Positions 1 through 64,000 of a DNA stretch of 64,000 nucleotides are shown piece by piece. Position numbers and translations under genes: made by a program. Each line of letters begins with the position of its first letter. The first letter of the stretch is position 1. This stretch comes from Umezawaea tangerina (lineage in GTDB: Bacteria > Actinomycetota > Actinomycetes > Mycobacteriales > Pseudonocardiaceae): contig NZ_PVTF01000005.1 of NCBI RefSeq assembly GCF_003002815.1, positions 558,001-622,000 of the forward strand, in the 5' to 3' direction. The notes under the pieces were generated by a model that did not search any database, was not told where the DNA came from, and saw nothing but the letters and a program-made list of their open reading frames with translations.

Positions 1-2805
1 CAACTAGTGAAGGTTGGCGTGCCAGATGAGCGTGCGTATGTTTGGGGGCATCTTGCACGTCGTAGCCTGCTAGCACTCCGACGTGTATTAGCGGTCAATC
101 AAGCGCAGCTCACGCCGGGTTGGGCACATAGTCCAAGTTCAGCCCAGCGTCGACTTCTACTCTTGGGCAGTTGGGAAGGTACCAACTCGAATGACCGTGC
201 CATAGTCACCAAGATGGCAGGTCTCGCCTACGACGCCGTGCCAGATTTTGTTACAAGCCTAACGGCTGCCTCGGATATCCCCTTCATGGGACAATTTCGA
301 GAACAATGGCATATCCTTGCACCAGAAGATTCTTGGACTCTCCTAAAAACTCACATCACTCATGACGACTTGAACCTACTGAGAACGACAATCTCGGAGG
401 TATTCGGCACAGAACAAAGGGTGAGCTTTTCAGTAACCTTGCGTAGAGGGCTGGCGCAAACACTGGCGCTGCTCGGTGCAATGGGCGAGGACATTCGCCT
501 ACCAAAAGGTGGCACCGGCAAAAATTTCTGCCGTGCCATAGTTGCCGAATTTTTGGCGTCAGCCAACAACGACCCATCTTATCGACACTGGTCATCTCTT
601 GGCGATGTTCTCCCTCTATTCGCGGAAGCCGCCCCTCAAGAATTCATTGACGCACTGCGACGTGGATTGGAAGGCGACGAACCGCTACATCGATATATGT
701 TTCAAGATGTCGAGCCAGGCGAGTTCGGATTTACTCCATCGTCCACACACAACCATGTCCTGTGGGCATTGCAGACAATCGCATGGTCAGAGGATCACTT
801 TCTCGATGTCATCGAAATTTTGGCTCAATTGGCGGCGATAGACCCTGGAGGCCAATGGTCAACACGACCGAACACGACGCTGCAAGACATGATGAGCTGT
901 TGGCATCCCAGCACAGCTGCATCAGATTCAGCACGCCGTACTGGCTTGCGGCTAATAATGCGAGTTCAGCCGGAAGTGGGTCGACATCTTCTACTTGCCC
1001 TAATACCGACTGGACGCGAGATTCAGTCACCTACAGTTAAGCCTGAGTTCAGGGACTGGACTAGGTCGGTTGTTGTCACGCGCGCCGATATCGTCAGTGG
1101 AGTAGATTATGTCGTCGACATGATCCTCGACGATCTTGGCAGTGACATCAATCGCCATCTGGCCTTGTTGACAAAGTTTGAGGCATTAACGCCGCAACGT
1201 CGAGTATCGTTTGTAGAAAAGCTTGTCGCACTCAATTCAAAAGCGACCAATGACGCCGTTCGTGGTCAGATCGCTGACGCTATCCGCCAAAAAATCGCTC
1301 GTCACAGAGAATATGCCGACACACAATGGGCGCTTCCCGAATCTGAGCTAACATCCCTTGAACAGGCGGGCCAAACACTGGCGCCCACTTCGACTGTTTG
1401 GCGTTCACGATGGCTGTTCGACAGCGACGTGGTCGAATTAGGCGACTTGAGCAGAAGAGATGATTTTGCATCGTATGAGACGGAATTATCTACTCGACGA
1501 GCGGACGCCGTTAGGGCAGTCATCGAATCTGGTGGGGTAGAAGCAATAGCAGAGCTGACCGACCATGTCTCTCGCCCATATTTCGTCGGATATTTCCTTC
1601 TGGAACAGAATAGTGAATTCGACCAAGTCATGATCTCATGGCTACGCGAAGGACAAAACCGGCAGCAGGCCGCGCGCGGGTACCTGCGGGCTCGCCTGCG
1701 GTGCGCAGACGATACCATCTACGACCAGCTACTTTCCTACGCTCAGGATGCTACAGCCAAGGCAGAGATACTTCACGTCCTAGGTGAGCCCGGAAAGGCT
1801 TGGCAGAAACTATCGGAACTAGATGAGGATGTAAAAAGGGAATATTGGGCTGGATTTGTTTATCATGGCCTCGGTGCAGAATTTTCAGAAGTTGCACACG
1901 CCGCAGAAAATCTGCTTGATATCGGCCGCATTGCTGCCGCACTCGACATGATAGCTCTCTACTCTAATAAAGTCACTTCATTAGAGGTCGCGGAAATTGC
2001 AACGAGAGCATGTGAAGCGCTCCTAGCCCAGGAGATCTCCGAACCTGAAATGGAGCGTCTTAGCGCACATGATATTACAAGCATCTTGAGCCTGCTCAAT
2101 CTGCACAAAGAATCACTGGGAACAAGCAGAGTAGCTTATATTGAATGGCAACTTTTTCCGGCGCTTGGCTCCCACCCGCAGGTGTCGATCCTCCATGAAG
2201 CACTCCAAGAAGATCCGGCGTTCTTTGCAGAACTTGTGAGCCGCGTTTATAGGGCTACTGGCGAAGACAGGCCCACCGATGAGGAAGACTCTCCAGAATT
2301 ACAACAGCGACGAATCCTTGCCGAACGCGCTTATGAGGTGCTCAATTCATGGGAGCAGTCCCCTGGAATAGGAGTCGATGGCATCGTAGAGACCGAACTT
2401 CTAAATTCGTGGGTAAACAAAGCTAGAGAATATCTCCGAGAAAGCGGCCGACCGGTGACAGGAGATCTGATGATCGGACGCGCACTGGCCTACGCGCCGC
2501 CTGACAAGGGAGGCCTTTTCCCGCCGCGACCTATTCGCGATCTTCTAGAAGATCTCCGTGCCAAGGATATCGACCGCGGGCTTGAGAACGGAATCGTGAA
2601 CCTGCGAGGTATGACTTGGCGCGACATGACGCATGGAGGCACGCAAGAGTGGGAGCTTGCCGCTGGTTACCGTCGAGATGCCCTCAAAGCTTCTGAATGG
2701 CCGCGAACCAAAAAGATCTTGACTTCCCTCGTCGAGTGGTACGAAGACGAAGCCCGTCGCCAAGACGACGAAGCAGAAAGAGTAAGGCGCGGATTGCCCG
2801 ATTAA
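1..2805 (+). CDS. C-terminal part of a large helical-repeat protein, STAND/defence-like (5' end outside window)
   Basis: The reading frame is open to the first base of the window, so the GTG at 7 is not a convincing start and the gene probably begins upstream. The 930-odd visible residues are alpha-helical, with no P-loop, membrane segment or signal peptide. A stretch around residues 195-350 (WSSLGDVLPLFAEAAPQEF, then GGQWSTRPNTTLQDM, then a repeat ending in ...RHLLLALIP) resembles a conserved region I recall from the C-terminal half of large bacterial STAND-type NTPases, some of them anti-phage. If so, an NTPase and effector domain lie upstream. Codon use is clearly AT-richer than the host genes, which indicates horizontal transfer. 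The gene could be cargo of the adjacent integrative element. The family call is from memory and only moderately sure; the coding call is firm. Confidence 0.6.
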   Translation, partial: QLVKVGVPDERAYVWGHLARRSLLALRRVLAVNQAQLTPGWAHSPSSAQRRLLLLGSWEGTNSNDRAIVTKMAGLAYDAVPDFVTSLTAASDIPFMGQFREQWHILAPEDSWTLLKTHITHDDLNLLRTTISEVFGTEQRVSFSVTLRRGLAQTLALLGAMGEDIRLPKGGTGKNFCRAIVAEFLASANNDPSYRHWSSLGDVLPLFAEAAPQEFIDALRRGLEGDEPLHRYMFQDVEPGEFGFTPSSTHNHVLWALQTIAWSEDHFLDVIEILAQLAAIDPGGQWSTRPNTTLQDMMSCWHPSTAASDSARRTGLRLIMRVQPEVGRHLLLALIPTGREIQSPTVKPEFRDWTRSVVVTRADIVSGVDYVVDMILDDLGSDINRHLALLTKFEALTPQRRVSFVEKLVALNSKATNDAVRGQIADAIRQKIARHREYADTQWALPESELTSLEQAGQTLAPTSTVWRSRWLFDSDVVELGDLSRRDDFASYETELSTRRADAVRAVIESGGVEAIAELTDHVSRPYFVGYFLLEQNSEFDQVMISWLREGQNRQQAARGYLRARLRCADDTIYDQLLSYAQDATAKAEILHVLGEPGKAWQKLSELDEDVKREYWAGFVYHGLGAEFSEVAHAAENLLDIGRIAAALDMIALYSNKVTSLEVAEIATRACEALLAQEISEPEMERLSAHDITSILSLLNLHKESLGTSRVAYIEWQLFPALGSHPQVSILHEALQEDPAFFAELVSRVYRATGEDRPTDEEDSPELQQRRILAERAYEVLNSWEQSPGIGVDGIVETELLNSWVNKAREYLRESGRPVTGDLMIGRALAYAPPDKGGLFPPRPIRDLLEDLRAKDIDRGLENGIVNLRGMTWRDMTHGGTQEWELAAGYRRDALKASEWPRTKKILTSLVEWYEDEARRQDDEAERVRRGLPD

Positions 2806-2885
2806 GAGTCACAGTTCTATGCACTAGATGTCACTCCACGCAGATTTGATTCCAGTCAACCTTTAATACCTCGTGAGCACTGACA

Positions 2886-2925
2886 CGGTCGGTCCAGCGA
2901 AGCAGTACTTCCGCTGGACCGACCG
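2886..2925. terminator. Perfect 14-bp inverted repeat downstream of the STAND-like gene
   Basis: CGGTCGGTCCAGCG at 2886-2899 is the exact reverse complement of 2912-2925, with a 12-base loop. It starts 81 bases after the stop at 2805. There is no T-tract, which is common for actinobacterial terminators. A protein-binding or replication-related dyad cannot be excluded. Confidence 0.5.
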
Positions 2926-3479
2926 CGTGAAGTTGTCCCAAAAAGAAACTTATTATTTTCAAGATGTGGGACATAAAGCCACAGCAAGGTTAACTATCGA
3001 GAGCAGGCTGAAATTTCGCTCTGTCGTTCGATTGCCCTACACGGTTTTTGGCGTCGAACTTCAATGACAAGTTATCCTATTTTGCTCCATTTTCAGTTCG
3101 ACCAGTGCGGCCACTACATCAACCACGACACCCATGTACGCCAAGTCAACACCGAGCTTTAGGTCGACGTCCTACGCCGTAGTCCGGATCACGTGATCAA
3201 CGATCAGCTCATCGACTATCACCGCGGAACCTGCACCACGACGCATCTCATACCCGTCCCGCTATCCCGAGGAGCAGCTGCGACAGGACAGGCGTGAGCA
3301 AAAGACCTAAGGTGCGCTGAGCTGCGGTTATGAACCTCGGGACAGGCGGGACGGGGAGCGCGCAGGTGTCCTGCTCAGGCTACGACGAGTTCGACAAAGC
3401 CAGGTGCACAGCCTGGCGGAGGGACGGGACGCAATCCGACGGACTTACTTGTCGCAGGCGACGTTCTCCGCATGAGCAG
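2926..3479. other. Gene-poor stretch with a possible decayed reading frame
   Basis: No convincing gene lies here. One forward frame, 3082-3297 (TTG start), is open except for a single TAG at 3160-3162. It reads like protein on both sides of that stop (for example FDQCGHYINHDTHVRQVNTEL before it and DVLRRSPDHVINDQLIDYH after it). It may be a remnant of a degraded gene. I do not recognise it and no ribosome-binding site is obvious. Confidence 0.3.
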
Positions 3480-4412
3480 TCATCGAACTGGCTCGTCCTC
3501 GCCGCTGGAACGTTCATAGGCATCGGCGCGTGCCTCGAGCAGTTGACGCGATTGATCCACATCCAGGGCCATCGAGTCCAACACATCCAGCTTCCGGTGG
3601 TAGAACTCGATGGCGTCATCGGTTTCCAGGAACGTGGTGGACATGTCAGCGTCCGTATACGCCAGCGAGGTCGCATCCTCGAAGGTCAACAGTGTCACCG
3701 GACGGAATAACGCGGCATGTCCCCCAGCACTACGCAGGATGACCCGAAGTCTCACTTGCGACCAGTCACTCAGGAAGGTCAGCCACATCATCTGGTCGTG
3801 CATGGTGTCAATGCTTCCAACTTTGAGGTCGAGCGCATTTTCATGAATATAAAATACCGAAGATGGAAAATTCTCGCGACACACACGAGCAGAGCGATCG
3901 ACCCGGCTTTTCACCATTTTGATGTTTGCTTCTTTTGAGCCAGAACCTGTAGACAGCAACGCTAACGCGTATGCCTCAGCCTGCGCGAGCGCCGGAATAG
4001 ACACTGGGTCATAACTGGTAATTTTGGTTGCTATGCGCTCATGAATTTCCAGCGACAGCAGTGTATCCGGGAACCCTACCTGGTGCGATCGCGTGAAATA
4101 TCCGAGGCGCTGTTCGTGCACCAGATGTATGATTCGGTCGCGGTCTACCTTGTCGGCACCACACTTGCCCAGCAACGTGCCGATGTCCCAGTCAGTTGTA
4201 GCACGCCAACCCTTCTCCAACTTACTCAGCTTGGCTACAGACCAGCCCAACTCTCCGGCAACATGAACAGTTTTCAGTCCTGCGCGCTGGCGAACCCTTC
4301 GCAGCTCTGCTCCGATCTCACGGCTCTGAGCAGTGCTTGTACGTACAGCTGCGACATCAGCAGGGCCACTACCGTAACTCGCACTGACCTCGCTTTGCTC
4401 TCGTGCCATCAC
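3480..4412 (-). CDS. XRE-family regulator with DUF5753-type C-terminal domain
   Basis: This is a 310-aa DNA-binding regulator of a family greatly expanded in actinomycetes. The helix-turn-helix is at about residues 32-75 (IGAELRRVRQRAGLK, then GWSVAKLSKLEKG). The remaining ~200 residues match the DUF5753 region, including the LLSLEIHERIATKITSYDP and PVTLLTFEDATSLAYTDAD segments. The start is GTG at 4412, whose GTGA overlaps the stop of the small gene upstream, so it is probably translated by coupling. Such regulators are usually followed by a short DUF397 gene; none is present here. Base composition is less GC-rich than the host, consistent with mobile or accessory DNA. Its target is unknown. 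Confidence 0.85.
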   Translation of the reverse strand: MMAREQSEVSASYGSGPADVAAVRTSTAQSREIGAELRRVRQRAGLKTVHVAGELGWSVAKLSKLEKGWRATTDWDIGTLLGKCGADKVDRDRIIHLVHEQRLGYFTRSHQVGFPDTLLSLEIHERIATKITSYDPVSIPALAQAEAYALALLSTGSGSKEANIKMVKSRVDRSARVCRENFPSSVFYIHENALDLKVGSIDTMHDQMMWLTFLSDWSQVRLRVILRSAGGHAALFRPVTLLTFEDATSLAYTDADMSTTFLETDDAIEFYHRKLDVLDSMALDVDQSRQLLEARADAYERSSGEDEPVR

Positions 4413-4573
4413 GACTCAGATTTCTCTGACGAGTGCGGAATTTCTTCGCCTACATTTTCAAGCTGCCGCCTTCTGCGCAAATCGAGCAGCTCGTCACGCT
4501 CCTCATTGGAACGCGACAACCACTCTTTTGCAATATCTTCCGGGCTAACCACTAATCTATCCGATCGTCGCAA
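4409..4573 (-). CDS. Small charged protein coupled to the XRE regulator
   Basis: A 54-codon frame (TTG at 4573; a GTG eight codons further in is an alternative start) ends in TGA overlapping the GTG start of the regulator by four bases. That junction is the main evidence that it is real. The product is hydrophilic and rich in Glu and Arg (EWLSRSNEERDELLDLRRRR), likely one helix and a disordered tail. It is in the same frame as the small membrane gene just upstream and separated from it only by one TAG, so the two may once have been a single 95-residue protein. The start is uncertain because no good ribosome-binding site precedes it. Confidence 0.5.
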   Translation of the reverse strand: MRRSDRLVVSPEDIAKEWLSRSNEERDELLDLRRRRQLENVGEEIPHSSEKSES

Positions 4574-4594
4574 GTGAGCACTGCGGGAAACCCT

Positions 4595-4717
4595 CTATCG
4601 ATGACGCTTAACCAGCCTCCGAAACTCAAGGCGCTTCCACCAGTCAAGGATGTCGCCAATTACCCAAATCCAAATCAACACACAAGACACGCTTGCAATA
4701 ACGATCAGAGCTGTCAC
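4595..4717 (-). CDS. 40-aa single-pass membrane protein
   Basis: A GTG start at 4717 is preceded by GGGGAG nine bases upstream. The product begins with a hydrophobic helix (TALIVIASVSCVLIWIWVIGDIL) followed by a basic, aromatic tail (DWWKRLEFRRLVKRHR), the usual pattern for a protein anchored with its C-terminus in the cytoplasm. It stops with TAG at 4597-4595, and the frame then continues into the next small gene. It heads a likely three-gene unit with the XRE regulator. The function is unknown. The clear membrane segment, tail and ribosome-binding site make it credible despite its size. Confidence 0.55.
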   Translation of the reverse strand: MTALIVIASVSCVLIWIWVIGDILDWWKRLEFRRLVKRHR

Positions 4718-5005
4718 AACAGAGAACTCCCCACCACCGCGGCGATTCGCACTCTTCCGCAGTACGCAATCGATCGGCCTGAATGCGCACCACTGGTACT
4801 AGCAGGCGCGCCGACACTGGACGGGTGTCCGTAACGACGGCGATCCGAGGCCCCCATCTCCCTAGAGCTTTTCGAGTGCTCAGCGAAACCCGAAGAGACG
4901 AGCCGTCAACATCGAGCGACTGGCGCGGCCGTTCTTCGCTGGTTCGTGGCAAACTGAAATCAGGCTCTCATCAGCGCTTGATCAGCGGAACGACCTGGAG
5001 GCGAC

Positions 5006-6625
5006 ATGCGACGACCTGTGGTGGAGGCGGGACGGTCGGAGCGGGCGTTTCGCACTGTGCTTGAGCAGAAGATCTGGGAGCGGAGGCAGACCTTTGAGGA
5101 GTTTGCCGAGTTCGCGGAGGTGTTTGCTCGTGAGCACAGGGAGCCTGGAAGCGTTGGGGTACGCCATCTTCAGCGGCTGGCGGCTGGGCGAAAGCCATCG
5201 GGGGAGCCTTTGAGTCCGGTGCGGCCCTCGACTGCTCGGCTGTTGGAGAGGATCTTCGGGGTCGGTATCGATGTGTTGCTGGGTTCTGTGCGAGAGCCCA
5301 TCGAGGTGCCCGAGATTGTTGGTGGTGGGTCGTCTGCGCGGGCCGATGGTGATCTTGTCGACGCGTTGGCGTGGCTTGATCGGCGTGCTGGGTGGGTGCC
5401 CGGCACTGGTCGAGGCAAGGTGGGCGCGCGGGCTGGGGATCTTGGCGTTGGAGGATTGCTTGATCGGAACGCCCTGCGGAGCAGGGTTGGGCGGGCTCAG
5501 ATGGCCAGTGCGTTGGCGGACTACTACGGGCCGATCAGGGCGGGGTACGGGATGTACCGGGCTCGCTGTGGGGGCCAGGCGGTCGTGACGAGTGTTGTCA
5601 CACGGGTTGAGTGGCTTGATCTAGCCTGCGCGTTGACGGCCGATCGGGACAGCGTGAAGTTCGTTGCCGAGGAGTTCGTTCCTGGGGCCGCTCTCGGCCG
5701 TGTGGGAGCAGATGGCGCGGTGGACCGTCTCGCGGAATCGGTGGCGCTCGGCGTCCGGATCGCCAACTTGCCGCTCTACCGGCTCTTGGGCGTTGAGATC
5801 GGTGATGCGCTCAGTGGGACCGTTGGGCAGGTTCCGTTCATGGAGTACGCGTTGACGATGGACCTGCTCGAAGGCGAACTCCTGGACGCCGTGGCGGCTG
5901 GTCGGAGCGCTCTGCCTCTCCGAGACCTGTACTTGCCTAGCGCTGAGAGCGTGCTCGATCTGCCAAAGCGGGTGTGCGCAGGTGGTGTGCTTGCGCTCTG
6001 CGCTATCGCTCGACCGGGTGATCCGTTCCGGGGTGGGCCGGACTACGCGCTCCTGGTTCAGGTGCGGTCTGGGAGCGTGTTGAACGCGAGTGGGCGGTTG
6101 GCGGTGATCCCGAAGGCGTTTCATCAGCCGATGAGTGATGTTCGAGCTGATGCGCGGGTGGGTGCGACATTGCTGCGGGAGCTTGAAGAGGAGTTGTTCG
6201 GGCGTAGCGACGTCGACATGACCATTGGTGACGTGAGGGCCGCGGTGCCGATGCATCCTGGGCGGGCCTCCGAGCCGATGAAGTGGCTGACGGCGGAGGC
6301 CGGGCGGCTGCGAGTGGAGTGCACGGGGTTCGGGTTGAACCTGGTTAGCGGGAATTACGAGTTCGCTGGCCTCGTGGTGATCGAGGATGAGGAGTTCTGG
6401 CGGCGGTTCGGTGGGCAGGTTGAGGCGAACTGGGAGGCCTCTGGGCTGCGGCTGTACTCCAGTCTTGATGGCGAACTGGTGGAGGAACTGGTGGAGGAAC
6501 TGGTTGGGCAGGAGGCCTGGAGCAACGAAGGGCTGTTCGCGTTGCTCCAGGGGCTCCGGCGGTTGCGGGAGATCGGCGGTGGGCGGGTGGAGTTGCCTGC
6601 CGTCGAGGTGGAGGTTGGTGGGTGA
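5006..6625 (+). CDS. HTH/Nudix-like regulatory protein, paralogue A
   Basis: This is a 539-aa protein with an N-terminal HTH-like region (about residues 10-95), a central region (residues 110-330, including LVDALAWLDRRAGWVPGTGRG and YALTMDLLEGELLDAV), and a C-terminal Nudix-like fold. The Nudix box survives only in part: RELEEEL near residue 395 fits the RExxEE core, but the upstream Gly and Glu of the classical box are not at the right spacing. The fold may therefore bind a ligand rather than hydrolyse it. The ATG at 5006 has GGAGG six bases upstream. It is a clear paralogue of the reverse-strand protein at 6973-8544, and the two converge on a cupin gene. Nudix-containing proteins such as Pif of pSAM2 act in immunity to redundant transfer in actinomycete elements, so a similar role is possible but inferred. 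Confidence 0.7.
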   Translation: MRRPVVEAGRSERAFRTVLEQKIWERRQTFEEFAEFAEVFAREHREPGSVGVRHLQRLAAGRKPSGEPLSPVRPSTARLLERIFGVGIDVLLGSVREPIEVPEIVGGGSSARADGDLVDALAWLDRRAGWVPGTGRGKVGARAGDLGVGGLLDRNALRSRVGRAQMASALADYYGPIRAGYGMYRARCGGQAVVTSVVTRVEWLDLACALTADRDSVKFVAEEFVPGAALGRVGADGAVDRLAESVALGVRIANLPLYRLLGVEIGDALSGTVGQVPFMEYALTMDLLEGELLDAVAAGRSALPLRDLYLPSAESVLDLPKRVCAGGVLALCAIARPGDPFRGGPDYALLVQVRSGSVLNASGRLAVIPKAFHQPMSDVRADARVGATLLRELEEELFGRSDVDMTIGDVRAAVPMHPGRASEPMKWLTAEAGRLRVECTGFGLNLVSGNYEFAGLVVIEDEEFWRRFGGQVEANWEASGLRLYSSLDGELVEELVEELVGQEAWSNEGLFALLQGLRRLREIGGGRVELPAVEVEVGG

Positions 6626-6976
6626 TCAGGTCTGGGAGGGCCAGCGGACGGTGATGACTACCGAGTCCTCGTTGGCTTCCCAGGTGTGGTCGATGCCTGG
6701 CCCCCACATGATGTAGTCGCCCTGGCGGGTCATGGTGGAGCTGCCCTCGGTGAGGTCTACGCGGAAGTTGCCCTGTACCAACAGAACCAGGGTGGTTCGC
6801 TGGTCGTCGGAGGTCCATTCCGGACGCTTGTCCCCCGCTGGGTGGGTGCCCCACTTCACCTCTACGTCCTTGGAGGAACGCACGCCCTCGGACGGGTCGA
6901 TGAAGTGTCCGATGAGCCAGCCGCGGGTGTCTGCCGACGCTTCCGCGGCGTTGCCGTGGCTCCAGTTGGCGGTCAA
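6626..6976 (-). CDS. Small cupin-like protein
   Basis: The product is a 116-aa single-domain protein with beta-strand-rich cupin features: RTTLVLLVQGNFRVDL, then GDYIMWGPGIDHTWEA, which resembles the second cupin motif with its glycine and histidine. I chose TTG at 6976 because TTGA overlaps the TGA of the upstream HTH/Nudix gene by four bases; a longer frame to 7078 is open but runs inside that gene. The stop codon abuts that of the convergent gene directly (TGATCA at 6623-6628), so there is no room for a terminator between them. It probably binds a small molecule or works with its HTH/Nudix neighbour. No enzyme activity can be assigned. Confidence 0.7.
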   Translation of the reverse strand: MTANWSHGNAAEASADTRGWLIGHFIDPSEGVRSSKDVEVKWGTHPAGDKRPEWTSDDQRTTLVLLVQGNFRVDLTEGSSTMTRQGDYIMWGPGIDHTWEANEDSVVITVRWPSQT

Positions 6977-8544
6977 CGAATCTCCCAATCGATCGTAGGC
7001 AGGTCCACTCGGCTCCCGCCGATCTGCTTGAGGCGGCGGAGACCTTGCAGGAGGGCGAACAGACCTTCGTTGCTCCACGCTACGTCGCGCACCAAGTCGG
7101 CTAGCGACTCGGTGTCCAGGCTGGAGTACTGGCGCAGGTTCGAGGCTTCCCAGTTCGTTTTCACCTGTCCGCCGAATTGCGGCCAGAAGTCCTCATCTTC
7201 GATGACGATGAGGCTCGCGAACTCGAAGTTGCCGCTGACCAGGTTGAGGCCGAAACCCGTGCACTCCATGCGGAGGCGGTCGGGCTGCTCGGTGAGCCAG
7301 CGCATCGGGGCGGACAACAGGCTCGGGTGCATGGGGTCGGCGTGGCGCTGGTCGTTCACGGTGTTGTCGATGTCGTGGCGGCCGAACAGCTCCTCTTCCG
7401 TCTCGCGGCGGAGGGTCGCGCCTACCTGCGCGTCGGCTCGATAGTCGGTCAGCGGCTGGTGGAAGCCCTTGGGGATGACGGCCAGGCGGCGCGCGGCGTT
7501 GATGACGTGGCCGGAACGCTCCTGGACCAGGAGCAGGTAGTCCGGACCGCCGCGGAACGAGTTGGCTGGGCGGGCGATTGCCGTGAGGGCGAGGGTGCCA
7601 CCTGCGCACAGCCGGTCGTTGACGTCGAGGACGGTGGGCAGGGTCGGCATGTAGTGGTCGCGGACTGGCAGTGAGCCTGGGCGCGGGGTGGTGCCGTTGC
7701 CGAGCGCGTCGATCAGTTCGCCTTCGAGCAGGTCCATCGTGACCGCGTAGCCAGCGAATGTCGTCAGGCCGACCGCGCCGCCGATGGTGTGCTTGCCAAC
7801 GGCGATGTCGAGGAGTCGGTAGAGCGGCATGTTCACGAAGCGGATGCCGATGGCGAGCATTTCGGCCAGGCGTTGAGCGGCTAGGCCTGCGGTCGTCTCG
7901 TCCAACGGAATGTCACTGTCTGGGGTGGTGCCGGTGAGGCGGAGGCGGTCGTTGGTGGCTACCAACGGGCAGTCGAGGTCGAGCCAATCGGGGTGAGTGA
8001 GCACGCTCGTGACGGCTTCGGCCTCGGTGCCGAATCGGGCCGTGTAGGTGCCGTGGCCGTCTGTGGCGGTGCCGTAGTAGTCGGTGAGGGCTTGTGCGAC
8101 GTGCCGTTGGTCGACGCGTCCGCGGCGGACGCCTCGATCGTGGAGAGCGTTGACATTCAGGTGGGCGAGTCGCGTTGCCACGTTGCGCCTAGCCGTTCCC
8201 GGCTCCCACCCCGCGTGGTGGTCGAGCCAGTCGAGGGCGGCGACCATGTTGGGGTCTGCGCTGAGCCGCACCTCTGCGTCTTCCGCCGCGCCATCGGGGA
8301 GATTTACCGGTGCCTCGTTGATGAGGGTGGCGAACCGGGTCTTCACGTCTACGGGTGCCCGGTCGTGAGCTGTGTCGAGGAGTTGTTGCATCTCGGATTT
8401 TGGCCGTAGGTCCGGCTTCTGGTGCCAGGCAGCGACGGTTCGGGCGCTGACGCCCAGGAGCTCGGCGAACGCCTCGTGGCTGAGCCGTAGTGCGGCCTGT
8501 AAAGCGGATGCGGTTTGGCCGGTCCAGCCGTTCGCGAGGCTCAT
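6973..8544 (-). CDS. HTH/Nudix-like regulatory protein, paralogue B
   Basis: This 523-aa protein has the same layout as the 5006-6625 gene product. The N-terminal HTH is more clearly XRE-like (LSHEAFAELLGVSARTVAAW, about residues 21-42). The central region shares MAALDWLDHHAGWEPGTAR-type and YAVTMDLLEGEL segments. The C-terminal Nudix-like part shares RLAVIPKGFHQPLTDYRAD, RETEEELFGR and the near-identical CTGFGLNLVSGNFEFA. The two N-terminal regions are far more diverged than the C-terminal halves, which suggests the same ligand but different DNA targets. Two operator-like palindromes lie just upstream (8570-8619). Its stop overlaps the start of the cupin gene, so the two are co-translated. 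Confidence 0.75.
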   Translation of the reverse strand: MSLANGWTGQTASALQAALRLSHEAFAELLGVSARTVAAWHQKPDLRPKSEMQQLLDTAHDRAPVDVKTRFATLINEAPVNLPDGAAEDAEVRLSADPNMVAALDWLDHHAGWEPGTARRNVATRLAHLNVNALHDRGVRRGRVDQRHVAQALTDYYGTATDGHGTYTARFGTEAEAVTSVLTHPDWLDLDCPLVATNDRLRLTGTTPDSDIPLDETTAGLAAQRLAEMLAIGIRFVNMPLYRLLDIAVGKHTIGGAVGLTTFAGYAVTMDLLEGELIDALGNGTTPRPGSLPVRDHYMPTLPTVLDVNDRLCAGGTLALTAIARPANSFRGGPDYLLLVQERSGHVINAARRLAVIPKGFHQPLTDYRADAQVGATLRRETEEELFGRHDIDNTVNDQRHADPMHPSLLSAPMRWLTEQPDRLRMECTGFGLNLVSGNFEFASLIVIEDEDFWPQFGGQVKTNWEASNLRQYSSLDTESLADLVRDVAWSNEGLFALLQGLRRLKQIGGSRVDLPTIDWEIR

Positions 8545-8569
8545 TGGTCGCTACTCCCCCAAGCGCGAT

Positions 8570-8619
8570 GTGCAGTGAACCTGCACTGTTTGTGCGGTGA
8601 ATGTGCAGTAGACCTGCAT
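8570..8619. promoter_or_regulatory. Pair of GTGCAG-5-CTGCAC operator-like palindromes, 33 bp apart
   Basis: GTGCAG TGAAC CTGCAC (8570-8586) and GTGCAG TAGAC CTGCAT (8603-8619) have the same half-sites and the same 5-base spacer. Their centres are 33 bp apart, about three helical turns, so proteins would bind on the same face. They sit 26-75 bases upstream of the HTH/Nudix gene start at 8544, where an autoregulated promoter would be. Confidence 0.65.
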
Positions 8620-8692
8620 GGGATCGGACGCCGTTCCGCAGTGGAATTGGTGCATGGAAAACAACCGGTTCCACCAGGGAAAACGTCCCGAA

Positions 8693-9076
8693 CTAGCGTC
8701 TATCGCGAACGTGCTCGATCACGGTCGAGAGGTCGGTTTTCAGGCCGTCGAGGCGTTCAGTGATGTCGTTGAGGCGCTGTTCGAAACCGTCCAGGCGCGA
8801 CCACAGGGTGTCGGTCGGATTGGCAAGGGGCTCGTCGAGTTGCGGCGGGCGTCGGTCGTGCAACACGGCGTCAAGGTGCTGTGGGTGCCAGCCCAGAGCC
8901 GTGGACAAGGACTCCAGGGTGCGCGGGCTGCGGCGGCGCTCGACGGTGCGGTGTTGGATCTCGCGGACGATCGCTTGCGAGACGTGCGAGCGCTCGGCGA
9001 GTTCTCGCTGACGCCACCCCAGCTCATTCACGCGCTCGTTGATGGCCTTGGCGACTGCCGCCCAATCCTCCGACAC
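8693..9076 (-). CDS. XRE-type repressor with C-terminal coiled coil
   Basis: The product is a 127-aa regulator with an HTH at about residues 8-60 (INERVNELGWRQRELAERSHVSQAIVREI) and a C-terminal heptad region (LWSRLDGFEQRLNDITERL) likely to mediate dimerisation. I use GTG at 9076, which has GGAGG five bases upstream, rather than the longer frame reaching 9127. It faces the excisionase-led transfer operon across a short promoter region carrying three similar palindromes, one on its own side. That is the layout of an element's master repressor that also controls itself, comparable in position to KorSA-type regulators of actinomycete elements, although the sequence class may differ. Confidence 0.75.
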   Translation of the reverse strand: MSEDWAAVAKAINERVNELGWRQRELAERSHVSQAIVREIQHRTVERRRSPRTLESLSTALGWHPQHLDAVLHDRRPPQLDEPLANPTDTLWSRLDGFEQRLNDITERLDGLKTDLSTVIEHVRDRR

Positions 9077-9101
9077 GTATTCCTCCGCGCTCCGCCTCAG
9101 C

Positions 9102-9216
9102 GCTGAGATTAGCCAACTTCGGCTCATTGGTGATGTGACACGGCGGCTTTTGCCCCGTGCGGGATCTCGCGCGGCCTCATTCGCGCTGAAATCAGCACTC
9201 CATTGCTGAAATCATC
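9102..9216. promoter_or_regulatory. Three GCTGAAATCAGC-like operators in the repressor/xis divergent promoter
   Basis: GCTGAGATTAGC (9102-9113), GCTGAAATCAGC (9185-9196, perfectly palindromic) and GCTGAAATCATC (9205-9216) share a 12-bp pattern. The last two are 20 bp apart (two helical turns) and precede the xis start at 9241. The first precedes the repressor start at 9076. They are good candidates for binding sites of that repressor. Confidence 0.65.
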
Positions 9217-9240
9217 AAATACTTCTCGAAGGGCTTTCTC

Positions 9241-9435
9241 ATGCGTACTTCTCTGTCGAACGTCCACTACTCGATTCGCGAAGCGGCCGGGGTGCTCGGT
9301 GTCGCCCCCTCGAACGTCGCTCGTGCCATCCGGCTCGGTCAGGTTCGAGCGGTGCGGCGGCGTGGCCACCTGGTCATTCCGGCGAGCGGGTTGATCCGGC
9401 TGCTCGGTGACCCCATGTCCGGGGGTACGCCGTGA
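9241..9435 (+). CDS. Excisionase-like small HTH protein
   Basis: A 64-aa protein consists almost wholly of a winged-helix/HTH_17 domain of the excisionase type: YSIREAAGVLGVAPSNVARAIRLGQVRAVRRRGHLVIPASGLIRLL. Such proteins bend DNA at the attachment site and steer an integrase towards excision. The ATG at 9241 has GAAGGG seven bases upstream. It is the first gene of a long operon ending in the integrase, and its stop overlaps the whiB-like gene (GTGA). It may alternatively act only as a transcription factor. The position directly under the repressor-controlled promoter supports an excision or transfer role. Confidence 0.7.
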   Translation: MRTSLSNVHYSIREAAGVLGVAPSNVARAIRLGQVRAVRRRGHLVIPASGLIRLLGDPMSGGTP

Positions 9436-9761
9436 ACGACCTGAAGTTGATCGGCATCGCGTGGCGGTTGGATCGGTTGCGCTGGACTCCGAGCGAAACG
9501 CTCGTGGACGTCGTGCAGCGCGACGGCTTGTGCATGGAGGTGGCGGCCGAGGAGCCGCCGTGCGGTGACGAGGTGCTGGCTGATCGCGCGTTGGCCGCGC
9601 GGTTGTGCGCGGGGTGCCCGGTCCGAGACGAGTGCTTGGAACTGGAGCTGCGCGCGGCTGGCGAGGACACCGTTGGCGTGTGGGGTGGGTTGTCCGACGA
9701 CGATCGGCGCGAACTGCACCCGCATTGGCTTCGGCGTGGTGAACGGTGGTCGAGGCCGTGA
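9432..9761 (+). CDS. WhiB-family iron-sulfur regulator
   Basis: The 109-aa product has the WhiB cysteine pattern: an N-terminal Cys (C34 or C44), then C59-x2-C62-x5-C68, followed by the G-V-W-G-G turn (VGVWGGLSDDDRREL). WhiB-like proteins carry a 4Fe-4S cluster and partner the main sigma factor. Copies are common on actinobacterial phages and integrative elements, where they redirect host transcription. The GTG start overlaps the xis stop by four bases, and its own stop overlaps the next GTG start in the same way. The extra cysteine near the N-terminus leaves open which residue is the first ligand. Confidence 0.85.
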   Translation: MNDLKLIGIAWRLDRLRWTPSETLVDVVQRDGLCMEVAAEEPPCGDEVLADRALAARLCAGCPVRDECLELELRAAGEDTVGVWGGLSDDDRRELHPHWLRRGERWSRP

Positions 9762-10066
9762 ACGCGACTCAGATCATGATCGGGCTGGGGGCGCTTGTGG
9801 TCCCGTTGTTCCTCTGGCGGGTCGGTGCGCGTCGGGCGAAAGCGCCGCGGGCACGTGTGCACCTGGTGTCGCTGGCCGGTCGGGTGTTGTTCAACGCGGC
9901 GCTCGTGGTCGTCGTGCAGTGGGTGGTGATCACTCACCGGGAAGGGCCGTGGTTGCTGCTGGCGGTGCTCGGTGTGCCTGCGCTGTTCGCCTCGTACACG
10001 CTGACGAAGGCGCTGACCGTGACCAGTTACGAGCCTCCCCAGGGTCGACGGGGTGAGCGGCGATGA
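9758..10066 (+). CDS. Small membrane protein of the transfer operon
   Basis: A 102-aa protein with three likely membrane helices: residues 3-20 (TQIMIGLGALVVPLFLW), 38-62 (LAGRVLFNAALVVVVQWVV) and 67-85 (GPWLLLAVLGVPALFASYTL), with a basic tail (GRRGERR). I chose the GTG at 9758, which overlaps the whiB stop by four bases, over the GTG at 9746. In actinomycete conjugative elements, small membrane proteins next to traB (Spd type) are needed for intramycelial spread, and position suggests the same here. No specific family is recognised. Confidence 0.65.
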   Translation: MNATQIMIGLGALVVPLFLWRVGARRAKAPRARVHLVSLAGRVLFNAALVVVVQWVVITHREGPWLLLAVLGVPALFASYTLTKALTVTSYEPPQGRRGERR

Positions 10067-10665
10067 GCGAATCGGTTGAGCGGGTCGCGGTGCAGGTGGA
10101 CCGGTTGTGCTGGTCCGGGATTCTGCTCGGGTTGGCGTTCACGATGACGAACGTTCAGCAGTTCGCGGCGGCCGGGTCGCAACCTTGGTCGCCGGCTTGG
10201 TGTGCGGCGTGGCTGCTCGACCCGATGGTGTCGCTGGTGCTGTTGGCGATCCTTCGGGCCGAGCAGGTCACGGCTCAGCACGGCGTGCGGATGGGTGGAT
10301 GGGTCCGTGCGGCGAAGTGGTTCACGCTCGCGGCCACGTACGTCATGAACACCTGGAGTGCGTTCATGGCTGGGTCGGCCGCACTGGTGGTGTTGCACTC
10401 GGTGCCGCCGTTGGTCGTGTTCGTAGCGGCTGAGGCGGTTACCGAACTGCGGGACAAGCTGGTTGTGCCGGTAGATGGTCCGGCGCCCGAGCCGGTCGCG
10501 CCTACGCCGCGGACGTCGTTCGCGGAGTACCTCGCTGTAGCCCAAGCCGCGCGGACGCGTGGCGTGAAGGTGACGCCCGCGTGGGTGCGAGAGGTGACGG
10601 GGTGTTCGCGTGGCCTCTCGTCGCGGCTGGCTGCTGCTCTCGCTGAGCAGGAGGTGCGGCCGTGA
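10063..10665 (+). CDS. DUF2637-like membrane protein (spread protein type)
   Basis: The 200-aa protein has four predicted membrane helices in the first ~125 residues (CWSGILLGLAFTMTNVQQF, WLLDPMVSLVLLAILRAEQ, FTLAATYVMNTWSAFM, ALVVLHSVPPLVVFVAAEA), in the pattern of DUF2637 proteins found on Streptomyces plasmids and integrative elements. The C-terminal ~60 residues (ARTRGVKVTPAWVREVTGCSRGLSSRLAAALAEQ) form an HTH-like cytoplasmic tail. ATG at 10063 overlaps the previous stop (ATGA), and its own stop overlaps the FtsK-like gene (GTGA). It probably works with the translocase in DNA transfer or spreading; this is inferred from context. Confidence 0.75.
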   Translation: MSESVERVAVQVDRLCWSGILLGLAFTMTNVQQFAAAGSQPWSPAWCAAWLLDPMVSLVLLAILRAEQVTAQHGVRMGGWVRAAKWFTLAATYVMNTWSAFMAGSAALVVLHSVPPLVVFVAAEAVTELRDKLVVPVDGPAPEPVAPTPRTSFAEYLAVAQAARTRGVKVTPAWVREVTGCSRGLSSRLAAALAEQEVRP

Positions 10666-12740
10666 ACGGTGACGTGGTGCCTGCCGCGCCTGTGTACGAC
10701 GGCGAGTTGGTTGATGAGCCGCCAAAGGTGGTTCGGCGGATCGGGGACCTCTGGCAGCGGTCACGGTTCGTCCCGACTGCGCTCAGGTCCCGAGCGGCGC
10801 TCGGGTACGCGGTCCGAGACGCGGTCGCGTGGTTGGTTCTAGCGCCGTTGCGGTTTCTGAGCGGGGCTGTGCGGGGTGCCGTGGTCGTGGGGCGCGGGTG
10901 GCGACGATGGGTGCGGGTGCGCGACTACCGCGAGGCTGCCGAGCAGTCGGAGAAGTTGGCGGACAAGTTCATTGAGATTCGCGAGTTGACCTTGTTCCGG
11001 TGGAAGGTGACCGGGGCGGTTTGTGCGGTCGCCTCGGCGGCTTTGACCGTGGCCTACGTGATGTTCGGTGGGCTGGCGTTGTGGGGTGTGGCCGGGGTTG
11101 CGTCGGTGGTGCTCGCGGTCGTCGGGCGGCGGAAGGATGGATCGCCTGGACGGAAGGCAGTGCTTGCGGGGCCGCGGACGCTGACTTGGACGATGGACCC
11201 TCAGGTGTTGGTCGACGCGTTCCGGGACGCGAAGCTCGTGGGCAAGGACGAGACACTGCGCCTGGTGGAGCGTGCCGCGCGTGTTGGTGATGGGTGGGCG
11301 GTCACCGTGGACCTGCCTGCCACGCGGAAGGCTGCGGACGTCATCAAGAACCGGGACGCGCTTGCTTCGGCGTTGGCTGTCGATGAGGTGCAGCTCATTG
11401 TTGAGCGTGTACGTGGGAAAGGCGGGCACGCGGGTCGGGTGTTCCTGTGGGTGGCTGATGAGGACCCGTACGCCGGTCCCCCGCTGCGCACTCCCCTGCT
11501 CGACGTCGAGTGGTGGGACGCCTGGCGACCGGTGCCGTTCGGGCGGGACGCGCGGAACCGGCGGATCGATCTTCCGTTGGTGTGGACGTCGCTGCTCGTG
11601 GGCGCGATTCCTAGGCAGGGTAAGACTTTCGCGACTCGACTTGCTGCCGCTGGGCTGATCCTGGACCCGTACACGCGGCTGTACGTGTACGACGGTAAGG
11701 GCGGCAAGGACTGGGATTCAGCCGAGCAGATTGCCTACCAGTACGTGTGCGGCGATGAGCTGGAGCACGTCGAGGCGGTCCGTGATCACTTGGTGGAACT
11801 TGTCGCAGAGGTCCAATCTCGGTACGCGCGAATGGCCACATTGGACGATGAGGTGTGCCCGGAGTCGAAGATCACGCCCGCGATCTCGCGGGACCCAGAC
11901 CTCGGGATGCCGATCACGGCGGTGATCATCGATGAGGTTCAGGTGTTCTTGGAAAACCCGACACGTGAGCAGGTGGGCGGTAAGAAGACCACGCTTGGGG
12001 CGTACATCGCGGATCTACTGGCGTACCTCGTTCGGAAGGGGCCGGCGGCGGGCATCGTGGTCATCTTGGCCACGCAACGGCCGGACTCGAACACCATCCC
12101 GTCTCGGTTGCGTGCGGTGCTCGGGTCGCGGTTCGCGCTGCGGGTGATGGACTGGCGGGACTCCAACATCGTGCTCGGCGAGCAGATGAACACGCGCGGG
12201 TATGACGCTTCGACGCTGCTGCCGAGTCACAAGGGGGTCGGCATCCTGCGGCCGGACGGTGAGACCGACGCGGGGGCGGACATGCTCGCGATGACGGTTC
12301 GGACGTACTACATGCCCAACGCTGAGTGGCGGGTGATCTGCGCTCGTGGCCGGGCGTTGAGGGAAGCCGCGGGGACGCTCGCGGGTCACGCGGTGGGTGA
12401 TGACGCCGTGCGTGCCATCGACGCTGTAGCGGTCGTCAAGGCGCTGGGCACCGGAGCGGCTGAGAGGTGGGTTGTCGAGCTTCCGGAGCCGTTGGCGGCG
12501 GTCGTGGATTACCTCGGGGACCAGCTCGACAAGCGCGAGTTCGTGCCGACCGCTGAGCTGGTGGAGGCGTTGAAGGTCGAGCCGACGATGTTCGGCAAGG
12601 AGATGGGCGAGCTGGGGTGCAAGCCGGTCCGGCAGTACGTCCCCGAGGGCGACGCCACTCGGCGGGTGCGTGGCTACATGACGGCGGATATCCGAGCTGC
12701 GGTTGATGAAATCGGCGCTACCAACGTCGAGCAGCCATGA
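10662..12740 (+). CDS. FtsK/SpoIIIE-family DNA translocase (TraB-like transfer protein)
   Basis: The 692-aa P-loop ATPase has two N-terminal membrane helices near residues 112-155 (TGAVCAVASAALTVAYVMF and GLALWGVAGVASVVLAVVG). The FtsK motor follows, with Walker A GAIPRQGKT at about residues 313-321 and Walker B AVIIDEVQVFL at about 421-431, then the ATQRPDSNTIPSRLR segment typical of the family. A C-terminal HTH-like region may read target DNA, as the winged helix of TraB does. TraB proteins move double-stranded DNA between actinomycete hyphae by themselves, so one such gene can make an element conjugative. The GTG start is coupled to the upstream membrane gene, and the stop overlaps the next ATG. 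Confidence 0.9.
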   Translation: MNGDVVPAAPVYDGELVDEPPKVVRRIGDLWQRSRFVPTALRSRAALGYAVRDAVAWLVLAPLRFLSGAVRGAVVVGRGWRRWVRVRDYREAAEQSEKLADKFIEIRELTLFRWKVTGAVCAVASAALTVAYVMFGGLALWGVAGVASVVLAVVGRRKDGSPGRKAVLAGPRTLTWTMDPQVLVDAFRDAKLVGKDETLRLVERAARVGDGWAVTVDLPATRKAADVIKNRDALASALAVDEVQLIVERVRGKGGHAGRVFLWVADEDPYAGPPLRTPLLDVEWWDAWRPVPFGRDARNRRIDLPLVWTSLLVGAIPRQGKTFATRLAAAGLILDPYTRLYVYDGKGGKDWDSAEQIAYQYVCGDELEHVEAVRDHLVELVAEVQSRYARMATLDDEVCPESKITPAISRDPDLGMPITAVIIDEVQVFLENPTREQVGGKKTTLGAYIADLLAYLVRKGPAAGIVVILATQRPDSNTIPSRLRAVLGSRFALRVMDWRDSNIVLGEQMNTRGYDASTLLPSHKGVGILRPDGETDAGADMLAMTVRTYYMPNAEWRVICARGRALREAAGTLAGHAVGDDAVRAIDAVAVVKALGTGAAERWVVELPEPLAAVVDYLGDQLDKREFVPTAELVEALKVEPTMFGKEMGELGCKPVRQYVPEGDATRRVRGYMTADIRAAVDEIGATNVEQP

Positions 12741-12889
12741 GCCCTGATGAGAGGGTCACGGTGCGCGTGCCGGACGAACTTCCGCCCCTTACGCCTGCTA
12801 CCTGCCGCATACTGCTTGCCATACTGCTTGAGTTGACCGAAGTCGAGGTCCTGGACGGACCTCAGGGAGGGGGTACTAGTGACTGTTGA
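12737..12889 (+). CDS. 50-aa protein between traB-like and integrase genes
   Basis: ATG at 12737 overlaps the TraB-like stop (ATGA), and the frame runs 50 codons to TGA at 12887-12889, overlapping the first 11 bases of the integrase gene. The peptide (starting MSPDERVTVRVPDELPPLTP and ending in GPQGGGTSDC) has one amphipathic helix (RILLAILLELTEVEVL). It is too short for most gene finders but fits the unbroken chain of overlaps in this operon. Its DNA also supplies the integrase ribosome-binding site (GGAGGG). The function is unknown; it may mainly couple integrase translation to the transfer genes. Confidence 0.65.
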   Translation: MSPDERVTVRVPDELPPLTPATCRILLAILLELTEVEVLDGPQGGGTSDC

Positions 12890-14642
12890 AATCATCAGAA
12901 ACCCGTGGGCGACGCTGGACGACATGCTCGGCGTCGAGGTCGTGGAGACCATCGATGAGGGCATCGGGCCGATGGCGGGGTACGGACGCTGCTCGACCGA
13001 GGACAACCAGGACCCGGAGACCTCTCGCGGATGGCAGTTCGGGAACGCCCGGAAGTTCGTCGGGCCGCTTGGCGGTGTCCTGACCGAGGAGTTCTTCGAC
13101 ATCGGGCAGTCGCGGTCGGTGCCGTGGGAACGGCGTCACGAGGCGTCGCGGCTGCTCGCCGCTCTGAAGGACCCGAACCGCGGGTGGAACGCCGTGGTGG
13201 TCGGTGAGGGCACGCGGTGTTGGTTCGGCAATCAGTTCTCGCTGATCGCTCCGAGGTTCGCGGCGTACGGCGTTGACCTGTGGGTGCCGGAACTGGGCGG
13301 GAAGTTCGATCCGCGGAATCCGTCGCACAAGATGTTGATGAGCGTGCTCGGCGGGATGAGCGAGTCGGAGCGGCAACACGTTCAGGCTCGGGTGCGTGCG
13401 GCTATGGATGCCCAGGTGGTGAATGAGGGAAGGCACCAGGGCGGACGTGCGCCTTACGGGTACACCGTGGTCGACGGTGGGCAGCACCCCAATCCGCGAA
13501 AGGCGGCCGAGGGGTACCACCTGCGCATCCTGGAAGTTGACGAGCAGTGCGCCGAGGCGGTTCGGCGCATCTTTGCCGAGTACATCGGCGGCCGGGGTGA
13601 TCGGGCGATTGCCACTGGGCTCAACCGTGACGGGATTCCCTGTCCCTCTGCGCGACGTCCGGACCAGAACCGGCATCGGCCAGGTGATGGGTGGCAGGGC
13701 AGCACGGTTCGGGCGATTCTGGACAACCCTCGCTACACCGGTTACGCGTTCTTCGGGCGGTGGACTCGGCATGAGTTGCTGCTCGACCCGGACGACGTGG
13801 CTGCCGGATATGTCACACGGTTCCGGAAGACCAGCCCCGAAAAAGTCATCCGGTCACGGCAGCCCGCGCACCCCGCGATTGTGTCGGTCGAGGTGTTCAC
13901 CGAAGCTCAATTGCTGCGGAGGTCGAAGTCTGTGGGCGGTTTGAAGACCGCGCGGAAAACGGAGCGCGCCGAGCGGCCTACGAAGCAGACCTACTTGTTC
14001 CGCGGCCGTATCCGGTGCTCGGTATGCGGTCGGAAAATGGAGGCGAGTCCGCGGAAGCACGGCATGTACTACCGCTGCCCGGCACGGACATTAGCTCCCG
14101 GCTCCCCCGCCTTGGCGTCGCACCCGCCAGCGATCTACCTCCGCGAAGACGTGATCCAGGACGCGGTAAACGACTGGCTCGGCGAGGTGTTCGCGCCGGC
14201 CAATGTGGATCGCACTGTGGCCAAAGTTGTTGCCTCCCAACCAGGAGCGGCCGTCGCGCAGAACGGTCGGGACACGGCCAAGCAGCGGCTCGCTACGGCG
14301 GAAGCTCACATGAACAGGTTCCAGGAGGCCATCAAGGCAGGCATCGATCCGGCCGCGCTGGTGGAGGCGATGAACGAGGCGCAAGCGGCACGGGCGGCTG
14401 CTAGGGCGGAACTGGAAGGCACTCCGGCACCGAACACGGTCAGCGACGCTGAGATTTACGCGGCCATCGACTCATTGGGTGACGTCGGCGCTGTGCTGAA
14501 GGAAGCGAAAACGGAGACGCTCGCGGCGCTCTACCAGTCCGTTGACCTGCAAGTTCTGTATACGCACACGGCCCACGAGGCTGATGTGATCATCAAACCC
14601 GTGGGCCGTGTGAATAATGCTCATGACCGAGGGGGGACTTGA
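12879..14642 (+). CDS. int: Large serine recombinase (integrase)
   Basis: The 587-aa site-specific recombinase has the serine catalytic domain at residues 33-190, with nucleophile Ser39 in YGRCST and supporting segments MLMSVLGGMSESERQHVQARVR. A recombinase domain follows (GGRAPYGYTV to NPRYTGYAFFGRW), then a zinc-ribbon region (RCSVCGRKM near residue 381, with YRCP after it; the fourth ligand is not obvious). The C-terminal part has a coiled coil. Starting at GTG 12879 with GGAGGG upstream, it is the last gene of the operon that begins with the excisionase. Its stop lies 19 bases inside the 3' end of tRNA-Leu on the other strand, which marks the attachment site. Actinomycete elements with FtsK-type transfer mostly use tyrosine integrases, so this combination is less usual. 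Confidence 0.92.
   Translation: MTVEIIRNPWATLDDMLGVEVVETIDEGIGPMAGYGRCSTEDNQDPETSRGWQFGNARKFVGPLGGVLTEEFFDIGQSRSVPWERRHEASRLLAALKDPNRGWNAVVVGEGTRCWFGNQFSLIAPRFAAYGVDLWVPELGGKFDPRNPSHKMLMSVLGGMSESERQHVQARVRAAMDAQVVNEGRHQGGRAPYGYTVVDGGQHPNPRKAAEGYHLRILEVDEQCAEAVRRIFAEYIGGRGDRAIATGLNRDGIPCPSARRPDQNRHRPGDGWQGSTVRAILDNPRYTGYAFFGRWTRHELLLDPDDVAAGYVTRFRKTSPEKVIRSRQPAHPAIVSVEVFTEAQLLRRSKSVGGLKTARKTERAERPTKQTYLFRGRIRCSVCGRKMEASPRKHGMYYRCPARTLAPGSPALASHPPAIYLREDVIQDAVNDWLGEVFAPANVDRTVAKVVASQPGAAVAQNGRDTAKQRLATAEAHMNRFQEAIKAGIDPAALVEAMNEAQAARAAARAELEGTPAPNTVSDAEIYAAIDSLGDVGAVLKEAKTETLAALYQSVDLQVLYTHTAHEADVIIKPVGRVNNAHDRGGT
14624..14642. other. Probable element-chromosome junction (attachment site) in the tRNA-Leu 3' end
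   Basis: The last 19 bases of the integrase gene are the 3' end of the tRNA gene. Chromosomal-looking genes with higher GC follow to the right, and element genes lie to the left. The exact crossover and the partner site at the left end cannot be read; no clear second copy of the tRNA end is seen between positions 1 and 5000, so the other end may lie outside the window. Confidence 0.4.
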
Positions 14643-14706
14643 ACCCCCACGCCCTTTCGGGCACTAGCACCTCAAGCTAGCGCGTCTGCCATTCCGCCAC
14701 CCGGTC
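14624..14706 (-). tRNA. tRNA-Leu (GAG anticodon)
   Basis: Reading the reverse strand from 14706, an 83-base cloverleaf forms: acceptor GACCGGG pairing with CTCGGTC (one G-T pair) and discriminator A at 14624. The anticodon arm is GCTAGC-TTGAGGT-GCTAGT with GAG at the centre. There is a long variable arm (GCCCGAAAGGGC), as expected for Leu, and a T-arm GGGGGTTCAAGTCCCCC. CCA is not encoded. The integrase gene ends within its 3' end, and the mature tRNA sequence is intact. Confidence 0.95.
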
Positions 14707-14817
14707 TTTCGGCTGTTCGCCGTGGTGTGTGCATAGATTACATGATCGTTCCCGCAGGCCAAAATCGGGGGGTGTCTGGAGGGGTGCTGGGGGTGGAAGC
14801 GGTGGTAGGAAGGCTGC

Positions 14818-16149
14818 GTGAGTGACATGGGAGATGGTGCGGGGCTGCTGGTGGCGCAGGACGAGGTCGTGGAGCTGGCCAGTGAGTTGATCAGGATCGA
14901 TACGACGAACACCGGGAATCCCTCGACGGTGGTCGGGGAGCGGGCGGCGGCGGAGTGGGTGGCCGAGAAGCTGGCTGAGGTGGGGTACGAGACGACGTAC
15001 GTGGAGTCGGGGGCCAAGGGGCGGGGGAATGTGATCGCCCGGTTGGCGGGGGCGGATCGGTCTCGTGGGGCGTTGTTGGTGCATGGGCATCTGGACGTGG
15101 TGCCCGCTGATCCGTCGGAGTGGTCGGTGCACCCGTTCTCGGGGGCGGTGCAGGACGGCTACGTGTGGGGGCGTGGGGCTGTCGACATGAAGGACATGGT
15201 GGCGATGTCCTTGGCGGTGGCTCGGCGGTTCAAGCGGGACGGGGTCGTGCCGCCTCGGGACATCGTGTTCGCGTTCCTCGCCGATGAGGAGGCGGGTGGG
15301 TTCTTCGGGGCGAAGTGGCTGGTGGAGAACCGGCCGGAGCTGTTCGAGGGGGTGACCGAGGCGATCAGTGAGGTGGGGGGCTTCTCGATCACGTTGAAGG
15401 ACGACGCGCGTGCTTACCTGATCGAGACCGCCGAGAAGGGGATTCGGTGGTTGACGTTGCGGGTGCGCGGGACCGCGGGTCACGGGTCGATGATCCATCG
15501 GGACAACGCGGTGGCGAAGCTCGCGGAGGCGGTGACGAAGCTGGGCAGGCACCAGTTCCCGCTGGTGATCCGGCCGTCGGTGCGGGAGTTCCTGGACGGG
15601 GTCACGGAGATCACCGGGTGGGACTTCCCCGACGAGGACATCGAGGGCGCGGTGGGGAAGCTGGGTGCCCTGTCGCGCATGATCGGGGCGACGCTGCGGG
15701 ACACGGCGAACCCGACGATGCTGTCGGCCGGGTACAAGGCGAACGTGATCCCGTCGGTGGCGCAGGCCACTGTGGACTGCCGGATCCTGCCGGGCCGTGA
15801 GGAGGCGTTCGACCGGGAGCTCGCGGAGCTGCTGGGGCCGGACGTGGAGCGGGAGTGGGTGGGGCTGCCGCCGGTGGAGACGACGTTCGACGGGGCGCTG
15901 GTGGACGCGATGGCGGCGTCGATCACGGCCGAGGACCCCGGTGCGAAGGTGCTGCCGTACATGCTGTCGGGTGGGACGGACGCGAAGTCGTTCCAGCAGT
16001 TGGGGATCAGGAACTTCGGGTTCGCGCCGTTGCGGCTGCCCGCGGACCTGGACTTCTCGGCGCTGTTCCACGGGGTGGACGAGCGGGTGCCGGTGGACGC
16101 GTTGAAGTTCGGTGTGCGGGTGTTGGAGCGGTTCCTGCGGAACTCGTGA
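14818..16149 (+). CDS. M20-family metallopeptidase
   Basis: The 443-aa cytoplasmic zinc hydrolase is of the M20 (ArgE/DapE/carboxypeptidase) family. Metal-binding and catalytic segments are visible: HGHLDVVP (about residues 88-95), GRGAVDMKDM (about 118-127) and FAFLADEEAGG (about 152-162), with the downstream dimerisation domain (GTAGHGSMIHRDNAVAKL) and final metal-site region (MLSGGTDAKSFQQLG). GTG at 14818 has GGAAGG upstream. It probably removes an amino acid from a dipeptide or acylated substrate, but the substrate cannot be read. It is the first chromosomal gene beyond the tRNA and stands alone, ending at a strong hairpin. Confidence 0.9.
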   Translation: MSDMGDGAGLLVAQDEVVELASELIRIDTTNTGNPSTVVGERAAAEWVAEKLAEVGYETTYVESGAKGRGNVIARLAGADRSRGALLVHGHLDVVPADPSEWSVHPFSGAVQDGYVWGRGAVDMKDMVAMSLAVARRFKRDGVVPPRDIVFAFLADEEAGGFFGAKWLVENRPELFEGVTEAISEVGGFSITLKDDARAYLIETAEKGIRWLTLRVRGTAGHGSMIHRDNAVAKLAEAVTKLGRHQFPLVIRPSVREFLDGVTEITGWDFPDEDIEGAVGKLGALSRMIGATLRDTANPTMLSAGYKANVIPSVAQATVDCRILPGREEAFDRELAELLGPDVEREWVGLPPVETTFDGALVDAMAASITAEDPGAKVLPYMLSGGTDAKSFQQLGIRNFGFAPLRLPADLDFSALFHGVDERVPVDALKFGVRVLERFLRNS

Positions 16150-16156
16150 TCTCGGA

Positions 16157-16191
16157 CCCGCCGGGGTTGTGGATTTTCCCACCCCGGCGGG
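16157..16191. terminator. Bidirectional hairpin terminator
   Basis: CCCGCCGGGGT (16157-16167) pairs perfectly with ACCCCGGCGGG (16181-16191) around a 13-base loop. It lies between the M20 peptidase stop at 16149 and the convergent gene ending at 16273. Confidence 0.8.
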
Positions 16192-16272
16192 CTCGAGTCC
16201 CCGCTTGGACACGTCCGCCGAGGCTCGTGGCGAGCCAGTGCCCGTGGGTATTTCACCGGCTGGACCTGTCGT

Positions 16273-16911
16273 TCAGTCCAACCAAGCGGCGGGTAGTGCT
16301 GTTTCGAGTCGCTGTTTGGTCAGGCTGTGGACCTGGTCGCCGACGAGCGGTTTCACGCAATGCTTGATGACTGCTTCATGTCGTTCCGGTGCCGGGCAGA
16401 TCATGATGGCGAGCATGCGGACGGCCCGGACCGGTTCGCTGAGGTCGTGCAGCTGCAGCGCGGTCTTGACGAAGTCCAGCTCCTTGATCTGCTCCCAGGT
16501 CTTCTCGACCGCGAGTTCGACTGTCGCCGTGCCGATCGTCGAGCTCGTGTTGATGGCCGAGATGACGAGCTTGGGAACCTGTGCGATGACCTTGTCGATC
16601 TCTTCCTGGATGTCGTTGAGCGTCTTGGCGATTCCGGCCAGGATGTCGCACCAGAAATGGGATGCGGCGAGCTTCTTGCGTCGTTCTGCTCGTTTGGCGG
16701 TATCGACGGAGTGGTCGAGCGCCGCCACCACCTCGTTGCTGATCTTCTTGGCAACCGCTTCGATCCGATCACCCGCATCCGGGTTGCGGACGAGCCATTC
16801 GATGAGCTCGACCACGACGGAGTCCGCGGCAGCCTCCTTCATCTTCCTGGTCGGCTGCGACCTTCGCCTCTTCGGTGGCGGTTTGCCCGCCCTGCTCCAG
16901 TTGCTGTCCAA
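16273..16911 (-). CDS. Uncharacterised alpha-helical protein
   Basis: A frame of 212 codons with a TTG at 16911 as the longest start; the true start may be further in (ATG at MKEAAADSVV). The N-terminus is basic and Pro-rich (SRAGKPPPKRRRSQPTRK). The rest is helical, with a repeating hydrophobic pattern (AGIAKTLNDIQEEIDKVIAQVPKLVISAINTSST) reminiscent of an amphipathic or weakly membrane-associated helix. No catalytic motif, signal peptide or known domain is recognised. Codon use is somewhat less GC-biased than its neighbours, so recent acquisition is possible. It is not obviously in an operon with the genes upstream. Confidence 0.5.
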   Translation of the reverse strand: MDSNWSRAGKPPPKRRRSQPTRKMKEAAADSVVVELIEWLVRNPDAGDRIEAVAKKISNEVVAALDHSVDTAKRAERRKKLAASHFWCDILAGIAKTLNDIQEEIDKVIAQVPKLVISAINTSSTIGTATVELAVEKTWEQIKELDFVKTALQLHDLSEPVRAVRMLAIMICPAPERHEAVIKHCVKPLVGDQVHSLTKQRLETALPAAWLD

Positions 16912-16989
16912 CGCGGTACGACGGTCAAGGAGTCGGAGTGGTGGTCCACACCGCCACTCCAGCGACCTCGATACGTCTGTTCGCGTGCC

Positions 16990-17457
16990 TCAGCCTCTGC
17001 CTTCGAGGTCGTGTTTGCGGGTGAGCAAAGCGGTTCGGTAGGTGCGGGCGCGGAGGAGCATGAGGGTGGCTGTGGTGATCAGGGTGAGGCCGGTGGTTGC
17101 GGAGATCAGGGCGGCGGTGGGGTTGGCGCGGGTGAGGGCTAGGAGGGTGGTGCCGGTGGTGAGGAGGGTGGTGAAGGTGAGGGCGAGGGTGGCGGCGATG
17201 ACGCGGTCGAGGGCGAACAGGGGGCGGCGGATGAGGGTGTAGGTGGCGAAGGCGGTCCAGGCGAGGCCGATGGTGATCAGGGTGGCGAAGGCGATCTGGG
17301 TTCTGGCTGGTAGTGGGGTGGGTTCGGTGGCCCATAGCTGGGTGATGGTGGCGGCGGCGGTGAGGCCTGCCAGGCCGACCAGGGCGTGGCCGATCCGGCG
17401 GGGCAGTGAGAGGGTGCGCACGAGCTTGTCGGGGGTGTAGCCGGGTTCGTCGGTCAT
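16990..17457 (-). CDS. Four-helix membrane protein coupled to an ECF sigma factor
   Basis: The 155-aa product starts with ATG at 17457, overlapping the sigma factor stop by four bases (ATGA). After a polar N-terminus (MTDEPGYTPDKLVRTLSLPRR) come four hydrophobic helices at about residues 22-42, 54-74, 80-105 and 110-132, and a charged tail (RTYRTALLTRKHDLEGRG). Membrane proteins encoded directly after ECF sigma genes often act as anti-sigma factors or are part of the response. This one lacks a recognisable zinc-binding anti-sigma domain, so the role is open. Confidence 0.75.
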   Translation of the reverse strand: MTDEPGYTPDKLVRTLSLPRRIGHALVGLAGLTAAATITQLWATEPTPLPARTQIAFATLITIGLAWTAFATYTLIRRPLFALDRVIAATLALTFTTLLTTGTTLLALTRANPTAALISATTGLTLITTATLMLLRARTYRTALLTRKHDLEGRG

Positions 17458-17987
17458 GACGTGTACCCCTTCTCGATCATGCGGTCGCGCAGGAGCCGCC
17501 TGGCGCGGAACAGTCGGGACTTGACGGTGCCGGTGGGGATTGCGAGCACGTCGGCGCAGTCCTCCAGTGACAGGTCCTGGAGGTAGAACAGGATCAGGAC
17601 CTCGCGTTCGCGTGGTTCCAGGACGGCGAGGCCGTCGGCGACCTGGGTGCGGTCGAGCACCGCGTCGGCTTCTCCCCCGTCGACGAGGTCGCCGTCGGCG
17701 GGTTCGGGTGGTCCGTACTTCGCTCGGAGGTGGTCTATCACCGATCGGCGGACGATGGTGAACAGCCACGGCGCGAAGCGTTCCGGTTGCCGGAGGGCGG
17801 GTAGTGCTTTCAGCACGGCGGCCCAGGCGTCCTGGCTGATGTCGTCGGCGACGCCCGGCCCGTCGAGCATGCGTCGGGTGTAGCGCCACACGGGGTCGTG
17901 CCACTGTCCGACGAGCTCGCCGAGCGCTTGTCGGTCGCCCAGTTGCGCGCGCACCACGAGCAGCGCGTCACGTTCGGCCCGATCCAC
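17454..17987 (-). CDS. ECF-type RNA polymerase sigma factor
   Basis: The 177-aa sigma-70 family protein has only regions 2 and 4. Region 2 spans about residues 22-90 (LVGQWHDPVWRYTRRMLDGPGVADDISQDAW, then FAPWLFTIVRRSVIDHLRAK). Region 4 spans about 115-170 (LAVLEPREREVLILFYLQDLSLEDCADVLAIPTGTVKSRLFRARRLLRD), a clean helix-turn-helix. GTG at 17987 is the start. It is divergent from the short WGR-DUF4132 gene and co-translated with a membrane protein. Because a 25-base element is shared by both WGR-DUF4132 promoters, it is worth asking whether this sigma factor reads them; nothing proves it. Confidence 0.92.
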   Translation of the reverse strand: MDRAERDALLVVRAQLGDRQALGELVGQWHDPVWRYTRRMLDGPGVADDISQDAWAAVLKALPALRQPERFAPWLFTIVRRSVIDHLRAKYGPPEPADGDLVDGGEADAVLDRTQVADGLAVLEPREREVLILFYLQDLSLEDCADVLAIPTGTVKSRLFRARRLLRDRMIEKGYTS

Positions 17988-18114
17988 GTCGTCTCCCGTC
18001 TCTGCGTTCGGTCACACCCTGGCAGTCGGGTGGGAGGCCGCCGGGGTTCACGAGTGGGCGCACCGACCGGTCTGCGCGCGATCGCGGCTGGTCAGGGGTG
18101 ACATCACGAAAAAC

Positions 18115-18139
18115 GTCGGATCGTGGCTCTACCGTGCTC
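18115..18139 (+). promoter_or_regulatory. Conserved promoter-like element upstream of short WGR-DUF4132 gene
   Basis: A 25-base element beginning GTCGGA and ending CTCTACCGTGCTC recurs at 30969-30993 with 22 of 25 bases identical. It lies 29 bases before this start codon and 31 before the other. TACCGT could be a -10 hexamer (TANNNT). No canonical -35 is seen at the usual distance. Confidence 0.55.
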
Positions 18140-18167
18140 CCCACTTCGACCGGGCTGGAGGTCCGAC

Positions 18168-20639
18168 GTGCGCAGGTGGGAACTGATCGCCGGTGGTTCC
18201 GCGAAGTTCTGGCAGATAGGGCGGGACGGCGCGTCCGTGACCGTCCGGTACGGACGGTTGGGGACGGCGGGTCAGACGAAGGTGAAGGACTTCGGGTCCG
18301 AGGAGTCGGCGGTGGCGCACGTCGACAAGCTGGTGGCGGAGAAGGAGAAGAAGGGCTACCGGTCGGATGGCGCCGAGGTGGCGGCTCCACCTCGGGTGGC
18401 CGAGATCTCGGCGACCGCCGCGTCGGAGCCGGACACGCAGGCCGTGCGGGCGGACGGTGCTGTGCCCGACGCGCCCGCGGACGTGCTGTCGCCTGCGCTG
18501 GTCACTCCCCCGTGGAAGGTCGAGCGCGCTGCGCCGAAGCCGATCGCCGTGGACGTGGTGGTGCCGCGCGGTTTCGAGTGGGAGCCGGGGGAACGCGAGC
18601 AGTGGGCGAAGGCGAGCTGTTACGGCCCGTCGTCCGGGATCGGGGTCGACTACGGCGACCAGGACTGGCGGGTCGCGGTGGATCGGCTGTGCAAGGGCGA
18701 GCTGCGGGGACGGGACGTGCTCGCGGTGGTGGCGGGTGCGCCGGAGGACGTGCTGCGTCCGCGCCTGGCCGAGTGGGAGCCGGTGCGGGACGACTACATG
18801 GGCTGGGAGAGGGTGCTGGTCGCCCGGTTCGAGGGTGAGGTGCTGCCGCAGGCGGTGCGGATCGCGAAGTCGGACGCCACCTACCTGGCGGACCTGCTGC
18901 TGCCGTTCGCGGACGCCGAGGTGGCGGCGTTGATGGCGGACTGGCTGGTGCGCGTCAAGAGGCTGCGCGACGTAGCCGAGCTGTGGTTCCGGCGGCATCC
19001 GGAGACGGCGGCGCGGGCGTTGCTGCCCGCGGCGTTGGGCAGGCAGGGCAAGGTTCGGCGGGCGGCCGAGGTGGCGTTGTGGTTGGTCGCGGAGCACGGG
19101 CACGCGGACCTGGTGCGGCGGGTGGCGGCGGAGCACGGTGAGCAGGTGGCGGACGCGGTCGACGCCCTGCTCCAGGCGGATCCGGCGGGGCACCACCTGC
19201 AGGCGCGGGTGCCGGTGGTCGGGAGCTGGGCCGACCCGGCGCTGCTCCCCCGGATCCTGGTGCGGGACACGCGGTACGCGCTGCCCGCCGCGGTCACCGC
19301 GCACGTGCTGACGATGATGGCCCTGTCCAGGCCGGACGACGTGCTGTCCCTGCTCACGATGTCGAAGCCGGACGACGTGCACCGGTACGTCGAGGTGGTG
19401 CGGGCGGAGTGCGACCGGGAGTCGTTGGCGCGCTTCGGGTGGGCGGTGTTCGAGGCGTGGCGGGGCGAGGGCATGCCGTCGAAGGACAGGTGGGCGTTGT
19501 CGGCGCAGGGGATGGTCGGTGACGACGAGACCGTGCGGGCGTTGGCGCCGGTGGTCCGGGCGTGGCCGGGTGAGGGCGCGCACCCGCGGGCGTTGATCGG
19601 GTTGCGGGCGTTGGCGGCGATCGGCAGCACCGCGGCCCTGCTGCAGCTCAACGGCATCGCGACGAAGTCGCAGTTCGGCGCGTTGCGGTCGCGGGCGGCG
19701 GAGATGATCGACACCATCGCCGAGGACCGCGGGCTGACCGCGGAGCAGCTGGCCGACCGGCTGGTGCCGGACTTCGGGTTGGACGACGCGGCGAGCCTGG
19801 TGGTCGACTACGGGCCGCGCCGGTTCACCGTCGGGTTCGACAAGCGGCTCACGCCGTACGTGGCGGACGGCGACGGTGTGCGGCTCAAGGCCTTGCCGAA
19901 GCCGGGGGTGGGCGACGACCAGGACTTGGCAGCGCGGGAGTACCGGCGGTTCGTGCAGCTGAGGAAGGACGTGCGGACGGTCGCGGCCGACCAGGTCCGC
20001 CGGTTCGAGGCGGCGATGGTGGCGGGCAGGCGGTGGCCGGTGGCGGAGTTCCGGGAGCTGTTCGTCGCGCACCCGTTGCTGTGGCACGTCGTGCGGCGGC
20101 TGGTGTGGGTCACCGGGGACGGGGTGTCGTTCCGGTTGGCCGAGGACCGCACGGTCGCCGACGTGCACGACGACGTGGTCGACCTGCCGCAGGACGCGGT
20201 CGTGGGGGTCGCCCACCCGGTGCACCTGGCCGACTGCCTGGACGGGTGGGTCGGGGTGTTCGCCGACTACGAGGTCCTGCAGCCGTTCGCGCAGCTGAGC
20301 AGGCCGGTGCACGTGCTGTCGGAGGACGAGCGGGCGGCGTCGCGGCTCAAGCGGTTCGAGAACGTCGCGGTGCCCACGGCGAAGGTGCTGGAGCTCGCGC
20401 GCGGCGGGTGGGAGCTGAGCGCGCCGGAGGAGGGCGGCATCCGGTACTCCGTCGGGCTCTCGGTGCCCGGCGGCACGGTCGCGGTGGAGCTCGACCCCGG
20501 TGTTCCCGCCGGGCAGCCGTCGATGACCGAGCCGCAGCGGCTGGCCGAGGTCGTGCTACGCGGGCGGCGGACGTTCGGGGAGCTGGACGCCGTGAGCGTG
20601 TCGGAGGTGCTGGCGGACCTGACCAGGCTGACTACCTGA
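18168..20639 (+). CDS. WGR-DUF4132 protein, short paralogue
   Basis: The 823-aa protein starts at GTG 18168 (GGAGG upstream); a longer frame to 18123 has no support. Residues 1-70 form a WGR domain (WELIAGGSAKFWQIGRDG, then VRYGRLGTAGQTKVKDFGS), a module known from PARP-like and MolR-like proteins and thought to bind nucleic acid. A disordered linker follows, then a long helical region and a C-terminal DUF4132 (ADRLVPDFGLDDAASLVVDY, then YGPRRFTVGFDKRL). It aligns with the 31024-34638 protein along its whole length but lacks about 380 residues between the WGR domain and the VPDAPADxLxPxLVTPPW segment. It stands alone with its own terminator, unlike the operon-borne copy. Confidence 0.85.
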   Translation: MRRWELIAGGSAKFWQIGRDGASVTVRYGRLGTAGQTKVKDFGSEESAVAHVDKLVAEKEKKGYRSDGAEVAAPPRVAEISATAASEPDTQAVRADGAVPDAPADVLSPALVTPPWKVERAAPKPIAVDVVVPRGFEWEPGEREQWAKASCYGPSSGIGVDYGDQDWRVAVDRLCKGELRGRDVLAVVAGAPEDVLRPRLAEWEPVRDDYMGWERVLVARFEGEVLPQAVRIAKSDATYLADLLLPFADAEVAALMADWLVRVKRLRDVAELWFRRHPETAARALLPAALGRQGKVRRAAEVALWLVAEHGHADLVRRVAAEHGEQVADAVDALLQADPAGHHLQARVPVVGSWADPALLPRILVRDTRYALPAAVTAHVLTMMALSRPDDVLSLLTMSKPDDVHRYVEVVRAECDRESLARFGWAVFEAWRGEGMPSKDRWALSAQGMVGDDETVRALAPVVRAWPGEGAHPRALIGLRALAAIGSTAALLQLNGIATKSQFGALRSRAAEMIDTIAEDRGLTAEQLADRLVPDFGLDDAASLVVDYGPRRFTVGFDKRLTPYVADGDGVRLKALPKPGVGDDQDLAAREYRRFVQLRKDVRTVAADQVRRFEAAMVAGRRWPVAEFRELFVAHPLLWHVVRRLVWVTGDGVSFRLAEDRTVADVHDDVVDLPQDAVVGVAHPVHLADCLDGWVGVFADYEVLQPFAQLSRPVHVLSEDERAASRLKRFENVAVPTAKVLELARGGWELSAPEEGGIRYSVGLSVPGGTVAVELDPGVPAGQPSMTEPQRLAEVVLRGRRTFGELDAVSVSEVLADLTRLTT

Positions 20640-20641
20640 GC

Positions 20642-20666
20642 GCCGCGGCCGGTGGTCGGCCGCGGC
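20642..20666. terminator. Hairpin terminator
   Basis: GCCGCGGCCG (20642-20651) pairs exactly with 20657-20666 over a 5-base loop, two bases after the stop of the short WGR-DUF4132 gene. Confidence 0.75.
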
Positions 20667-20778
20667 CGAGGATCCTCGGGGCCGTCCCACTCGTCGTGCG
20701 GTTCGGGGGCGCGGCGGCGGGGTGGGGGGTACGGCGGCCGGTTCGGGGACCGGGTGCTCGGCCGGACAGCCCCCAGCG

Positions 20779-23700
20779 TCACGAGTCCCCGTGCGGGCGG
20801 GTGGCGGGCCACCAGGTGAGCACGTCGGCCAGGCCGGGTGCGGCGTCGGCGGCGAGGCCTTCGCCCGCGATGACGTGCAGCACCGGCAGGGTGCGCTCGA
20901 GCAGTGCCAGGAGGCCTTTGCGGTCGAGGTTGCGGGCGAACGCGCGGAAGCCGCGCAGCACGTCCGGTGCGGTGGCGCGCAGGCGTTGCGGCGGTACGGC
21001 GGCGGCCACGGTCGCCCACGTGTCCGGGTCGCACCGCTGTGCCAGCGCCAGGGCCTCGGACAGTTCGTCGGGGGTCAGGAGGCCCGCCACGGCGCTCAGG
21101 TGGCGGGCTGCCCCGCTCGGGTCGCGTTCGGGGTCGAGCAGCCGCAGCAGCCCGCCCACCGCCTGCCGCCGGTGCTCGTCGCTGTGCTCGGCCAGCGACA
21201 CCAGCAGTCCCGCTCGGATGGCGGGGTCGGTGACGCCGTCCACCAGCTCGTGCAGCGGGAGGTCGACCTGCCTGATGATCAGGCGTCGGACGCAGAGGGC
21301 CCGGTCGCGTTCGTCGGTCAACGCGCGCACGTCGGCGAGCGCGGCTCGGCGGATCCGGCGGGTGAGGTCGGGATCGATCGCGGGCACGCCCGCCGCGTCC
21401 ACGAGCTGCTGGGCGCGGTCGGTGGTCGGCGGCAGGTCCGCGACCACGTCCAGCAGGGCCGCGAGTGCCTGGTCGGGGCCGTCCACGCCGCGGGCCAGTG
21501 CCAGCAGGCTGTCCGCGGTGGCTGTCGTGCGGGGCAGCTCGCCGAGGTGGGCCAGGGCCAGCAGGGCCGCGCGGGTGGCGCCTGCCCAGCGTCGGGACGC
21601 GAGCTGGACCAGGACGTCGACGCGGTCCGCGGTGTCCTCGACGGCTTCCGCGTCGCGGAGTGCTTCGGCGGGGATGTCGTCGGTCGGCTCGTGGGTGAGG
21701 TCGGTCCACATCAGGGCCAGGGGGCGGAAGCGGCCGGGTTCCCACTTCCTGGCCGTCGTGAGGGCGAGGTCCGCGCCGAGGTGGGGCACGGCTGTCCGGA
21801 ACGCCGCGAGCCGGTCCTCCTCGCCGACGCGGGTCCGGATGATCTCCAGGAGGAGATCGGCGTGCTCCTCGGTGAGGTGGTCGCGCACCAGGAACAGCAC
21901 GTTGTGGACGTCGCGCCAGCTGTCCAGCCGGGCGGTGCGGCGCAGCACGGCGGGCAGGCGGGCCGGGTCGTGCCTGCCCAGTGCGACCAGCGCGCCCACG
22001 ACGTCGACGGTGGGCAGGTCGTCGGTGTCGAGCGACGCGGCGAGCTCGTCCAGGTGTCGGGGGTCCTTCGAGTGTTCGAACGCCCAGGTCAGGACGCGGA
22101 CCCGCCAGTCGGGGGCGTCGATGCGCAGCATCTCGGCGAGGGCGTGGCCGCGGTGGGGCTCGGGCAGGCAGTCGACCAGGACGGACAGGGCGTCGATCCG
22201 GGAGCGCGGGTCGCTGATGGCCATGGCGGTGCGCAGCACGTCGTCCGGGGAGGCGGCGCGGGCGAGGACGGTCACGCCGCGGGCGTTGGAGTGGTCGTCG
22301 CCGATCGCCTCGGTCGCGGCGGCCAGCCTCTGCGCCTGGTCGGCGGTGAGGAGTCCGGCGATGTGCGGCACGATCCGGTCGACCAGGTCCTCCTCGACGG
22401 CGAGGTCGACCAGTTCCTGGACGAGGCCGGTGTCGCTGGTGGTCGCGAGCAGCGCCCTGGCCCGGGCGCGGGGCGGCAGCGTCCGGGCGAGCGCGCGGTA
22501 CCGGTCCGCCTGGTCGTCGGCGAGAGGGAGTCCGCCGATGCGCAGCAGGGCCGGGAGCAGGTCGTCCGGGTGCACCGTCCCGGCGGCGACCAGGGCCTGG
22601 TCGAGCACGTCCGGCCGGTCGGGGCAGCGCTCGGCGAGCGCGGTGAACACCACGACCCTCCCCCACGGCTCGCGCGTGGCGTAGCAGGCGGGGAGGGCTC
22701 GGCGGAGCTCGCCGGGCGGCAGCACGGGGACCAGTGCGGCGAGCGGGCCGTAGCCGACCGCGTCGCGCACGGCGGTCCGGGCCATGACCCGTCGGGCCGT
22801 GCCGTGGGAGTGGCGCAGCACCGCGGCCCGCACGCGTGCCCGTTGTTCGGGGTCGTCCACGCGGGTGGACATGCGCAGGATCCGCGTCAGCTGGACGGGA
22901 TCGGCCTGTGCGGCCGCTTCGCGGAGCTGTCCGGCCAGGGTCCGCCCTTCCAGCTCACCGTCCATCGTGGACAGTGCGGTGGCGACGAGGCGGCGTCTGG
23001 CGCGTGCGGTGGGTGCCAGGTCCGCCAGGGTGGTCCACGAGCCGGGGTCGTCGATGGCCGATGCGGCCGCCTCGGCGTCGGCGAACAGGCCGGGAACGCC
23101 GTGGTGGGCGAGGAACCACAGGTCGGCGAGGCGGTCGCGCGGGTCGGGGTGCGCCGACGCGAGCGGCACGCACGCCGCGCCGTGCCGGGGTGCGAGCGCC
23201 TGGAGGACGGCGCTGCGCTCGTAGGGCTCGGTGAACTCGTGCGCGCGGGCCAGCATCCAGGCCACGACGTCGTCGGGATCCTTGCCCCGCCCCAGTTCCG
23301 CGACGACGGCGGACCGCCGGATCGGGTCGATCCGCGGGTATCCGGCCATGACGGCCTCGGTCGCCGCCGTGCGGACGTCCGGTTCGGTGGCGGTCTCGCG
23401 CACCGCGATCAGGCAGTACGCCCGGCGTTCGGGGTCGGCAACGCTCAGGGCGTGCGCGAGCGCCCTGCTCTGCGTCCACGCCCCCGTCGCCACGAGCGCG
23501 CCGAGCAGCCCGGCGGGCAGCACACCGGACCGGCTGCGGACACTGGCGGCCATCAGCAGGTAGCGCAGCTCCCGCACCAGCGCGGGAACGGGCCCGCCCG
23601 CGGCCACCTGCTCGTCCGCGAGCCGTTCGTGCACGCCGCGGGCCGACTCCAGGTCCGCGAGGTACCAGTCGAGGTTCGCGCGTGCCGTGAACCAGTGGTT

Positions 23701-23844
23701 GGCGCCGTCGCCGTCCTGCGCCGACAGCAGGTCGTCGACCCGGCCGATCGCGCCGGGCACGCGCACGGCCTCCGCGATCAGGTTCGGCAGTCGCTCCGGC
23801 GGGATGGCCTCGTCCTGCGCGGCGAGGTGTCCGGGGTGTTCCAT
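20779..23844 (-). CDS. 1021-aa helical-repeat (HEAT/TPR-like) protein, partner of a STAND-like NTPase
   Basis: The ATG at 23844 shares one base with the upstream NTPase stop (TGATG); the longer frame to 24303 runs inside the NTPase gene and is spurious. The product is a solenoid of ~35-residue helical hairpins built on a theme like RARALLATTSDTGLVQELVDLA, repeated along nearly the whole length, with Asp-Pro and Leu-Pro turns. There is no enzyme motif or membrane segment. Such solenoids form the sensor half of STAND proteins; here it is a separate polypeptide made from the same transcript as the ATPase. It would plausibly bind a trigger or the NTPase itself. The role is inferred from context. 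Confidence 0.7.
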   Translation of the reverse strand: MEHPGHLAAQDEAIPPERLPNLIAEAVRVPGAIGRVDDLLSAQDGDGANHWFTARANLDWYLADLESARGVHERLADEQVAAGGPVPALVRELRYLLMAASVRSRSGVLPAGLLGALVATGAWTQSRALAHALSVADPERRAYCLIAVRETATEPDVRTAATEAVMAGYPRIDPIRRSAVVAELGRGKDPDDVVAWMLARAHEFTEPYERSAVLQALAPRHGAACVPLASAHPDPRDRLADLWFLAHHGVPGLFADAEAAASAIDDPGSWTTLADLAPTARARRRLVATALSTMDGELEGRTLAGQLREAAAQADPVQLTRILRMSTRVDDPEQRARVRAAVLRHSHGTARRVMARTAVRDAVGYGPLAALVPVLPPGELRRALPACYATREPWGRVVVFTALAERCPDRPDVLDQALVAAGTVHPDDLLPALLRIGGLPLADDQADRYRALARTLPPRARARALLATTSDTGLVQELVDLAVEEDLVDRIVPHIAGLLTADQAQRLAAATEAIGDDHSNARGVTVLARAASPDDVLRTAMAISDPRSRIDALSVLVDCLPEPHRGHALAEMLRIDAPDWRVRVLTWAFEHSKDPRHLDELAASLDTDDLPTVDVVGALVALGRHDPARLPAVLRRTARLDSWRDVHNVLFLVRDHLTEEHADLLLEIIRTRVGEEDRLAAFRTAVPHLGADLALTTARKWEPGRFRPLALMWTDLTHEPTDDIPAEALRDAEAVEDTADRVDVLVQLASRRWAGATRAALLALAHLGELPRTTATADSLLALARGVDGPDQALAALLDVVADLPPTTDRAQQLVDAAGVPAIDPDLTRRIRRAALADVRALTDERDRALCVRRLIIRQVDLPLHELVDGVTDPAIRAGLLVSLAEHSDEHRRQAVGGLLRLLDPERDPSGAARHLSAVAGLLTPDELSEALALAQRCDPDTWATVAAAVPPQRLRATAPDVLRGFRAFARNLDRKGLLALLERTLPVLHVIAGEGLAADAAPGLADVLTWWPATRPHGDS

Positions 23845-25094
23845 CAGGGTCTCCGGCGGGCACGGTCGAGGGCGCCGTCCAGCGCCGACAGGACAACGCG
23901 CTCCCGCTGCTCCTCGCGGGCGACCTCCACCTCCGGCTGTTCCAGCAGGAACTCGCGGAAGCTGCGATGGTAGAGCTGGTAGGTGCGCTTGCCGTGCTCG
24001 CGCGCCTCGTGCAGGAACTCCCGCCACTTGTCCAGCGCCGCCCACACCCGTGTGGGGGTCAGCGTTCCCGAGGTCGGCGGGTCGCACAAGTTCCCCGCGG
24101 TCACCGGGTGGTCGTGCACGACCAGGCGCACCAGCACCGGGAGCAGCACGTCCGTCCACTCCGGACTCGTCCGCCGCATCCGCGCCCAGTGCGCCCGGTA
24201 GTACCCGGCGAGCCCGGTGGGCAGGGTCGCCGGTGTCCAGTCCTGCAACCGCCCGGCGGCGATGTCCCGCACGACGTGGTGGGCGTACATGAAGTTGCCG
24301 CACGACTTCTCCACCACGGCGGTGGCCAGCTCCGCCCTGGTCGTGCGGTGCCGCGACACCGCCAGGTCGATCGCCGTCGAGTGCGCGGCGAAGTACCGGG
24401 TGACGTACTCCGCGAGGTCGGCGGCGTTGAGCGGGTCGTCGTGCGCCAGGAGGCGCTGGTGCACCCCGCTCGGCAGGGCCAGGTCGTGCCCGGTCTCGCG
24501 GGGACGGCTGGTCAGCAGCGCGAACACGCCGTCCGGCAAGCGGTCCGGCAGGTAGAGGGTGGTCGCCCGGCCTGCGGGCTGGTCGACCTCGTCGAGCGCG
24601 TCGACCACCAGCAGCACCGGTTTGTCCGCCGTCCTGGCCACGGCGTGGAACAGGTCCTCCAGGTACCCGCCGTGGTGGTCACCGGGTCCGGGTGGCGGCA
24701 GGGCGAGCCGGTGGCGCCCGATCAGCTGGGTGCCGATGTTGTCGATGAAGTGCCGTGGCGTCGAGTAGTGGGTGCCTGCCTGCACGAAGTGGCGCGGTGC
24801 GTCGTACTGGTTCGCGACCCACGCGCTCAACGACGTCTTGCCGATCCCCGGTTCGCCGCGCACGAGGAAGTAGCCGCCGCGGTGGTCGCGCAGGAAGTCC
24901 CGCAGCTCGTCCAGGAGGAACCGCCTGCCGACGAACTCCGCGACGCGGTCGGCCACGAGGTCGTCGAACGTGCGCGCCCGCGGAGGAGCCGCCCCGGCGT
25001 TCACGGTCCCGATCGAGTCGGCCTGGATGACGGCCCCGGTCACGTCCTGGGCCACGTTCACCACCCGGCGCCCCGGCGCGCCCGCTTCGTCCAC
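23844..25094 (-). CDS. STAND/NACHT-like NTPase
   Basis: The 416-aa P-loop protein has Walker A GEPGIGKTS at residues 80-88 and a NACHT-like Walker B LLVVDALDEVD at about 161-171, with a sensor-like LLTSRPRE further on and a winged-helix-like C-terminal part. The N-terminal 40 residues (VVNVAQDVTGAVIQADSIGTVN) match a short beta motif I recall at the start of many actinobacterial STAND proteins, thought to mediate assembly with effectors. The usual C-terminal repeat sensor is missing and seems to be supplied by the next gene. GTG at 25094 is used as start, without a strong ribosome-binding site. Activation by oligomerisation in a conflict or stress response is the family expectation. Confidence 0.8.
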   Translation of the reverse strand: MDEAGAPGRRVVNVAQDVTGAVIQADSIGTVNAGAAPPRARTFDDLVADRVAEFVGRRFLLDELRDFLRDHRGGYFLVRGEPGIGKTSLSAWVANQYDAPRHFVQAGTHYSTPRHFIDNIGTQLIGRHRLALPPPGPGDHHGGYLEDLFHAVARTADKPVLLVVDALDEVDQPAGRATTLYLPDRLPDGVFALLTSRPRETGHDLALPSGVHQRLLAHDDPLNAADLAEYVTRYFAAHSTAIDLAVSRHRTTRAELATAVVEKSCGNFMYAHHVVRDIAAGRLQDWTPATLPTGLAGYYRAHWARMRRTSPEWTDVLLPVLVRLVVHDHPVTAGNLCDPPTSGTLTPTRVWAALDKWREFLHEAREHGKRTYQLYHRSFREFLLEQPEVEVAREEQRERVVLSALDGALDRARRRP

Positions 25095-25143
25095 CGGACC
25101 ATTGAACCCGGCGAAGCGCCCGTCGAGGCCGCAGTTCTGGTGT

Positions 25144-25172
25144 CCCGGAGGCGGCGCCGGGCCGCCTCCGGG
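25144..25172 (-). terminator. Hairpin terminator after the VIT-VWA gene
   Basis: CCCGGAGGCGGC (25144-25155) pairs perfectly with 25161-25172 over a 5-base loop, seven bases beyond the VIT-VWA stop and 50 bases before the NTPase start. The two gene groups are therefore probably separate transcripts. Confidence 0.75.
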
Positions 25173-25178
25173 GTCGGG

Positions 25179-27548
25179 TCAGCGGCGCCAGAAGGACTTC
25201 TTGCGGTCGGGCTCGGTCGCGGTGAAGGCGTCGAGGACGCGGGTGGCCTCGGTCCACAGCGCGGTCACGTCGCCGCCGGTCTTGAGGTGGGCGATGAGCC
25301 TGCGCAGCGGGTCGTAGACGGGGCCGACGAGGTCGGCGAGGAGGGTGTCGAGCCTGCTGGTGAGGTCGGCCAGCAGGTCGCGGCGTTCGTGGTCGGGCAG
25401 GGAGGCGCCGGCGTGCAGGCGGCTGGCTTCGAGGGTGACGATCTCGCGCAGTTCGGCGAGGCGGTCGGGGGCGGGGGCCGAGGTGGGGGCGAAGGTCGGG
25501 GCGAAACCGCCGGGGCGTCCGCCGCCGCCGACCATGGGTGCGGCGGCGCGGGAGCGCTTGGCCGACATCCGCGGTGCCATCGGGGGCGGTGGGGCGGACG
25601 GGGCCGGGGCGGGGGCGCCCGCGGGGGCGGCCATGTCGAGGAACACGTGCTGCGAGCCGAAGGACTGCGGGGCGGCGAAGGGCAGCGCCACCGGCGGGGT
25701 CTCCCAGCCCGCGGGTGGTTCGACGGGTTGGGTGACGCGGTGGACGGTGCCGTCGGTGACGACGCGGGAGTCGACGGCGACGAACGCGGTGAAGCGGCAC
25801 AGGACGCCGAACTTCAGCGAGGTGGCGACGATGGTCGGTTCCAGGTCGGAGTTCCCGGACACGTAGGCGTCTTCGAGGTCGCGCAGTGCGGCACGGGCCC
25901 ACTGGGCGGCGAGCGCGGGTTCGTCGCGCTGCCGCACGGGGACCACGGCTTCCCAGTCGCCGCCGTCACGGGTGTGGCCGCGGACGGTGAGGGTGCCGGT
26001 GGCCGGCCCGCGGTAGCGGCCCGCGAGGACCAGCGGGACGCCGGGGTAGAGCGCGGAGGCGTGCCGAGGGGCCTGCGTGTCCGGGGTGAGGGTGATCCCG
26101 TCGGCGGTGACGGTCACGTCGGTGACGACGGGGGCGCCGATGCGGCGCTGGATGTGCTCCATGGCCTCGTCGAGGCGGTCCTCGCTCTCCACCAGCTCGC
26201 AGCGGCCCGCTCCCCTGGCGGCGAGCCTGCCGAGGAAGCCCGCGTTGACGGCGGAGTCGATGCCGACGCTGTGGATCCTGGTGCGGCCGATCAGCGGGGC
26301 GATGTCGCGCAGGATCTGGTCCTCGTTGCCGACCTGGCCGTCGGTGACCAGCACGACCACGCGGTCGCGGTCGTCGTCGGCGCCCGCGAGCAGGCTCAGG
26401 CCGTCGTGCAGCGGGGCGAGGAACTCGGTGCCACCGCGGGCTTCCACGCGGGCCAGGTGCTCGACGGCGCGGTAGCGGTGGCGGTCGGTGGCCTCGACCA
26501 GACCGGTGCCCAGGCCGGTGGGGTGCTCGACGCGGTCGTCGAAGGTGACCACGGCGAACCGGTCGTCCTTGGTGAGCGTGTCGACGATGCGGGCGGCGGC
26601 GCGGCGGGCGGCGACCATCTTCCAGCCGCCCATGCTGCCGGAGCGGTCGAGCAGCAGCACGACGTCGCGCGGGCGCACGGCGGTGACGGCCTCGGGCGGG
26701 AGGACGGTGAGCTGGTAGGTGCCCTCCTCGCCGTCGGGGACGCAGACCGCCGAGGTCCCGTGGCCGGTGTAGGCAAGGCGCAGCACGAAGTCGCGGTCGG
26801 CGCGCTCGCCGGGCAGCACGCTGAGGTGGTTGCCCTCCCCCGTCACGGTGTGCAGGCTCGACCGGACCTCGCCGAGGTCGAGACCGGCCGGGTCGATGTC
26901 GACGCCGATGGAGAGCGCGACCGGGTTGGGGAAACCGGGCAGCAGCACGGGAGGGGTGATGCGGGAGGCGTCGGGCACCCGGTCGGTGTCGGACGCGTGG
27001 CCGCTGCCGACGGACTCGCCCGGCAGCGGGGTGCCGGGAACGTAGCGGGGCGCGACGACGAGCGGGAAGCGGAACGTGGCGGCGTCGTCCTCGTAGACCA
27101 GCGGCTCGACCATGGTGAGCTCCACGGTCACGCGTTCGCCCGCGACGATGTTGCCGACCCGCATGGTGAAGACGTCGGGCCGCTCCTCCTCGGCGATGGC
27201 CGCCCGCTTGCCGGCGGCGATGGCCTCGTCGTAGTTCTGCCTGGCCTGCCCGCGTTCCTGCAGCTCCGCCTCGACGGTGCGGCCGTCGGCGGTCATGGTC
27301 ATCCCGGTCACGGCCGCGCGGTCGGGCAGCGGGAACACGTAGGTGGCCTCGAGGGCGGTGTCGTGCGGGTTGACGAACTCGGTGGTCAGGGTGACGCGGG
27401 CGACCAGCCCGGTGATGGTGGCGCGCACGTCGAGGCGGTCCAGCGGGAGGTTGCCGCGTTCGGTGCGCAACGTGCCGACGCCCGCGTCGACGGACTGCCC
27501 GACGCGGTCCAGCTCGGCCGCTCTCATCGGCGTGGTGGTGAAGGTCAT
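25179..27548 (-). CDS. VIT-VWA domain protein
   Basis: The 789-aa protein starts at ATG 27548, overlapping the MerR stop (ATGA); the frame extends upstream only inside the MerR gene. The N-terminal VIT domain (about residues 35-160) includes VFPLPDRAAVTGMTM and EAIAAGKRAAIAEEERPDVFTM. A von Willebrand A domain follows at about 285-470 with a complete MIDAS motif DRSGS, plus TDGQ, and a beta-rich middle. A Pro/Ala-rich linker leads to a C-terminal helical region. There is no signal peptide, so it is likely cytoplasmic, although eukaryotic relatives (inter-alpha-trypsin inhibitor) are secreted. VIT-VWA proteins often sit beside regulators or AAA+ ATPases, but their role in bacteria is largely unknown. 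Confidence 0.85.
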   Translation of the reverse strand: MTFTTTPMRAAELDRVGQSVDAGVGTLRTERGNLPLDRLDVRATITGLVARVTLTTEFVNPHDTALEATYVFPLPDRAAVTGMTMTADGRTVEAELQERGQARQNYDEAIAAGKRAAIAEEERPDVFTMRVGNIVAGERVTVELTMVEPLVYEDDAATFRFPLVVAPRYVPGTPLPGESVGSGHASDTDRVPDASRITPPVLLPGFPNPVALSIGVDIDPAGLDLGEVRSSLHTVTGEGNHLSVLPGERADRDFVLRLAYTGHGTSAVCVPDGEEGTYQLTVLPPEAVTAVRPRDVVLLLDRSGSMGGWKMVAARRAAARIVDTLTKDDRFAVVTFDDRVEHPTGLGTGLVEATDRHRYRAVEHLARVEARGGTEFLAPLHDGLSLLAGADDDRDRVVVLVTDGQVGNEDQILRDIAPLIGRTRIHSVGIDSAVNAGFLGRLAARGAGRCELVESEDRLDEAMEHIQRRIGAPVVTDVTVTADGITLTPDTQAPRHASALYPGVPLVLAGRYRGPATGTLTVRGHTRDGGDWEAVVPVRQRDEPALAAQWARAALRDLEDAYVSGNSDLEPTIVATSLKFGVLCRFTAFVAVDSRVVTDGTVHRVTQPVEPPAGWETPPVALPFAAPQSFGSQHVFLDMAAPAGAPAPAPSAPPPPMAPRMSAKRSRAAAPMVGGGGRPGGFAPTFAPTSAPAPDRLAELREIVTLEASRLHAGASLPDHERRDLLADLTSRLDTLLADLVGPVYDPLRRLIAHLKTGGDVTALWTEATRVLDAFTATEPDRKKSFWRR

Positions 27549-28138
27549 CGGGAGTCCCTTTCGTCGGTGAGCAGGCCGCGGGCGGTGAGCAGGTCGAGCA
27601 GCGGCTGGGCCGCGGTGGCGATGTCCCGGTAGTCGGCGGGTGTCGGCGCGCCGGGCAGCAGCAGAACCGCGCCGCCGGTGAGCGCGACGGCGCTGAGCGG
27701 GGTCGCCCTGGGCTGCGCGGCTTCGGGCTGCACGGCTGGCGGGACGGTCTTGGGCTGGGCGGCCGGTGCCTCGGCCCAGAACCGCGGCCGCGTGGGCTGC
27801 GGGGGTGGCGGCGTCGACTCCCCCAGCAGGTCCTCGGGCACGCGGGCGATGTCGGCCAGCGCGGCGTTGGTCGCTCCCGCCAGCTCGTTCTGGATCTGGC
27901 CGAGCGAGCTGCCCTCCGCCTGGCGCCGCTTGACCGCGACGATCTGGAGCAGGTGGCGGGTGTCGTACAGCGCCGTCCGCCCGCGCATCGCCGACGGGCG
28001 GTCTACCAGGCCGGTCGTCGTGTACCAGCGGACGACGCGCCGGTCGGGCACGTCGCGGACGCGCCCGTTGGGCACGCCGGGGTACTCCGCGGCCAGCGCC
28101 GCGACCACCCGTTCCACCAGCTCGTCGATCGTCCACAT
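27545..28138 (-). CDS. MerR-family regulator with Pro/Ala-rich tail
   Basis: The 197-aa product starts at ATG 28138. A MerR-type winged helix covers about residues 1-70 (WTIDELVERVVAALAAEYPG, then RVVRWYTTTGLVDRPSAMRGRTALYDTRHLLQIVAVKRRQAEG). It is atypical at the start (VPDRRVVRWY rather than a simple IGELA opening). Beyond a proline-rich linker there is a short C-terminal helical part instead of a known ligand domain. It overlaps the VIT-VWA gene and has an 8-bp dyad just upstream at the position expected for a MerR operator, so it most likely regulates its own two-gene operon. Confidence 0.85.
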   Translation of the reverse strand: MWTIDELVERVVAALAAEYPGVPNGRVRDVPDRRVVRWYTTTGLVDRPSAMRGRTALYDTRHLLQIVAVKRRQAEGSSLGQIQNELAGATNAALADIARVPEDLLGESTPPPPQPTRPRFWAEAPAAQPKTVPPAVQPEAAQPRATPLSAVALTGGAVLLLPGAPTPADYRDIATAAQPLLDLLTARGLLTDERDSR

Positions 28139-28148
28139 GCCGCTATGG

Positions 28149-28174
28149 TGACACTGCAATCATGACAGTGTCAA
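28149..28174 (-). promoter_or_regulatory. MerR-type operator with overlapping -35 element
   Basis: TGACACTG (28149-28156) and CAGTGTCA (28166-28173) form an 8-bp inverted repeat with a 9-base spacer. On the reverse strand TTGACA (28174-28169) overlaps one arm and would serve as the -35. The dyad lies where MerR proteins bind, between -35 and -10. The leader would be very short or absent, since ATG is at 28138. Confidence 0.6.
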
Positions 28175-28414
28175 CGTCTGGTGTGACAGCGACCGGCCGC
28201 ACCGCCGCCATCACCGCAACAGCCGACCCCATCGACCTGCCGCGCGAACGGCTCGACGGCACGTCAAGGACAACCGTCGGAGGGCTGACCACGCAGCGCA
28301 CCGGAGCCCCGCGGGGATCCAGGCACGCGGAGGTCGGGCGAGCCGCCGGACGCCGGTGGGTTTCGTGCGCTTCGGATACGGGTGCTCCACGACTTCTCCC
28401 TGCTGCGAAAGGAG

Positions 28415-28450
28415 CACGGCGCCTCACGGTCGGAAACCGTGGGCGCCGTG
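28415..28450 (-). terminator. Long hairpin terminator of the PadR/DUF1048 operon
   Basis: CACGGCGCC (28415-28423) pairs with 28442-28450, and inside it CACGGT (28425-28430) pairs with ACCGTG (28436-28441), giving 15 pairs with a single bulged T and a 5-base loop. It ends 12 bases beyond the DUF1048 stop at 28462. Confidence 0.8.
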
Positions 28451-28461
28451 GATGGAAGGTG

Positions 28462-28779
28462 CTACTTCCCGGTCGGGCCGGGTTCTCCGCCTGCGGACTC
28501 CCGGCGGACCTCGGCGTAGGTGGGCGAGCCCTTCACGAGGTCGTCGCAGAAGGCCGCGACATCGTCGCCGATGAGCTGCCGGACGCCCTTGCCCGCGGCC
28601 GCGCCCTCCTCGAAGAAGTCGACGACGTCCGCGAGCAGGGAGGTGTCGGCGGGCCCGATCTTGAAGAGGTACCTCTGCATCTCCTGGTAGACGATCCGGT
28701 AGTCCGGCGGGAGCGCCTTGACCCTGGCCACATGCGCCCACCACTGCTTCTTGCCCTCGACGATGTCCCGGATTCCCAC
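28462..28779 (-). CDS. DUF1048 family protein
   Basis: The 105-aa product starts at GTG 28779 with GGGAGGG upstream, one base after the stop of the preceding gene. It has the DUF1048 features: a short helical N-terminus (IRDIVEGKKQWWAHVARVKALPPDYRIVYQEMQRYLFK) and a second helix pair (LLADVVDFFEEGAAAGKGVRQLIGDDVAAFCDDLVKG). The same fold is predicted for the gene upstream, so the two are a tandem duplication. DUF1048 genes commonly follow a PadR regulator in Gram-positive bacteria; their biochemical role is not known to me. Confidence 0.8.
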   Translation of the reverse strand: MGIRDIVEGKKQWWAHVARVKALPPDYRIVYQEMQRYLFKIGPADTSLLADVVDFFEEGAAAGKGVRQLIGDDVAAFCDDLVKGSPTYAEVRRESAGGEPGPTGK

Positions 28780-28780
28780 G

Positions 28781-29137
28781 TCACCCTCCCAGCCCGCCCA
28801 GTTTCCGCGCCACGTTCCTGTTCAGCTGCTCGCGCCACCGGTCGCGGTAGGTCCGGGCGCCCTTGCCGCCCATCACGGCCGCGCAGAAGCCCTCGACGTC
28901 CTCGCCCAGCACCTCGTCGGCGCCCTGCCCCTCGGCCGCCGTCTCCTCCAGCAGGCCGAGGACGCCGTCGACGACCGGCGGCAGGTTGCGGCCGGTGAGG
29001 TCGGAGTGGGCGGCGAGGTGGATCTTGACCTGTTCCCAGGCCGCCCGGTGGTCGGCGGGCAGTGCGGCGGCCCTGGCCTCGAAGGCCGTCCACTCCCTGG
29101 TGAGGTCGCCGCCCGTGATGGTGTCCCAGAAGTTCAC
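28781..29137 (-). CDS. DUF1048 family protein (second copy)
   Basis: The 118-aa product starts at GTG 29137, overlapping the PadR stop by four bases (GTGA). It shares the helical layout of the 28462-28779 product: WDTITGGDLTREWTAFEARAAALPADHRAAWEQVKIHL, then VVDGVLGLLEETAAEGQGADEVLGEDVEGFCAAVMGG. Sequence identity between the two is modest, so the duplication is old and they may form a heterodimer. They are encoded with PadR in one operon. Confidence 0.8.
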   Translation of the reverse strand: MNFWDTITGGDLTREWTAFEARAAALPADHRAAWEQVKIHLAAHSDLTGRNLPPVVDGVLGLLEETAAEGQGADEVLGEDVEGFCAAVMGGKGARTYRDRWREQLNRNVARKLGGLGG

Positions 29138-29460
29138 CGCCCACCCTCCTTGAGCTTGTCGATGCGCGAGGAGACGTAGTCCCACTTCGCCCAGAACCTC
29201 GCCAGTTCCTCGCGCCCGGCGTCGTTGAGCGCGTAGAACTTGCGCGGCGGGCCCACCTCGGAGCGCCTCTTCGCGACCTGGACGAGCCCGTTGCGCTCCA
29301 GGCGCAGCAGGATCGTGTAGACCGTCCCCTCGATGACGTCGGCGAAGCCGAGCTCGTTGAGCCGACGCGTGATGGCGTACCCGTAGGTCTCCTCGCCACC
29401 GATGATCTCCAGCACGCAGCCTTCGAGCGTGCCCTTCAGCATTTCCGTCAGGTCGTCCAT
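29134..29460 (-). CDS. PadR-family transcriptional regulator
   Basis: The 108-aa winged-helix repressor starts at ATG 29460 (the frame reaching 29505 runs back through the operator). Typical PadR segments are visible: LKGTLEGCVLEIIGGEETYGYAITRRLNELGF, then VIEGTVYTILLRLERNGLVQVAKRRSE and GPPRKFYALNDAGREEL, with a C-terminal dimerisation helix. It leads a three-gene operon with two DUF1048 genes. The perfect palindrome 23 bases upstream of the start is the likely self-regulatory site. Relatives respond to small hydrophobic or phenolic compounds; the ligand here is unknown. Confidence 0.9.
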   Translation of the reverse strand: MDDLTEMLKGTLEGCVLEIIGGEETYGYAITRRLNELGFADVIEGTVYTILLRLERNGLVQVAKRRSEVGPPRKFYALNDAGREELARFWAKWDYVSSRIDKLKEGGR

Positions 29461-29482
29461 CCGACTCCCCTGGTCGCACCAG

Positions 29483-29524
29483 TACTCGGTATCACCGAGT
29501 ACCACTACACGGTATCACCGAGTA
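29483..29524. promoter_or_regulatory. PadR operator: palindrome plus direct repeat
   Basis: TACTCGGT-ATC-ACCGAGTA (29483-29501) is a perfect palindrome. A 15-base part of it, CGGTATCACCGAGTA, recurs at 29510-29524, 23 bases downstream. The second copy contains the stop codon of the TetR gene (29515-29517), so the operator is built into the end of the upstream gene. Confidence 0.7.
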
Positions 29525-30132
29525 GCGGAGATGCCCAGGAGCAGGATGTCGGCGAGCTTGTCGGCGTAGGCGTGGGCGTCGACGCCGGGGGTGTTGTCGA
29601 GGAACGCGAGCATCACGTCGACCGCGCCCTGGTAGGTCACGGCCATGACGCGGGTGTCGAAGTCCCGGAGGCTGCCTTCCTCCTGGCCGCGGCGGAACAG
29701 CGCCTCCTGGCCCCGGTAGGTCTCCTCGTAGAAGTCGAGCGTCACCTGCCGCGTGCCGTCGGGGTGGCGCAGGTTGTGCACGATGTGGTCGAGCGCGACG
29801 AGCTCCGCGCGGTGGGTGGTGCGCAGGTCAGCGACGTGGTGGAGAGCGGCGCGGATGACCTCGGGGACGGGCCGGGTGAGGTCGAGCTCGGCCGCGACGC
29901 GGTCCCGGATGGTCGCGACCGTGGCCACCACGGTGGACCGCATCAGGTCGTCCCTGCCCGCGAAGTAGTGCCACAGCAGGCCTTTGGAGATCCCGGCGCG
30001 TTCGGCGATCCGGGTCAGCGAGGCGTCCGCGTAGCCGCGGTCGGCGATCTCCGCGATGGCCGCGGCCATGATCTGCCCTCGCCGCTGGTCCTCGTCCAGG
30101 CGCCGGCGCGGGGTCGACGGCACCCGGCTCAC
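29515..30132 (-). CDS. TetR-family transcriptional regulator
   Basis: The 205-aa product starts at GTG 30132, overlapping the stop of the preceding membrane gene (GTGA); the longer frame to 30378 lies inside that gene. The N-terminal HTH is clear (RGQIMAAAIAEIADRGYADASLTRIAERAGISKGLLWHYFAGRDDLM). The C-terminal ligand domain has EVIRAALHHVADLRTTHRAELVALDHI, similar to BetI/AcrR-like members. It is second in an operon with a four-helix membrane protein and probably represses it through the two palindromes at 30508-30544. Confidence 0.9.
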   Translation of the reverse strand: MSRVPSTPRRRLDEDQRRGQIMAAAIAEIADRGYADASLTRIAERAGISKGLLWHYFAGRDDLMRSTVVATVATIRDRVAAELDLTRPVPEVIRAALHHVADLRTTHRAELVALDHIVHNLRHPDGTRQVTLDFYEETYRGQEALFRRGQEEGSLRDFDTRVMAVTYQGAVDVMLAFLDNTPGVDAHAYADKLADILLLGISATR

Positions 30133-30503
30133 CGGGCCCGTCGCACGCGGAGCGCCAGGACGACCAGGGCCAGCATCAGCGCGGCGATGGCCACCATCTC
30201 CACGCGCATCCACGACGGGAACACACCGGGCAGGGCCGCCTCGACGAGGTTCACCACGAGCAGGACGCAGCCGATGACGACGATCGCGCGGAGCCCGGTG
30301 GCGCTGCCCTTGCGCGCCGCCCTCGCCCGCAGGAGCAGCAGGACCGAGAACGCGCCGACGATCAGGGCGTGCCCCCACGCCTCGTCGGTCGCCAGCCGGG
30401 GTGCCGCCACCGACAGGAGGACCAGCGCCGCCACCGTGCCGAGGGCGACCACCACGTACGCGACGACCACCCGCTGCACCGGGGCGAAGACGTCGGACGA
30501 CAT
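30129..30503 (-). CDS. Four-helix membrane protein
   Basis: The 124-aa product starts at ATG 30503 (an earlier in-frame start would sit inside the operators). After SSDVFAPVQR, four hydrophobic helices fill the chain (VVVAYVVVALGTVAALVLLSV, ALIVGAFSVLLLLRARA, AIVVIGCVLLVVNLVEAALP, MVAIAALMLALVVLALRVRR). It may be a small transporter, sensor or integral membrane protein of unknown type. It is co-transcribed with a TetR regulator, and operator 2 ends five bases before its start codon, which suggests a leaderless or very short-leader message. Confidence 0.75.
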   Translation of the reverse strand: MSSDVFAPVQRVVVAYVVVALGTVAALVLLSVAAPRLATDEAWGHALIVGAFSVLLLLRARAARKGSATGLRAIVVIGCVLLVVNLVEAALPGVFPSWMRVEMVAIAALMLALVVLALRVRRAR

Positions 30504-30507
30504 GTTA

Positions 30508-30544
30508 TTGACCATGCAGTCAACAGTATTGACTCGATAGTCAA
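30508..30544. promoter_or_regulatory. Two TetR operator palindromes
   Basis: TTGACC ATGC AGTCAA (30508-30523) and TTGACT CGAT AGTCAA (30529-30544) share 6-bp arms and a 4-base spacer. Their centres are 21 bp apart (two turns). They precede the membrane protein/TetR operon directly. Confidence 0.75.
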
Positions 30545-30598
30545 TAAGCAAGACGGCAGGTCAGGCCGCGGTCCTCTCCCCCGTGGAGACGACGGCGG

Positions 30599-30829
30599 TC
30601 ACCGTGCCGGGTCGGGGTGGGCGTGCAGGCGGGGGTGGCGCCACAGGGGGTGGAGGAGACCCCCGAACTTGAACGGCTTGTGCCATCCGGGGCCGCTGGT
30701 GATCGTGTGGTCGTCGGCGCGCAGGCCCACCGGCGAGACCACGACGACGGCGATCAGGAGCGCGGACACCGCGGGCAGCGTGCGGTACCACCGGGTTCCG
30801 GTGGTGGGCGTGGGGGACGTGGTGGTCAC
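30599..30829 (-). CDS. Small single-pass membrane or secreted protein
   Basis: A 76-aa product with GTG at 30829 and GGAG six bases upstream. A short Thr/Pro-rich N-terminus is followed by one hydrophobic helix (LPAVSALLIAVVVVSPVGL, about residues 20-38). The C-terminal part is His/Pro-rich (HTITSGPGWHKPFKFGGLLHPLWRHPRLHAHPDPAR) with several histidines. It could be anchored outside the cell and bind metal, but that is speculation. It is divergent from the WGR-DUF4132 operon and stands alone. No family is recognised. Confidence 0.5.
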   Translation of the reverse strand: MTTTSPTPTTGTRWYRTLPAVSALLIAVVVVSPVGLRADDHTITSGPGWHKPFKFGGLLHPLWRHPRLHAHPDPAR

Positions 30830-30968
30830 GGCGGACTCCGTTCTGCGGTGGCAGGAAGAACCTCCCACCGACGCGGCCCGCGGTCACTGCGGCCGGCAGG
30901 CCCACCCGCGTTGAGGTCCGCCCTACCGCCGTTCGGCCGGTGCCGGGCGGGTGGCCGCTCCGGGAATT

Positions 30969-30993
30969 GTCGGACCCTGCCTCTACCGTGCTC
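30969..30993 (+). promoter_or_regulatory. Conserved promoter-like element of the WGR-DUF4132 operon
   Basis: This is the second copy of the 25-base element also found at 18115-18139 (22 of 25 bases identical, sharing CTCTACCGTGCTC). It lies 31 bases before the start codon at 31024. The duplication of this gene therefore included its promoter, or both promoters answer to the same factor. Confidence 0.55.
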
Positions 30994-31023
30994 ACCAGTC
31001 GGACCGAACCGGAGGAGCTGGAC

Positions 31024-34000
31024 GTGCGCAGGTGGGAACTCGTGTCGGATGGCTCCGCGAAGTTCTGGGAGATCGGCCGGGACGGCACGAGCGTGACAGT
31101 GCGCTACGGGCGGCTGGGGTCGGCGGGGCAGACCAAGGTCAAGGACCTCGCGTCGGACGCGGCGGCGGTGGCGCACGTCGGCAAGCTGGTGGCGGAGAAG
31201 GAGAAGAAGGGGTACGCGGAGGTCGGCGGGCCCGCCCCTTCGACCGGCCGCGAGTCCACGGTGGACACGCCGCCTGCCACCGAAAAGCCGGCCGCCGAAC
31301 AGCCTGCCACCGAACAACCGGCCGTCCGGCAGCCTGCCGTCGACCGTCCGGACGAGACGACGTTCGTGATCCCGCCGTCGTGGCGCAACGCCGTGCGACC
31401 GGGCCGCGGACAGGGCGCGCGCCGACCGCTCAAGTCCACTCGCGGCGTCGAGAAGTACCTGAAGTCCAAGCTCGACCCGGTACCGCGGCGGTTGGGCACG
31501 GTGCTCGCCCACCCGGACTCCGAGTCGGAGCTCGTGACCGCGGCGCGCGCCTACCTCGAAGGTGACGCGACTCCGCTGGGCGCAGCGACGGTGGCGGCCG
31601 CGCTGACCGAGGAGGCCTCGCGGTTCTACGGCCGCGAGGACGTGGCCACGATCGCGGACGCGTGGGTGGTCCGGCACGGGTTCGCCTTCGCCGCCGCGGC
31701 GGCCGGGGACCTCGGCCGGATCGAGATCTCCTGGTCCGGCGCCCGCGGCCGGGAAGCGGCGAAGGTGGAGTGGCGCACCGTCGAGCGCAAGCGGTGGCCT
31801 TACGCCAACCGCCAGGTCGTCGAACGACTGCGCGGGCTGCTGATCGGGGCGGGCGAGGAGGACTACCTCGCCGCCGTCGACGCGCTGTCCTCCCGCCGGG
31901 AGACCCTGCTGACGCGGACGATCGCCGCCTACCTCGCGCCGACCCGGCACGACTGGGTCGACGAGCTGGTCGACAGCGTGATGGCCGAGCCCAGGACCGT
32001 CGAGGAGTACCGGCTGTTCCTCACCTCCCTGCGGACCGTCGAGCAGGTGGCGGCGGTGGCCGCGCGGGACGAGTACCGGTACTACGTCACCGAGAAGGAC
32101 GTCCTGCCCACGGTGGTCAACACCGTGGGAGTGGGCGTCGCGCCCGTCCTGGCGGGGCTGCTCGACGACAACCACGACAGCGACACGCGCAAGCTCGTCA
32201 TCGAGGCACTGGCGTGGATCCCGACCGACGAGGCGTTCGGGCTGCTGCTCGACCGGCTGGACGACAAGTTCGTGCGGCCCGCCGTGCTCGCCGCGATCAA
32301 GCGCTACCCCGCGCGGGCGGTGCGGGAGCTGGCGGGCGTGACGGGCTCGGAGTCGGCGAGGGTGTTGCTCGTCGGGCACGTCCAGGCCGACCCGGCGCTG
32401 GTGGCCGAGGTGCTGCCGGGGCTGGACGACGCGCGGCGCGCGGCGGTCGAGCAGGCGGCCGCCGAGGAGGGGCCGGTGCCCGACGCGCCCGCCGATGCGT
32501 TGCCGCCGCTGCTGGTCACTCCCCCGTGGACGGTCGAGCGCACGGTCGTGAAGCCGGTCGTCGTGGAAGGGCTGGACTCGCCCGTCGCGCGCGACATCCG
32601 GTGGGAGCCGGGTGAGCGGGAGGTGTGGGCGGAGGCGTTCGGCCGGTACTACTGGGCCGACGCGAAGTTCCTGGTCTGGCGGATCGCGGTCGACCGGATG
32701 TTCAAGGGCAGGATCCCGCACCACGAGCAGCCCGCGCTGGTCCTCAAGGCGCCGGAGGACCTGGTCCGGCACCGCCTCGGCGAGTGGGACCCGGAGATGT
32801 GGTCGGCGATGGACTGGGCGAAGCCGGTGGTCGCCCGGTTCGGGGTCGACGCGTACCCGGTCGCGCTCAAGATCGCGAAGTCGGACCCGTCGGGGGCCGC
32901 CGAGGTGCTGCTGCCGTTCGTCGACCGCGAGGTCGCGGTGCTGCTGGCGGACTGGCTGGCGCGGCTGAAGTCGGTGTACCCGGTCGCGGTCGCCTGGTTC
33001 CTGCGGCACCCGGAGGCCGCGGCCCGCGCGCTGCTGCCCGCCGCGCTCGGCAAGGCGGGCAAGGCGAGGCGGGACGCCGAGGCGGCGCTGCGGCTGGTCG
33101 CCGGGCGCGGGCATGCCGACGTGCTGCGCGAGGTCGCGGCCGAGCACGGCGAGCGGGTCGCGGGCGCGGTCGAGGACCTGATCGCCGCCGACCCGCTGGA
33201 CCGGCTGCCCGCGAAGATGCCGGTGGTGGGTACCTGGGCCGACCCGGTGCTGCTGCCCCGGATCCTGCTGCGCGACAGGCGGCACGCGCTGCCCGGCGCC
33301 GCCGCGGGGCACGTGCTGACGATGCTGGCGATGTCCAAGCCCGACGACGTGTACGCGGGTGTGGACGTGGTGCGGGAGCTGTGCGACCCGGCGTCGCTGG
33401 CGCGGTTCGCGTGGGCGGTGTTCGAGGCCTGGAAGGCCGACGGGACACCACCCAAGGACGGGTGGGTGCTGCCCGCGCAGGGGCTGGTCGGCGACGACGA
33501 GACCGTGCGGGCGCTGACGCCGGTGATCCGGGCGTGGCCCGGCGAGGGCGGGCACTCCAAGGCCGTGGCCGGGTTGGCCGTGCTGGCCGCGATCGGCACG
33601 GACGTGGCCCTGCTGCACCTCAACACGATCGCGCAGAAGGCCCAGTTCAGCGGGTTGAAGTCGCGGGCGCGGGAGATGATCGACGCGGTCGCGGCGAAGC
33701 TCGGGCTGACCGGGGAGCAGCTGGCCGACCGGCTGGTGCCGGACTTCGGGCTCGACGACGCGGCGAGCCTGGTCGTCGACTACGGGCCGCGCCGGTTCAC
33801 CGTCGGGTTCGACGAGCAGCTCAAGCCCTACGTGGTCGACCCCGACGGCAAGCGGCGCAAGGACCTGCCCAAGCCGGGCGCGAAGGACGACCCCGAGCTG
33901 GCGCCCGCCGAGCACAAGCGGTTCACGCTGCTGAAGAAGGACGTGCGGACGGTCGCAGCCGACCAGGTCCGCCGGTTCGAGGCGGCGATGGTGGCGCGGC

Positions 34001-34638
34001 GGCGGTGGTCGGCCGAGGAGTTCCGGACGCTGTTCGCGGGGCACCCGCTGCTGTGGCACGTCGTGCGGCGGCTGGTGTGGGTCACCGGGGACGGGACGTC
34101 GTTCCGGCCTGCCGAGGACCGGACCCTGGCCGACGCGAACGACGACGCGGTCGAGCTGGCCGAGGACGCGGTGGTGGGGATCGCTCACCCGCTGGACCTG
34201 GCAGACACCCTGGAGCGGTGGGCGGAGGTGTTCGCCGACTACGAGATCCTGCAGCCGTTCCCGCAGCTGGGCAGGCCGGTGCACGCGTTCACCGACGCCG
34301 AGCGGGCCGAACGGAGGCTGACCCGGTTCGAGGACGTGAAGGTGCCGGTGGGCAAGCTGCTGGGGCTGACCAACAAGGGCTGGCGGCGCGGGGAGCCGCA
34401 GGACGCCGGGGTGGAGTGCTGGATCACCCGGCCGGTGCCGGGCGGGTCGCTGGTGGTCAACCTCGACCCCGGCATCCCGGTCGGGGTGGTCACCCTGTTC
34501 GAGGAGCAGTGCCTGACCGCGGTGTGGCTCAACGACCGCGGCGGGGACTGGCGCCCCCGCGGGTCGCGGACCTTCGGCGAGCTCGACCCGGTCACCGCGT
34601 CCGAGGTGCTGGCCGACCTGTCCTCCCTGACGATCTGA
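31024..34638 (+). CDS. WGR-DUF4132 protein, full-length, operon leader (YehI/MolR-like)
   Basis: The 1204-aa protein starts at GTG 31024 (GGAGG upstream, same context as the short paralogue). Residues 1-65 are a WGR domain (WELVSDGSAKFWEIGRDG, then VRYGRLGSAGQTKVKDLAS). A linker repeats T-E-K/Q-P-A units (residues ~80-115). A helical HEAT-like region absent from the short paralogue runs to about residue 480. The C-terminal half is the conserved helical part and DUF4132 (DRLVPDFGLDDAASLVVDYG, then PRRFTVGFDEQLKP). Length and neighbours match what I recall of E. coli YehI (~1210 aa). It is followed 9 bases later by the MoxR-like ATPase gene. Its biochemical role is not established. Confidence 0.88.
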   Translation: MRRWELVSDGSAKFWEIGRDGTSVTVRYGRLGSAGQTKVKDLASDAAAVAHVGKLVAEKEKKGYAEVGGPAPSTGRESTVDTPPATEKPAAEQPATEQPAVRQPAVDRPDETTFVIPPSWRNAVRPGRGQGARRPLKSTRGVEKYLKSKLDPVPRRLGTVLAHPDSESELVTAARAYLEGDATPLGAATVAAALTEEASRFYGREDVATIADAWVVRHGFAFAAAAAGDLGRIEISWSGARGREAAKVEWRTVERKRWPYANRQVVERLRGLLIGAGEEDYLAAVDALSSRRETLLTRTIAAYLAPTRHDWVDELVDSVMAEPRTVEEYRLFLTSLRTVEQVAAVAARDEYRYYVTEKDVLPTVVNTVGVGVAPVLAGLLDDNHDSDTRKLVIEALAWIPTDEAFGLLLDRLDDKFVRPAVLAAIKRYPARAVRELAGVTGSESARVLLVGHVQADPALVAEVLPGLDDARRAAVEQAAAEEGPVPDAPADALPPLLVTPPWTVERTVVKPVVVEGLDSPVARDIRWEPGEREVWAEAFGRYYWADAKFLVWRIAVDRMFKGRIPHHEQPALVLKAPEDLVRHRLGEWDPEMWSAMDWAKPVVARFGVDAYPVALKIAKSDPSGAAEVLLPFVDREVAVLLADWLARLKSVYPVAVAWFLRHPEAAARALLPAALGKAGKARRDAEAALRLVAGRGHADVLREVAAEHGERVAGAVEDLIAADPLDRLPAKMPVVGTWADPVLLPRILLRDRRHALPGAAAGHVLTMLAMSKPDDVYAGVDVVRELCDPASLARFAWAVFEAWKADGTPPKDGWVLPAQGLVGDDETVRALTPVIRAWPGEGGHSKAVAGLAVLAAIGTDVALLHLNTIAQKAQFSGLKSRAREMIDAVAAKLGLTGEQLADRLVPDFGLDDAASLVVDYGPRRFTVGFDEQLKPYVVDPDGKRRKDLPKPGAKDDPELAPAEHKRFTLLKKDVRTVAADQVRRFEAAMVARRRWSAEEFRTLFAGHPLLWHVVRRLVWVTGDGTSFRPAEDRTLADANDDAVELAEDAVVGIAHPLDLADTLERWAEVFADYEILQPFPQLGRPVHAFTDAERAERRLTRFEDVKVPVGKLLGLTNKGWRRGEPQDAGVECWITRPVPGGSLVVNLDPGIPVGVVTLFEEQCLTAVWLNDRGGDWRPRGSRTFGELDPVTASEVLADLSSLTI

Positions 34639-34647
34639 GGAAGAGCC

Positions 34648-35739
34648 TTGTCCGACAACAAGAAGGTCCAGCGGCCACCGGCCGAGGTGCGGTTCGCCGA
34701 CGAGCTGGCGCGGCTGCGCGAGTCCGACACCGCGCACCGGCCGCCGGGGTGGGCGCTGAGCCTGCAGGGGGCGCGGCGGTTCATCGTCGGGGACCCGCGC
34801 GCGGGCATCACCCGCAAGTTCGTGGGCGACCCGTCGTTGATCGACCGGGCGCTGGTGACGCTCGCGACGACCCGCGGGCTGATGCTGGTCGGCGAGCCGG
34901 GGACGGCGAAGTCGCTGCTCTCGGAGCTGATCGCGGCGGCGGTGTGCGGGGAGTCGACGCTGACGATCCAGGGCGGCGCGGCCACGACCGAGGACCAGAT
35001 CAAGTACTCGTGGAACTACGCCCTGCTGGTGGCCGAGGGCCCGTCGCCCCGCTCGCTGGTGCCCGCGCCGATGCTGCGCGGCATGGCCGAGGGCAAGGTG
35101 GTCCGGTTCGAGGAGATCACCCGGTGCCCGCTGGAGGTGCAGGACTGCATGCTGTCGCTGCTGTCCGAGCGGGTGGTGGCGATCCCGGAGCTGACCGGGC
35201 CGGACGGGATGGTGTTCGCCAACGACGGGTTCACCGTCATCGCGACGGCGAACACGCGCGACCGCGGCGTGAACGAGATGAGCGCGGCGCTCAAGCGGCG
35301 GTTCAACTTCGAGACCGTGTTCCCGATCGCCGACCTGGCCACCGAGCTGGACCTGGTGGAGCAGGAGTCGCGGACGCTGCTGGAGCGCTCCGGCGTCGGC
35401 GTGCAGCCCCGCCGCGACGTGCTGGAGGTGCTGGTGACGACGTTCCGGGAGCTGCGCGACGGGGTGACGTCCTCGGGGCAGCCGATGGACCGGCTGACGA
35501 CGGTGATGAGCACGGCGGAGGCGGTGTCGGTGGCACATGCCGTCGGGCTGCGCGGGTGGTTCCTGCGCGGTGAGGCGGGCACGCCCGCGGACCTGGTGGA
35601 GTGCCTGGCGGGGACGGCGGCCAAGGACAACCCGGACGACCTGGCCCGGCTGCGGCGGTACCTGGAGCAGCAGGCGTCGCGGCGCAAGGGCGCGCAGTGG
35701 CAGGCGCTGCACCAGGCCCGCCACCTGCTGCCCGGCTGA
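34648..35739 (+). CDS. MoxR-type AAA+ ATPase (YehL-like)
   Basis: The 363-aa AAA+ protein starts at TTG 34648 with GGAAGAG upstream. Walker A is GEPGTAKS at residues 82-89. Walker B reads VVRFEEI (about 151-157), with Glu where the usual motif has Asp. The sensor region TVIATANTRDRGVNEMSAALKRRFNF is typical of MoxR/RavA-like ATPases, which remodel or load metal-binding VWA partners. Its stop shares one base with the next ATG (TGATG), and the operon also encodes a VWA protein, the expected partner. By synteny it matches E. coli yehL. Confidence 0.9.
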   Translation: MSDNKKVQRPPAEVRFADELARLRESDTAHRPPGWALSLQGARRFIVGDPRAGITRKFVGDPSLIDRALVTLATTRGLMLVGEPGTAKSLLSELIAAAVCGESTLTIQGGAATTEDQIKYSWNYALLVAEGPSPRSLVPAPMLRGMAEGKVVRFEEITRCPLEVQDCMLSLLSERVVAIPELTGPDGMVFANDGFTVIATANTRDRGVNEMSAALKRRFNFETVFPIADLATELDLVEQESRTLLERSGVGVQPRRDVLEVLVTTFRELRDGVTSSGQPMDRLTTVMSTAEAVSVAHAVGLRGWFLRGEAGTPADLVECLAGTAAKDNPDDLARLRRYLEQQASRRKGAQWQALHQARHLLPG

Positions 35740-37985
35740 TGGCGACCACGTTCGTCGGGGGCCGGCACCACAGCCCCGCGTGCGCGCGGCTGGTGGCCGA
35801 GACCATCGAGGCGCTGCGACCGGCCCACGTGCTGGTGGAGGGGCCGGTCGACATGAACGACCGGCTCGACGAGCTGCTGCTCGGGCACGAGCCGCCGATC
35901 GCGGTCTACACCTACTACCGCGACGAGGAGCGGTCGCACGCGTCGTGGACGCCGTTCTGCGACTACTCCCCCGAGTGGGTCGCGCTGGCCGCGGGCCGGG
36001 CGTGCGGGGCGCGGGTGCGGTTCATCGACCTGCCCGCGTGGCACCCGGCGTTCACCGGGCGCGGCAACAGGTACGCCGACGCCGAGGCGCGCTACACCGA
36101 GGTGACCGGCAGGCTGTGCCGGGAGTTCGCGGTCGACAACACCGACGTGCTCTGGGACCACCTGTTCGAGGTGGAGCCCGCCGACGGGCTCGCGGACCGG
36201 CTCACGGCCTACTTCGACCTGCTGCGCGGCGAGGCGACGACCGAGCACGCCGACGTGGAGCGCGAGGCCTACATGGCGTCGTGGGTCCGGGCCGCGCAGG
36301 CCGACGCGGGCGACCGGCCGGTGGTCGTGGTGACGGGCGGGTTCCACACCCCCGCGCTGCGGGTGCTGGCCGCCGGGGCCGAGCCGGGATGGCCGGAGGT
36401 GCCGCGGCCGCCGCAGGACGCGGTGGGCGCCAGCTACCTGGTGCCGTACTCGTTCCGGCGGCTGGACGCGTTCACCGGCTACCAGTCCGGGATGCCCTCG
36501 CCCGAGTACTACCAGCACCTGTGGGAGGACGGGGTGGCCGGCGCGGCGGAGGCTCTGGTCGCGTCGGTGGTGGGGCGGCTGCGCGGGCGCAGGCAACCGG
36601 TGTCGACCGCGGACCTGATCGCGGCCCGCACCCTCGCGCAGGGTCTGGCGAGGCTGCGCGGGCACGCCGACCCGTCGCGCACCGACGTGCTCGACGGGCT
36701 GGTCGGCGCGCTGGTGTCGGAGGACCTGTCGCAGCCGCCGCCGTGGACGGTGCGCGGGCCCCTGAGGCCCGGCGCCCACCCGGCGGTGGTGGAGATGGTG
36801 GCGGCGCTCAGCGGTGACCGGGTGGGCGCGCTGCACCCGGACACCCCCGCTCCCCCGCTGGTCGCCGCCGTGACGGCGGAGCTGCTCGCGCTGGGCCTGG
36901 ACGGCTCGGGTGAGGTCGACCTCGACCTCGCCGACGATCTCGGGCTGCGGCGCGGCCGGACGCTGCACCGGTTGCGGGTGCTGGGGATCGTCGGCTTCGA
37001 CCGGCTGGCCGGGCCCACCGGCGGCGGCGACCCGGTGTTCACCGAGCGGTGGCGGCTCACCCCGTCCGACCGCAGGCTGCCGGCGCTGATCGAGGCGGCC
37101 GTGCACGGCGCGACCCTGGAGGAGGCCGCGGGCGCGGCCCTGCGCGGCCGGGTCGAGGACGCGCCGGTCGACCGGCTCGCCGAGGTGCTGTTCGACGCGG
37201 CGCTGTGCGGCGTCACCGCCCTGTCCGACGACGTGGTGACCGCGTTGACGACACGGGTCGGGGCGGTGGCGGACGTGGCCGAGCTGGGGCGGGTGCTGGT
37301 GGTCGTCGTCGGGTTGTGGCGCTACGACGGGCTGTTCGGCACGGCGGGCAGCCCGGTGCTGGGCGCGGTGATCAGCGGCGCGGTGACTCGGGTGCTGTGG
37401 CTGGTCGAGGGGCTGCACGGCGGACCGGCACCGGCCGACCACCGCAGGCTGCTGGCGTTGAGCGCGACCCGCGACGCCGTGCGGCACGCCGAGTCGGTGC
37501 TGGCCACCGGGCGGGGCGAGGCGGTCGCCGTGCTCGGGCGGGTCGCCGCCGACCCGCAGGCGCCACCGGACCTGCGCGGGGCGGCGTTCGGGTTCTGCTG
37601 GTCGCTGGGCGGGGGCGCCGACGTGGTGCGGGCCGTGCGGGGCATGTCGGGGCCCAGGACGATCGGCGACTGGCTGGCCGGGCTGTTCGCCGTCGCCCGC
37701 GAGGAGGTGCTGTCCGCGGACGCGGTGATCATGCTGCTCGACGAGCTCGTGCACGCACTGTCCGAAGAGGACTTCCTCGTCGCGCTTCCCGCGCTGCGCC
37801 AGGCCTTCGCGTACTTCCCGCCCGCCGAACGGGAGACGATCGCGAAACGGGTGCTGGTCGCGCGGGGCACCGGAGGGTCCGCGCGGGAGCTGCTGCGGAT
37901 CGACGTGGACCCGGTGGTGGTCGCCGAGGGGATGGCGCTGGAGGCCAAGGTCGACGCGGTGCTCGCGCGAGAGGGGTTGGCATGA
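35739..37985 (+). CDS. DUF5682 family protein (YehM-like)
   Basis: The 748-aa product starts at ATG 35739, sharing one base with the ATPase stop. The opening TTFVGGRHHSPACARLVAETIEAL and the EGPVDMNDRL segment are the DUF5682 hallmark. The first ~270 residues resemble TraB/PrgY- or EreA/ChaN-like alpha/beta folds (VVVVTGGFHTPALRVL), possibly an enzyme with His-rich active site. The rest is helical. It always seems to travel with MoxR, VWA and SWIM genes (E. coli yehM in the same order), so it is a core component of this system, but no reaction can be assigned. Confidence 0.8.
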   Translation: MATTFVGGRHHSPACARLVAETIEALRPAHVLVEGPVDMNDRLDELLLGHEPPIAVYTYYRDEERSHASWTPFCDYSPEWVALAAGRACGARVRFIDLPAWHPAFTGRGNRYADAEARYTEVTGRLCREFAVDNTDVLWDHLFEVEPADGLADRLTAYFDLLRGEATTEHADVEREAYMASWVRAAQADAGDRPVVVVTGGFHTPALRVLAAGAEPGWPEVPRPPQDAVGASYLVPYSFRRLDAFTGYQSGMPSPEYYQHLWEDGVAGAAEALVASVVGRLRGRRQPVSTADLIAARTLAQGLARLRGHADPSRTDVLDGLVGALVSEDLSQPPPWTVRGPLRPGAHPAVVEMVAALSGDRVGALHPDTPAPPLVAAVTAELLALGLDGSGEVDLDLADDLGLRRGRTLHRLRVLGIVGFDRLAGPTGGGDPVFTERWRLTPSDRRLPALIEAAVHGATLEEAAGAALRGRVEDAPVDRLAEVLFDAALCGVTALSDDVVTALTTRVGAVADVAELGRVLVVVVGLWRYDGLFGTAGSPVLGAVISGAVTRVLWLVEGLHGGPAPADHRRLLALSATRDAVRHAESVLATGRGEAVAVLGRVAADPQAPPDLRGAAFGFCWSLGGGADVVRAVRGMSGPRTIGDWLAGLFAVAREEVLSADAVIMLLDELVHALSEEDFLVALPALRQAFAYFPPAERETIAKRVLVARGTGGSARELLRIDVDPVVVAEGMALEAKVDAVLAREGLA

Positions 37986-39112
37986 CGGGGATGGAGCGGT
38001 GGCGGCTGATCCTCGGCGAGCCCGCCGGGCCGCACTGCGGCGGAGCCGACGGCGGGGCCGAGGGCGACCCGGCGGCCATGGACGCGGCGGCCATGGACGC
38101 GGCGCTGGAATGGCTCTACGGCAGGGAGGAGGACCTCGACCCGCGCGGGGTGCGGCGCGCCGGGCAGGGCGCGTCGGTGCTCACGACGGTGACCTGGCTC
38201 GACGAGATCCACCGGCTGTTCCCCAAGGAGACGGTCGAACGGCTGGAGCGCGACGCGGTGGAGCGCTACGACATCACCGAGATCGTCACCGACCCCGAGG
38301 TCCTCTCGCGCGTCGAGCCCAACGCCTCGCTGCTGCGGGCTGTGCTGCGCACCAAGCACCTGATGAACCCGGACGTGCTGGCCATGGCGCGCAGGATCGT
38401 GGCCGCGGTGGTCGCCGAGCTGATGCGCAAGCTGGCCAAGGAGGTGCGCAACGCGCTGAGCGGCACGAGGTCGCGGCGGCCCAGCACCTTCAAGCAGGCC
38501 CGCAACTTCGACTTCCGCCGCACGATCCGGGCGAGCCTCGCGCACTACGACCCCGCCGACCGCCGGGTGCGCATCGAGAAGCCGATGTTCTCCTCGCGCA
38601 CGCGGCGGCACCTGGAGCCCCGCCAGCTGATCATGGTGGTCGACCAGTCCGGGTCCATGGCCGGCTCGGTGATCCACTCTGCGGTGACGGCCGCGTGCCT
38701 GTGGGGGCTGCCGGGGCTCAAGACGCACCTGGTCGTGTTCGACACGGCGGTGGTCGACCTGACCTCCGACGTGACCGACCCCGTCGAGCTGCTGATGAAG
38801 GTCCAGCTCGGCGGCGGCACCGACATCGCGAAGGCCGTGGACTACGCCGCGGGTCTGGTCGAGAACCCCCGGCGGACGATCGTCGCGCTGGTCACCGACT
38901 TCTACGAGGGCGGGGACCCGGTACGGCTGGTGCGCACCGTGCGCAGGCTCGTCGACCAGGGCACCACCGTGCTCGGCCTGGCCGCCCTCGACATGGACGC
39001 CAACCCCAACTACGACAAGGACCTCGCCCAGCGGCTGGCCGACGTGGGCGCGCACGTGGGCGCGATGACACCGGGCATGCTGGCCGAGTTCGTCGCGGAG
39101 AGGCTGGTCTGA
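37982..39112 (+). CDS. VWA domain protein (YehP-like)
   Basis: The 376-aa product starts at ATG 37982, overlapping the DUF5682 stop (ATGA). The N-terminal half is helical (MKHLMNPDVLAMARRIVAAV-like region and KLAKEVRNALSG). The C-terminal half is a von Willebrand A domain with full MIDAS: DQSGSM near residue 221, the conserved Thr in GGGTDIAKAV, and TDFYEGG. Such domains bind a divalent metal and mediate protein contacts. MoxR ATPases act on partners of this kind. It corresponds by order and content to E. coli yehP. Confidence 0.88.
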   Translation: MTGMERWRLILGEPAGPHCGGADGGAEGDPAAMDAAAMDAALEWLYGREEDLDPRGVRRAGQGASVLTTVTWLDEIHRLFPKETVERLERDAVERYDITEIVTDPEVLSRVEPNASLLRAVLRTKHLMNPDVLAMARRIVAAVVAELMRKLAKEVRNALSGTRSRRPSTFKQARNFDFRRTIRASLAHYDPADRRVRIEKPMFSSRTRRHLEPRQLIMVVDQSGSMAGSVIHSAVTAACLWGLPGLKTHLVVFDTAVVDLTSDVTDPVELLMKVQLGGGTDIAKAVDYAAGLVENPRRTIVALVTDFYEGGDPVRLVRTVRRLVDQGTTVLGLAALDMDANPNYDKDLAQRLADVGAHVGAMTPGMLAEFVAERLV

Positions 39113-41001
39113 TGCGGGACGACCTGCTCGCGCTGACCCCGGACGCGTTGGCGGCGCTGGCCAACCGGGGCCTGGTCAAGCGCGCGACCAAGGACCTCGA
39201 CGCCGGGGCCGGTCCCACCCTGGAGGTCGACGGCGACCTGGTGCGCGGCCGGTTCGCCGACGGGGTCGAGGTCGAGCTGCCCGCCGGGGTCCCACTCGCC
39301 GCGGCGCCCTGCTCGTGCGGCGCGCACGGCGTGTGCCGCCACCGGATCGCGGTCGTGCTCGCCTACCAGCGCCGGGACGAGTCGGCGCCCGCGTTCACCC
39401 CGTGGTCGCCCGGCACCATCGACGACACCGCGCTGGCCGCTTTGCTGGGCACCCGCGGCCTCGCCGCGGCCAAGCGGTCGCACGCCGCCGGGTACTCCGT
39501 GCGGCTGCGCAGGCCGACGGCGGCCGATCCGGCCGCGAGCGCCGAACTGCCGTCGTGCACGGTCCGGTTCCTGGTGCCCGGCGACCTCGCCTACGCGCAC
39601 TCCGACGCGACCGCCACGCGGCGCGCCGAGTTCGTGGCGCACGCGGTGTGGGCGTTCCGCGAGGCCGACGACCGGGGGCTGCTCGACGAGGTCGTGCGGT
39701 TCGACGTCGCCGGGAGCGCGGAGTCGGACCGGACCGGGCTCGCCGACGCGCTGGAGCTGGCCGACCGGGTGCTGCTCGACGGCGCCGCGCACGCCGACCC
39801 GGTGCTGGACGCCGGGCTGCGCCGGGCCGGGGCGGAGCTGGGCGGGCGCGGTCTGCACTGGCCCGCGGCGGCCGTGGGGGACCTGGTGGACCAGCTGGTG
39901 GCCTACCGGGAGCGGTCCGCGCACTACCACCCGCAGCGGGTCGCCGAGCTGGTCGCGGAGCTGCACGCGCGGCACCGGGCGACCGGGGCGCGCACGCAGG
40001 TGCTGGGCGCCGACGTGCCCGCGGAGACGCCGTTGGACCGGGTGCGGGTGACGGCGCTCGGGTGCCGGGTGAGCGGCACCGTGCAGGACCGGACCGCCGA
40101 GGTGTTCTTCGCCTGCGGGCCGACCACGCTGGTGCTGCGGCACCGGTGGCCCATCGCCGAGGGCGAGTCGCCGACGGGCCACGACCTGGCGTCGCGTCGG
40201 CTGGCGGGCACCGCGCTGGCCTCACTGGCCGCGTCGAACGTCGTGTCGGAGGCGGCGTCGCGCAACGCAGGCCGCGTGCTGCGGCTGGCGAAGGGGCGGG
40301 TGTCGAAGACGTCGATCACCCCGGTCGGCCGGTCGTGGGAGGCGTTGTCGGACGCGGTGCTCGTGCGCGACCTCGCCGCCGAGTCGGCGGTGCTGGACCG
40401 GTTGCCGCCACGGCTGGTGCGGGCACGGGTGGAGGCCGAGCTGGTGCGGGTCGTCGCGGTCGCCGAGGTCCGCTCCACGCACTACTTCCCCGGCGCGCAG
40501 CGGCTGGAGGCCGTGGTGGCCGACGAGCTGGGCGCGACGGCGACGGTGTCGGCGACCTACCGGGGTGTGTGCCCCGGCGCGCTGGACGCGCTGGCCGACG
40601 CGCTCGGGTCTGGGCCGGTGCTGGTGAGCGGGTCGTTGCGGCGGGTCGGCGGGGTGCTCGTGGTCGACCCGATCGCCGTGCTGACCGGGGCCGGGCTGGT
40701 GGTGCCCGACCTGGCGCCGCTGCCGGGCGTGGACCTGGTGCCGGGGTACGGCGATCAGGGGTCCGACCTCATCGGGTCGGCGGTGGACGCGGCGCTGGCG
40801 GCGTGCGCGGAGGCCGCGCACCGGGGGCTGCGCCACCTCACGCCCACCCTGCGAGCCAGGCTCGACGACGTGGCGGCCGACCTGCGGCGGGTCGGGCTCA
40901 CCGGCAACGCGGACGCCGTGGCGGCGTTCGGGCGGGAGGCGAGCACGCGGACGTGGGTGGACGCGCAGGTCCGGCTGCTGACGACCGCGGAGTGCCGCTG
41001 A
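39112..41001 (+). CDS. SWIM zinc-finger protein (YehQ-like)
   Basis: The 629-aa product starts at ATG 39112, sharing one base with the VWA stop. A SWIM zinc finger is visible at residues 67-77 (C67-x-C69-x5-C75-x-H77), a module that usually binds DNA or protein. The preceding residues (LLALTPDALAALANRGLVKRA) are the typical start of these bacterial SWIM proteins. The remaining ~550 residues hold alternating beta and helical segments with no known enzyme motif. It is the last gene of the operon, matching E. coli yehQ. A zinc finger and WGR domain in one operon hint at nucleic acid as the shared target. Confidence 0.85.
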   Translation: MRDDLLALTPDALAALANRGLVKRATKDLDAGAGPTLEVDGDLVRGRFADGVEVELPAGVPLAAAPCSCGAHGVCRHRIAVVLAYQRRDESAPAFTPWSPGTIDDTALAALLGTRGLAAAKRSHAAGYSVRLRRPTAADPAASAELPSCTVRFLVPGDLAYAHSDATATRRAEFVAHAVWAFREADDRGLLDEVVRFDVAGSAESDRTGLADALELADRVLLDGAAHADPVLDAGLRRAGAELGGRGLHWPAAAVGDLVDQLVAYRERSAHYHPQRVAELVAELHARHRATGARTQVLGADVPAETPLDRVRVTALGCRVSGTVQDRTAEVFFACGPTTLVLRHRWPIAEGESPTGHDLASRRLAGTALASLAASNVVSEAASRNAGRVLRLAKGRVSKTSITPVGRSWEALSDAVLVRDLAAESAVLDRLPPRLVRARVEAELVRVVAVAEVRSTHYFPGAQRLEAVVADELGATATVSATYRGVCPGALDALADALGSGPVLVSGSLRRVGGVLVVDPIAVLTGAGLVVPDLAPLPGVDLVPGYGDQGSDLIGSAVDAALAACAEAAHRGLRHLTPTLRARLDDVAADLRRVGLTGNADAVAAFGREASTRTWVDAQVRLLTTAECR

Positions 41002-41433
41002 CCGCGCGGTGGCGTCGTCGGGCTGAGGGATCGCGGTACGGCCACCGGATGCATGGGCTCGGCGCGGGTCGTCTCCATTGGTAACGGCGATACCGGCGTT
41101 ATGCCATTCACGACGACCGGAAGTTCTTGATCGCATTCCTTCTCCGCACGCCGGGCGTTCATCCGATGAACGAGCACGGGACGCATTAGGGGTGTCACTC
41201 ACGGTGACCACCCCTCAATATCGTCGGTCTATATAACTCTCGCTTTCCGGTCGACTACCCGCTGTTTCCGGCTGTGACCATGCACCCAAGTGGAGCAAAT
41301 TAACCTGAATGGCCGTATGCGATCACACTTTTGCGGCTTACTGTCTGTCACGGGCGGCCTCGCCGGGACGACGGTGAAAATGGGTCACGCCCTACTCGTG
41401 GTGCATTCGATCGTTTGAGGAGTCGATTTCTAG
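41002..41433. other. Intergenic region before the Roadblock pair
   Basis: No gene is seen in these 432 bases. Composition is markedly more AT-rich than the flanks, especially 41200-41340, with TATATAA at 41229-41235 as a possible -10 region. No clear hairpin terminator for the SWIM operon was found. A promoter for the Roadblock genes is likely here. Confidence 0.5.
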
Positions 41434-41805
41434 ATGAGCATTGAGCTGGCGTTGAAAGAATCCATGACCATAGCCGGGGCAGTGGGCGTCGCGCTGGTCG
41501 ACTACGACAGCGGAATGTCGCTCGGCACGATGGGCGGTGGCGAGTGGCTCAACCTGGAAATCGCCGCGGCGGGCAACACCGAGGTCGTGCGCGCGAAACT
41601 CAGAGTCATGGCGTCCTTGGCGTTGAACGACAGCATCGAGGACATCCTGATCACCCTGAACCACCAGTACCACCTGATTCGCCTGCTCACCCCGGCCAAG
41701 GGCACCCCGACGCTGTTCCTCTACCTCGTCCTCGACCGGGAACGCGCCAACCTCGCTCTCGCCAGGCTCTACCTCAAGCGCATCGAAGCCAATCTGACGG
41801 TATGA
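41434..41805 (+). CDS. Roadblock/LC7 domain protein
   Basis: The 123-aa single-domain product has the Roadblock/LC7 alpha-beta fold: MSIELALKESMTIAGAVGVALVDYDSGMSLGTMGG, a central helix NTEVVRAKLRVMASLALNDSIEDILITL, and paired strands YHLIRLLTP and TLFLYLVLDRE. In actinomycetes such proteins work with small GTPases and sensor kinases in conservons, but neither is next to it here. ATG at 41434 follows GAGGAG; its stop overlaps the second Roadblock gene (ATGA), which suggests a heterodimer. Confidence 0.8.
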   Translation: MSIELALKESMTIAGAVGVALVDYDSGMSLGTMGGGEWLNLEIAAAGNTEVVRAKLRVMASLALNDSIEDILITLNHQYHLIRLLTPAKGTPTLFLYLVLDRERANLALARLYLKRIEANLTV

Positions 41806-42338
41806 GCAGCGCACACGCCCACGAGGCACGCAACCCTCCGGCGTTGCCGACGCGGAAACCGACGTCCACAAAGCCGAAATCGTTGCCACAGGGGCCCGTT
41901 GTGACTCAGCCGCCATTCGACCGGGAAGAGTTGGCGGAGACCCTCCGCGCAATTCGCCACCAGATCGACAGGGTCACCGGACTGCTGGTGGCCACCCGTG
42001 ACGGGTTGGTCCTGTCCAGTGACACCGAGGGCGTCGCCGCCGAGAGCGTCGCCGCGATGGCCGCCGCCACGATCGGGTTGGCGGCCCAGTTCACCTCCCA
42101 GGCGAACGTCGGCCAACCGCGCACCGCGGTGTTCGAGGGGGACTCCGGTTACGTCTGCGTGTTCCCGGTCGAGTCCTCGCTCCTGCTCGTCGTCTTCGGC
42201 GAGAAGGGCATCACCCACGGGCTGTTCAACATCGCGGCGCGGCAGGCGCTGTCGCTGATCCAGCACGCCGTGCTGCGCCAGCGGGTCCAGAAGGTGCGGG
42301 CCAACCGCCGCTCGTACTACGACCAGCCCGAGGGATGA
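41802..42338 (+). CDS. Roadblock/LC7 domain protein with disordered N-terminus
   Basis: The 178-aa product starts at ATG 41802 (ATGA overlap). About 45 residues of Pro/Lys/Thr-rich disordered sequence precede a Roadblock/LC7 domain at about 48-150 (IDRVTGLLVATRDGLVLSSDT, then ESVAAMAAATIGLAAQFTSQA and GDSGYVCVFPVESSLLLVVF). It most resembles the conservon-type (CvnB-like) Roadblock proteins. A basic C-terminal helix ends the chain. It probably pairs with the upstream product. Confidence 0.82.
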   Translation: MSSAHAHEARNPPALPTRKPTSTKPKSLPQGPVVTQPPFDREELAETLRAIRHQIDRVTGLLVATRDGLVLSSDTEGVAAESVAAMAAATIGLAAQFTSQANVGQPRTAVFEGDSGYVCVFPVESSLLLVVFGEKGITHGLFNIAARQALSLIQHAVLRQRVQKVRANRRSYYDQPEG

Positions 42339-42462
42339 CCAGCCTCGGCGCTTCGCGGGGGTCCGGGGCGACCGGCTCCCCCGGCGACAGCGGCGGGCAT
42401 CCCGTCAAGGCGGATCCGCGGGCCTCGACCACGAGTGGTCGCCCCCGACCGCCGGAGCCCGA

Positions 42463-42508
42463 ACCCGTGGTGGTGTGACGCGGCTTGCCCCGTCCCACCA
42501 CCACGGGT
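42463..42508. terminator. Bidirectional hairpin terminator
   Basis: ACCCGTGGTGGTG (42463-42475) pairs exactly with CACCACCACGGGT (42496-42508), 13 bp with a 20-base loop, between the Roadblock pair and the convergent membrane gene ending at 42530. Confidence 0.8.
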
Positions 42509-42529
42509 AGGCCTTCCGAAGGCGGACGG

Positions 42530-42850
42530 TCAGTGGCCCTTGCGGGTGGAGCTGTTGCGCACCCACACCCACAGGGCGAGGGCGCCCAGGGCGACGACGA
42601 CCACGATGTCGATGGTCCTGGCGGTGGAGTCCGCGGCGGGGCCGCTCTTCTGCACGACGGTGGACACGTCGGCCACCGGGGCCGAGGGTGTGTCGGTCTG
42701 CGCGAGCAGCAGGGCCGTGCCGGTGGTCAGCCGCAGGTTGTCCTCCGGGGCCCGGTCGGAGGCGTTCGCGCTGCCCGCGACGACGAGCAGCAGGAAGGCC
42801 AGGGCCAGGAACGTGGTGAGCAGCGTCGCGCGAACGACTCGGATGGCCAC
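42530..42850 (-). CDS. Small exported or bitopic membrane protein
   Basis: The 106-aa product uses GTG at 42850, with GGAGGA eight bases upstream. An N-terminal hydrophobic helix (VVRATLLTTFLALAFLLLVVAGSANAS) looks like a cleavable signal peptide (AxA before SDR). A polar middle (SDRAPEDNLRLTTGTALLLAQTDTPSAP) and a second helix (TIDIVVVVALGALALWVWVR) with a basic tail (NSSTRKGH) follow. It is likely a membrane protein with an extracellular loop. The function is unknown; the SPW-repeat membrane gene upstream may be co-expressed, although 92 bases separate them. Confidence 0.65.
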   Translation of the reverse strand: MAIRVVRATLLTTFLALAFLLLVVAGSANASDRAPEDNLRLTTGTALLLAQTDTPSAPVADVSTVVQKSGPAADSTARTIDIVVVVALGALALWVWVRNSSTRKGH

Positions 42851-42942
42851 GGCGTTCGTCCTCCTCCTGTCACGCGCCCGCAGGCGCCAACGTGGAGGAG
42901 TACGTATGCCGGGCCGGTTCGGATCATCGTCGGGCAGGTGAT

Positions 42943-43398
42943 TTACCCGGCGGCCATCTGCCTGGCGCGATAGGTCACGGCGGCGCTTGTCGCGGACGCG
43001 GCGATCACGGCCGAGCCCACGATGATGCCGCTGATGGCGATCGGGCCGTCGGCGACGCTGTACCGCTTGAGGGTCTCGACGATGGACCAGATGCCGAGCA
43101 GGGCGGCGACGACGCTCAGCCACGGCGTGTCCAGCGGTGCCATGGCGCGCACCACCGAGAGCAGCATCACTCCCCCGGCGATCGCCACGACGGGCCAGAA
43201 GCCGACCAGGTTGTCGGTGATGACGGCGCGGTCGAGCACGAGCGGCGCGATGATCGACCAGACTCCCGCGAGGAACGCGACGACGCTGGTGCGGCTCGCG
43301 ACCGCGATCAGCCCCAGCACGACTTCCTCGTCGTGCCGCTGCTCGGTGTCCTCCACCACGTCCTCCGGTCTCGATCGGCTCCGCCCCAGCACTTCCAC
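42943..43398 (-). CDS. SPW-repeat membrane protein
   Basis: The 151-aa protein has two copies of the SPW-like unit: LAGVWSIIAPLVL with its following helix, and LLGIWSIVETLKRY with its following helix. Together they give four membrane helices (about residues 39-58, 65-85, 95-113 and 120-140). The N-terminus is charged and cytoplasmic (RSRPEDVVEDTEQRHDEE). SPW proteins are widespread in actinobacteria without known function. ATG at 43398 is the start. Confidence 0.82.
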   Translation of the reverse strand: MEVLGRSRSRPEDVVEDTEQRHDEEVVLGLIAVASRTSVVAFLAGVWSIIAPLVLDRAVITDNLVGFWPVVAIAGGVMLLSVVRAMAPLDTPWLSVVAALLGIWSIVETLKRYSVADGPIAISGIIVGSAVIAASATSAAVTYRARQMAAG

Positions 43399-43518
43399 GC
43401 GCGCACGGGTGGTGGTCGAGGAGGAATCACGAGCATGGACGACGGCGTGCCGGTTGTCGAGAGCGGATCATTCCCGCGGCGGGAGGCAGACCGGGCGGTC
43501 CACCGGGATCCGCGGCCC

Positions 43519-44580
43519 TCAGGCGCCGCGGTCGGGTGAGCCGAACAGGATGATGGACCGGTACCCCTGCAGCACCGCGAACCGCGCCCCTCGTTCGTCG
43601 AGGCGGGCGATGAGGTGGTCCCAAGCCGCCGCCACGTCGTCGACGGCCTTCATGTTGGCGGTCAGGTCGCCGGTGACGGGGGTGAAGAAGTCGTTCCAGT
43701 GCAACGGGACGAACACCTTGGGATCCACTGTGGACACGACGTTGCGGTGGAACTCCTCGCGGAACGCCGCGTCCTTGCCGAACGAGCCCGCCGTGCCGCA
43801 GAACAGGACGTCGGCGCGGACGCCGTCGAGCCCGCCGGGCAGGAAGCCCGCCGACGCCTTGACGAGCAGCGAGTGGCCGCCGTGCTCGACCAGGAAGTCG
43901 AACGAGCCGCCCTCCAGGTACGCCTTGGCGCCCGCGGGCTGCGCGAGCGGTCCGGTGATGGGGGTGCCGTCGCCGCCGATGGTGCCGGGTGAGTGCTTCG
44001 ACGCCAGGACGGTGACGGTGAAGTCGCCGATCCGCAGGGGTTTCCCGGTCTCGTAGCGGGCGAGCCGCTCCTCGGGCACCCCGCCGCCGCGGCCGATGTT
44101 CAGGGTCGACTCCGAGCCGTGCAGGACCGCACCGGTCTTGCGGGTGAGGTAGGCGGCGTCGAGCGAGTGGTCGTAGTGGGAGTGCGAGACGAACACCGCC
44201 CGCACCCGGTCGGCCCCGACGGCGGCCAGGGTCCGGTCGACCTTGCCCTCGTCGGTGCTCAGGTCGCCGAACAGGGCGGTGGTGAGCGGGACGTCGGTGA
44301 TGAACGCGTCGAACAGCAGCTGCGTCACGCCGTCGTCCACCAGCAGCGTGGTGGTGCCGAGGAAGGTGGCCTGCACCTCCCCGGCGCGCAGCTCGCGGTC
44401 GTCGTCGACGAGGTGCGCCGCGTAGCGCGACACGTCCCCGGACGGGGCCAGGTAGGCGAAGTACCCGGCCGCCGCCGCTCCCACCCCCACGACGCCGACG
44501 GCGCCCGCGATGACCGCCCGCCTGCTGATGCCGCGCGGCGGTGGGGAGTCTGCTGGCGCCTTCTTGCGGGAAAACGGCAT
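43519..44580 (-). CDS. Exported metallo-beta-lactamase-fold hydrolase
   Basis: The 353-aa product starts at ATG 44580 with a twin-arginine-like signal (ISRRAVIAGAVGVVGVGAAAAGYF), so it is probably exported folded. The metallo-beta-lactamase motif HSHYDHSLDAA is at about residues 131-140, with further metal ligands in the SKHSPGTIGG region and near VPLHWNDFF. The long form resembles UlaG/NAPE-PLD-like L-ascorbate-lactonase or phospholipase D-type members rather than antibiotic-cleaving enzymes. It is divergent from a TetR regulator with two phased repeats between them, so expression is likely induced by a ligand. Confidence 0.85.
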   Translation of the reverse strand: MPFSRKKAPADSPPPRGISRRAVIAGAVGVVGVGAAAAGYFAYLAPSGDVSRYAAHLVDDDRELRAGEVQATFLGTTTLLVDDGVTQLLFDAFITDVPLTTALFGDLSTDEGKVDRTLAAVGADRVRAVFVSHSHYDHSLDAAYLTRKTGAVLHGSESTLNIGRGGGVPEERLARYETGKPLRIGDFTVTVLASKHSPGTIGGDGTPITGPLAQPAGAKAYLEGGSFDFLVEHGGHSLLVKASAGFLPGGLDGVRADVLFCGTAGSFGKDAAFREEFHRNVVSTVDPKVFVPLHWNDFFTPVTGDLTANMKAVDDVAAAWDHLIARLDERGARFAVLQGYRSIILFGSPDRGA

Positions 44581-44613
44581 GTCGGGACCCGTTCCACTCG
44601 GAGTGACGGACGG

Positions 44614-44666
44614 AAAGTGGCAGAAACTGACAAAATGAGTGAAGCAAAAGTGGCGGAAACTGTCAA
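44614..44666. promoter_or_regulatory. Phased 20-base direct repeats in a divergent promoter
   Basis: The sequence AAAGTGGCAGAAACTGACAA (44614-44633) recurs as AAAGTGGCGGAAACTGTCAA (44647-44666), 18 of 20 bases identical and exactly 33 bp apart (three turns). They lie between the metallo-beta-lactamase-fold gene and the TetR gene and are likely TetR binding sites. Confidence 0.65.
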
Positions 44667-44688
44667 TTTCGTGTCCTAGGATGTGCCC

Positions 44689-45297
44689 ATGCCGCCGCCC
44701 CAGGGACGCCGCGCGTCCAACGAGGCCCGCAAGAGGCGCGCCGCGCGCCGCGCCGCCGTCGAGCTGTCCGAGGAGCACGGGTTCGGCGCCGTGCTCATGC
44801 CCGCGATCGCCGAACGGGCGGGCGTCTCCGAGCGCACGCTGTTCCGGATGTTCGGCACCAAGGCCGGGATCTTCTGGCACGACCCGTTCCTGGAGCGCGT
44901 GGCCACCCGGCTCGACGAGGACACCGCCCGCGAGGACCCGCTGCGCGCCGTGCTCGAGGCCGTCGAGGCGACGGCGCGGGCGATGGACCACGAGGACCGC
45001 GACCTCGAACGGCGGCGGCGGGCGCTGGTCGTCGCCGAGCCGGAGCTGCTGGGCGTCGGCGCGCGGTCGGTGATGGTCAGCGGCCGCGAGCTCACCGAGC
45101 GGATGACCCCTCCCGACGCCGACGACGCCGAGAGGCTGCGGCTGACGCTGTTCGCCGCGTTCGCCGCCGCGGCACTGGGCGCGGTGCCGGTGGACCCGGA
45201 CGAGCCCGAGGAGCAGTGGGTGGCCGCACTCTCGGCCGCGGTGCGGGTGGCCGCGTTCGGGCCGCTCAGCGAACCGGGTGCGACCTCGGGCCGCTGA
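44689..45297 (+). CDS. TetR-family transcriptional regulator
   Basis: The 202-aa product starts at ATG 44689 (AGGA seven bases upstream; a GTG two codons earlier is possible). The N-terminal HTH is typical (ARRAAVELSEEHGFGAVLMPAIAERAGVSERTLFRMFGTKAGIF). The C-terminal domain is acidic and helical (LRAVLEAVEATARAMDHEDRDLERRRRALVVAEPELLG) as in many actinobacterial members of unknown ligand. It is divergent from the metallo-beta-lactamase-fold gene, which it most likely represses together with itself through the 33-bp-phased repeats. Confidence 0.9.
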   Translation: MPPPQGRRASNEARKRRAARRAAVELSEEHGFGAVLMPAIAERAGVSERTLFRMFGTKAGIFWHDPFLERVATRLDEDTAREDPLRAVLEAVEATARAMDHEDRDLERRRRALVVAEPELLGVGARSVMVSGRELTERMTPPDADDAERLRLTLFAAFAAAALGAVPVDPDEPEEQWVAALSAAVRVAAFGPLSEPGATSGR

Positions 45298-45368
45298 AAG
45301 ACCTCGATCAATGTCCTGTTAGGACCCTCGCGCGACAACCCATGTGGGACAGGACCATCCCATCTAAG

Positions 45369-45397
45369 TTGACTATCGCAACTCAGGTCGATACCTT
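45369..45397 (+). promoter_or_regulatory. Possible sigma-70 promoter
   Basis: TTGACT (45369-45374) and TACCTT (45392-45397) are separated by 17 bases, upstream of the SnoaL-like gene start at 45452. A 7-bp inverted repeat (GTCCTGT near 45319, ACAGGAC near 45352) lies just before it. Confidence 0.45.
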
Positions 45398-45451
45398 GGC
45401 CCCGCACGACCACCACCGGGGACGCACCCCGGTGCCGGTCGAGGGGGACTT

Positions 45452-45919
45452 GTGACAGCGACGGCGAAACACCCGTTCCGCGCGGCAGTGGAAGCCAAGG
45501 ACATGGACGCGCTGGCCGCGTCGTTGGCACCCGACGTGCTCTTCTACCCACCGATCCGCGACGAACCGCTGCGCGGTCGCGAGGCCGCGGTCGCCGGGCT
45601 GCGGTTCGCGGCGACGACCTTCGCGTTCGGCGACGGGTTCCGCTACGTCGACGAGCTCGCCGGTGCCGGGTCGGTGGTGCTGGTGTTCGAGACCGAGATC
45701 GACGGGGCGTTCCTCGAAGGTGTCGACTACCTCGTCCTCGACGACGACGGCCTGGTGCGCGAGCTGCGGATCAGCATGCGGCCCGTGTCCGCCGCCCGGA
45801 AGTACCTCGCCTTCGCGGAGGAGGCCATCGCCGACGGCAGGACCCCGACGGCCTACAGCCGCCCCGGTGACCCGGCAGGACGACCCGGCGGCGCGGGCCA
45901 CCGCGCGGAGGAGGACTGA
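45452..45919 (+). CDS. SnoaL/NTF2-like protein
   Basis: The 155-aa product starts at GTG 45452 with GGGGGA just upstream. It has the cone-shaped NTF2/SnoaL-2 pattern: HPFRAAVEAKDMDALAASLAPDVLFYPP, then FRYVDELAGAGSVVLVFETEIDG and VDYLVLDDDGLVRELRISMRP. Members are small hydrolases, isomerases or ligand carriers; the catalytic residues here cannot be chosen with confidence. The next gene is a tautomerase one base after its stop, so both probably act on the same small molecule. Confidence 0.85.
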   Translation: MTATAKHPFRAAVEAKDMDALAASLAPDVLFYPPIRDEPLRGREAAVAGLRFAATTFAFGDGFRYVDELAGAGSVVLVFETEIDGAFLEGVDYLVLDDDGLVRELRISMRPVSAARKYLAFAEEAIADGRTPTAYSRPGDPAGRPGGAGHRAEED

Positions 45920-45920
45920 C

Positions 45921-46406
45921 ATGCCGAGACTCGACGCCTACATCCCCGAGGGCGCGCTCACCGCGGAGGCCGAGGACGAGCTGCTCTCCACGCTCACCGA
46001 CATCCTGCTGCGCAACGAGGGTGCCGATCCCCGCGACCCGACCGCGCGCTCGATCGCGTTCGTGTGGCTGCACCGGCCCGCGAAGGTGTTCCGGGCGGGC
46101 GCCGCGCACGAGGCCCCGATCTACCGCTTCGAGCCGCGCGTGCCCGAAGGCCAGTACGACGAGGAACGCCGTCGGGCGATGGTCGAGGAGATCACCGCGG
46201 CGGTCCTCGACGCGGAGCGCGGCGCCTACGACCGCGACGCGCTCCGGATCTGGGTGTTCCCCACCGAGGTGCCGGAGGGCAGCTGGGGTGCGGCGGGGCG
46301 CGTGTGGCGGCTGGCCGACATCGCCGGGCTGATCTTCGGTGACAGGGAGAAGGGCCGCGCCTTCGCCGAGAAGCGCCTTGGTGTGCGCCGGAGTTCGGTC
46401 GGGTAG
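45921..46406 (+). CDS. Tautomerase-superfamily protein
   Basis: The 161-aa product begins Met-Pro-Arg (MPRLDAYIPEGALT); Pro2 would become the catalytic N-terminal proline after Met removal, as in 4-oxalocrotonate tautomerase relatives. Two beta-alpha-beta units are visible (first ~65 residues, then YRFEPRVPEGQYDEERRRAMVEEITAAVLDAE), as in the longer, fused members. ATG at 45921 follows GGAGGAG. It forms a two-gene operon with the SnoaL-like gene. The substrate is unknown. Confidence 0.8.
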   Translation: MPRLDAYIPEGALTAEAEDELLSTLTDILLRNEGADPRDPTARSIAFVWLHRPAKVFRAGAAHEAPIYRFEPRVPEGQYDEERRRAMVEEITAAVLDAERGAYDRDALRIWVFPTEVPEGSWGAAGRVWRLADIAGLIFGDREKGRAFAEKRLGVRRSSVG

Positions 46407-46514
46407 CGGTCGCTGTCGACGAGGACGTGAGGAACGCCGGTGATCGCCGCGGCGCTGTTCGGAGGAGCCCCGACCTGGCTGGATACCGAAGGTGAACCCA
46501 GATAGGGTCGCGGC

Positions 46515-46988
46515 ATGGAGTTCGACCGTTCGCAGTGGAGTGCCGAGAACTGCTCCGCCAAGCGCACGCTGGACGTCGTCGGCGAGAAGTGGACGTTCCT
46601 GGTGCTGCGCGAGGCCTACTTCGGGGCTCGTCGCTTCGAGCAGTTCCACGCCGGTGTCGGGTGTGCGCGCAACCTGCTGACCGACCGGCTCAACACGCTG
46701 GTGGACAACGGTTTGATGCAGCGCCTGCCCTACCGGGAGCCGGGGGCGCGCCAGCGCAACGAGTACCGGTTGACCGAGGCGGGTGTGGAGCTGTACCCCG
46801 CGCTGGTCGCGTTGATGCAGTGGGGTGACCGCTGGGTCGCCGACCCCGAGGGCCCTCCGGTCGAGATCACCCACCGCGAGTGCGGCGCGCCCGTGCGGGT
46901 GGAGCTGTGCTGCGCGGACGGCCACGTCGGCCTGACGGCCCGTGACACGGTGGCGGTGCCGGGGACGGGCGCCCGGCGGGCAGGCTGA
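46515..46988 (+). CDS. HxlR-family transcriptional regulator
   Basis: The 157-aa winged-helix protein has the HxlR hallmarks: ENCSAKRTLDVVGEKWTFLVLREAYFGARRFEQF, then GCARNLLTDRLNTLVDNGLMQRLPYRE and RNEYRLTEAGVELYPALVALMQWGDRW. Cys13 lies where redox- or electrophile-sensing members of the family carry their reactive cysteine. C-terminal cysteines (HRECGAPVRVELCCADGH) may bind metal. It is transcribed alone, towards the LuxR gene, and ends at a hairpin shared with it. Confidence 0.9.
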   Translation: MEFDRSQWSAENCSAKRTLDVVGEKWTFLVLREAYFGARRFEQFHAGVGCARNLLTDRLNTLVDNGLMQRLPYREPGARQRNEYRLTEAGVELYPALVALMQWGDRWVADPEGPPVEITHRECGAPVRVELCCADGHVGLTARDTVAVPGTGARRAG

Positions 46989-47003
46989 GAGCCCCGCTCA
47001 GCC
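46983..47003. terminator. Bidirectional terminator overlapping two stop codons
   Basis: GGCTGAG (46983-46989) and CTCAGCC (46997-47003) pair over a 7-base loop. The left arm contains the HxlR stop and the right arm the LuxR stop. Confidence 0.65.
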
Positions 47004-49679
47004 GAGCAGGCGGGTGAGCTCCACGCGGGAGCGGACCTCCAGCTTGGCGAAGATGTTGCGCAGGTGGTGCTCGACGGTGCGGTGGCTGATGAACAGCTGC
47101 GCGGCGATCTCCCGGTTGGTCGCGCCCTCGGCCACCAGGCGGGCGATCTGCGACTGCTGCGGGGTCAGGTCGGTGGCGGGCGCGGGGTGGGTGGTGACGA
47201 TCGTGTCGCCGGAGGCCCGCAGCTCGGCGCGGACGCGGTTGACGAAGTGCTCGGAGTCGTACTGCTGGAAGATCTTCAACGCGTCGCGGAGGTGCTCGCG
47301 CGCGGCCTTGGGCTGACGGACGCGGCGCAGCCGGTGGCCGTAGAACAGCTCGGTCTTGGCCAGCTCCATGGCGGTGCCGCCCTCGCGGTGCAGCCGGATG
47401 GCCTCGCGGAAGTGGTCGTCGGCCTCGGGCGCGGCACCGGCGAGCAGCGCGCGCGAACGGTGCGACAGCGCCATCCGGGCCGGGGCACCGGTGCTGACCG
47501 CCCAGCCCTCGAACTGGCGCAGCACCTTGGCGGCGCTGGCCTGCTGGCCGCACGCCACCGCGGCCTCGACGAAGTGCGGCGCGGTCATCACCTTGATGCC
47601 GGGGTGCACGCGGCCCGTGCCGACCGCGAGCAGCCGCAACCGGTTGAGCGCGTCCACCGGCCGGTCGTCGACCAGGTCGACGCAGGCGAACGCCCACGAG
47701 CCGAACGTGCTGGGCCGGCCGAGCCCGCGCCGCGCCACGTCGGCCGCGGCCAAGTGCAGGCGGTGCACGGCGGTGGCCTTGTTGCCCTGCAACGCCGCCA
47801 TCAGCGCGAGGATCGTGAGGTGGTCCACGACGGTGTTGGGCTGTCCCATCGCGGTGGCCTCGCGCACGCCCTCCAGGGAGCTGTCCAGCGCGATCGAGTG
47901 CTGGTCCAGCAGCAGTGCCGCCAACGACCGGTAGACCAGCGCCCACGGCACGAGCGAGGTCATGCCGGAGTCGCGGGCCGCCGCGACGGCCTGGGAGGCC
48001 AGCTCCAGCGACCGGTCGGCGTTGCCCAGGACGTAGGCCGCCTGGCTGCCCCAGATCTTCGACCGCGGGTCGTGCAGCCCGCCCGCCAGCCGCACGGCCC
48101 GGCGCAGCGCGGGCAGCGCGCGCTGGTGCTTGCCCGCGAACGTGGCGGCCAGGCCCTCCAGGTGGTCGAACATCAGCTGCCGCACGGGCGGGTCGTCGGG
48201 CTGGCGCAGGGCCAGGGCGTGCTCGGCGATCGCGGCGTGCTCGGCCTGGTCGCCCGCGATGCTGCTGGCCTCCGCGGCGAAGATCAGCGCGGTCACGGCG
48301 AGGGTGCGGTGGGAGTCGAGCAGGCCGTCCGAGGCCTTGCGCAGGCTGCGGACCGCCGTGCCGGGGACGGCGTCGCCCAGCTCGATACCGCCGCGCACGA
48401 GGTCGGCCAGGCCGTGCAGCTCGCGGGTGTGCGTGAGGGCGCGGGCCTGCCGCAGGGCTTCGCGCGAGCGGCGCGGCTTGCCGTTGGACCAGTGGTCGGT
48501 CGCGGCGGCGATCAGGTGCGCGGCCTTGGCGGCCGGTGCGCGGGTCAGGGCAGCGGCCCGTTGGAAGGCCTGCGAGGACGCCGTGTAGTCCCCTGCCCGC
48601 CGGGCGACCGCCGCGGCCTCGCCCAGCTCGGCGGCGCACTCGTCGGACGGCTCGCGGGACATGGCGGCGCGGTGCCAGATCCACCGCGACCGGTGCGCCT
48701 CCGGGTCGAGCACCCCGGCGAGCAGGGCGTGGGCCTCGCGGCGTTCGGCGATCGACGTCTCGGTGAGCAGGGTCGTCCGCGTCAACGCGGTGGGCAGCCG
48801 CACGTGCTCGCCTTGCAGCACAAGCAGTCCGGCCGCGCGCGCCTCCTCCAGCGCCTCCAGCTCCAGGCCGGCGCGCACGACGGTGTCGAGCTCCAGGTCC
48901 TCGTCTGCCACCGCGATCCGCACCAGCCTGCGCGCGTCCGGCGACAGCGCCGCCAATCGGGTGCGCAACCGGGAGCGCAGGGCGCTGTCGGGCGGCAGCA
49001 TGCCCGGCGTGGTCGAGCGCGACAGCTCCACGATGGCCAGCGGGTTGCCGCCCGCCAGGTCGAGCACCTCCTCGGCGTGGTCCTCCGAGACGCCCAACGG
49101 GCTGTGCGCGGCCAGCACGCGCATCGCCGCCGGGTCGTCCAACGGCCTCAGCACCGAGGTCGGCACGCCCTCCAACGGGTCCTCGCCGCGCGCGGGCTCA
49201 CGGCCGAACAGCACCGACACCGGGCGCTCGGACACCCTGCGGGCGACGAAGGCAAGCGCTTGCAGCGACTCGGCGTCCAGCAGTCCGGCGTCGTCGACCA
49301 CGACCAGCAGCGGGCGTTCGCGGGAGACCTCGACCAGGAACCGGTGCAGCTCCGCGTGCAGCCCGAACGTGCGGCGCGGGGTGCCGGTGGCCAGACCGGT
49401 CACCGCGGCGAGCGAGGTGGGGACGCGGTCGGCGAGCGGTTGCAGCAGCCGGTGCAGGCCCGCGTGCGGCAGCGCCGTCTCAGCAGGCGCGCCGTGCGCG
49501 GTGAGCACGCGCAGACCGGCGGCCGAGGCGTGGGCCAACCGGAGCAGCGCGGTCTTGCCGGAACCGGGTCCACCCACCACGACCAGCGCGGAACCCCGAC
49601 CGGCGCGAGCGCTTGCGAGCAGGTCCAGCACGGAGGCGCGCTCCTGGTCCCGTCCGTGCAGCACGACCTCGGGAGCCAT
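46998..49679 (-). CDS. LAL-type LuxR-family regulator with AAA+ domain
   Basis: The 893-aa regulator starts at ATG 49679; the frame continuing to 49844 runs through the promoter. The N-terminal ATPase has Walker A GGPGSGKT (residues 36-43) and Walker B LLVVVDDAGLLD (about 116-127). A long TPR-like helical middle (about 350-820) follows. The C-terminal LuxR HTH covers about 830-893 (LTPQQSQIARLVAEGATNREIAAQLFISHRTVEHHLRNIFAKL). This is the MalT/LAL layout; such proteins activate neighbouring transport or biosynthesis genes. It is divergent from the branched-chain amide transporter operon and likely controls it. Confidence 0.92.
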   Translation of the reverse strand: MAPEVVLHGRDQERASVLDLLASARAGRGSALVVVGGPGSGKTALLRLAHASAAGLRVLTAHGAPAETALPHAGLHRLLQPLADRVPTSLAAVTGLATGTPRRTFGLHAELHRFLVEVSRERPLLVVVDDAGLLDAESLQALAFVARRVSERPVSVLFGREPARGEDPLEGVPTSVLRPLDDPAAMRVLAAHSPLGVSEDHAEEVLDLAGGNPLAIVELSRSTTPGMLPPDSALRSRLRTRLAALSPDARRLVRIAVADEDLELDTVVRAGLELEALEEARAAGLLVLQGEHVRLPTALTRTTLLTETSIAERREAHALLAGVLDPEAHRSRWIWHRAAMSREPSDECAAELGEAAAVARRAGDYTASSQAFQRAAALTRAPAAKAAHLIAAATDHWSNGKPRRSREALRQARALTHTRELHGLADLVRGGIELGDAVPGTAVRSLRKASDGLLDSHRTLAVTALIFAAEASSIAGDQAEHAAIAEHALALRQPDDPPVRQLMFDHLEGLAATFAGKHQRALPALRRAVRLAGGLHDPRSKIWGSQAAYVLGNADRSLELASQAVAAARDSGMTSLVPWALVYRSLAALLLDQHSIALDSSLEGVREATAMGQPNTVVDHLTILALMAALQGNKATAVHRLHLAAADVARRGLGRPSTFGSWAFACVDLVDDRPVDALNRLRLLAVGTGRVHPGIKVMTAPHFVEAAVACGQQASAAKVLRQFEGWAVSTGAPARMALSHRSRALLAGAAPEADDHFREAIRLHREGGTAMELAKTELFYGHRLRRVRQPKAAREHLRDALKIFQQYDSEHFVNRVRAELRASGDTIVTTHPAPATDLTPQQSQIARLVAEGATNREIAAQLFISHRTVEHHLRNIFAKLEVRSRVELTRLLG

Positions 49680-49843
49680 GTCCACAGTGTTGCGCGGAGG
49701 TTGCGAACTGGGGAAGGGGTAGGGCCGGAATTTACCTATCAACGTTAGTTTTTCAGTCCCACGACTGGTGATTCCACCGATGCCGAGGACCCATGATCCG
49801 CCCAGACTGCTGCGGACCACCGCCGTTCGTGGAAAGAAGACCA

Positions 49844-50638
49844 ATGACGATCACTTCCCACGAGAAACTGCTGGAGGTCGACGGTGTGACCGTCCGGTTC
49901 GGCGGACTGGTCGCGCTGCACGACGTCGGGCTCAGCATCCGCCCCGGAACGGTCGTGGGTGTCATCGGCCCCAACGGCGCGGGCAAGACCACCCTGTTCA
50001 ACGTCGTGTGCGGGTTCCTCCGCCCCGACGAGGGCGAGCTGCGGTGGAAGGGACGGCCGCTGCGCAAGCACCGACCCGACCAGCTCGCCGGGCTCGGCAT
50101 CGCCCGCACCCTCCAAGGGCTGGGGCTGTTCGGCGGCCTCACCGTGCTGGAGAACGTGATGACCGGCGCGGGCAGGCTCGCCCGCACCGGCGCCCTGGCC
50201 TCGCTGCTGGGCACCGGCCGGGCCGCCCGCGACGAGCGCGAGCTGCGGGCCCGGTCCGAGGACGTGCTCGCCGAGCTCGACATCGCCCACGTGGCGGACC
50301 TGCTGCCCGGCGCCCTGCCCTACGGCGTGCGCAAGCGCGTCGCGCTCGCCCGCGCGCTGGTCGCCGAACCGGAGCTGCTGCTGCTCGACGAGCCCGCCAG
50401 CGGCCTGTCGACCGCGGAGATGGACGAGCTGGCCACCCGGATCACCTCGTTGAGCGAGAAGACCGCGGTCGTCCTGGTGGAGCACCACATGGACCTGGTC
50501 ATGCGGGTGTGCGACGAGGTCGTCGTCCTCGACTTCGGCGAGGTCATCGCGACCGGCCCGCCCGACGTGGTGCGCGTCGACCCCGCCGTCGCCGACGCCT
50601 ACCTCGGCACCGCACCCGAGGAGCAGCCCAGTGCTTGA
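49844..50638 (+). CDS. livG: Branched-chain amino acid/amide ABC transporter, ATP-binding protein (LivG-like)
   Basis: The 264-aa ATPase starts at ATG 49844 after GGAAAGAAG. Walker A is GPNGAGKTT (about residues 42-50), Walker B is LLLLDEPASGL, and the switch His is in VVLVEHHMD. The signature reads LPYGVRKRVALARAL, in the form usual for LivG-type subunits rather than LSGGQ. It is first in a five-gene operon (G, F, H, M, then binding protein) and overlaps the second ATPase gene by eight bases. The transporter imports amino acids, urea or short amides; the substrate cannot be fixed from sequence. Confidence 0.92.
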   Translation: MTITSHEKLLEVDGVTVRFGGLVALHDVGLSIRPGTVVGVIGPNGAGKTTLFNVVCGFLRPDEGELRWKGRPLRKHRPDQLAGLGIARTLQGLGLFGGLTVLENVMTGAGRLARTGALASLLGTGRAARDERELRARSEDVLAELDIAHVADLLPGALPYGVRKRVALARALVAEPELLLLDEPASGLSTAEMDELATRITSLSEKTAVVLVEHHMDLVMRVCDEVVVLDFGEVIATGPPDVVRVDPAVADAYLGTAPEEQPSA

Positions 50639-51338
50639 GATCAACGGGGTGACCGCGGCCTACGGGCTGGTGCGCGCGCTGTCGGAGGTGACGCTGACCG
50701 TCGAGGAGGGCAGCATCACCGCCATCCTCGGCGCCAACGGCGCGGGCAAGACGACGCTGCTGCGCACGATCAGCGGGCTGGTCCGCGCGAGCGCGGGGAC
50801 GATCACCGCCTTCGGCGAGGACATCACCGCGCTGCCCACCGACCGGATCGCCCGCCTCGGCGTCGCGCACGTCCCGGAGGGCGGTGGGGTGATCCCCGAG
50901 CTGACCGTGGAGGAGAACCTGCGCCTGGGCGCGCTGTGGCGCACCGACCGGGCCGACCGCGCCGCGGCGATGGGCGAGGTGCTGGAGCTGTTCCCGCCGC
51001 TCGCGCCGCGCCGGACGAAGGCCGCGGGCACGTTGTCCGGCGGCGAGCGGCAGATGCTCGCCATCGGCCGCGGGCTCATGGGCAGACCCAGGCTGCTGCT
51101 GCTCGACGAGCCGTCGCTGGGTCTGGCCCCCATGGTCTCCGCGAAGATCATGGGGGTCCTGCGGTCGTTGCGCGCGGACACCGGGCTGACCGTGCTGCTG
51201 GTCGAGCAGAACGCCCGCAGCGCGCTGTCCATCTCCGACCGCGGCTTCGTCCTCGCGCTGGGGCGGGTGGTGGCCGCCGACTCCGCGGACGCGCTCCTCG
51301 CCGACGACCAGCTCCGCCACGCCTACCTCGGCTTCTGA
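50631..51338 (+). CDS. livF: Branched-chain amino acid/amide ABC transporter, ATP-binding protein (LivF-like)
   Basis: The 235-aa ATPase starts at GTG 50631, eight bases inside the livG-like gene. Walker A is GANGAGKTT, signature LSGGERQML, Walker B LLLLDEPSLGL, and the switch His is replaced by Gln in LLVEQNARSAL, as is normal for LivF. It pairs with the upstream ATPase to power the two permease subunits encoded next. Its length is typical of the family. Confidence 0.93.
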   Translation: MLEINGVTAAYGLVRALSEVTLTVEEGSITAILGANGAGKTTLLRTISGLVRASAGTITAFGEDITALPTDRIARLGVAHVPEGGGVIPELTVEENLRLGALWRTDRADRAAAMGEVLELFPPLAPRRTKAAGTLSGGERQMLAIGRGLMGRPRLLLLDEPSLGLAPMVSAKIMGVLRSLRADTGLTVLLVEQNARSALSISDRGFVLALGRVVAADSADALLADDQLRHAYLGF

Positions 51339-51352
51339 ACGGAAAGGCCCGG

Positions 51353-52204
51353 ATGACCACGTTCGTGAACCTGACCCTCGGCGGCCTGTCCAGCGGGGCG
51401 GTCTACGCCGCGCTGGGGCTGTCACTGGTGATCATCTACCGCGCCACCCGCGTGGTGAACTTCGCCCAGCCCGCGCTCGCCCTCATCTCCAGCTACCTCG
51501 CCTACTCCGTCACGAAGGGCACCGGCAGCTACTGGCTCGGCTTCGTCGCGGCGATCGTCGCGGGCACGCTGCTCGGCGTCGTCGTCGAACGGCTGATCAT
51601 CCGACCGCTGCGGCACGCCGGGGAGCTGAGCGCGATCATCGCCACGCTCGGCCTGTTGCTGCTGCTGCAAGCCGTCGCCGGGATGATCTGGTCCAACGAG
51701 CCGCACGCGTTCGCCTACGCGTTCGACTTCCGCGGCCGGTTCTCCCCCAGCGACCTGTTCGCGGTGCTCGCCGTGGTCGTCGCGGCGACCGGGGTGCTGC
51801 TGCTGTTCAAGTTCACCCCGCTCGGGCTGCGGTTGCGCGCGACCGCGTTCAACCCCGAGGTCGCGAAGCTGGTGGGGGTGCGGGTCGGCGCGATGCTGAC
51901 CGTCGGGTGGGGGCTCGCGGCCGGGGTCGGCTCGCTGGCCGGGCTGCTGGCCACTCCCCCGTTCATCTTCCCCACCGTGCTGGACGAGGTGTTCGTGTAC
52001 GCGCTGACCGCCGCGGTGCTGGGCGGGCTGGACAACCCGCTGGGCACGATCGTCGGCGGTCTGGTGCTGGGCATCGGGCTGTCCTACGTCTCCGGGCTGC
52101 TCGGCGCGGAGCTGGTCCCGTTGGCGGCGTTGGCGATCCTGGTCGCCGTGCTCGCGGTGCGGCCCAGCGGCCTGTTCGGCCGGGCGACGGCGAGGCGGGT
52201 GTGA
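51353..52204 (+). CDS. livH: Branched-chain amino acid/amide ABC permease (LivH-like)
   Basis: The 283-aa inner-membrane protein starts at ATG 51353 with GGAAAGG upstream. It has about eight hydrophobic helices and the LivH-type features: GLSSGAVYAALGLSLVIIYRATRVVNFAQ at the start and TAAVLGGLDNPLGTIVGGLVLGI near the end, which contacts the ATPases. It shares one base of its stop with the next permease start. It forms a heterodimer with LivM. Confidence 0.92.
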   Translation: MTTFVNLTLGGLSSGAVYAALGLSLVIIYRATRVVNFAQPALALISSYLAYSVTKGTGSYWLGFVAAIVAGTLLGVVVERLIIRPLRHAGELSAIIATLGLLLLLQAVAGMIWSNEPHAFAYAFDFRGRFSPSDLFAVLAVVVAATGVLLLFKFTPLGLRLRATAFNPEVAKLVGVRVGAMLTVGWGLAAGVGSLAGLLATPPFIFPTVLDEVFVYALTAAVLGGLDNPLGTIVGGLVLGIGLSYVSGLLGAELVPLAALAILVAVLAVRPSGLFGRATARRV

Positions 52205-53226
52205 TGACGACCAAGCTGCCCCCGCTCGTCCTGCACCTGCTGGCGGCGCTGGGCTGCCTCGTGCTGCTGGTGCTGCTGACCCTGGTGACCGACCCGTTCA
52301 CGAACCTGCGGATCGCGACCGTGGGCTACTACCTGATCGCGGTGGCCGGGCTGGCGCTGCTGACCGGGTTCAACGGCCAGGTCTCGTTGGGGCACGGCGC
52401 TTTCATGTTCATCGGCGCCTACACCGTGGCGCTGCTGGTGAAACGGGTGCCCGCGTTCCCGATCTGGGCGGACCTGCTGCTCGCGGTGCTCGCGGGCGGG
52501 CTGGCCGGACTGCTCGCGGGCGCGGCCGCGGCCCGACTGCACGGGCCCTACCTCGCCGGAGCGACACTGGCACTCGCGGTGGGGCTTCCCGCTGTGACGC
52601 AACGGTTCCCGGACCTGTTCGCGGGCAGCAACGGGCTCAGCTTCACGGTCAACAGCCAGCCCGCCGGACTGGTCGGAGTGGTGCCCCCGACGCGGTGGCA
52701 GTCGTGGATCGTGTGGCTGTCGGTGCTGCTGGCGCTGGTCGTGCTGGCCAACCTGGCCCGCGGCCGGTTGGGGCGAACGCTGCGGGCGGTGCGCGACGAC
52801 GAGGTCGCGGCGTCGCTGGCGGGTGTCCACGTGGGACGGACGAAGATCCTGGCGTTCCTGGTCAGCTCCGCCTGCGGCGGCCTGGCCGGTGGCCTGCAGG
52901 CGTTCCTGCTCGGCACCGCCGCGCCCGGCTCGTTCACCCCGGCGCTGTCGCTGAGCCTGCTGGCGGCACTGGTGCTCGGCGGGCTGGGCAGCCTGTGGGG
53001 CGCGCTGTGGGGCGCCATCGCCCTCGTGTACTTCCAGGTGTGGACCGACGACTTCGCCGAGCTGCTGAGCCTGCGCAGCGACATCGCGGACAACCTCCCC
53101 CTCGCCCTGTACGGCGTGGTGCTGATCGTGACCGTCCTCGCCTTCCCGGCGGGGATCCAAGGCGGCGTGCGCAAGTTGTGGGTCCGGGTGCGACGCCCGG
53201 CCCCGTCTCAACGAGGAGAATCATGA
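52204..53226 (+). CDS. livM: Branched-chain amino acid/amide ABC permease (LivM-like)
   Basis: The 340-aa protein starts at ATG 52204. Nine to ten membrane helices are visible, with LivM motifs: ALLTGFNGQVSLGHGAFMFIGAY early, and ALVLGGLGSLWGALWGA late. The ATPase-coupling loop contains AVRDDEVAASLAGVHVGRTKILAF. Its TGA overlaps the ATG of the binding-protein gene. Confidence 0.92.
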   Translation: MTTKLPPLVLHLLAALGCLVLLVLLTLVTDPFTNLRIATVGYYLIAVAGLALLTGFNGQVSLGHGAFMFIGAYTVALLVKRVPAFPIWADLLLAVLAGGLAGLLAGAAAARLHGPYLAGATLALAVGLPAVTQRFPDLFAGSNGLSFTVNSQPAGLVGVVPPTRWQSWIVWLSVLLALVVLANLARGRLGRTLRAVRDDEVAASLAGVHVGRTKILAFLVSSACGGLAGGLQAFLLGTAAPGSFTPALSLSLLAALVLGGLGSLWGALWGAIALVYFQVWTDDFAELLSLRSDIADNLPLALYGVVLIVTVLAFPAGIQGGVRKLWVRVRRPAPSQRGES

Positions 53227-54539
53227 GAAGCAGACGATCCGTCACGGCGATCGCCCTGGCCTGCGCACTGGTGCTCGCCGCGTGCGGAGGCGCGGGCGAG
53301 ACGCCCGCCGCGGGCGGTGGCGACAAGGGCGAGCCCGCGCCCGGCGTGACCGACACCTCGGTCCTCATCGGCAGCCACCAGCCGCTGACCGGTCCGGCCG
53401 CGCCGGGCTACAGCAAGATCTCGGTCGGGGCCAAGGCCGTCTACAGCTACCTCAACGACAACGGCGGCATCAACGGCCGCAAGATCGACTACAAGGTCGA
53501 GGACGACGGGTACAACCCGACCAAGACGGTCGAGGTCGTGAAGAAGCTCGTGCTGCAGGACAAGGTGTTCGCGATCGTGGGCGGGCTGGGCACGCCGACG
53601 CACTCGAAGGTCGTGGAGTACCTCAACTCCGAGGGCGTGCCGGACCTGCTGGTGTCCTCGGGCGCGCTGATGTGGGACAACGCCGCCAAGAACCCGAAGA
53701 CGTTCGGCTACCAGCTGGACTACACCCGCGAGGGCAAGATCCAGGGCCAGTACATCAAGGAGAAGTTCGCGGGAAAGAAGGTCGGCCTGCTGGTGCAGGG
53801 CGACGACGTCGGCACCGACACTCAGAAGGGGCTCGACCAGTTCATCAAGGACCAGATCGTGTCCCGGCAGACCTACGACCCGGCCAACACCGACGTCACC
53901 CCGCAGCTGTCGGCGTTGCAGGCGGCCGGGGCCGAGGTCGTGGTGTGCGAGTGCATCCCGGCGTTCACGGCGCTGACGATCCTCACCTCGTTGAAGATCG
54001 GCTACAAGGCGCAGCTCGTGGTGAGCAGCATCGGCGCCGACCCGGCGACGCTGGCCGGGCTGGTCGAGCAGTTCGCGAAGCAGGGCGGTGCGCAGGTCTC
54101 CGGCGCGGCGCTGCTGACCGGCATCATCGGGACGCGCTACCTGCCCAGCGCCCGGTCCCTGGACGACCCGTGGACCGCGTTCTTCAAGCAGATCCACGAC
54201 AAGTACATCCCGGACGAGGCGTTCACCGACACGCTGGTGTACGGGATGGTGCAGGCCTACACGTTCGGCCAGGCGCTCAAGGCCGCGGGCAAGGACCTGA
54301 CGCGGCAGAAGCTGGTCGACGCCATGTCCTCCGGTGAGCTCAAGGGTCCCGGCCTGACGCCGTTCGCGTTCAGCAAGGACAGCCACGCGGGCTACACCGG
54401 CGCCCTGGTGTTCCAGATCGCGGCCGACGGCAACGTGACCACGTTGCAGGAGGCGAAGACCACCGACCGCGAGACCGGTCCGGTCAGCGACTACAAGGCG
54501 GCGCAGCTCAAGCCCGAGGACGTCAAGCTCGTCGGCTAG
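53223..54539 (+). CDS. ABC transporter substrate-binding lipoprotein (LivK/amide-binding type)
   Basis: The 438-aa product starts at ATG 53223 (ATGA overlap). The signal peptide ends in a lipobox LAAC with acylated Cys21, and a Gly-rich linker follows. The Peripla_BP_6 fold is shown by GVTDTSVLIGSHQPLTGPAA, the YLNDNGGINGRKI segment and DDGYNPTKTVEVVKKLVLQDKVFAIVGG. The ligand pocket resembles the amide/branched-chain amino acid group, but the specificity is unknown. It is last in the operon and followed by a strong terminator. Confidence 0.92.
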   Translation: MRSRRSVTAIALACALVLAACGGAGETPAAGGGDKGEPAPGVTDTSVLIGSHQPLTGPAAPGYSKISVGAKAVYSYLNDNGGINGRKIDYKVEDDGYNPTKTVEVVKKLVLQDKVFAIVGGLGTPTHSKVVEYLNSEGVPDLLVSSGALMWDNAAKNPKTFGYQLDYTREGKIQGQYIKEKFAGKKVGLLVQGDDVGTDTQKGLDQFIKDQIVSRQTYDPANTDVTPQLSALQAAGAEVVVCECIPAFTALTILTSLKIGYKAQLVVSSIGADPATLAGLVEQFAKQGGAQVSGAALLTGIIGTRYLPSARSLDDPWTAFFKQIHDKYIPDEAFTDTLVYGMVQAYTFGQALKAAGKDLTRQKLVDAMSSGELKGPGLTPFAFSKDSHAGYTGALVFQIAADGNVTTLQEAKTTDRETGPVSDYKAAQLKPEDVKLVG

Positions 54540-54546
54540 TGCGCGG

Positions 54547-54585
54547 GGGCGTGCTTGCCCGGATCCCGTCCGGGGGAGCACGCCC
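54547..54585 (+). terminator. Terminator of the ABC transporter operon
   Basis: GGGCGTGCT (54547-54555) pairs with AGCACGCCC (54577-54585), and within the loop CCCGGA pairs with TCCGGG (54558-54563 and 54569-54574). It lies eight bases beyond the binding-protein stop. Confidence 0.8.
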
Positions 54586-54707
54586 TAGTGGTTCCACCGA
54601 TGCGGGGTCGTCGGGGCGGGGATCAGGATGGTGCTCATCGGTGACCGGATGAACACGACGTGTTACCGGGACGGTTCCCATCCAGACGATTCGGGGTGTA
54701 CAACGAC

Positions 54708-55580
54708 GTGCAGCTTCGCAGCGTTTTCACGACGGTGACCCTGGTGGCGGCCCTTGTGGGCGGCGCCATCGGGGCATCCCCCGCCATTGCCGCGGAAAAC
54801 CCCTACGAACGCGGCCCCGCTCCGACGAACTCCAGCATCGAGGCGAGCCGCGGCTCGTTCGCAGTGTCGGAGACGTCCGTGTCCTCCTTGTCCGTCACCG
54901 GTTTCGGTGGCGGGACGATCTACTACCCGACCAGCACCAGCGCGGGGACGTTCGGCGCGATCGCGGTCTCGCCGGGCTACACCGGCACCCAGTCCTCGAT
55001 CTCGTGGCTGGGTCCGCGCATCGCCTCGCAGGGCTTCGTGGTGTTCACCATCGACACGATCACCACGCTGGACCAGCCCGACAGCCGGGCCTCGCAGTTG
55101 TTGGCGGCGCTGGACTACCTGACCCAGCGCAGCGCGGTCCGCGCCCGGATCGACGCCACCCGGCTGGGCGTCATGGGCCACTCGATGGGCGGTGGCGGCA
55201 CGTTGCGCGCCGCCGCCAACCGACCGGCCCTGCAGGCGGCGATCCCGTTGACCGGGTGGCACACCGACAAGACGTGGGGTGACGTCCGGGTCCCGACGCT
55301 GGTGGTCGGCGCGGATGGCGACACCATCGCCCCGGTGGCGACGCACTCCAAGCCGTTCTACAACTCGCTGCCGTCCTCTTTGGACAGGGCGTACCTGGAG
55401 CTGCGCGGTGCCACGCACTTCACGCCGAACAGCTCGAACACCACGATCGCGAAGTACAGCATCTCCTGGCTCAAGCGGTTCATCGACAACGACACCCGCT
55501 ACGAGCAGTTCCTCTGCCCCACCCCGTCCTCGAGTCTGCTGATCGCGGAGTTCCGGGGCAACTGCCCGCACTCCTCCTGA
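54708..55580 (+). CDS. Secreted polyester hydrolase (cutinase/PET-hydrolase type I)
   Basis: The 290-aa alpha/beta hydrolase starts at GTG 54708 (GTG at 54696 is an alternative). The signal peptide ends at about [11 protein letters not shown], and the mature start [10 protein letters not shown] is characteristic of actinomycete cutinases such as those of Thermobifida. The catalytic serine is in GHSMG (about residue 158), the Asp in GADGDTIAP and the His in [20 protein letters not shown] supplies the oxyanion Tyr region. Two C-terminal cysteines (FLCPTP and GNCPH) should form the family's disulfide. It probably cleaves cutin or similar polyesters outside the cell, and relatives attack PET. It is transcribed alone. 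Confidence 0.93.
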
Positions 55581-55591
55581 TCGGCACGCCG

Positions 55592-55635
55592 CGACCGGAG
55601 GCCCGCCGCACGCGCCCGCGGCGGGCCTCCGGTCG
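55592..55635 (+). terminator. 18-bp hairpin terminator of the polyester hydrolase
   Basis: CGACCGGAGGCCCGCCGC (55592-55609) is the exact complement of 55618-55635 around an 8-base loop, 12 bases past the stop. Confidence 0.9.
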
Positions 55636-55820
55636 TGGCACGTCCGCGGCAGACCGCCCGGTGCGACCGCGGCACACCTGTGCCACCGGCCCATCCCCCT
55701 ACTCGCACCGCCTTCCCGCCACGCGATCATGGACCCGCCGGTCGACCTCGACCAGCGGGTGTGTCGAGCACGGTGGGAGTCGTTGTGGGTGCTGGTGCGG
55801 ACAGGGCTTTCTCGAGGCCG

Positions 55821-58814
55821 ATGAACTTCTCGGAGAAGTTCGTCCTGGCCAACGCCCAGGAGGGCGAGACGTGCCTGGAGCTGGTGGTCGAGGGCACGGG
55901 GGTTCTCGACCCGGCCGCGGTCGCCGAGGCCGTCGCCACCGCCGGGCGCGCCACCCGCCTCGCCCGCCTGGTGCGCGGGAAGGGGCGGCGGTGGGTGGAC
56001 GGCGGCCGCGTCCCCGTGGTCAGGGTGCTCGACGGCGACCTGTTCGACCGGGAGACCCTGAGCGGCCTGCCCGAGCTGCACCGCCCGCTGGGCTCCGGCC
56101 GGGACCGGCCCACCAGCGAGGTCGTCGTGCTCACCGGTGCGCGGCCCGCGCTGGTGTTCCGCGTCGAGCACCTGGTCACCGACGGCACCGGCGTCCGGCT
56201 GTGGGCGGAGCAGGTCTTCCGGGCGCTGCGCGGCGAGGAACCGCAGTACCTGGACGACACCGCCAACGAGATCGACCTGCGCCGCGAGCACTCCGCGTTC
56301 ACCGCGAGACCGAAGCCGGACGGGCCCGAGGTGTCCACGCTGCCCCCGCTGCGCGCGCCCGCCAGGTTCGGCACGCACCCGCAGTTCCAGCTGCGCCGCG
56401 CGGTCAACGGCCACCACCCCGCGGTCTCGGCCAAGCTCGCCGTGGCGCTGGTCGGGTTGTGCGGTCTCGACCACGCGCTCGTCAGCGTCACGGTCGACCT
56501 GCGCAGGCACCTGCCCGACGTGCGCACCACCGACTGCATGTCCTTCGCGGTCATGCTGGAGGTCCGGCGCGGCGAGACCTGGCAGCAGGCGCACGAGAAG
56601 CTGCTGCGGATGCTGGCCGAGAACCAGGACGTGACCAGCCTGCCGCCGGTGCCGGTGCTGCGCGCGGTGCTGGCCATGCCGCCGCGGCTGCTGCGCGCGC
56701 TGTCGTCGGTCGCGGACGGCCGCATCGCCAAGGGCAAGGGCGGTGGCGTGCCGGTGCCGTTCGTGCTCAGCCACCTGGGCAGGCTCGACCCCGCCGCGTT
56801 CAGCTTCGAGGGGTTCGCCGTGGACACCGTGTACTCGATGCCCATGCGCGCGCGGATCGCGCCGCCCGGCATCACGGTCGTCGAGACCAACGGGCGCACC
56901 GAGATCGTCGTGTCCGGCGACGACGTGCCCGAGCTGCGCGCACGGGCCCGTGAGCTGCTCGACGGCCTGGAAGCCGCCCTGACCCCGGCCGGGAGCGTCC
57001 TGCGCGGCAAGGACGTCCCGCTCCCGCAAGGCACGCTGGTGTCCGCGTTCCGCGAGCGCGTCGCGGAGTCCCCGGACGCGGTGGCGCTGGTCGGGACCGG
57101 GGAGCCGGTCACCTACGCCGAGCTGGACGCCAGGTCCACCGCGGTGGCGAACGCGCTCGTCGCGCGCGGTGTGCGCGGGGGTGACGTCGTCGGTCTGCTC
57201 AGCGGCCGGTCGGTGGGCGCGGTGGCCGGCATCTGGGGCGTGCTCAAGGCGGGTGCCGCCTACCTGCCGCTGGACACCAGGAGCCCCGACGCGTGGGTGC
57301 GCGACCTGCTCGCCGACGCGGGCGCGTCGGTGTGCCTGGTCGACCGGGGCCAGGTGGGGCGGGAGTGCCTGCCCGACGGCTGCGCCGCGGTCGTGGTCGA
57401 CAACCTGCCCGCCACGCCCGGTGCCACCGCGCCCGAGGTGACCGCGGAACCGGAGGACCTCGCCTACGTCATCTACACCTCGGGCTCGACCGGGCGCCCC
57501 AAGGGCGTCGAGATCGGGCACGCCGCCGCACTGGCCTACTGCCGCTACGCCGTGGACGCCTACGGCATCGACGCGACCAGCTGCTTCCCGCTGTTCACCT
57601 CGCCCGCCTTCGACCTGCCGATCACCGCGCTGCTGCCACCGCTGCTGGCGGGCGGCCGGGTGGCGCTGATCGAGGACGAGCCCAACCACCGCTCCCTGGC
57701 CGCGATGCTGTCCGACCACGGCGTCAACTCCGTCAAGCTCACCCCGTCGCACCTGGACCTGATCGCCCGGCTGGGACTCACCTGCCCGGACGTGCGGGTG
57801 GCGGTCGTGGGCGGCGAGGGGCTGCCCGTCCGGGTCGCCGAGGCGGCCCGCGCCGCGTTCGGCCCGCGGTGCCGGGTCGTCAACGAGTACGGGCCCACGG
57901 AGTTCACCGTGGGCTGCGTCGTGCACACCTACGACCCGGAGACCGACACGGACCCGGACGTGCCGATCGGGCTGCCGGTGGACAACACGACCGTGCACCT
58001 GCTCGACGACCTGCGCGCCCCGGTCCCGGCCGGGGAAGTCGGCGAGATCTACCTGTCGGGGCCGCAGCTGGCGCGCGGCTACCGGGGTCGCCCCGACCTC
58101 GACCGCGACGCGTTCGTCACCCTCGCGGACGGGGCCAGGGCCTACCGCACCGGTGACCTGGCCCGCGTGCTGCCCAGCGGGGAACTGGACTACCTGGGTC
58201 GGCGCGACGACCAGGTCAAGGTCCTCGGTCATCGGGTGGAACCCTCGGAGATCGTGCGCGCGCTGGAGGAGCACCCGGCCGTGCGGCGGGCGCTGGTGGT
58301 CGCCAAGGCGCGTCCGGGGAGCAGCACCAAGCTCGCCTGCGCCTACGTCGTGGCGCACGAGCCGGTCACCCGCAAGGACCTGACCGCGCACGTCGCCGCG
58401 CTGCTGCCCGCGCACCTCGTGCCCTCCGCGGTGGTGTTCGTCGACGACCTCCCGCGCACGGCGAACGGCAAGGTGGACCCGCGCGCGCTGCCCGACCCGT
58501 TCGCCACGACGGCCCACGTCCCGGCGGCCGAGGATGCGGGCCGCGACGAGGTGGCCGACGCCGTCGCCGGGATCTGGGCGACCGTGCTGGGCGTCCACCC
58601 GCGCGAGATCGCCGAGGACAGCGACTTCGGGCTGCTCGGCGGCACGTCCATCACGTTCCTGAGCATGATCGGCGAGGTGTGCTCGACACTGCTGGACGCC
58701 GAGCAGGAGCGCCGGTTCATGGCGGGGTTCGACCGGGTCGTCGGCAGGCCCACCCCGGGCAACGTCGCCGAGGCGGCCCGCGACGCCATGGGGGTGGCGG
58801 TCGGCGGCCGGTGA
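55821..58814 (+). CDS. NRPS-like enzyme: condensation/acyltransferase-like, adenylation and carrier domains
   Basis: The 997-aa single-module protein starts at ATG 55821. Residues ~1-390 form a chloramphenicol-acetyltransferase-fold domain with the active-site motif HLVTDG (about 116-121), closer to Pap-type acyltransferases than to standard C domains. An adenylation domain (about 400-895) has YTSGSTGRPKG (A3), NEYGPTE (A5), YRTGD (A7), LGRRDDQVKVLGHRVEPSEI (A8) and RTANGKVDPRAL (A10). A carrier domain ends the chain, with the phosphopantetheine Ser in LLGGTSI (about residue 938). There is no thioesterase or reductase. No other biosynthetic genes adjoin it, so it is an orphan; the product is unknown. 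Confidence 0.88.
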   Translation: MNFSEKFVLANAQEGETCLELVVEGTGVLDPAAVAEAVATAGRATRLARLVRGKGRRWVDGGRVPVVRVLDGDLFDRETLSGLPELHRPLGSGRDRPTSEVVVLTGARPALVFRVEHLVTDGTGVRLWAEQVFRALRGEEPQYLDDTANEIDLRREHSAFTARPKPDGPEVSTLPPLRAPARFGTHPQFQLRRAVNGHHPAVSAKLAVALVGLCGLDHALVSVTVDLRRHLPDVRTTDCMSFAVMLEVRRGETWQQAHEKLLRMLAENQDVTSLPPVPVLRAVLAMPPRLLRALSSVADGRIAKGKGGGVPVPFVLSHLGRLDPAAFSFEGFAVDTVYSMPMRARIAPPGITVVETNGRTEIVVSGDDVPELRARARELLDGLEAALTPAGSVLRGKDVPLPQGTLVSAFRERVAESPDAVALVGTGEPVTYAELDARSTAVANALVARGVRGGDVVGLLSGRSVGAVAGIWGVLKAGAAYLPLDTRSPDAWVRDLLADAGASVCLVDRGQVGRECLPDGCAAVVVDNLPATPGATAPEVTAEPEDLAYVIYTSGSTGRPKGVEIGHAAALAYCRYAVDAYGIDATSCFPLFTSPAFDLPITALLPPLLAGGRVALIEDEPNHRSLAAMLSDHGVNSVKLTPSHLDLIARLGLTCPDVRVAVVGGEGLPVRVAEAARAAFGPRCRVVNEYGPTEFTVGCVVHTYDPETDTDPDVPIGLPVDNTTVHLLDDLRAPVPAGEVGEIYLSGPQLARGYRGRPDLDRDAFVTLADGARAYRTGDLARVLPSGELDYLGRRDDQVKVLGHRVEPSEIVRALEEHPAVRRALVVAKARPGSSTKLACAYVVAHEPVTRKDLTAHVAALLPAHLVPSAVVFVDDLPRTANGKVDPRALPDPFATTAHVPAAEDAGRDEVADAVAGIWATVLGVHPREIAEDSDFGLLGGTSITFLSMIGEVCSTLLDAEQERRFMAGFDRVVGRPTPGNVAEAARDAMGVAVGGR

Positions 58815-58905
58815 ACGACGGCGCGCCTCGACCCCTTGCGCCGCAGATAGGTCTAGACCACACTGCGCTCACAGCTGGCCGCCGCCACGACCGGAACGAG
58901 GGACG

Positions 58906-60930
58906 ATGCGCAGACTCTCCTTGTTGGCACTGGGGACGGCCGTCGCCGTCACGGCGGGCCTGCTGGTGGCGACCGGGTCGGCGGCCGCGGCGGGCCCCTC
59001 GGCGACCTACCGCAAGGTCTCCGACTGGGGCACCGGGTTCTCCGGCGAGTACGCGGTCGCGAACGCGGGCACCACCACGCTGACCGGGTGGAAGGTCGAG
59101 TTCGACCTGCCCGCGGGCTCGGCGGTCGGGAGCTTCTGGGACGCGGCCATGACGCGGACCGGCGACCACTTCACGTTCGTGGACAAGGGGTGGAACGGAA
59201 CGCTGGCCCCCGGCCAGACCGCGACGTTCGGCTTCAACGGCAGTCCCGGCGGAACCGCGGCCGTCCCGTCGAACTGCAAGCTCAACGGGAAGGCCTGCGA
59301 CGGCAGCACACCGGACGACACGACCGCGCCGTCCGCGCCGCAGACCTTCCGGTCCACCGCGAAGACGGCGAACACCGTGTCGTTGGCGTGGAACGCCTCC
59401 ACCGACAACGTCGGCGTGACCGGCTACGAGGTCTACCGCGACGGCATCCCCGCCACGACCACCACCACGACGACCGCGACCGTCGAAGGGCTCTCCCCCG
59501 AGACCACCTACTCGTTCGCGGTCAAGGCCAAGGACGCCGCGGGCAACCTGTCGGCGGCGAGCGCCGCGGTGTCGGTGAAGACCGACGCGGGCAGCCAGCC
59601 GCCCGCGGGCTGGCACCCGCCGTACCTGTCCGTGGGCACGGTCTACGAGCCGTTCGACGGGACCGACCGGTTCTTCAACAAGGTCAAGCCGCGTTTCCCG
59701 GCGGGCAAGAACGTCGACTACGGGTACCTGTACCTCAACGGCGGCGCGCAGATCTCCGAATGGCACTCGCGCACCGAACGGCTGGCGGGCAAGAGCAAGG
59801 CCAACGGGCTCACCCCGGTGTTCGTCGTGTACGCCATGGGCGGCAACAGCGACCAGCCCAGCGTGATGTGGTCGAACCTGCAGAGCAGCTCCTACGTCAA
59901 CCAGGTCTTCGGCGGGCTCAAGGACATCGCGCAGACCGCCACCAACATCATGGGCTCCGGCAAGGTCGGCTACGTCGTCGAGCCCGACACGCTCGGCTAC
60001 CTGCTCCAGCAGTACGCCGGGAGCTACGGCGGCGACCCCGACCGGATGCCCGCCGCCACCAGCGGCGCCTACGACTCCGGAGCGCTCGTGCGGGGTGTGG
60101 ACCCCGACTTCCCGAACACGCTGACCGGGTTCGTGAAGGCGGTGAACTACTCGCTCAAGAAGCACACCCCCAACGGGTTCCTCGGCTGGCAGCTCAACCT
60201 GTGGGCCGCCTCCGGCGCGCCGGGCAACGGGATCGTGCACTCCACCGAGGCGTTCGGGTTCGAGGCGGGCAAGCAGCGCATCGTCGACAACGCCCGTGCC
60301 AACGCCGCGTTCGCGCTGAAGGCCGGTGTCGGGTACGCCGCCGACTTCACCTCCATCGACAAGTACGGGCTGGACGCCATGTGCGCGGAACCGGGGCAGG
60401 CGGGCGACCCGGCGCGGGCGGTCTGGTTCTGGAACAACGACCTGTGGAACAACTACCTGCTGTTCGCCAAGACGTTGAAGCAGACGCTGTCGCTGCCCGT
60501 GGTGCTCTGGCAGGTGCCGGTCGGGCACATCAACGGCACCACCCGCCCCAGCCCCACCGAGTACAACGGCTCCGGCGCGTTCCCGGTGCTGCCCAACCAG
60601 TCGCAGCAGTGCGAGGACTCGGCGTCGACGTTCTTCTTCGGCGACACGTTCACCGCCACCGGCAACCGGCTGGAGTACTTCAGCCGCAACGAGTGGCGCG
60701 ACCCGAAGCTGACCGTGAACGGCACCGCGGTGACGTGGGGCTCGCACTTCCAGGAGGCGGCCGACGCCGGTGTCGTGTCCATCCTGATGGGCGCGGGCGT
60801 CGGCACCGCCACCCGCGGCGTCCCCCAGCCGGGCAACACCTCCGCGGTGCCGGTGGACGCGCCGACCGACGGGTACTACTGGATCACCCGCGTGCAGGAG
60901 TACTACGCGCGGCCGGTCCCGGTCGGCTGA
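58906..60930 (+). CDS. Secreted CBM2/Fn3 protein with uncharacterised C-terminal domain
   Basis: The 674-aa product has a signal peptide (residues 1-29), a family 2 carbohydrate-binding module (about 30-130: SDWGTGFSGEYAVANAGTTT, then WNGTLAPGQTATFGFNG) and a fibronectin III domain (about 138-226: NTVSLAWNASTDNVGVTGYEV). The ~440-residue C-terminal domain (from GWHPPYLSVGTVYEPFDG on) contains VEPDTLGYLLQQY, GFLGWQLNLWAASG and VLWQVPVGH, in a pattern suggesting a TIM-barrel glycoside hydrolase, but I cannot name the family. A cellulose-, chitin- or xylan-active enzyme is likely. It is transcribed alone. Confidence 0.82.
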   Translation: MRRLSLLALGTAVAVTAGLLVATGSAAAAGPSATYRKVSDWGTGFSGEYAVANAGTTTLTGWKVEFDLPAGSAVGSFWDAAMTRTGDHFTFVDKGWNGTLAPGQTATFGFNGSPGGTAAVPSNCKLNGKACDGSTPDDTTAPSAPQTFRSTAKTANTVSLAWNASTDNVGVTGYEVYRDGIPATTTTTTTATVEGLSPETTYSFAVKAKDAAGNLSAASAAVSVKTDAGSQPPAGWHPPYLSVGTVYEPFDGTDRFFNKVKPRFPAGKNVDYGYLYLNGGAQISEWHSRTERLAGKSKANGLTPVFVVYAMGGNSDQPSVMWSNLQSSSYVNQVFGGLKDIAQTATNIMGSGKVGYVVEPDTLGYLLQQYAGSYGGDPDRMPAATSGAYDSGALVRGVDPDFPNTLTGFVKAVNYSLKKHTPNGFLGWQLNLWAASGAPGNGIVHSTEAFGFEAGKQRIVDNARANAAFALKAGVGYAADFTSIDKYGLDAMCAEPGQAGDPARAVWFWNNDLWNNYLLFAKTLKQTLSLPVVLWQVPVGHINGTTRPSPTEYNGSGAFPVLPNQSQQCEDSASTFFFGDTFTATGNRLEYFSRNEWRDPKLTVNGTAVTWGSHFQEAADAGVVSILMGAGVGTATRGVPQPGNTSAVPVDAPTDGYYWITRVQEYYARPVPVG

Positions 60931-61013
60931 CCCGGAACGGGTCGCGGTCGGCGCCCGTCCACGCTCCTCCTGCCCGGCACCGCCGGCGCTCCGGCACGTG
61001 GGCGGGCGACCGT

Positions 61014-61031
61014 CCCGCGAGGACTCGCGGG
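61014..61031. repeat. Short perfect hairpin
   Basis: CCCGCGAG (61014-61021) and CTCGCGGG (61024-61031) pair over two bases, between the secreted protein and the reductase gene. It could be a weak terminator or a regulatory dyad 72 bases upstream of the next start. Confidence 0.4.
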
Positions 61032-61102
61032 CGCGCCGATGAGTCCTGCGGTGCCGGGTGGTCAGTACTGTCGAACCCGTTTCGACCAAGGAGGACCTCA
61101 GC

Positions 61103-61666
61103 ATGCGCGACGTGATCTACTCGATGGGCACCTCGGCCGACGGCTACGTCATGGGACCGGACGGCGGTATCGACTGGGGTGTGCCCGACGCGGAGGTCTT
61201 CCGGTTCTCGATCGACGAGATCCAGGAGGTCGGCGTCCACCTGATGGGGCGGCGGCTCTACGAGACGATGCTGTACTGGGAGGACCCCGAGAAGACCCCG
61301 TCGTTCGACGAGGACGAGCTCGAATGGGCCTCGCTGTGGAACCCGCTGCCGAAGGTGGTGTTCTCCAGGACGCTGACCGAGGTGCGCGGCAACGCCCGCC
61401 TGGCCACCGGCGGGCTGGCCGAGGAGGTCGAACGGCTGCGGGCGGAGCCGGGGGAAGGCGCCATCGCGCTGGGCGGCGCGGACCTCGCCGCCCAGGCGGC
61501 CTCGGCGGGCCTGATCGACGAGTACCGGATCAGGGTGTTCCCGGTGCTCATCGGCGGCGGCGTCCCGTTCTTCGCCCCGCACGGCCAGCAGGTGCCCCTC
61601 GAGCTCGTCGAGACCCGCACGTTCACGTCGCAGGTCCTCTACCTGCGCTACCGCGTGAAGCGCTAG
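61103..61666 (+). CDS. Dihydrofolate reductase-like (RibD C-terminal) protein
   Basis: The 187-aa product starts at ATG 61103 with GGAGG upstream. It has the RibD_C/DHFR-like fold: RDVIYSMGTSADGYVMGPDGGIDWG, then GVHLMGRRLYETMLYWED and EGAIALGGADLAAQAASAGLIDEYRIRVFPVLIGGG. Such stand-alone proteins are NADPH-binding reductases of unknown substrate, common in actinobacteria. No folate or riboflavin genes are nearby. Confidence 0.88.
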   Translation: MRDVIYSMGTSADGYVMGPDGGIDWGVPDAEVFRFSIDEIQEVGVHLMGRRLYETMLYWEDPEKTPSFDEDELEWASLWNPLPKVVFSRTLTEVRGNARLATGGLAEEVERLRAEPGEGAIALGGADLAAQAASAGLIDEYRIRVFPVLIGGGVPFFAPHGQQVPLELVETRTFTSQVLYLRYRVKR

Positions 61667-61730
61667 CGGCTCGACCGGTCCACACCGAAAAGGTGTGCGA
61701 CGCGGCGGCCGCTGTGGTCATCATGGCGGC

Positions 61731-62573
61731 ATGCTGCTGCTGGTCCCGTCCGATCCGCTCCGCCCGAACCGCCCCGACGAGCACTTCGCCGCCGAGGCCT
61801 CCGCCGCGCGTGCGGCGGGGGTCCCGGTGGGGTTGGTCGACCACGACCTGGTGGTCTGCGGCGAGGCGGACCGGGCGGTGGCCAGGGTGCCCGCGGGCGG
61901 GGACGCGGTGTACCGGGGCTGGATGGTGGGCAGCGGGCGGTACGCGGAGCTCGTGGAGGCGTTGGGGCGGCGGGACGTCTCGGTGCGGACCGGCGCGGAG
62001 CAGTACCGGCGGGCGCACGAGCTGCCGGGGTGGTACGCGGGGCTGGCCTCGGTGACGCCCGAGTCGGTGTGGACGGTGGGGTTCGGGCGGGAGGCGTTCG
62101 AGGAGGCGTGCGGGCGGCTGGGGGCGGGGCCCGCGGTGCTGCGGGACTACGTGAAGTCGATGAAGCACCACTGGCACGAGGCCGCGTTCATCCCGGAGGC
62201 GGCTGACCGCGAGGCCGCGTGGGCGGTGGCGCGTCGGTTCGCGGAGCTGCGCGGGGACGAGGCCGTGGGCGGGTTCGTGCTGCGGCGGTTCGAGCGGTTC
62301 ACGTCAGCGGAGGCGCGGACGTGGTGGGTGGACGGGCGGTGCGCGCTGGTGGGGCCGCACCCGGACACGCCGGACGACCTGGTCGAGCCGGACCTGACCG
62401 GGGTCGCGGAGCTGGTGCGCGGGTTCGGGCTGCCGTTCGTGGCGGTGGACCTCGTGCTCGGCGCCGACGGGTGGCGCGTCGTGGAGCTCGGGGACGGGCA
62501 GGTGAGCGACCGGCCGCGCGGCGTCCCGGCGGAGGACGTGATCGCGATGCTGGTCAGCGGCGGCGCGGGGTGA
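61731..62573 (+). CDS. ATP-grasp domain protein
   Basis: The 280-aa product starts at ATG 61731. An N-terminal Rossmann-like part (LLLVPSDPLRPNRPDEHFAAEA) is followed by an ATP-grasp-like region: VLRDYVKSMKHHWHEAAFIPEA supplies the substrate/ATP loop, and FVAVDLVLGADGWRVVELGDGQVSD ends with the acidic metal-binding strand. It fits the ATP-grasp type described as DUF4343. It would form an amide or similar bond using ATP. Its last 20 bases overlap the convergent HxlR gene. Confidence 0.75.
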   Translation: MLLLVPSDPLRPNRPDEHFAAEASAARAAGVPVGLVDHDLVVCGEADRAVARVPAGGDAVYRGWMVGSGRYAELVEALGRRDVSVRTGAEQYRRAHELPGWYAGLASVTPESVWTVGFGREAFEEACGRLGAGPAVLRDYVKSMKHHWHEAAFIPEAADREAAWAVARRFAELRGDEAVGGFVLRRFERFTSAEARTWWVDGRCALVGPHPDTPDDLVEPDLTGVAELVRGFGLPFVAVDLVLGADGWRVVELGDGQVSDRPRGVPAEDVIAMLVSGGAG

Positions 62574-62982
62574 GGCTGTCGCGGGTGATCTCGCGGTGGC
62601 AGTGGCGGCAGGTGTGGTCGATCTTGAGCGGGTGCCCGCAGTCGTGGTCGAACGAGGTGATCGGCGGGTCGTTGGCCCACTTGTCGCCCCACTCGGACAG
62701 GGCGAGCAGGACCGGGGCGAGCTCGGTGCCCGCCTCGGTGAGGTGGTACTCGAACCGGGGCGGGTGCTCGGAGTACTGGCGGCGTTCGACGACGCCCGCC
62801 TGCTCCAGGGTGCGCAGCCGGTCGGTGAGGATGTTGCGGGACGCGCCGGTGTAGCCCGCGATCCGCTCGAACCGGTGCACGCCGTAGCTCATCTCGCGCA
62901 CGGCCAGCAGCGTCCAGCGTTCGCCGAGGACGTGCAGCGAGCTCGCGATGGAGCACGGGCGCGGCGTGATCGTGCTGTCCAT
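62554..62982 (-). CDS. HxlR-family transcriptional regulator
   Basis: The 142-aa winged-helix protein has the HxlR pattern: PCSIASSLHVLGERWTLLAVREMSYGVHRFERI, then GASRNILTDRLRTLEQAGVVERRQYSEHPPRFEYHLTEAG. Cys10 sits in the family's sensing position, and a C-terminal CxxC pair (DHTCRHCHRE) with Cys/His upstream may bind zinc. It is divergent from an SDR gene; a 9-bp palindrome and a partial copy lie between them, the usual setting for an HxlR repressor controlling its neighbour and itself. Confidence 0.9.
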   Translation of the reverse strand: MDSTITPRPCSIASSLHVLGERWTLLAVREMSYGVHRFERIAGYTGASRNILTDRLRTLEQAGVVERRQYSEHPPRFEYHLTEAGTELAPVLLALSEWGDKWANDPPITSFDHDCGHPLKIDHTCRHCHREITRDSLTPRRR

Positions 62983-63001
62983 GGGGCCAGCATAGTCAGT
63001 T

Positions 63002-63055
63002 GCGATTCGCTACGCACTCCTGTTACGTTCCGGTCAGTAGCAAATCGCTACTGAC
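63002..63055. promoter_or_regulatory. HxlR operator: 9-bp palindrome and a partial second copy
   Basis: GTCAGTAGC-AAATC-GCTACTGAC (63033-63055) is perfectly symmetric and ends 20 bases before the SDR start. GCGATTCGCTAC (63002-63013), nearer the HxlR gene, matches the core of the palindrome on the other strand at 11 of 12 positions. Confidence 0.7.
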
Positions 63056-63075
63056 ACGTCGACAAGGATCGCCAC

Positions 63076-63936
63076 ATGGCCGCGAAGCGGTGGAAAGCCA
63101 GTGATGTGCCCGACCAGTCGGGTCGGACGGTCGTCGTGACCGGGGCGTCGAGCGGGATCGGGCTGGTGACGGCACGTGAGCTGGCCCGCGCGGGCGCGCA
63201 CGTCGTGCTCGCGGTGCGGGACCGGGCCAAGGGCGAGCGGGTCGCGGCGGACATGACGGGGTCGGTCGAGGTGCGCGAGCTGGACCTGGGCGACCTCGCG
63301 TCGGTGCGGGCGTTCGCCTCGGCGTGGAGCGGGGACCTGGACGTCCTGGTGAACAACGCCGGGGTCATGCGGGTGCCGGAGGGCCGGACGGTGGACGGGT
63401 TCGAGGTGCACCTGGGTACCAACCACCTGGGGCCGTTCGCGTTGACGACCCTGCTGCTGCCCCGGATCACCGACCGGGTGGTCACGGTGTCGTCGTTCCT
63501 GCACGCCAAGGGGCGGATCGACCTGGACGGGCGGGAGCGCCCGTACGACGGTGCGCAGGCCTACAACGACACCAAGCTGGCGAACGTGCTGTTCGCGTTG
63601 GAGCTGCAAAGGCGGCTGGCCGCGGCGGGCAGCCCGGTGCGGTCGTTCGCGGCGCACCCCGGTCTGGCGAGCACGAACCTGCTCGGGCACGTCGGCGGTT
63701 TCCAGAGCCTGATGCTGCCCCTGGTCGGCCAGAGCCCCGACCAGGGCGCCCTGCCCACGCTCTACGCGGCCACCCAGGACCTGCCGGGCGGCTCGTACGT
63801 CGGCCCGGACGGGTTCCGCGGCCTGCGCGGCCACCCCGTCGTCCAGCAGCCCTCCGCGACCGCCCGCGACCCGGAGCTGGCCCGCGGGCTGTGGGAGCTC
63901 TCCGCACGGTTGACGTCCGCCGGGCGGTCCCGATGA
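63076..63936 (+). CDS. Short-chain dehydrogenase/reductase
   Basis: The 286-aa Rossmann-fold oxidoreductase starts at ATG 63076. It shows the cofactor motif TGASSGIG (about residues 23-30), the structural NNAG (about 95-98), catalytic Ser in VVTVSSF and the YNDTK active-site pair. It resembles the retinol dehydrogenase/WWOX-like subgroup. An acidic residue in place of a basic one after the second strand was not resolved, so NAD versus NADP is open. It is controlled by the divergent HxlR gene and co-translated with the gene beginning at 63933. Confidence 0.92.
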   Translation: MAAKRWKASDVPDQSGRTVVVTGASSGIGLVTARELARAGAHVVLAVRDRAKGERVAADMTGSVEVRELDLGDLASVRAFASAWSGDLDVLVNNAGVMRVPEGRTVDGFEVHLGTNHLGPFALTTLLLPRITDRVVTVSSFLHAKGRIDLDGRERPYDGAQAYNDTKLANVLFALELQRRLAAAGSPVRSFAAHPGLASTNLLGHVGGFQSLMLPLVGQSPDQGALPTLYAATQDLPGGSYVGPDGFRGLRGHPVVQQPSATARDPELARGLWELSARLTSAGRSR

Positions 63937-64000
63937 GCGGCCTGGTCGACGAGGTCGTCGCCGCGCACGGCGGGATGGCGCGCTGGCGCGAGGTCACCGC
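63933..64000 (+). CDS. Start of an unidentified gene (3' end outside window)
   Basis: ATG at 63933 overlaps the SDR stop (ATGA). The 22 visible residues (SGLVDEVVAAHGGMARWREVT) resemble the opening of actinobacterial proteins that begin with an AHGGLDRW-like motif and have no known function. It is probably in the same operon as the SDR gene. Confidence 0.6.
   Translation, partial: MSGLVDEVVAAHGGMARWREVT

Follow-up and report, generated by a model that had tools for sequence, protein, structure and literature searches.

The yeh cluster of Escherichia coli K-12 runs yehF-yehH-yehI-yehK-yehL-yehM-yehP-yehQ. Its molR promoter is activated by BglJ-RcsB (PMC5025477), yehM was among the genes mutated under copper (PMC12409786), yehQ was cloned and deleted in butanol work (PMC6442406), and both yehH and yehQ are mentioned in work on stress gene networks (PMC9501238). 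We considered the copper and butanol reports too thin as a basis for a function. Among the papers listed in searches of the open-access PMC literature, none assigned the yeh operon a function, and the term DUF5682 was absent from the open-access PMC literature searched. Also related are the MoxR-vWA ternary conflict systems, some of which include peptidase domains; the available main text describing them does not mention SWIM, WGR, DUF5682, DUF4132 or TIKI (Kaur et al. 2020, PMC7159879). For TIKI enzymes a 2His/2Glu set has been described, and the catalytic set is missing from some members of their superfamily (PMC6254334).

The operon and its E. coli orthologues

We analysed a 64,000-nt stretch of Umezawaea tangerina DNA (GCF_003002815.1, NZ_PVTF01000005.1, 558,001-622,000, forward strand), hereafter the window. 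Five tightly packed genes occupy positions 31024-41001 of the plus strand, and a further gene of the first type lies outside the operon:

31024..34638, + strand: WGR-DUF4132 protein, 1204 aa; GTG start, GGAGGAG upstream; Pfam WGR 9.9e-15, DUF4132 2e-61
34648..35739, + strand: YehL-type MoxR AAA+ ATPase, 363 aa; TTG start; Pfam AAA_5 6.3e-34
35739..37985, + strand: DUF5682 (YehM) protein, 748 aa; ATG start; Pfam DUF5682 4.6e-113
37982..39112, + strand: VWA_CoxE protein (YehP), 376 aa; ATG start; MIDAS DQSGSM; Pfam VWA_CoxE 4.5e-55
39112..41001, + strand: SWIM-type protein (YehQ relative), 629 aa; ATG start; CSCGAHGVCRH
18168..20639, + strand: second WGR-DUF4132 gene, outside the operon and possibly an orphan adaptor, 823 aa; Pfam DUF4132 1.2e-54, WGR 1.7e-17

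The earlier note on this DNA had described five genes within 10 kb, with a 9-base gap and then overlaps of 1 to 4 bases. Reading frames and Pfam agreed: the gap is 9 bases, the overlaps are 1, 4 and 1, and no internal stops were found in the five frames. The start of the WGR-DUF4132 gene is uncertain, with further in-frame start codons at 30940, 30967 and 30988. Pfam bore out the WGR, AAA+, DUF5682 and VWA domains, whereas the SWIM assignment stood by motif and by kinship with YehQ and not by the Pfam cut-off. That is, CSCGAHGVCRH fits the pattern CxCxnCxH, which recurred in 74 of 74 SWIM matches from the best 80 of 540 loci, but PF04434 scored 14.2 bits against a cut-off of 19.6 (E 0.032) in the window protein; YehQ passes at 31.5 bits. 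YehQ has a second finger (CDC...CEH), and by eye none was seen in the window protein.

Identity to the E. coli orthologues was 64% for MoxR/YehL, 57% for VWA/YehP, 38% for DUF5682/YehM, 35% for DUF4132/YehI and 28% for SWIM/YehQ (E 1.4e-46 for the last). The yeh cluster holds the same five families in the window's order, and its ATPase falls in the same MoxR clade. The shared gene order asserted in the earlier note was correct for yehI, yehL, yehM, yehP and yehQ but left out yehF, yehH and yehK. Unlike the window, K-12 has a broken yehH and the additional gene yehK, and its WGR domain sits on YehF, YehI having none, whereas the window's DUF4132 protein carries its own. Each of two further E. 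coli strains inspected carries three full-length DUF4132 genes. The yeh core was near-universal in E. coli (5301/5426 genomes) and occupies one chromosomal place in nearly all; in contrast, the DUF4132 array varies between strains. Decayed alleles also occur in the cluster.

For a synteny survey we fetched the best 80 of 540 confirmed DUF5682 relatives, a sample weighted towards close relatives; phylum assignments came from record titles and tree labels. All five families stood in order in 62 of these best 80 loci, across five phyla, and in 61 of 74 once loci cut by contig ends were excluded; loci with a short DUF4132 match and weak SWIM matches (L093-L104) were counted where adjacency held. 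Among the same best 80, DUF5682 adjoined MoxR in 78 and VWA in 71, and a DUF4132 match of 200 aa was absent from nine, some of them cut. The conserved five-gene machine with yeh order proposed in the earlier note thus held up. Rare co-occurrence of the homologues would have spoken against it, and DUF4132 and DUF5682 co-occurred far above chance in two phyla. A chance cluster was ruled out because the same gene order recurs across phyla. The genome's other loci have different partners: DUF5691 at L009, and a short DUF4132 protein with a 1615-aa protein at L010.

The N-terminal domain of DUF5682

The DUF5682 protein comprises an N-terminal alpha/beta domain (about residues 1-260) followed by a helical-repeat C-terminal part (AF2 mean pLDDT 90.9). 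In global hhalign comparisons the N-domain matched ChaN end-to-end (E 4.5e-5 over 177 columns) and TraB over 208 columns (E 6e-4); the reference comparison of TraB with ChaN gave E 6.2e-4. Against 14 control segments the best global value for the N-domain was 0.12. The same controls gave a best global value of 0.26 for ChaN, and of 0.018 (0.015 local) for TraB; because the TraB profile is this noisy against unrelated segments, its match to the N-domain is modest, and the N-terminal block of that match alone (local E 0.02) is at noise level. All 13 column-shuffle controls gave E 0.31 or worse, and reversed profiles reached at best 0.063 local and 0.11 global. Domain-long similarity above the controls was therefore found for both ChaN and TraB, at low absolute hhalign probabilities (12-41%). 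The erythromycin-esterase profile did not match the N-domain (E 0.86 global, 0.15 local), and TraB and ChaN likewise had no clear match to it (0.11 and 0.87 global).

Other searches were less telling. With the whole 748-aa DUF5682 model as query, Foldseek gave no match at E 0.001, and the matches listed were mostly helical repeats; such full-model searches are uninformative because helical repeats dominate the DUF5682 and DUF4132 models. A PDB profile search returned no superfamily member, its five matches being four designed PPR repeats and one synthetase, and a search for TraB among 21 relatives found none. Residues H10, E34, E79, E176 and H203 were invariant in 63 of 63 DUF5682 sequences and are candidate active-site residues. 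From these profile matches we propose that the N-domain is a member of the TIKI/TraB/ChaN hydrolase-like superfamily and a putative hydrolase. A hydrolase-like domain in DUF5682 was absent from the earlier note.

The ATPase, its VWA partner and the DUF4132 protein

The window MoxR has the Walker A sequence GEPGTAKS and a Walker B with E-E, and Walker A and E-E were kept in 77 of 77 near-full-length MoxR matches from the best 80 of 540 loci. In a MoxR tree of 46 rows, the window protein and YehL fell together in two starred clades, one with 24 rows (100/98) and one with 25 (100/97). With its AAA_5 domain, this grouping and a VWA partner gene in the operon, we assigned it to the YehL subfamily. 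The tree program flagged long branches coming together where type-III rows group with L014, and placement of L008 and L010 with Gammaproteobacteria and Planctomycetota rows was weakly supported (82/50). A lone recent import was ruled out, since the window MoxR is embedded in a group of 12 Actinomycetota rows (support 100/100). The D-x-S-G-S motif was missing from 6 of 73 VWA matches in the best 80 loci. DUF5682 and VWA form a single open reading frame in eight actinobacterial loci of type II, the sister type; this eight of eight is no rate because six (L220-L225) were chosen for open frames of at least 1243 aa, with G069 (open frame 917) left out.

The WGR-DUF4132 protein has an N-terminal WGR, a HEAT-like helical solenoid and a conserved C-terminal DUF4132 region (AF2 residues 111-1204, mean pLDDT 89.5). 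Among the 50 Foldseek matches listed for the model, most were HEAT-like solenoids with TM below 0.3. The gene is in tandem in 27 of the best 80 loci. In five groups of close relatives an identity comparison showed DUF4132 to be the least conserved part and MoxR the most; the comparison used the DUF4132 gene adjoining MoxR, and the true orthologue may differ. In the Streptomyces group the difference was small (DUF4132 59.8%, SWIM 61.6%). A high rate of change is in itself no proof that the protein is an adaptor. A scan around four of the six orphan DUF4132 genes showed mutually unrelated neighbours; at the orphan locus L108 a molybdopterin oxidoreductase lies two genes away.

A candidate mechanism and its rivals

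Our preferred reading, held tentatively at a little below even probability, is that the five genes specify an adaptor-directed hydrolase machine, driven by ATP, in which MoxR-VWA gates DUF5682 and DUF4132 aims it. MoxR (YehL) and VWA (YehP) would be a chaperone pair controlling DUF5682 (YehM), which has the hydrolase-like N-domain and would be in contact with VWA. Recognition of a target or signal would fall to the WGR-DUF4132 solenoid and the SWIM zinc protein, and upon engagement MoxR would use ATP either to hand the target to the hydrolase or to unlock it. In our view the most likely setting is a stress or quality-control response that operates conditionally. The sister-type fusion is consistent with contact between DUF5682 and VWA, but in gammaproteobacterial relatives the two are separate genes, which we counted against this reading. 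A bolder version makes DUF5682 a protease of the TIKI type, or some other hydrolase, that is restrained and activated by MoxR-VWA and aimed by expandable DUF4132 adaptors including the genome's orphans; we judged it somewhat unlikely.

The MoxR-VWA pair could instead be a maturation chaperone that remodels an enzyme complex or inserts a cofactor, as in RavA-ViaA, with the ChaN-like domain binding metal or haem and the DUF4132 and SWIM proteins as scaffolds. The yeh locus formerly bore the name molR, after molybdate, which we counted in favour of this explanation. The DUF5682 domain matched the ChaN profile best, and the name of ChaN's Pfam family refers to haem binding; the window VWA protein falls in VWA_CoxE; and the role envisaged for MoxR proteins is the maturation or activation of specific complexes (PMC3893208). 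Yet no client enzyme gene common to the loci was noticed in passing, the orphan DUF4132 genes have unrelated neighbours, L108 excepted, and a fixed client would not predict a fast-evolving tandem adaptor. We considered this explanation rather improbable.

The earlier note had also suggested a possible conflict role. On such a reading, DUF4132/WGR would sense nucleic acid or protein of foreign origin, and MoxR-VWA would free the DUF5682 hydrolase. The ATPase-VWA logic resembles that of the ternary systems with peptidase domains (PMC7159879), the adaptor is fast-evolving and duplicated, alleles have decayed in E. coli, and on one mobilizable plasmid the whole set adjoins a type I restriction system. 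The operon is also patchy across genomes (19/246 Actinomycetota, 11/249 Pseudomonadota); patchiness was ruled out as proof of defence because almost every E. coli genome has the core, and its single chromosomal place in nearly all of them counts against a conflict role. None of the five proteins fits a PADLOC model (best WGR_XIII, E 9.9e-4, 56 of 973 profile positions). The 146 flank proteins hit 34 PADLOC models and the 106 control proteins 7, though 18 of the 25 listed were PD-T4-6 variants matching one protein each, and the most-hit defence model was rarer in flanks (2/146) than in the control (7/106). This test left out loci below 62% G+C, ten near-duplicate loci, proteins above 900 aa and four L105 proteins, and is coarse because matches were reported by family without a per-protein total; it gave no clear defence-model excess. 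A viral scan yielded 94 pattern matches and no confirmed relative, and a phage collection one unannotated record with a partial DUF5682 match (E 2e-22). Gene context lends the conflict role no support, and we regard it as unlikely.

SWIM is a nucleic-acid- or protein-binding domain. This would suit a DNA- or RNA-damage complex, with WGR and SWIM attaching to damaged nucleic acid so that the machine can strip proteins from it, and WGR has been called a DNA-binding domain of MolR-like factors (PMC7824862). However, a custom HMM found WGR on only 31 of 81 long DUF4132 matches from the best 80 of 540 loci (E 0.01), or in 27 of those 80 loci at E 1e-5, and YehI lacks it. The nucleic-acid target favoured in the earlier note was thus left weak, and we consider a damage complex very improbable.

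On the bolder version, the operon would add another class to the hydrolases under AAA+ control, one that is common among bacteria and has gone unnoticed in the near-core genome of E. coli. If the adaptor-directed hydrolase reading is right, some MoxR-VWA pairs would drive a TIKI-like hydrolase, and DUF4132, so far no more than a name, would be its exchangeable aiming part. New here are the match of DUF5682 to ChaN/TraB, the DUF5682::VWA fusion, DUF4132 as the fastest-changing part, and an E. coli core that is constant while DUF4132 varies. YehL names an entire MoxR subfamily, and a catalytic prediction with named residues makes a long-standing 'unknown' directly testable in K-12.

RavA-ViaA is likewise an operon-encoded pair of a MoxR ATPase and a VWA protein, and it is this likeness that suggests that the window ATPase may remodel its VWA protein. 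To our knowledge, RavA-ViaA has no hydrolase-like or DUF4132 partner. Its MoxR belongs to a different subfamily from YehL (PMC3893208). The ternary systems (PMC7159879) share the MoxR and vWA core with the window but add a variable third component, described as VMAP, iSTAND, FtsH or beta-propeller; Pfam at E 0.1 found none of these in the five window proteins, where bpMoxR also fell below the cut-off (21.2 vs 27 bits). Like TIKI/TraB/ChaN proteins, DUF5682 has a His and a Glu in its first two strands (H10 and E34, 24 apart) and a final Gly-x-x-His; unlike them, its domain is joined to a long helical-repeat half and lies within an AAA+ operon.

Operon composition and conserved gene order

The operon and two further features of the window were delimited as follows:

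31024–41001 (+): five-gene operon of WGR-DUF4132, MoxR, DUF5682, VWA and SWIM genes (ORF analysis, stop-free frames)
41434–42338 (+): a pair of small genes following the operon, of which the second encodes a roadblock/LC7 protein (Pfam)
18168–20639 (+): another WGR-DUF4132 gene, located on its own 10 kb upstream of the operon

The five genes are spaced by an initial 9-base gap and then by overlaps of 1, 4 and 1 bases. A Pfam scan bore out their domains except SWIM, whose protein retains the CxCxnCxH motif though it scored below the cut-off. A promoter search over 30500–41500 turned up nothing sigma-70-like, and all three matches resembling terminators (against an expectation of 1.3) lay on the minus strand; both searches are weakly informative in an actinomycete. 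The E. coli yeh gene order given in the earlier note is essentially correct: the K-12 cluster yehF–yehQ runs in the same order, with identities to the window proteins of 64% (YehL, MoxR), 57% (YehP, VWA), 38% (YehM, DUF5682) and 28% (YehQ, SWIM), and 35% for YehI (DUF4132) over ~600 C-terminal residues. The K-12 cluster differs in that the WGR domain lies on a separate protein, YehF, and is absent from YehI.

Elsewhere in the window, 20779–25094 (−) holds a NACHT/AAA_16 gene (23844–25094) directly followed by a 1021-aa gene with no Pfam match, possibly a two-gene NTPase system, and 25179–28138 (−) encodes a VIT and VWA domain protein beside a MerR-like regulator.

A synteny survey across phyla, proposed in the earlier note, was made by scanning a genome collection with the DUF5682 alignment, taking the best 80 of 540 confirmed relatives and calling families with our own HMMs. 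These best 80 loci came from Actinomycetota, Pseudomonadota, Acidobacteriota, Myxococcota, Planctomycetota and one cyanobacterial assembly. MoxR adjoined DUF5682 in 78/80, VWA lay next to it in 71/80, SWIM directly followed VWA in 69/80, and DUF4132 lay upstream in 67/80. All five families stood in order in 62/80 (61/74 without loci cut by a contig end), covering five of the six phyla; both Planctomycetota loci lacked SWIM or more. Among the 13 uncut exceptions, L092 had DUF5682 with the other families missing, and three loci (L078, L080, L089) had DUF4132 between DUF5682 and VWA, so DUF4132 moves as a module. Copies of DUF4132 of at least 200 aa numbered none in 9 loci, one in 44, two in 16 and three in 11. 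The MoxR Walker B motif, usually D-E, was E-E in 77/77 near-full-length matches from these loci. A more distant VWA-MoxR operon (locus L014 of genome G003, 5527–12260) encodes a 934-aa DUF5682-like protein that scored 101 bits in the genome search and 93 bits with our HMM; the Pfam scan did not find DUF5682 in it, in disagreement with both scores.

Homologues that rarely co-occur would, according to the earlier note, have spoken against a conserved machine. We counted DUF5682 and DUF4132 in genomes selected by neither family, although the samples include two already known to carry both (the window's own, and G265, the centre of the Pseudomonadota sample). Among 246 Actinomycetota genomes, DUF5682 occurred in 19 and DUF4132 in 13 (12 above its cut-off), and both in 10 versus 1.0 expected (Fisher p 1.3e-10); by genus, both occurred in 4/171 versus 0.45 expected (p 3e-4). 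Among 249 Pseudomonadota genomes, the counts were 11 and 10, with both in 8 versus 0.44 expected (p 2e-11). All three p values are inflated by relatedness. The families lay at most 10 kb apart on one contig in 9/10 and 7/8 of the genomes with both, the exceptions being G190 and G438. DUF5682 occurred without DUF4132 in 9 Actinomycetota and 3 Pseudomonadota genomes, and the reverse in 3 and 2.

The DUF5682 N-domain and its link to VWA

The AlphaFold2 model of DUF5682 (mean pLDDT 90.9, pTM 0.87) consists of an alpha/beta N-domain followed by helical repeats. A Foldseek search with the whole model gave no match at E 0.001, its rows being mostly repeat proteins, and the term DUF5682 was not found in the open-access PMC papers searched. 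We built an N-domain profile from 53 sequences for profile-profile comparison. Global comparison matched it to ChaN (E 4.5e-5, 177 columns) and TraB (E 6e-4, 208 columns), which matched each other at E 6.2e-4; the erythromycin esterase profile gave no global match (E 0.86). In control comparisons with 14 segments of MoxR, VWA, SWIM, DUF4132 and the DUF5682 C-half, the best E was 0.12 for the N-domain, 0.26 for ChaN, and 0.018 global and 0.015 local for TraB; thus ChaN carries the case, with modest support from TraB. Reversed profiles reached 0.11 (global) and 0.063 (local). The local match falls on the final R-x-x-x-M...G-x-x-H block, and the first GxxH...E block alone scored 0.02 against TraB, which is noise level.

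Residues H10, E34, E79, E176 and H203 were invariant in 63/63 DUF5682 sequences, YehM included. A pattern search placed H10 and E34 24 apart in 51/53 sequences, and in TraB, where the pattern fitted 20 of 30 rows, 18 of these had a like pair at a distance of 26 or 24. PMC6254334 gives a 2His/2Glu set for TIKI enzymes and a His85–Glu113 pair for Bcr135. From the profile matches, invariant His/Glu residues and like spacing, we place the N-domain in the TIKI/TraB/ChaN superfamily and predict hydrolase activity.

DUF5682 occurs at three loci in the window's genome. The window operon is type I. Type II (L010) comprises genes for a short DUF4132 protein, a protein of 1615 aa with no match in the Pfam scan, and MoxR, plus a single ORF with DUF5682 and VWA; type III (L009) reads DUF5691-MoxR-DUF5682-VWA, with SWIM encoded another 1.3 kb upstream. 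In a MoxR tree, for which the tree tool flagged long branches, type-III rows formed a 100/100 group, type I including the window and YehL a 25-row group (100/97), and L008/L010 grouped weakly with Gammaproteobacteria and Planctomycetota rows (82/50). DUF5682 and VWA form a single ORF in L008, L010 and L220–L225; the last six were selected for long open frames, so they show recurrence of the fusion across genera rather than its frequency. Gammaproteobacterial relatives encode the two as separate genes. Proteins found fused in this way are conventionally taken to function in contact. In a same-genus strain (L011 of G001, 9332–11857), the DUF5682 gene has an in-frame insertion of ~90 codons past residue 218.

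DUF4132 as the variable component

In the DUF4132 model (residues 111–1204, mean pLDDT 89.5), a long solenoid of helices leads into a conserved mixed region. Foldseek returned HEAT-like proteins, the best being a PP2A scaffold (E 3.7e-4, TM < 0.3). Mean identity of 43 other aligned sequences to the window protein was 0.26–0.39 over residues 111–610 versus 0.56–0.64 over 811–1110. Within five groups of close relatives, DUF4132 was the least conserved protein and MoxR the most, with SWIM, DUF5682 and VWA in between (DUF4132/MoxR identity 75/96% in Lentzea, 60/88% in Streptomyces, 48/84% in Actinomadura and kin, 40/91% in Glycomyces, 78/97% in the own genus). Of the eight DUF4132 places in the window's genome, two are within DUF5682 loci and six, including the isolated gene at 18168–20639, away from any; the neighbours scanned at four of the other five orphans were mutually unrelated. 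One orphan WGR-DUF4132 gene (L106, contig C2, 7691–15420) lies close to a gene, in the same orientation, for a HerA/FtsK-like ATPase.

E. coli offers a natural experiment. The yehL–yehQ stretch matched in 5301/5426 complete genomes (at least 80% of its length in 5162) at a median of one place, with 5320 places chromosomal and 2 on plasmids. The yehF–yehI stretch matched in 5370, at 80% of length or more in only 4057 and at up to three places; in part, this reflects decay of the array in the K-12 query itself. Two of four strains viewed had three full-length DUF4132 genes, and the other two had decayed DUF4132 genes and a decayed core gene. Thus the core is stable, and its array of putative DUF4132 adaptors varies.

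A possible defence role weighed against a proposed motor-driven hydrolase

The operon could be a defence (conflict) system, as its patchy spread across genomes, its likeness to MoxR-vWA ternary systems and an Iodobacter mobilizable plasmid, pl1 (L199), on which the complete operon neighbours type I restriction genes, would suggest. PADLOC, however, has no model for the five proteins. It matched 34 models among 146 flank proteins versus 7 among 106 control proteins, yet 18 of the 25 flank matches listed (of 34) were PD-T4-6 variants with one protein each, and the most-matched model hit 2/146 flank versus 7/106 control proteins; we read this coarse test as giving no clear excess of defence models. 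The viral scan yielded no confirmed relative, which also argues against defence. A single partial DUF5682 match in the phage collection (E 2e-22, 43% of the query) lay at 11778–12755 of MT835988, a 14-kb unannotated 'Bacteriophage sp.' record, and relatives occurred in 30/72,556 plasmid records, several of chromosome size.

The evidence best supports a picture in which a MoxR-VWA motor is attached to a TIKI-like hydrolase, DUF5682, that DUF4132 would aim, SWIM being another usual component. This picture draws on the observed composition, order, co-occurrence, fusion, superfamily-level similarity and rate ranking. DUF5682 would be the catalyst, ATP would gate it, DUF4132 would recognize the target, and the setting may be stress. 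The operon adds an example to a cluster that is known but unexplained, and the reading of its enzyme is new.
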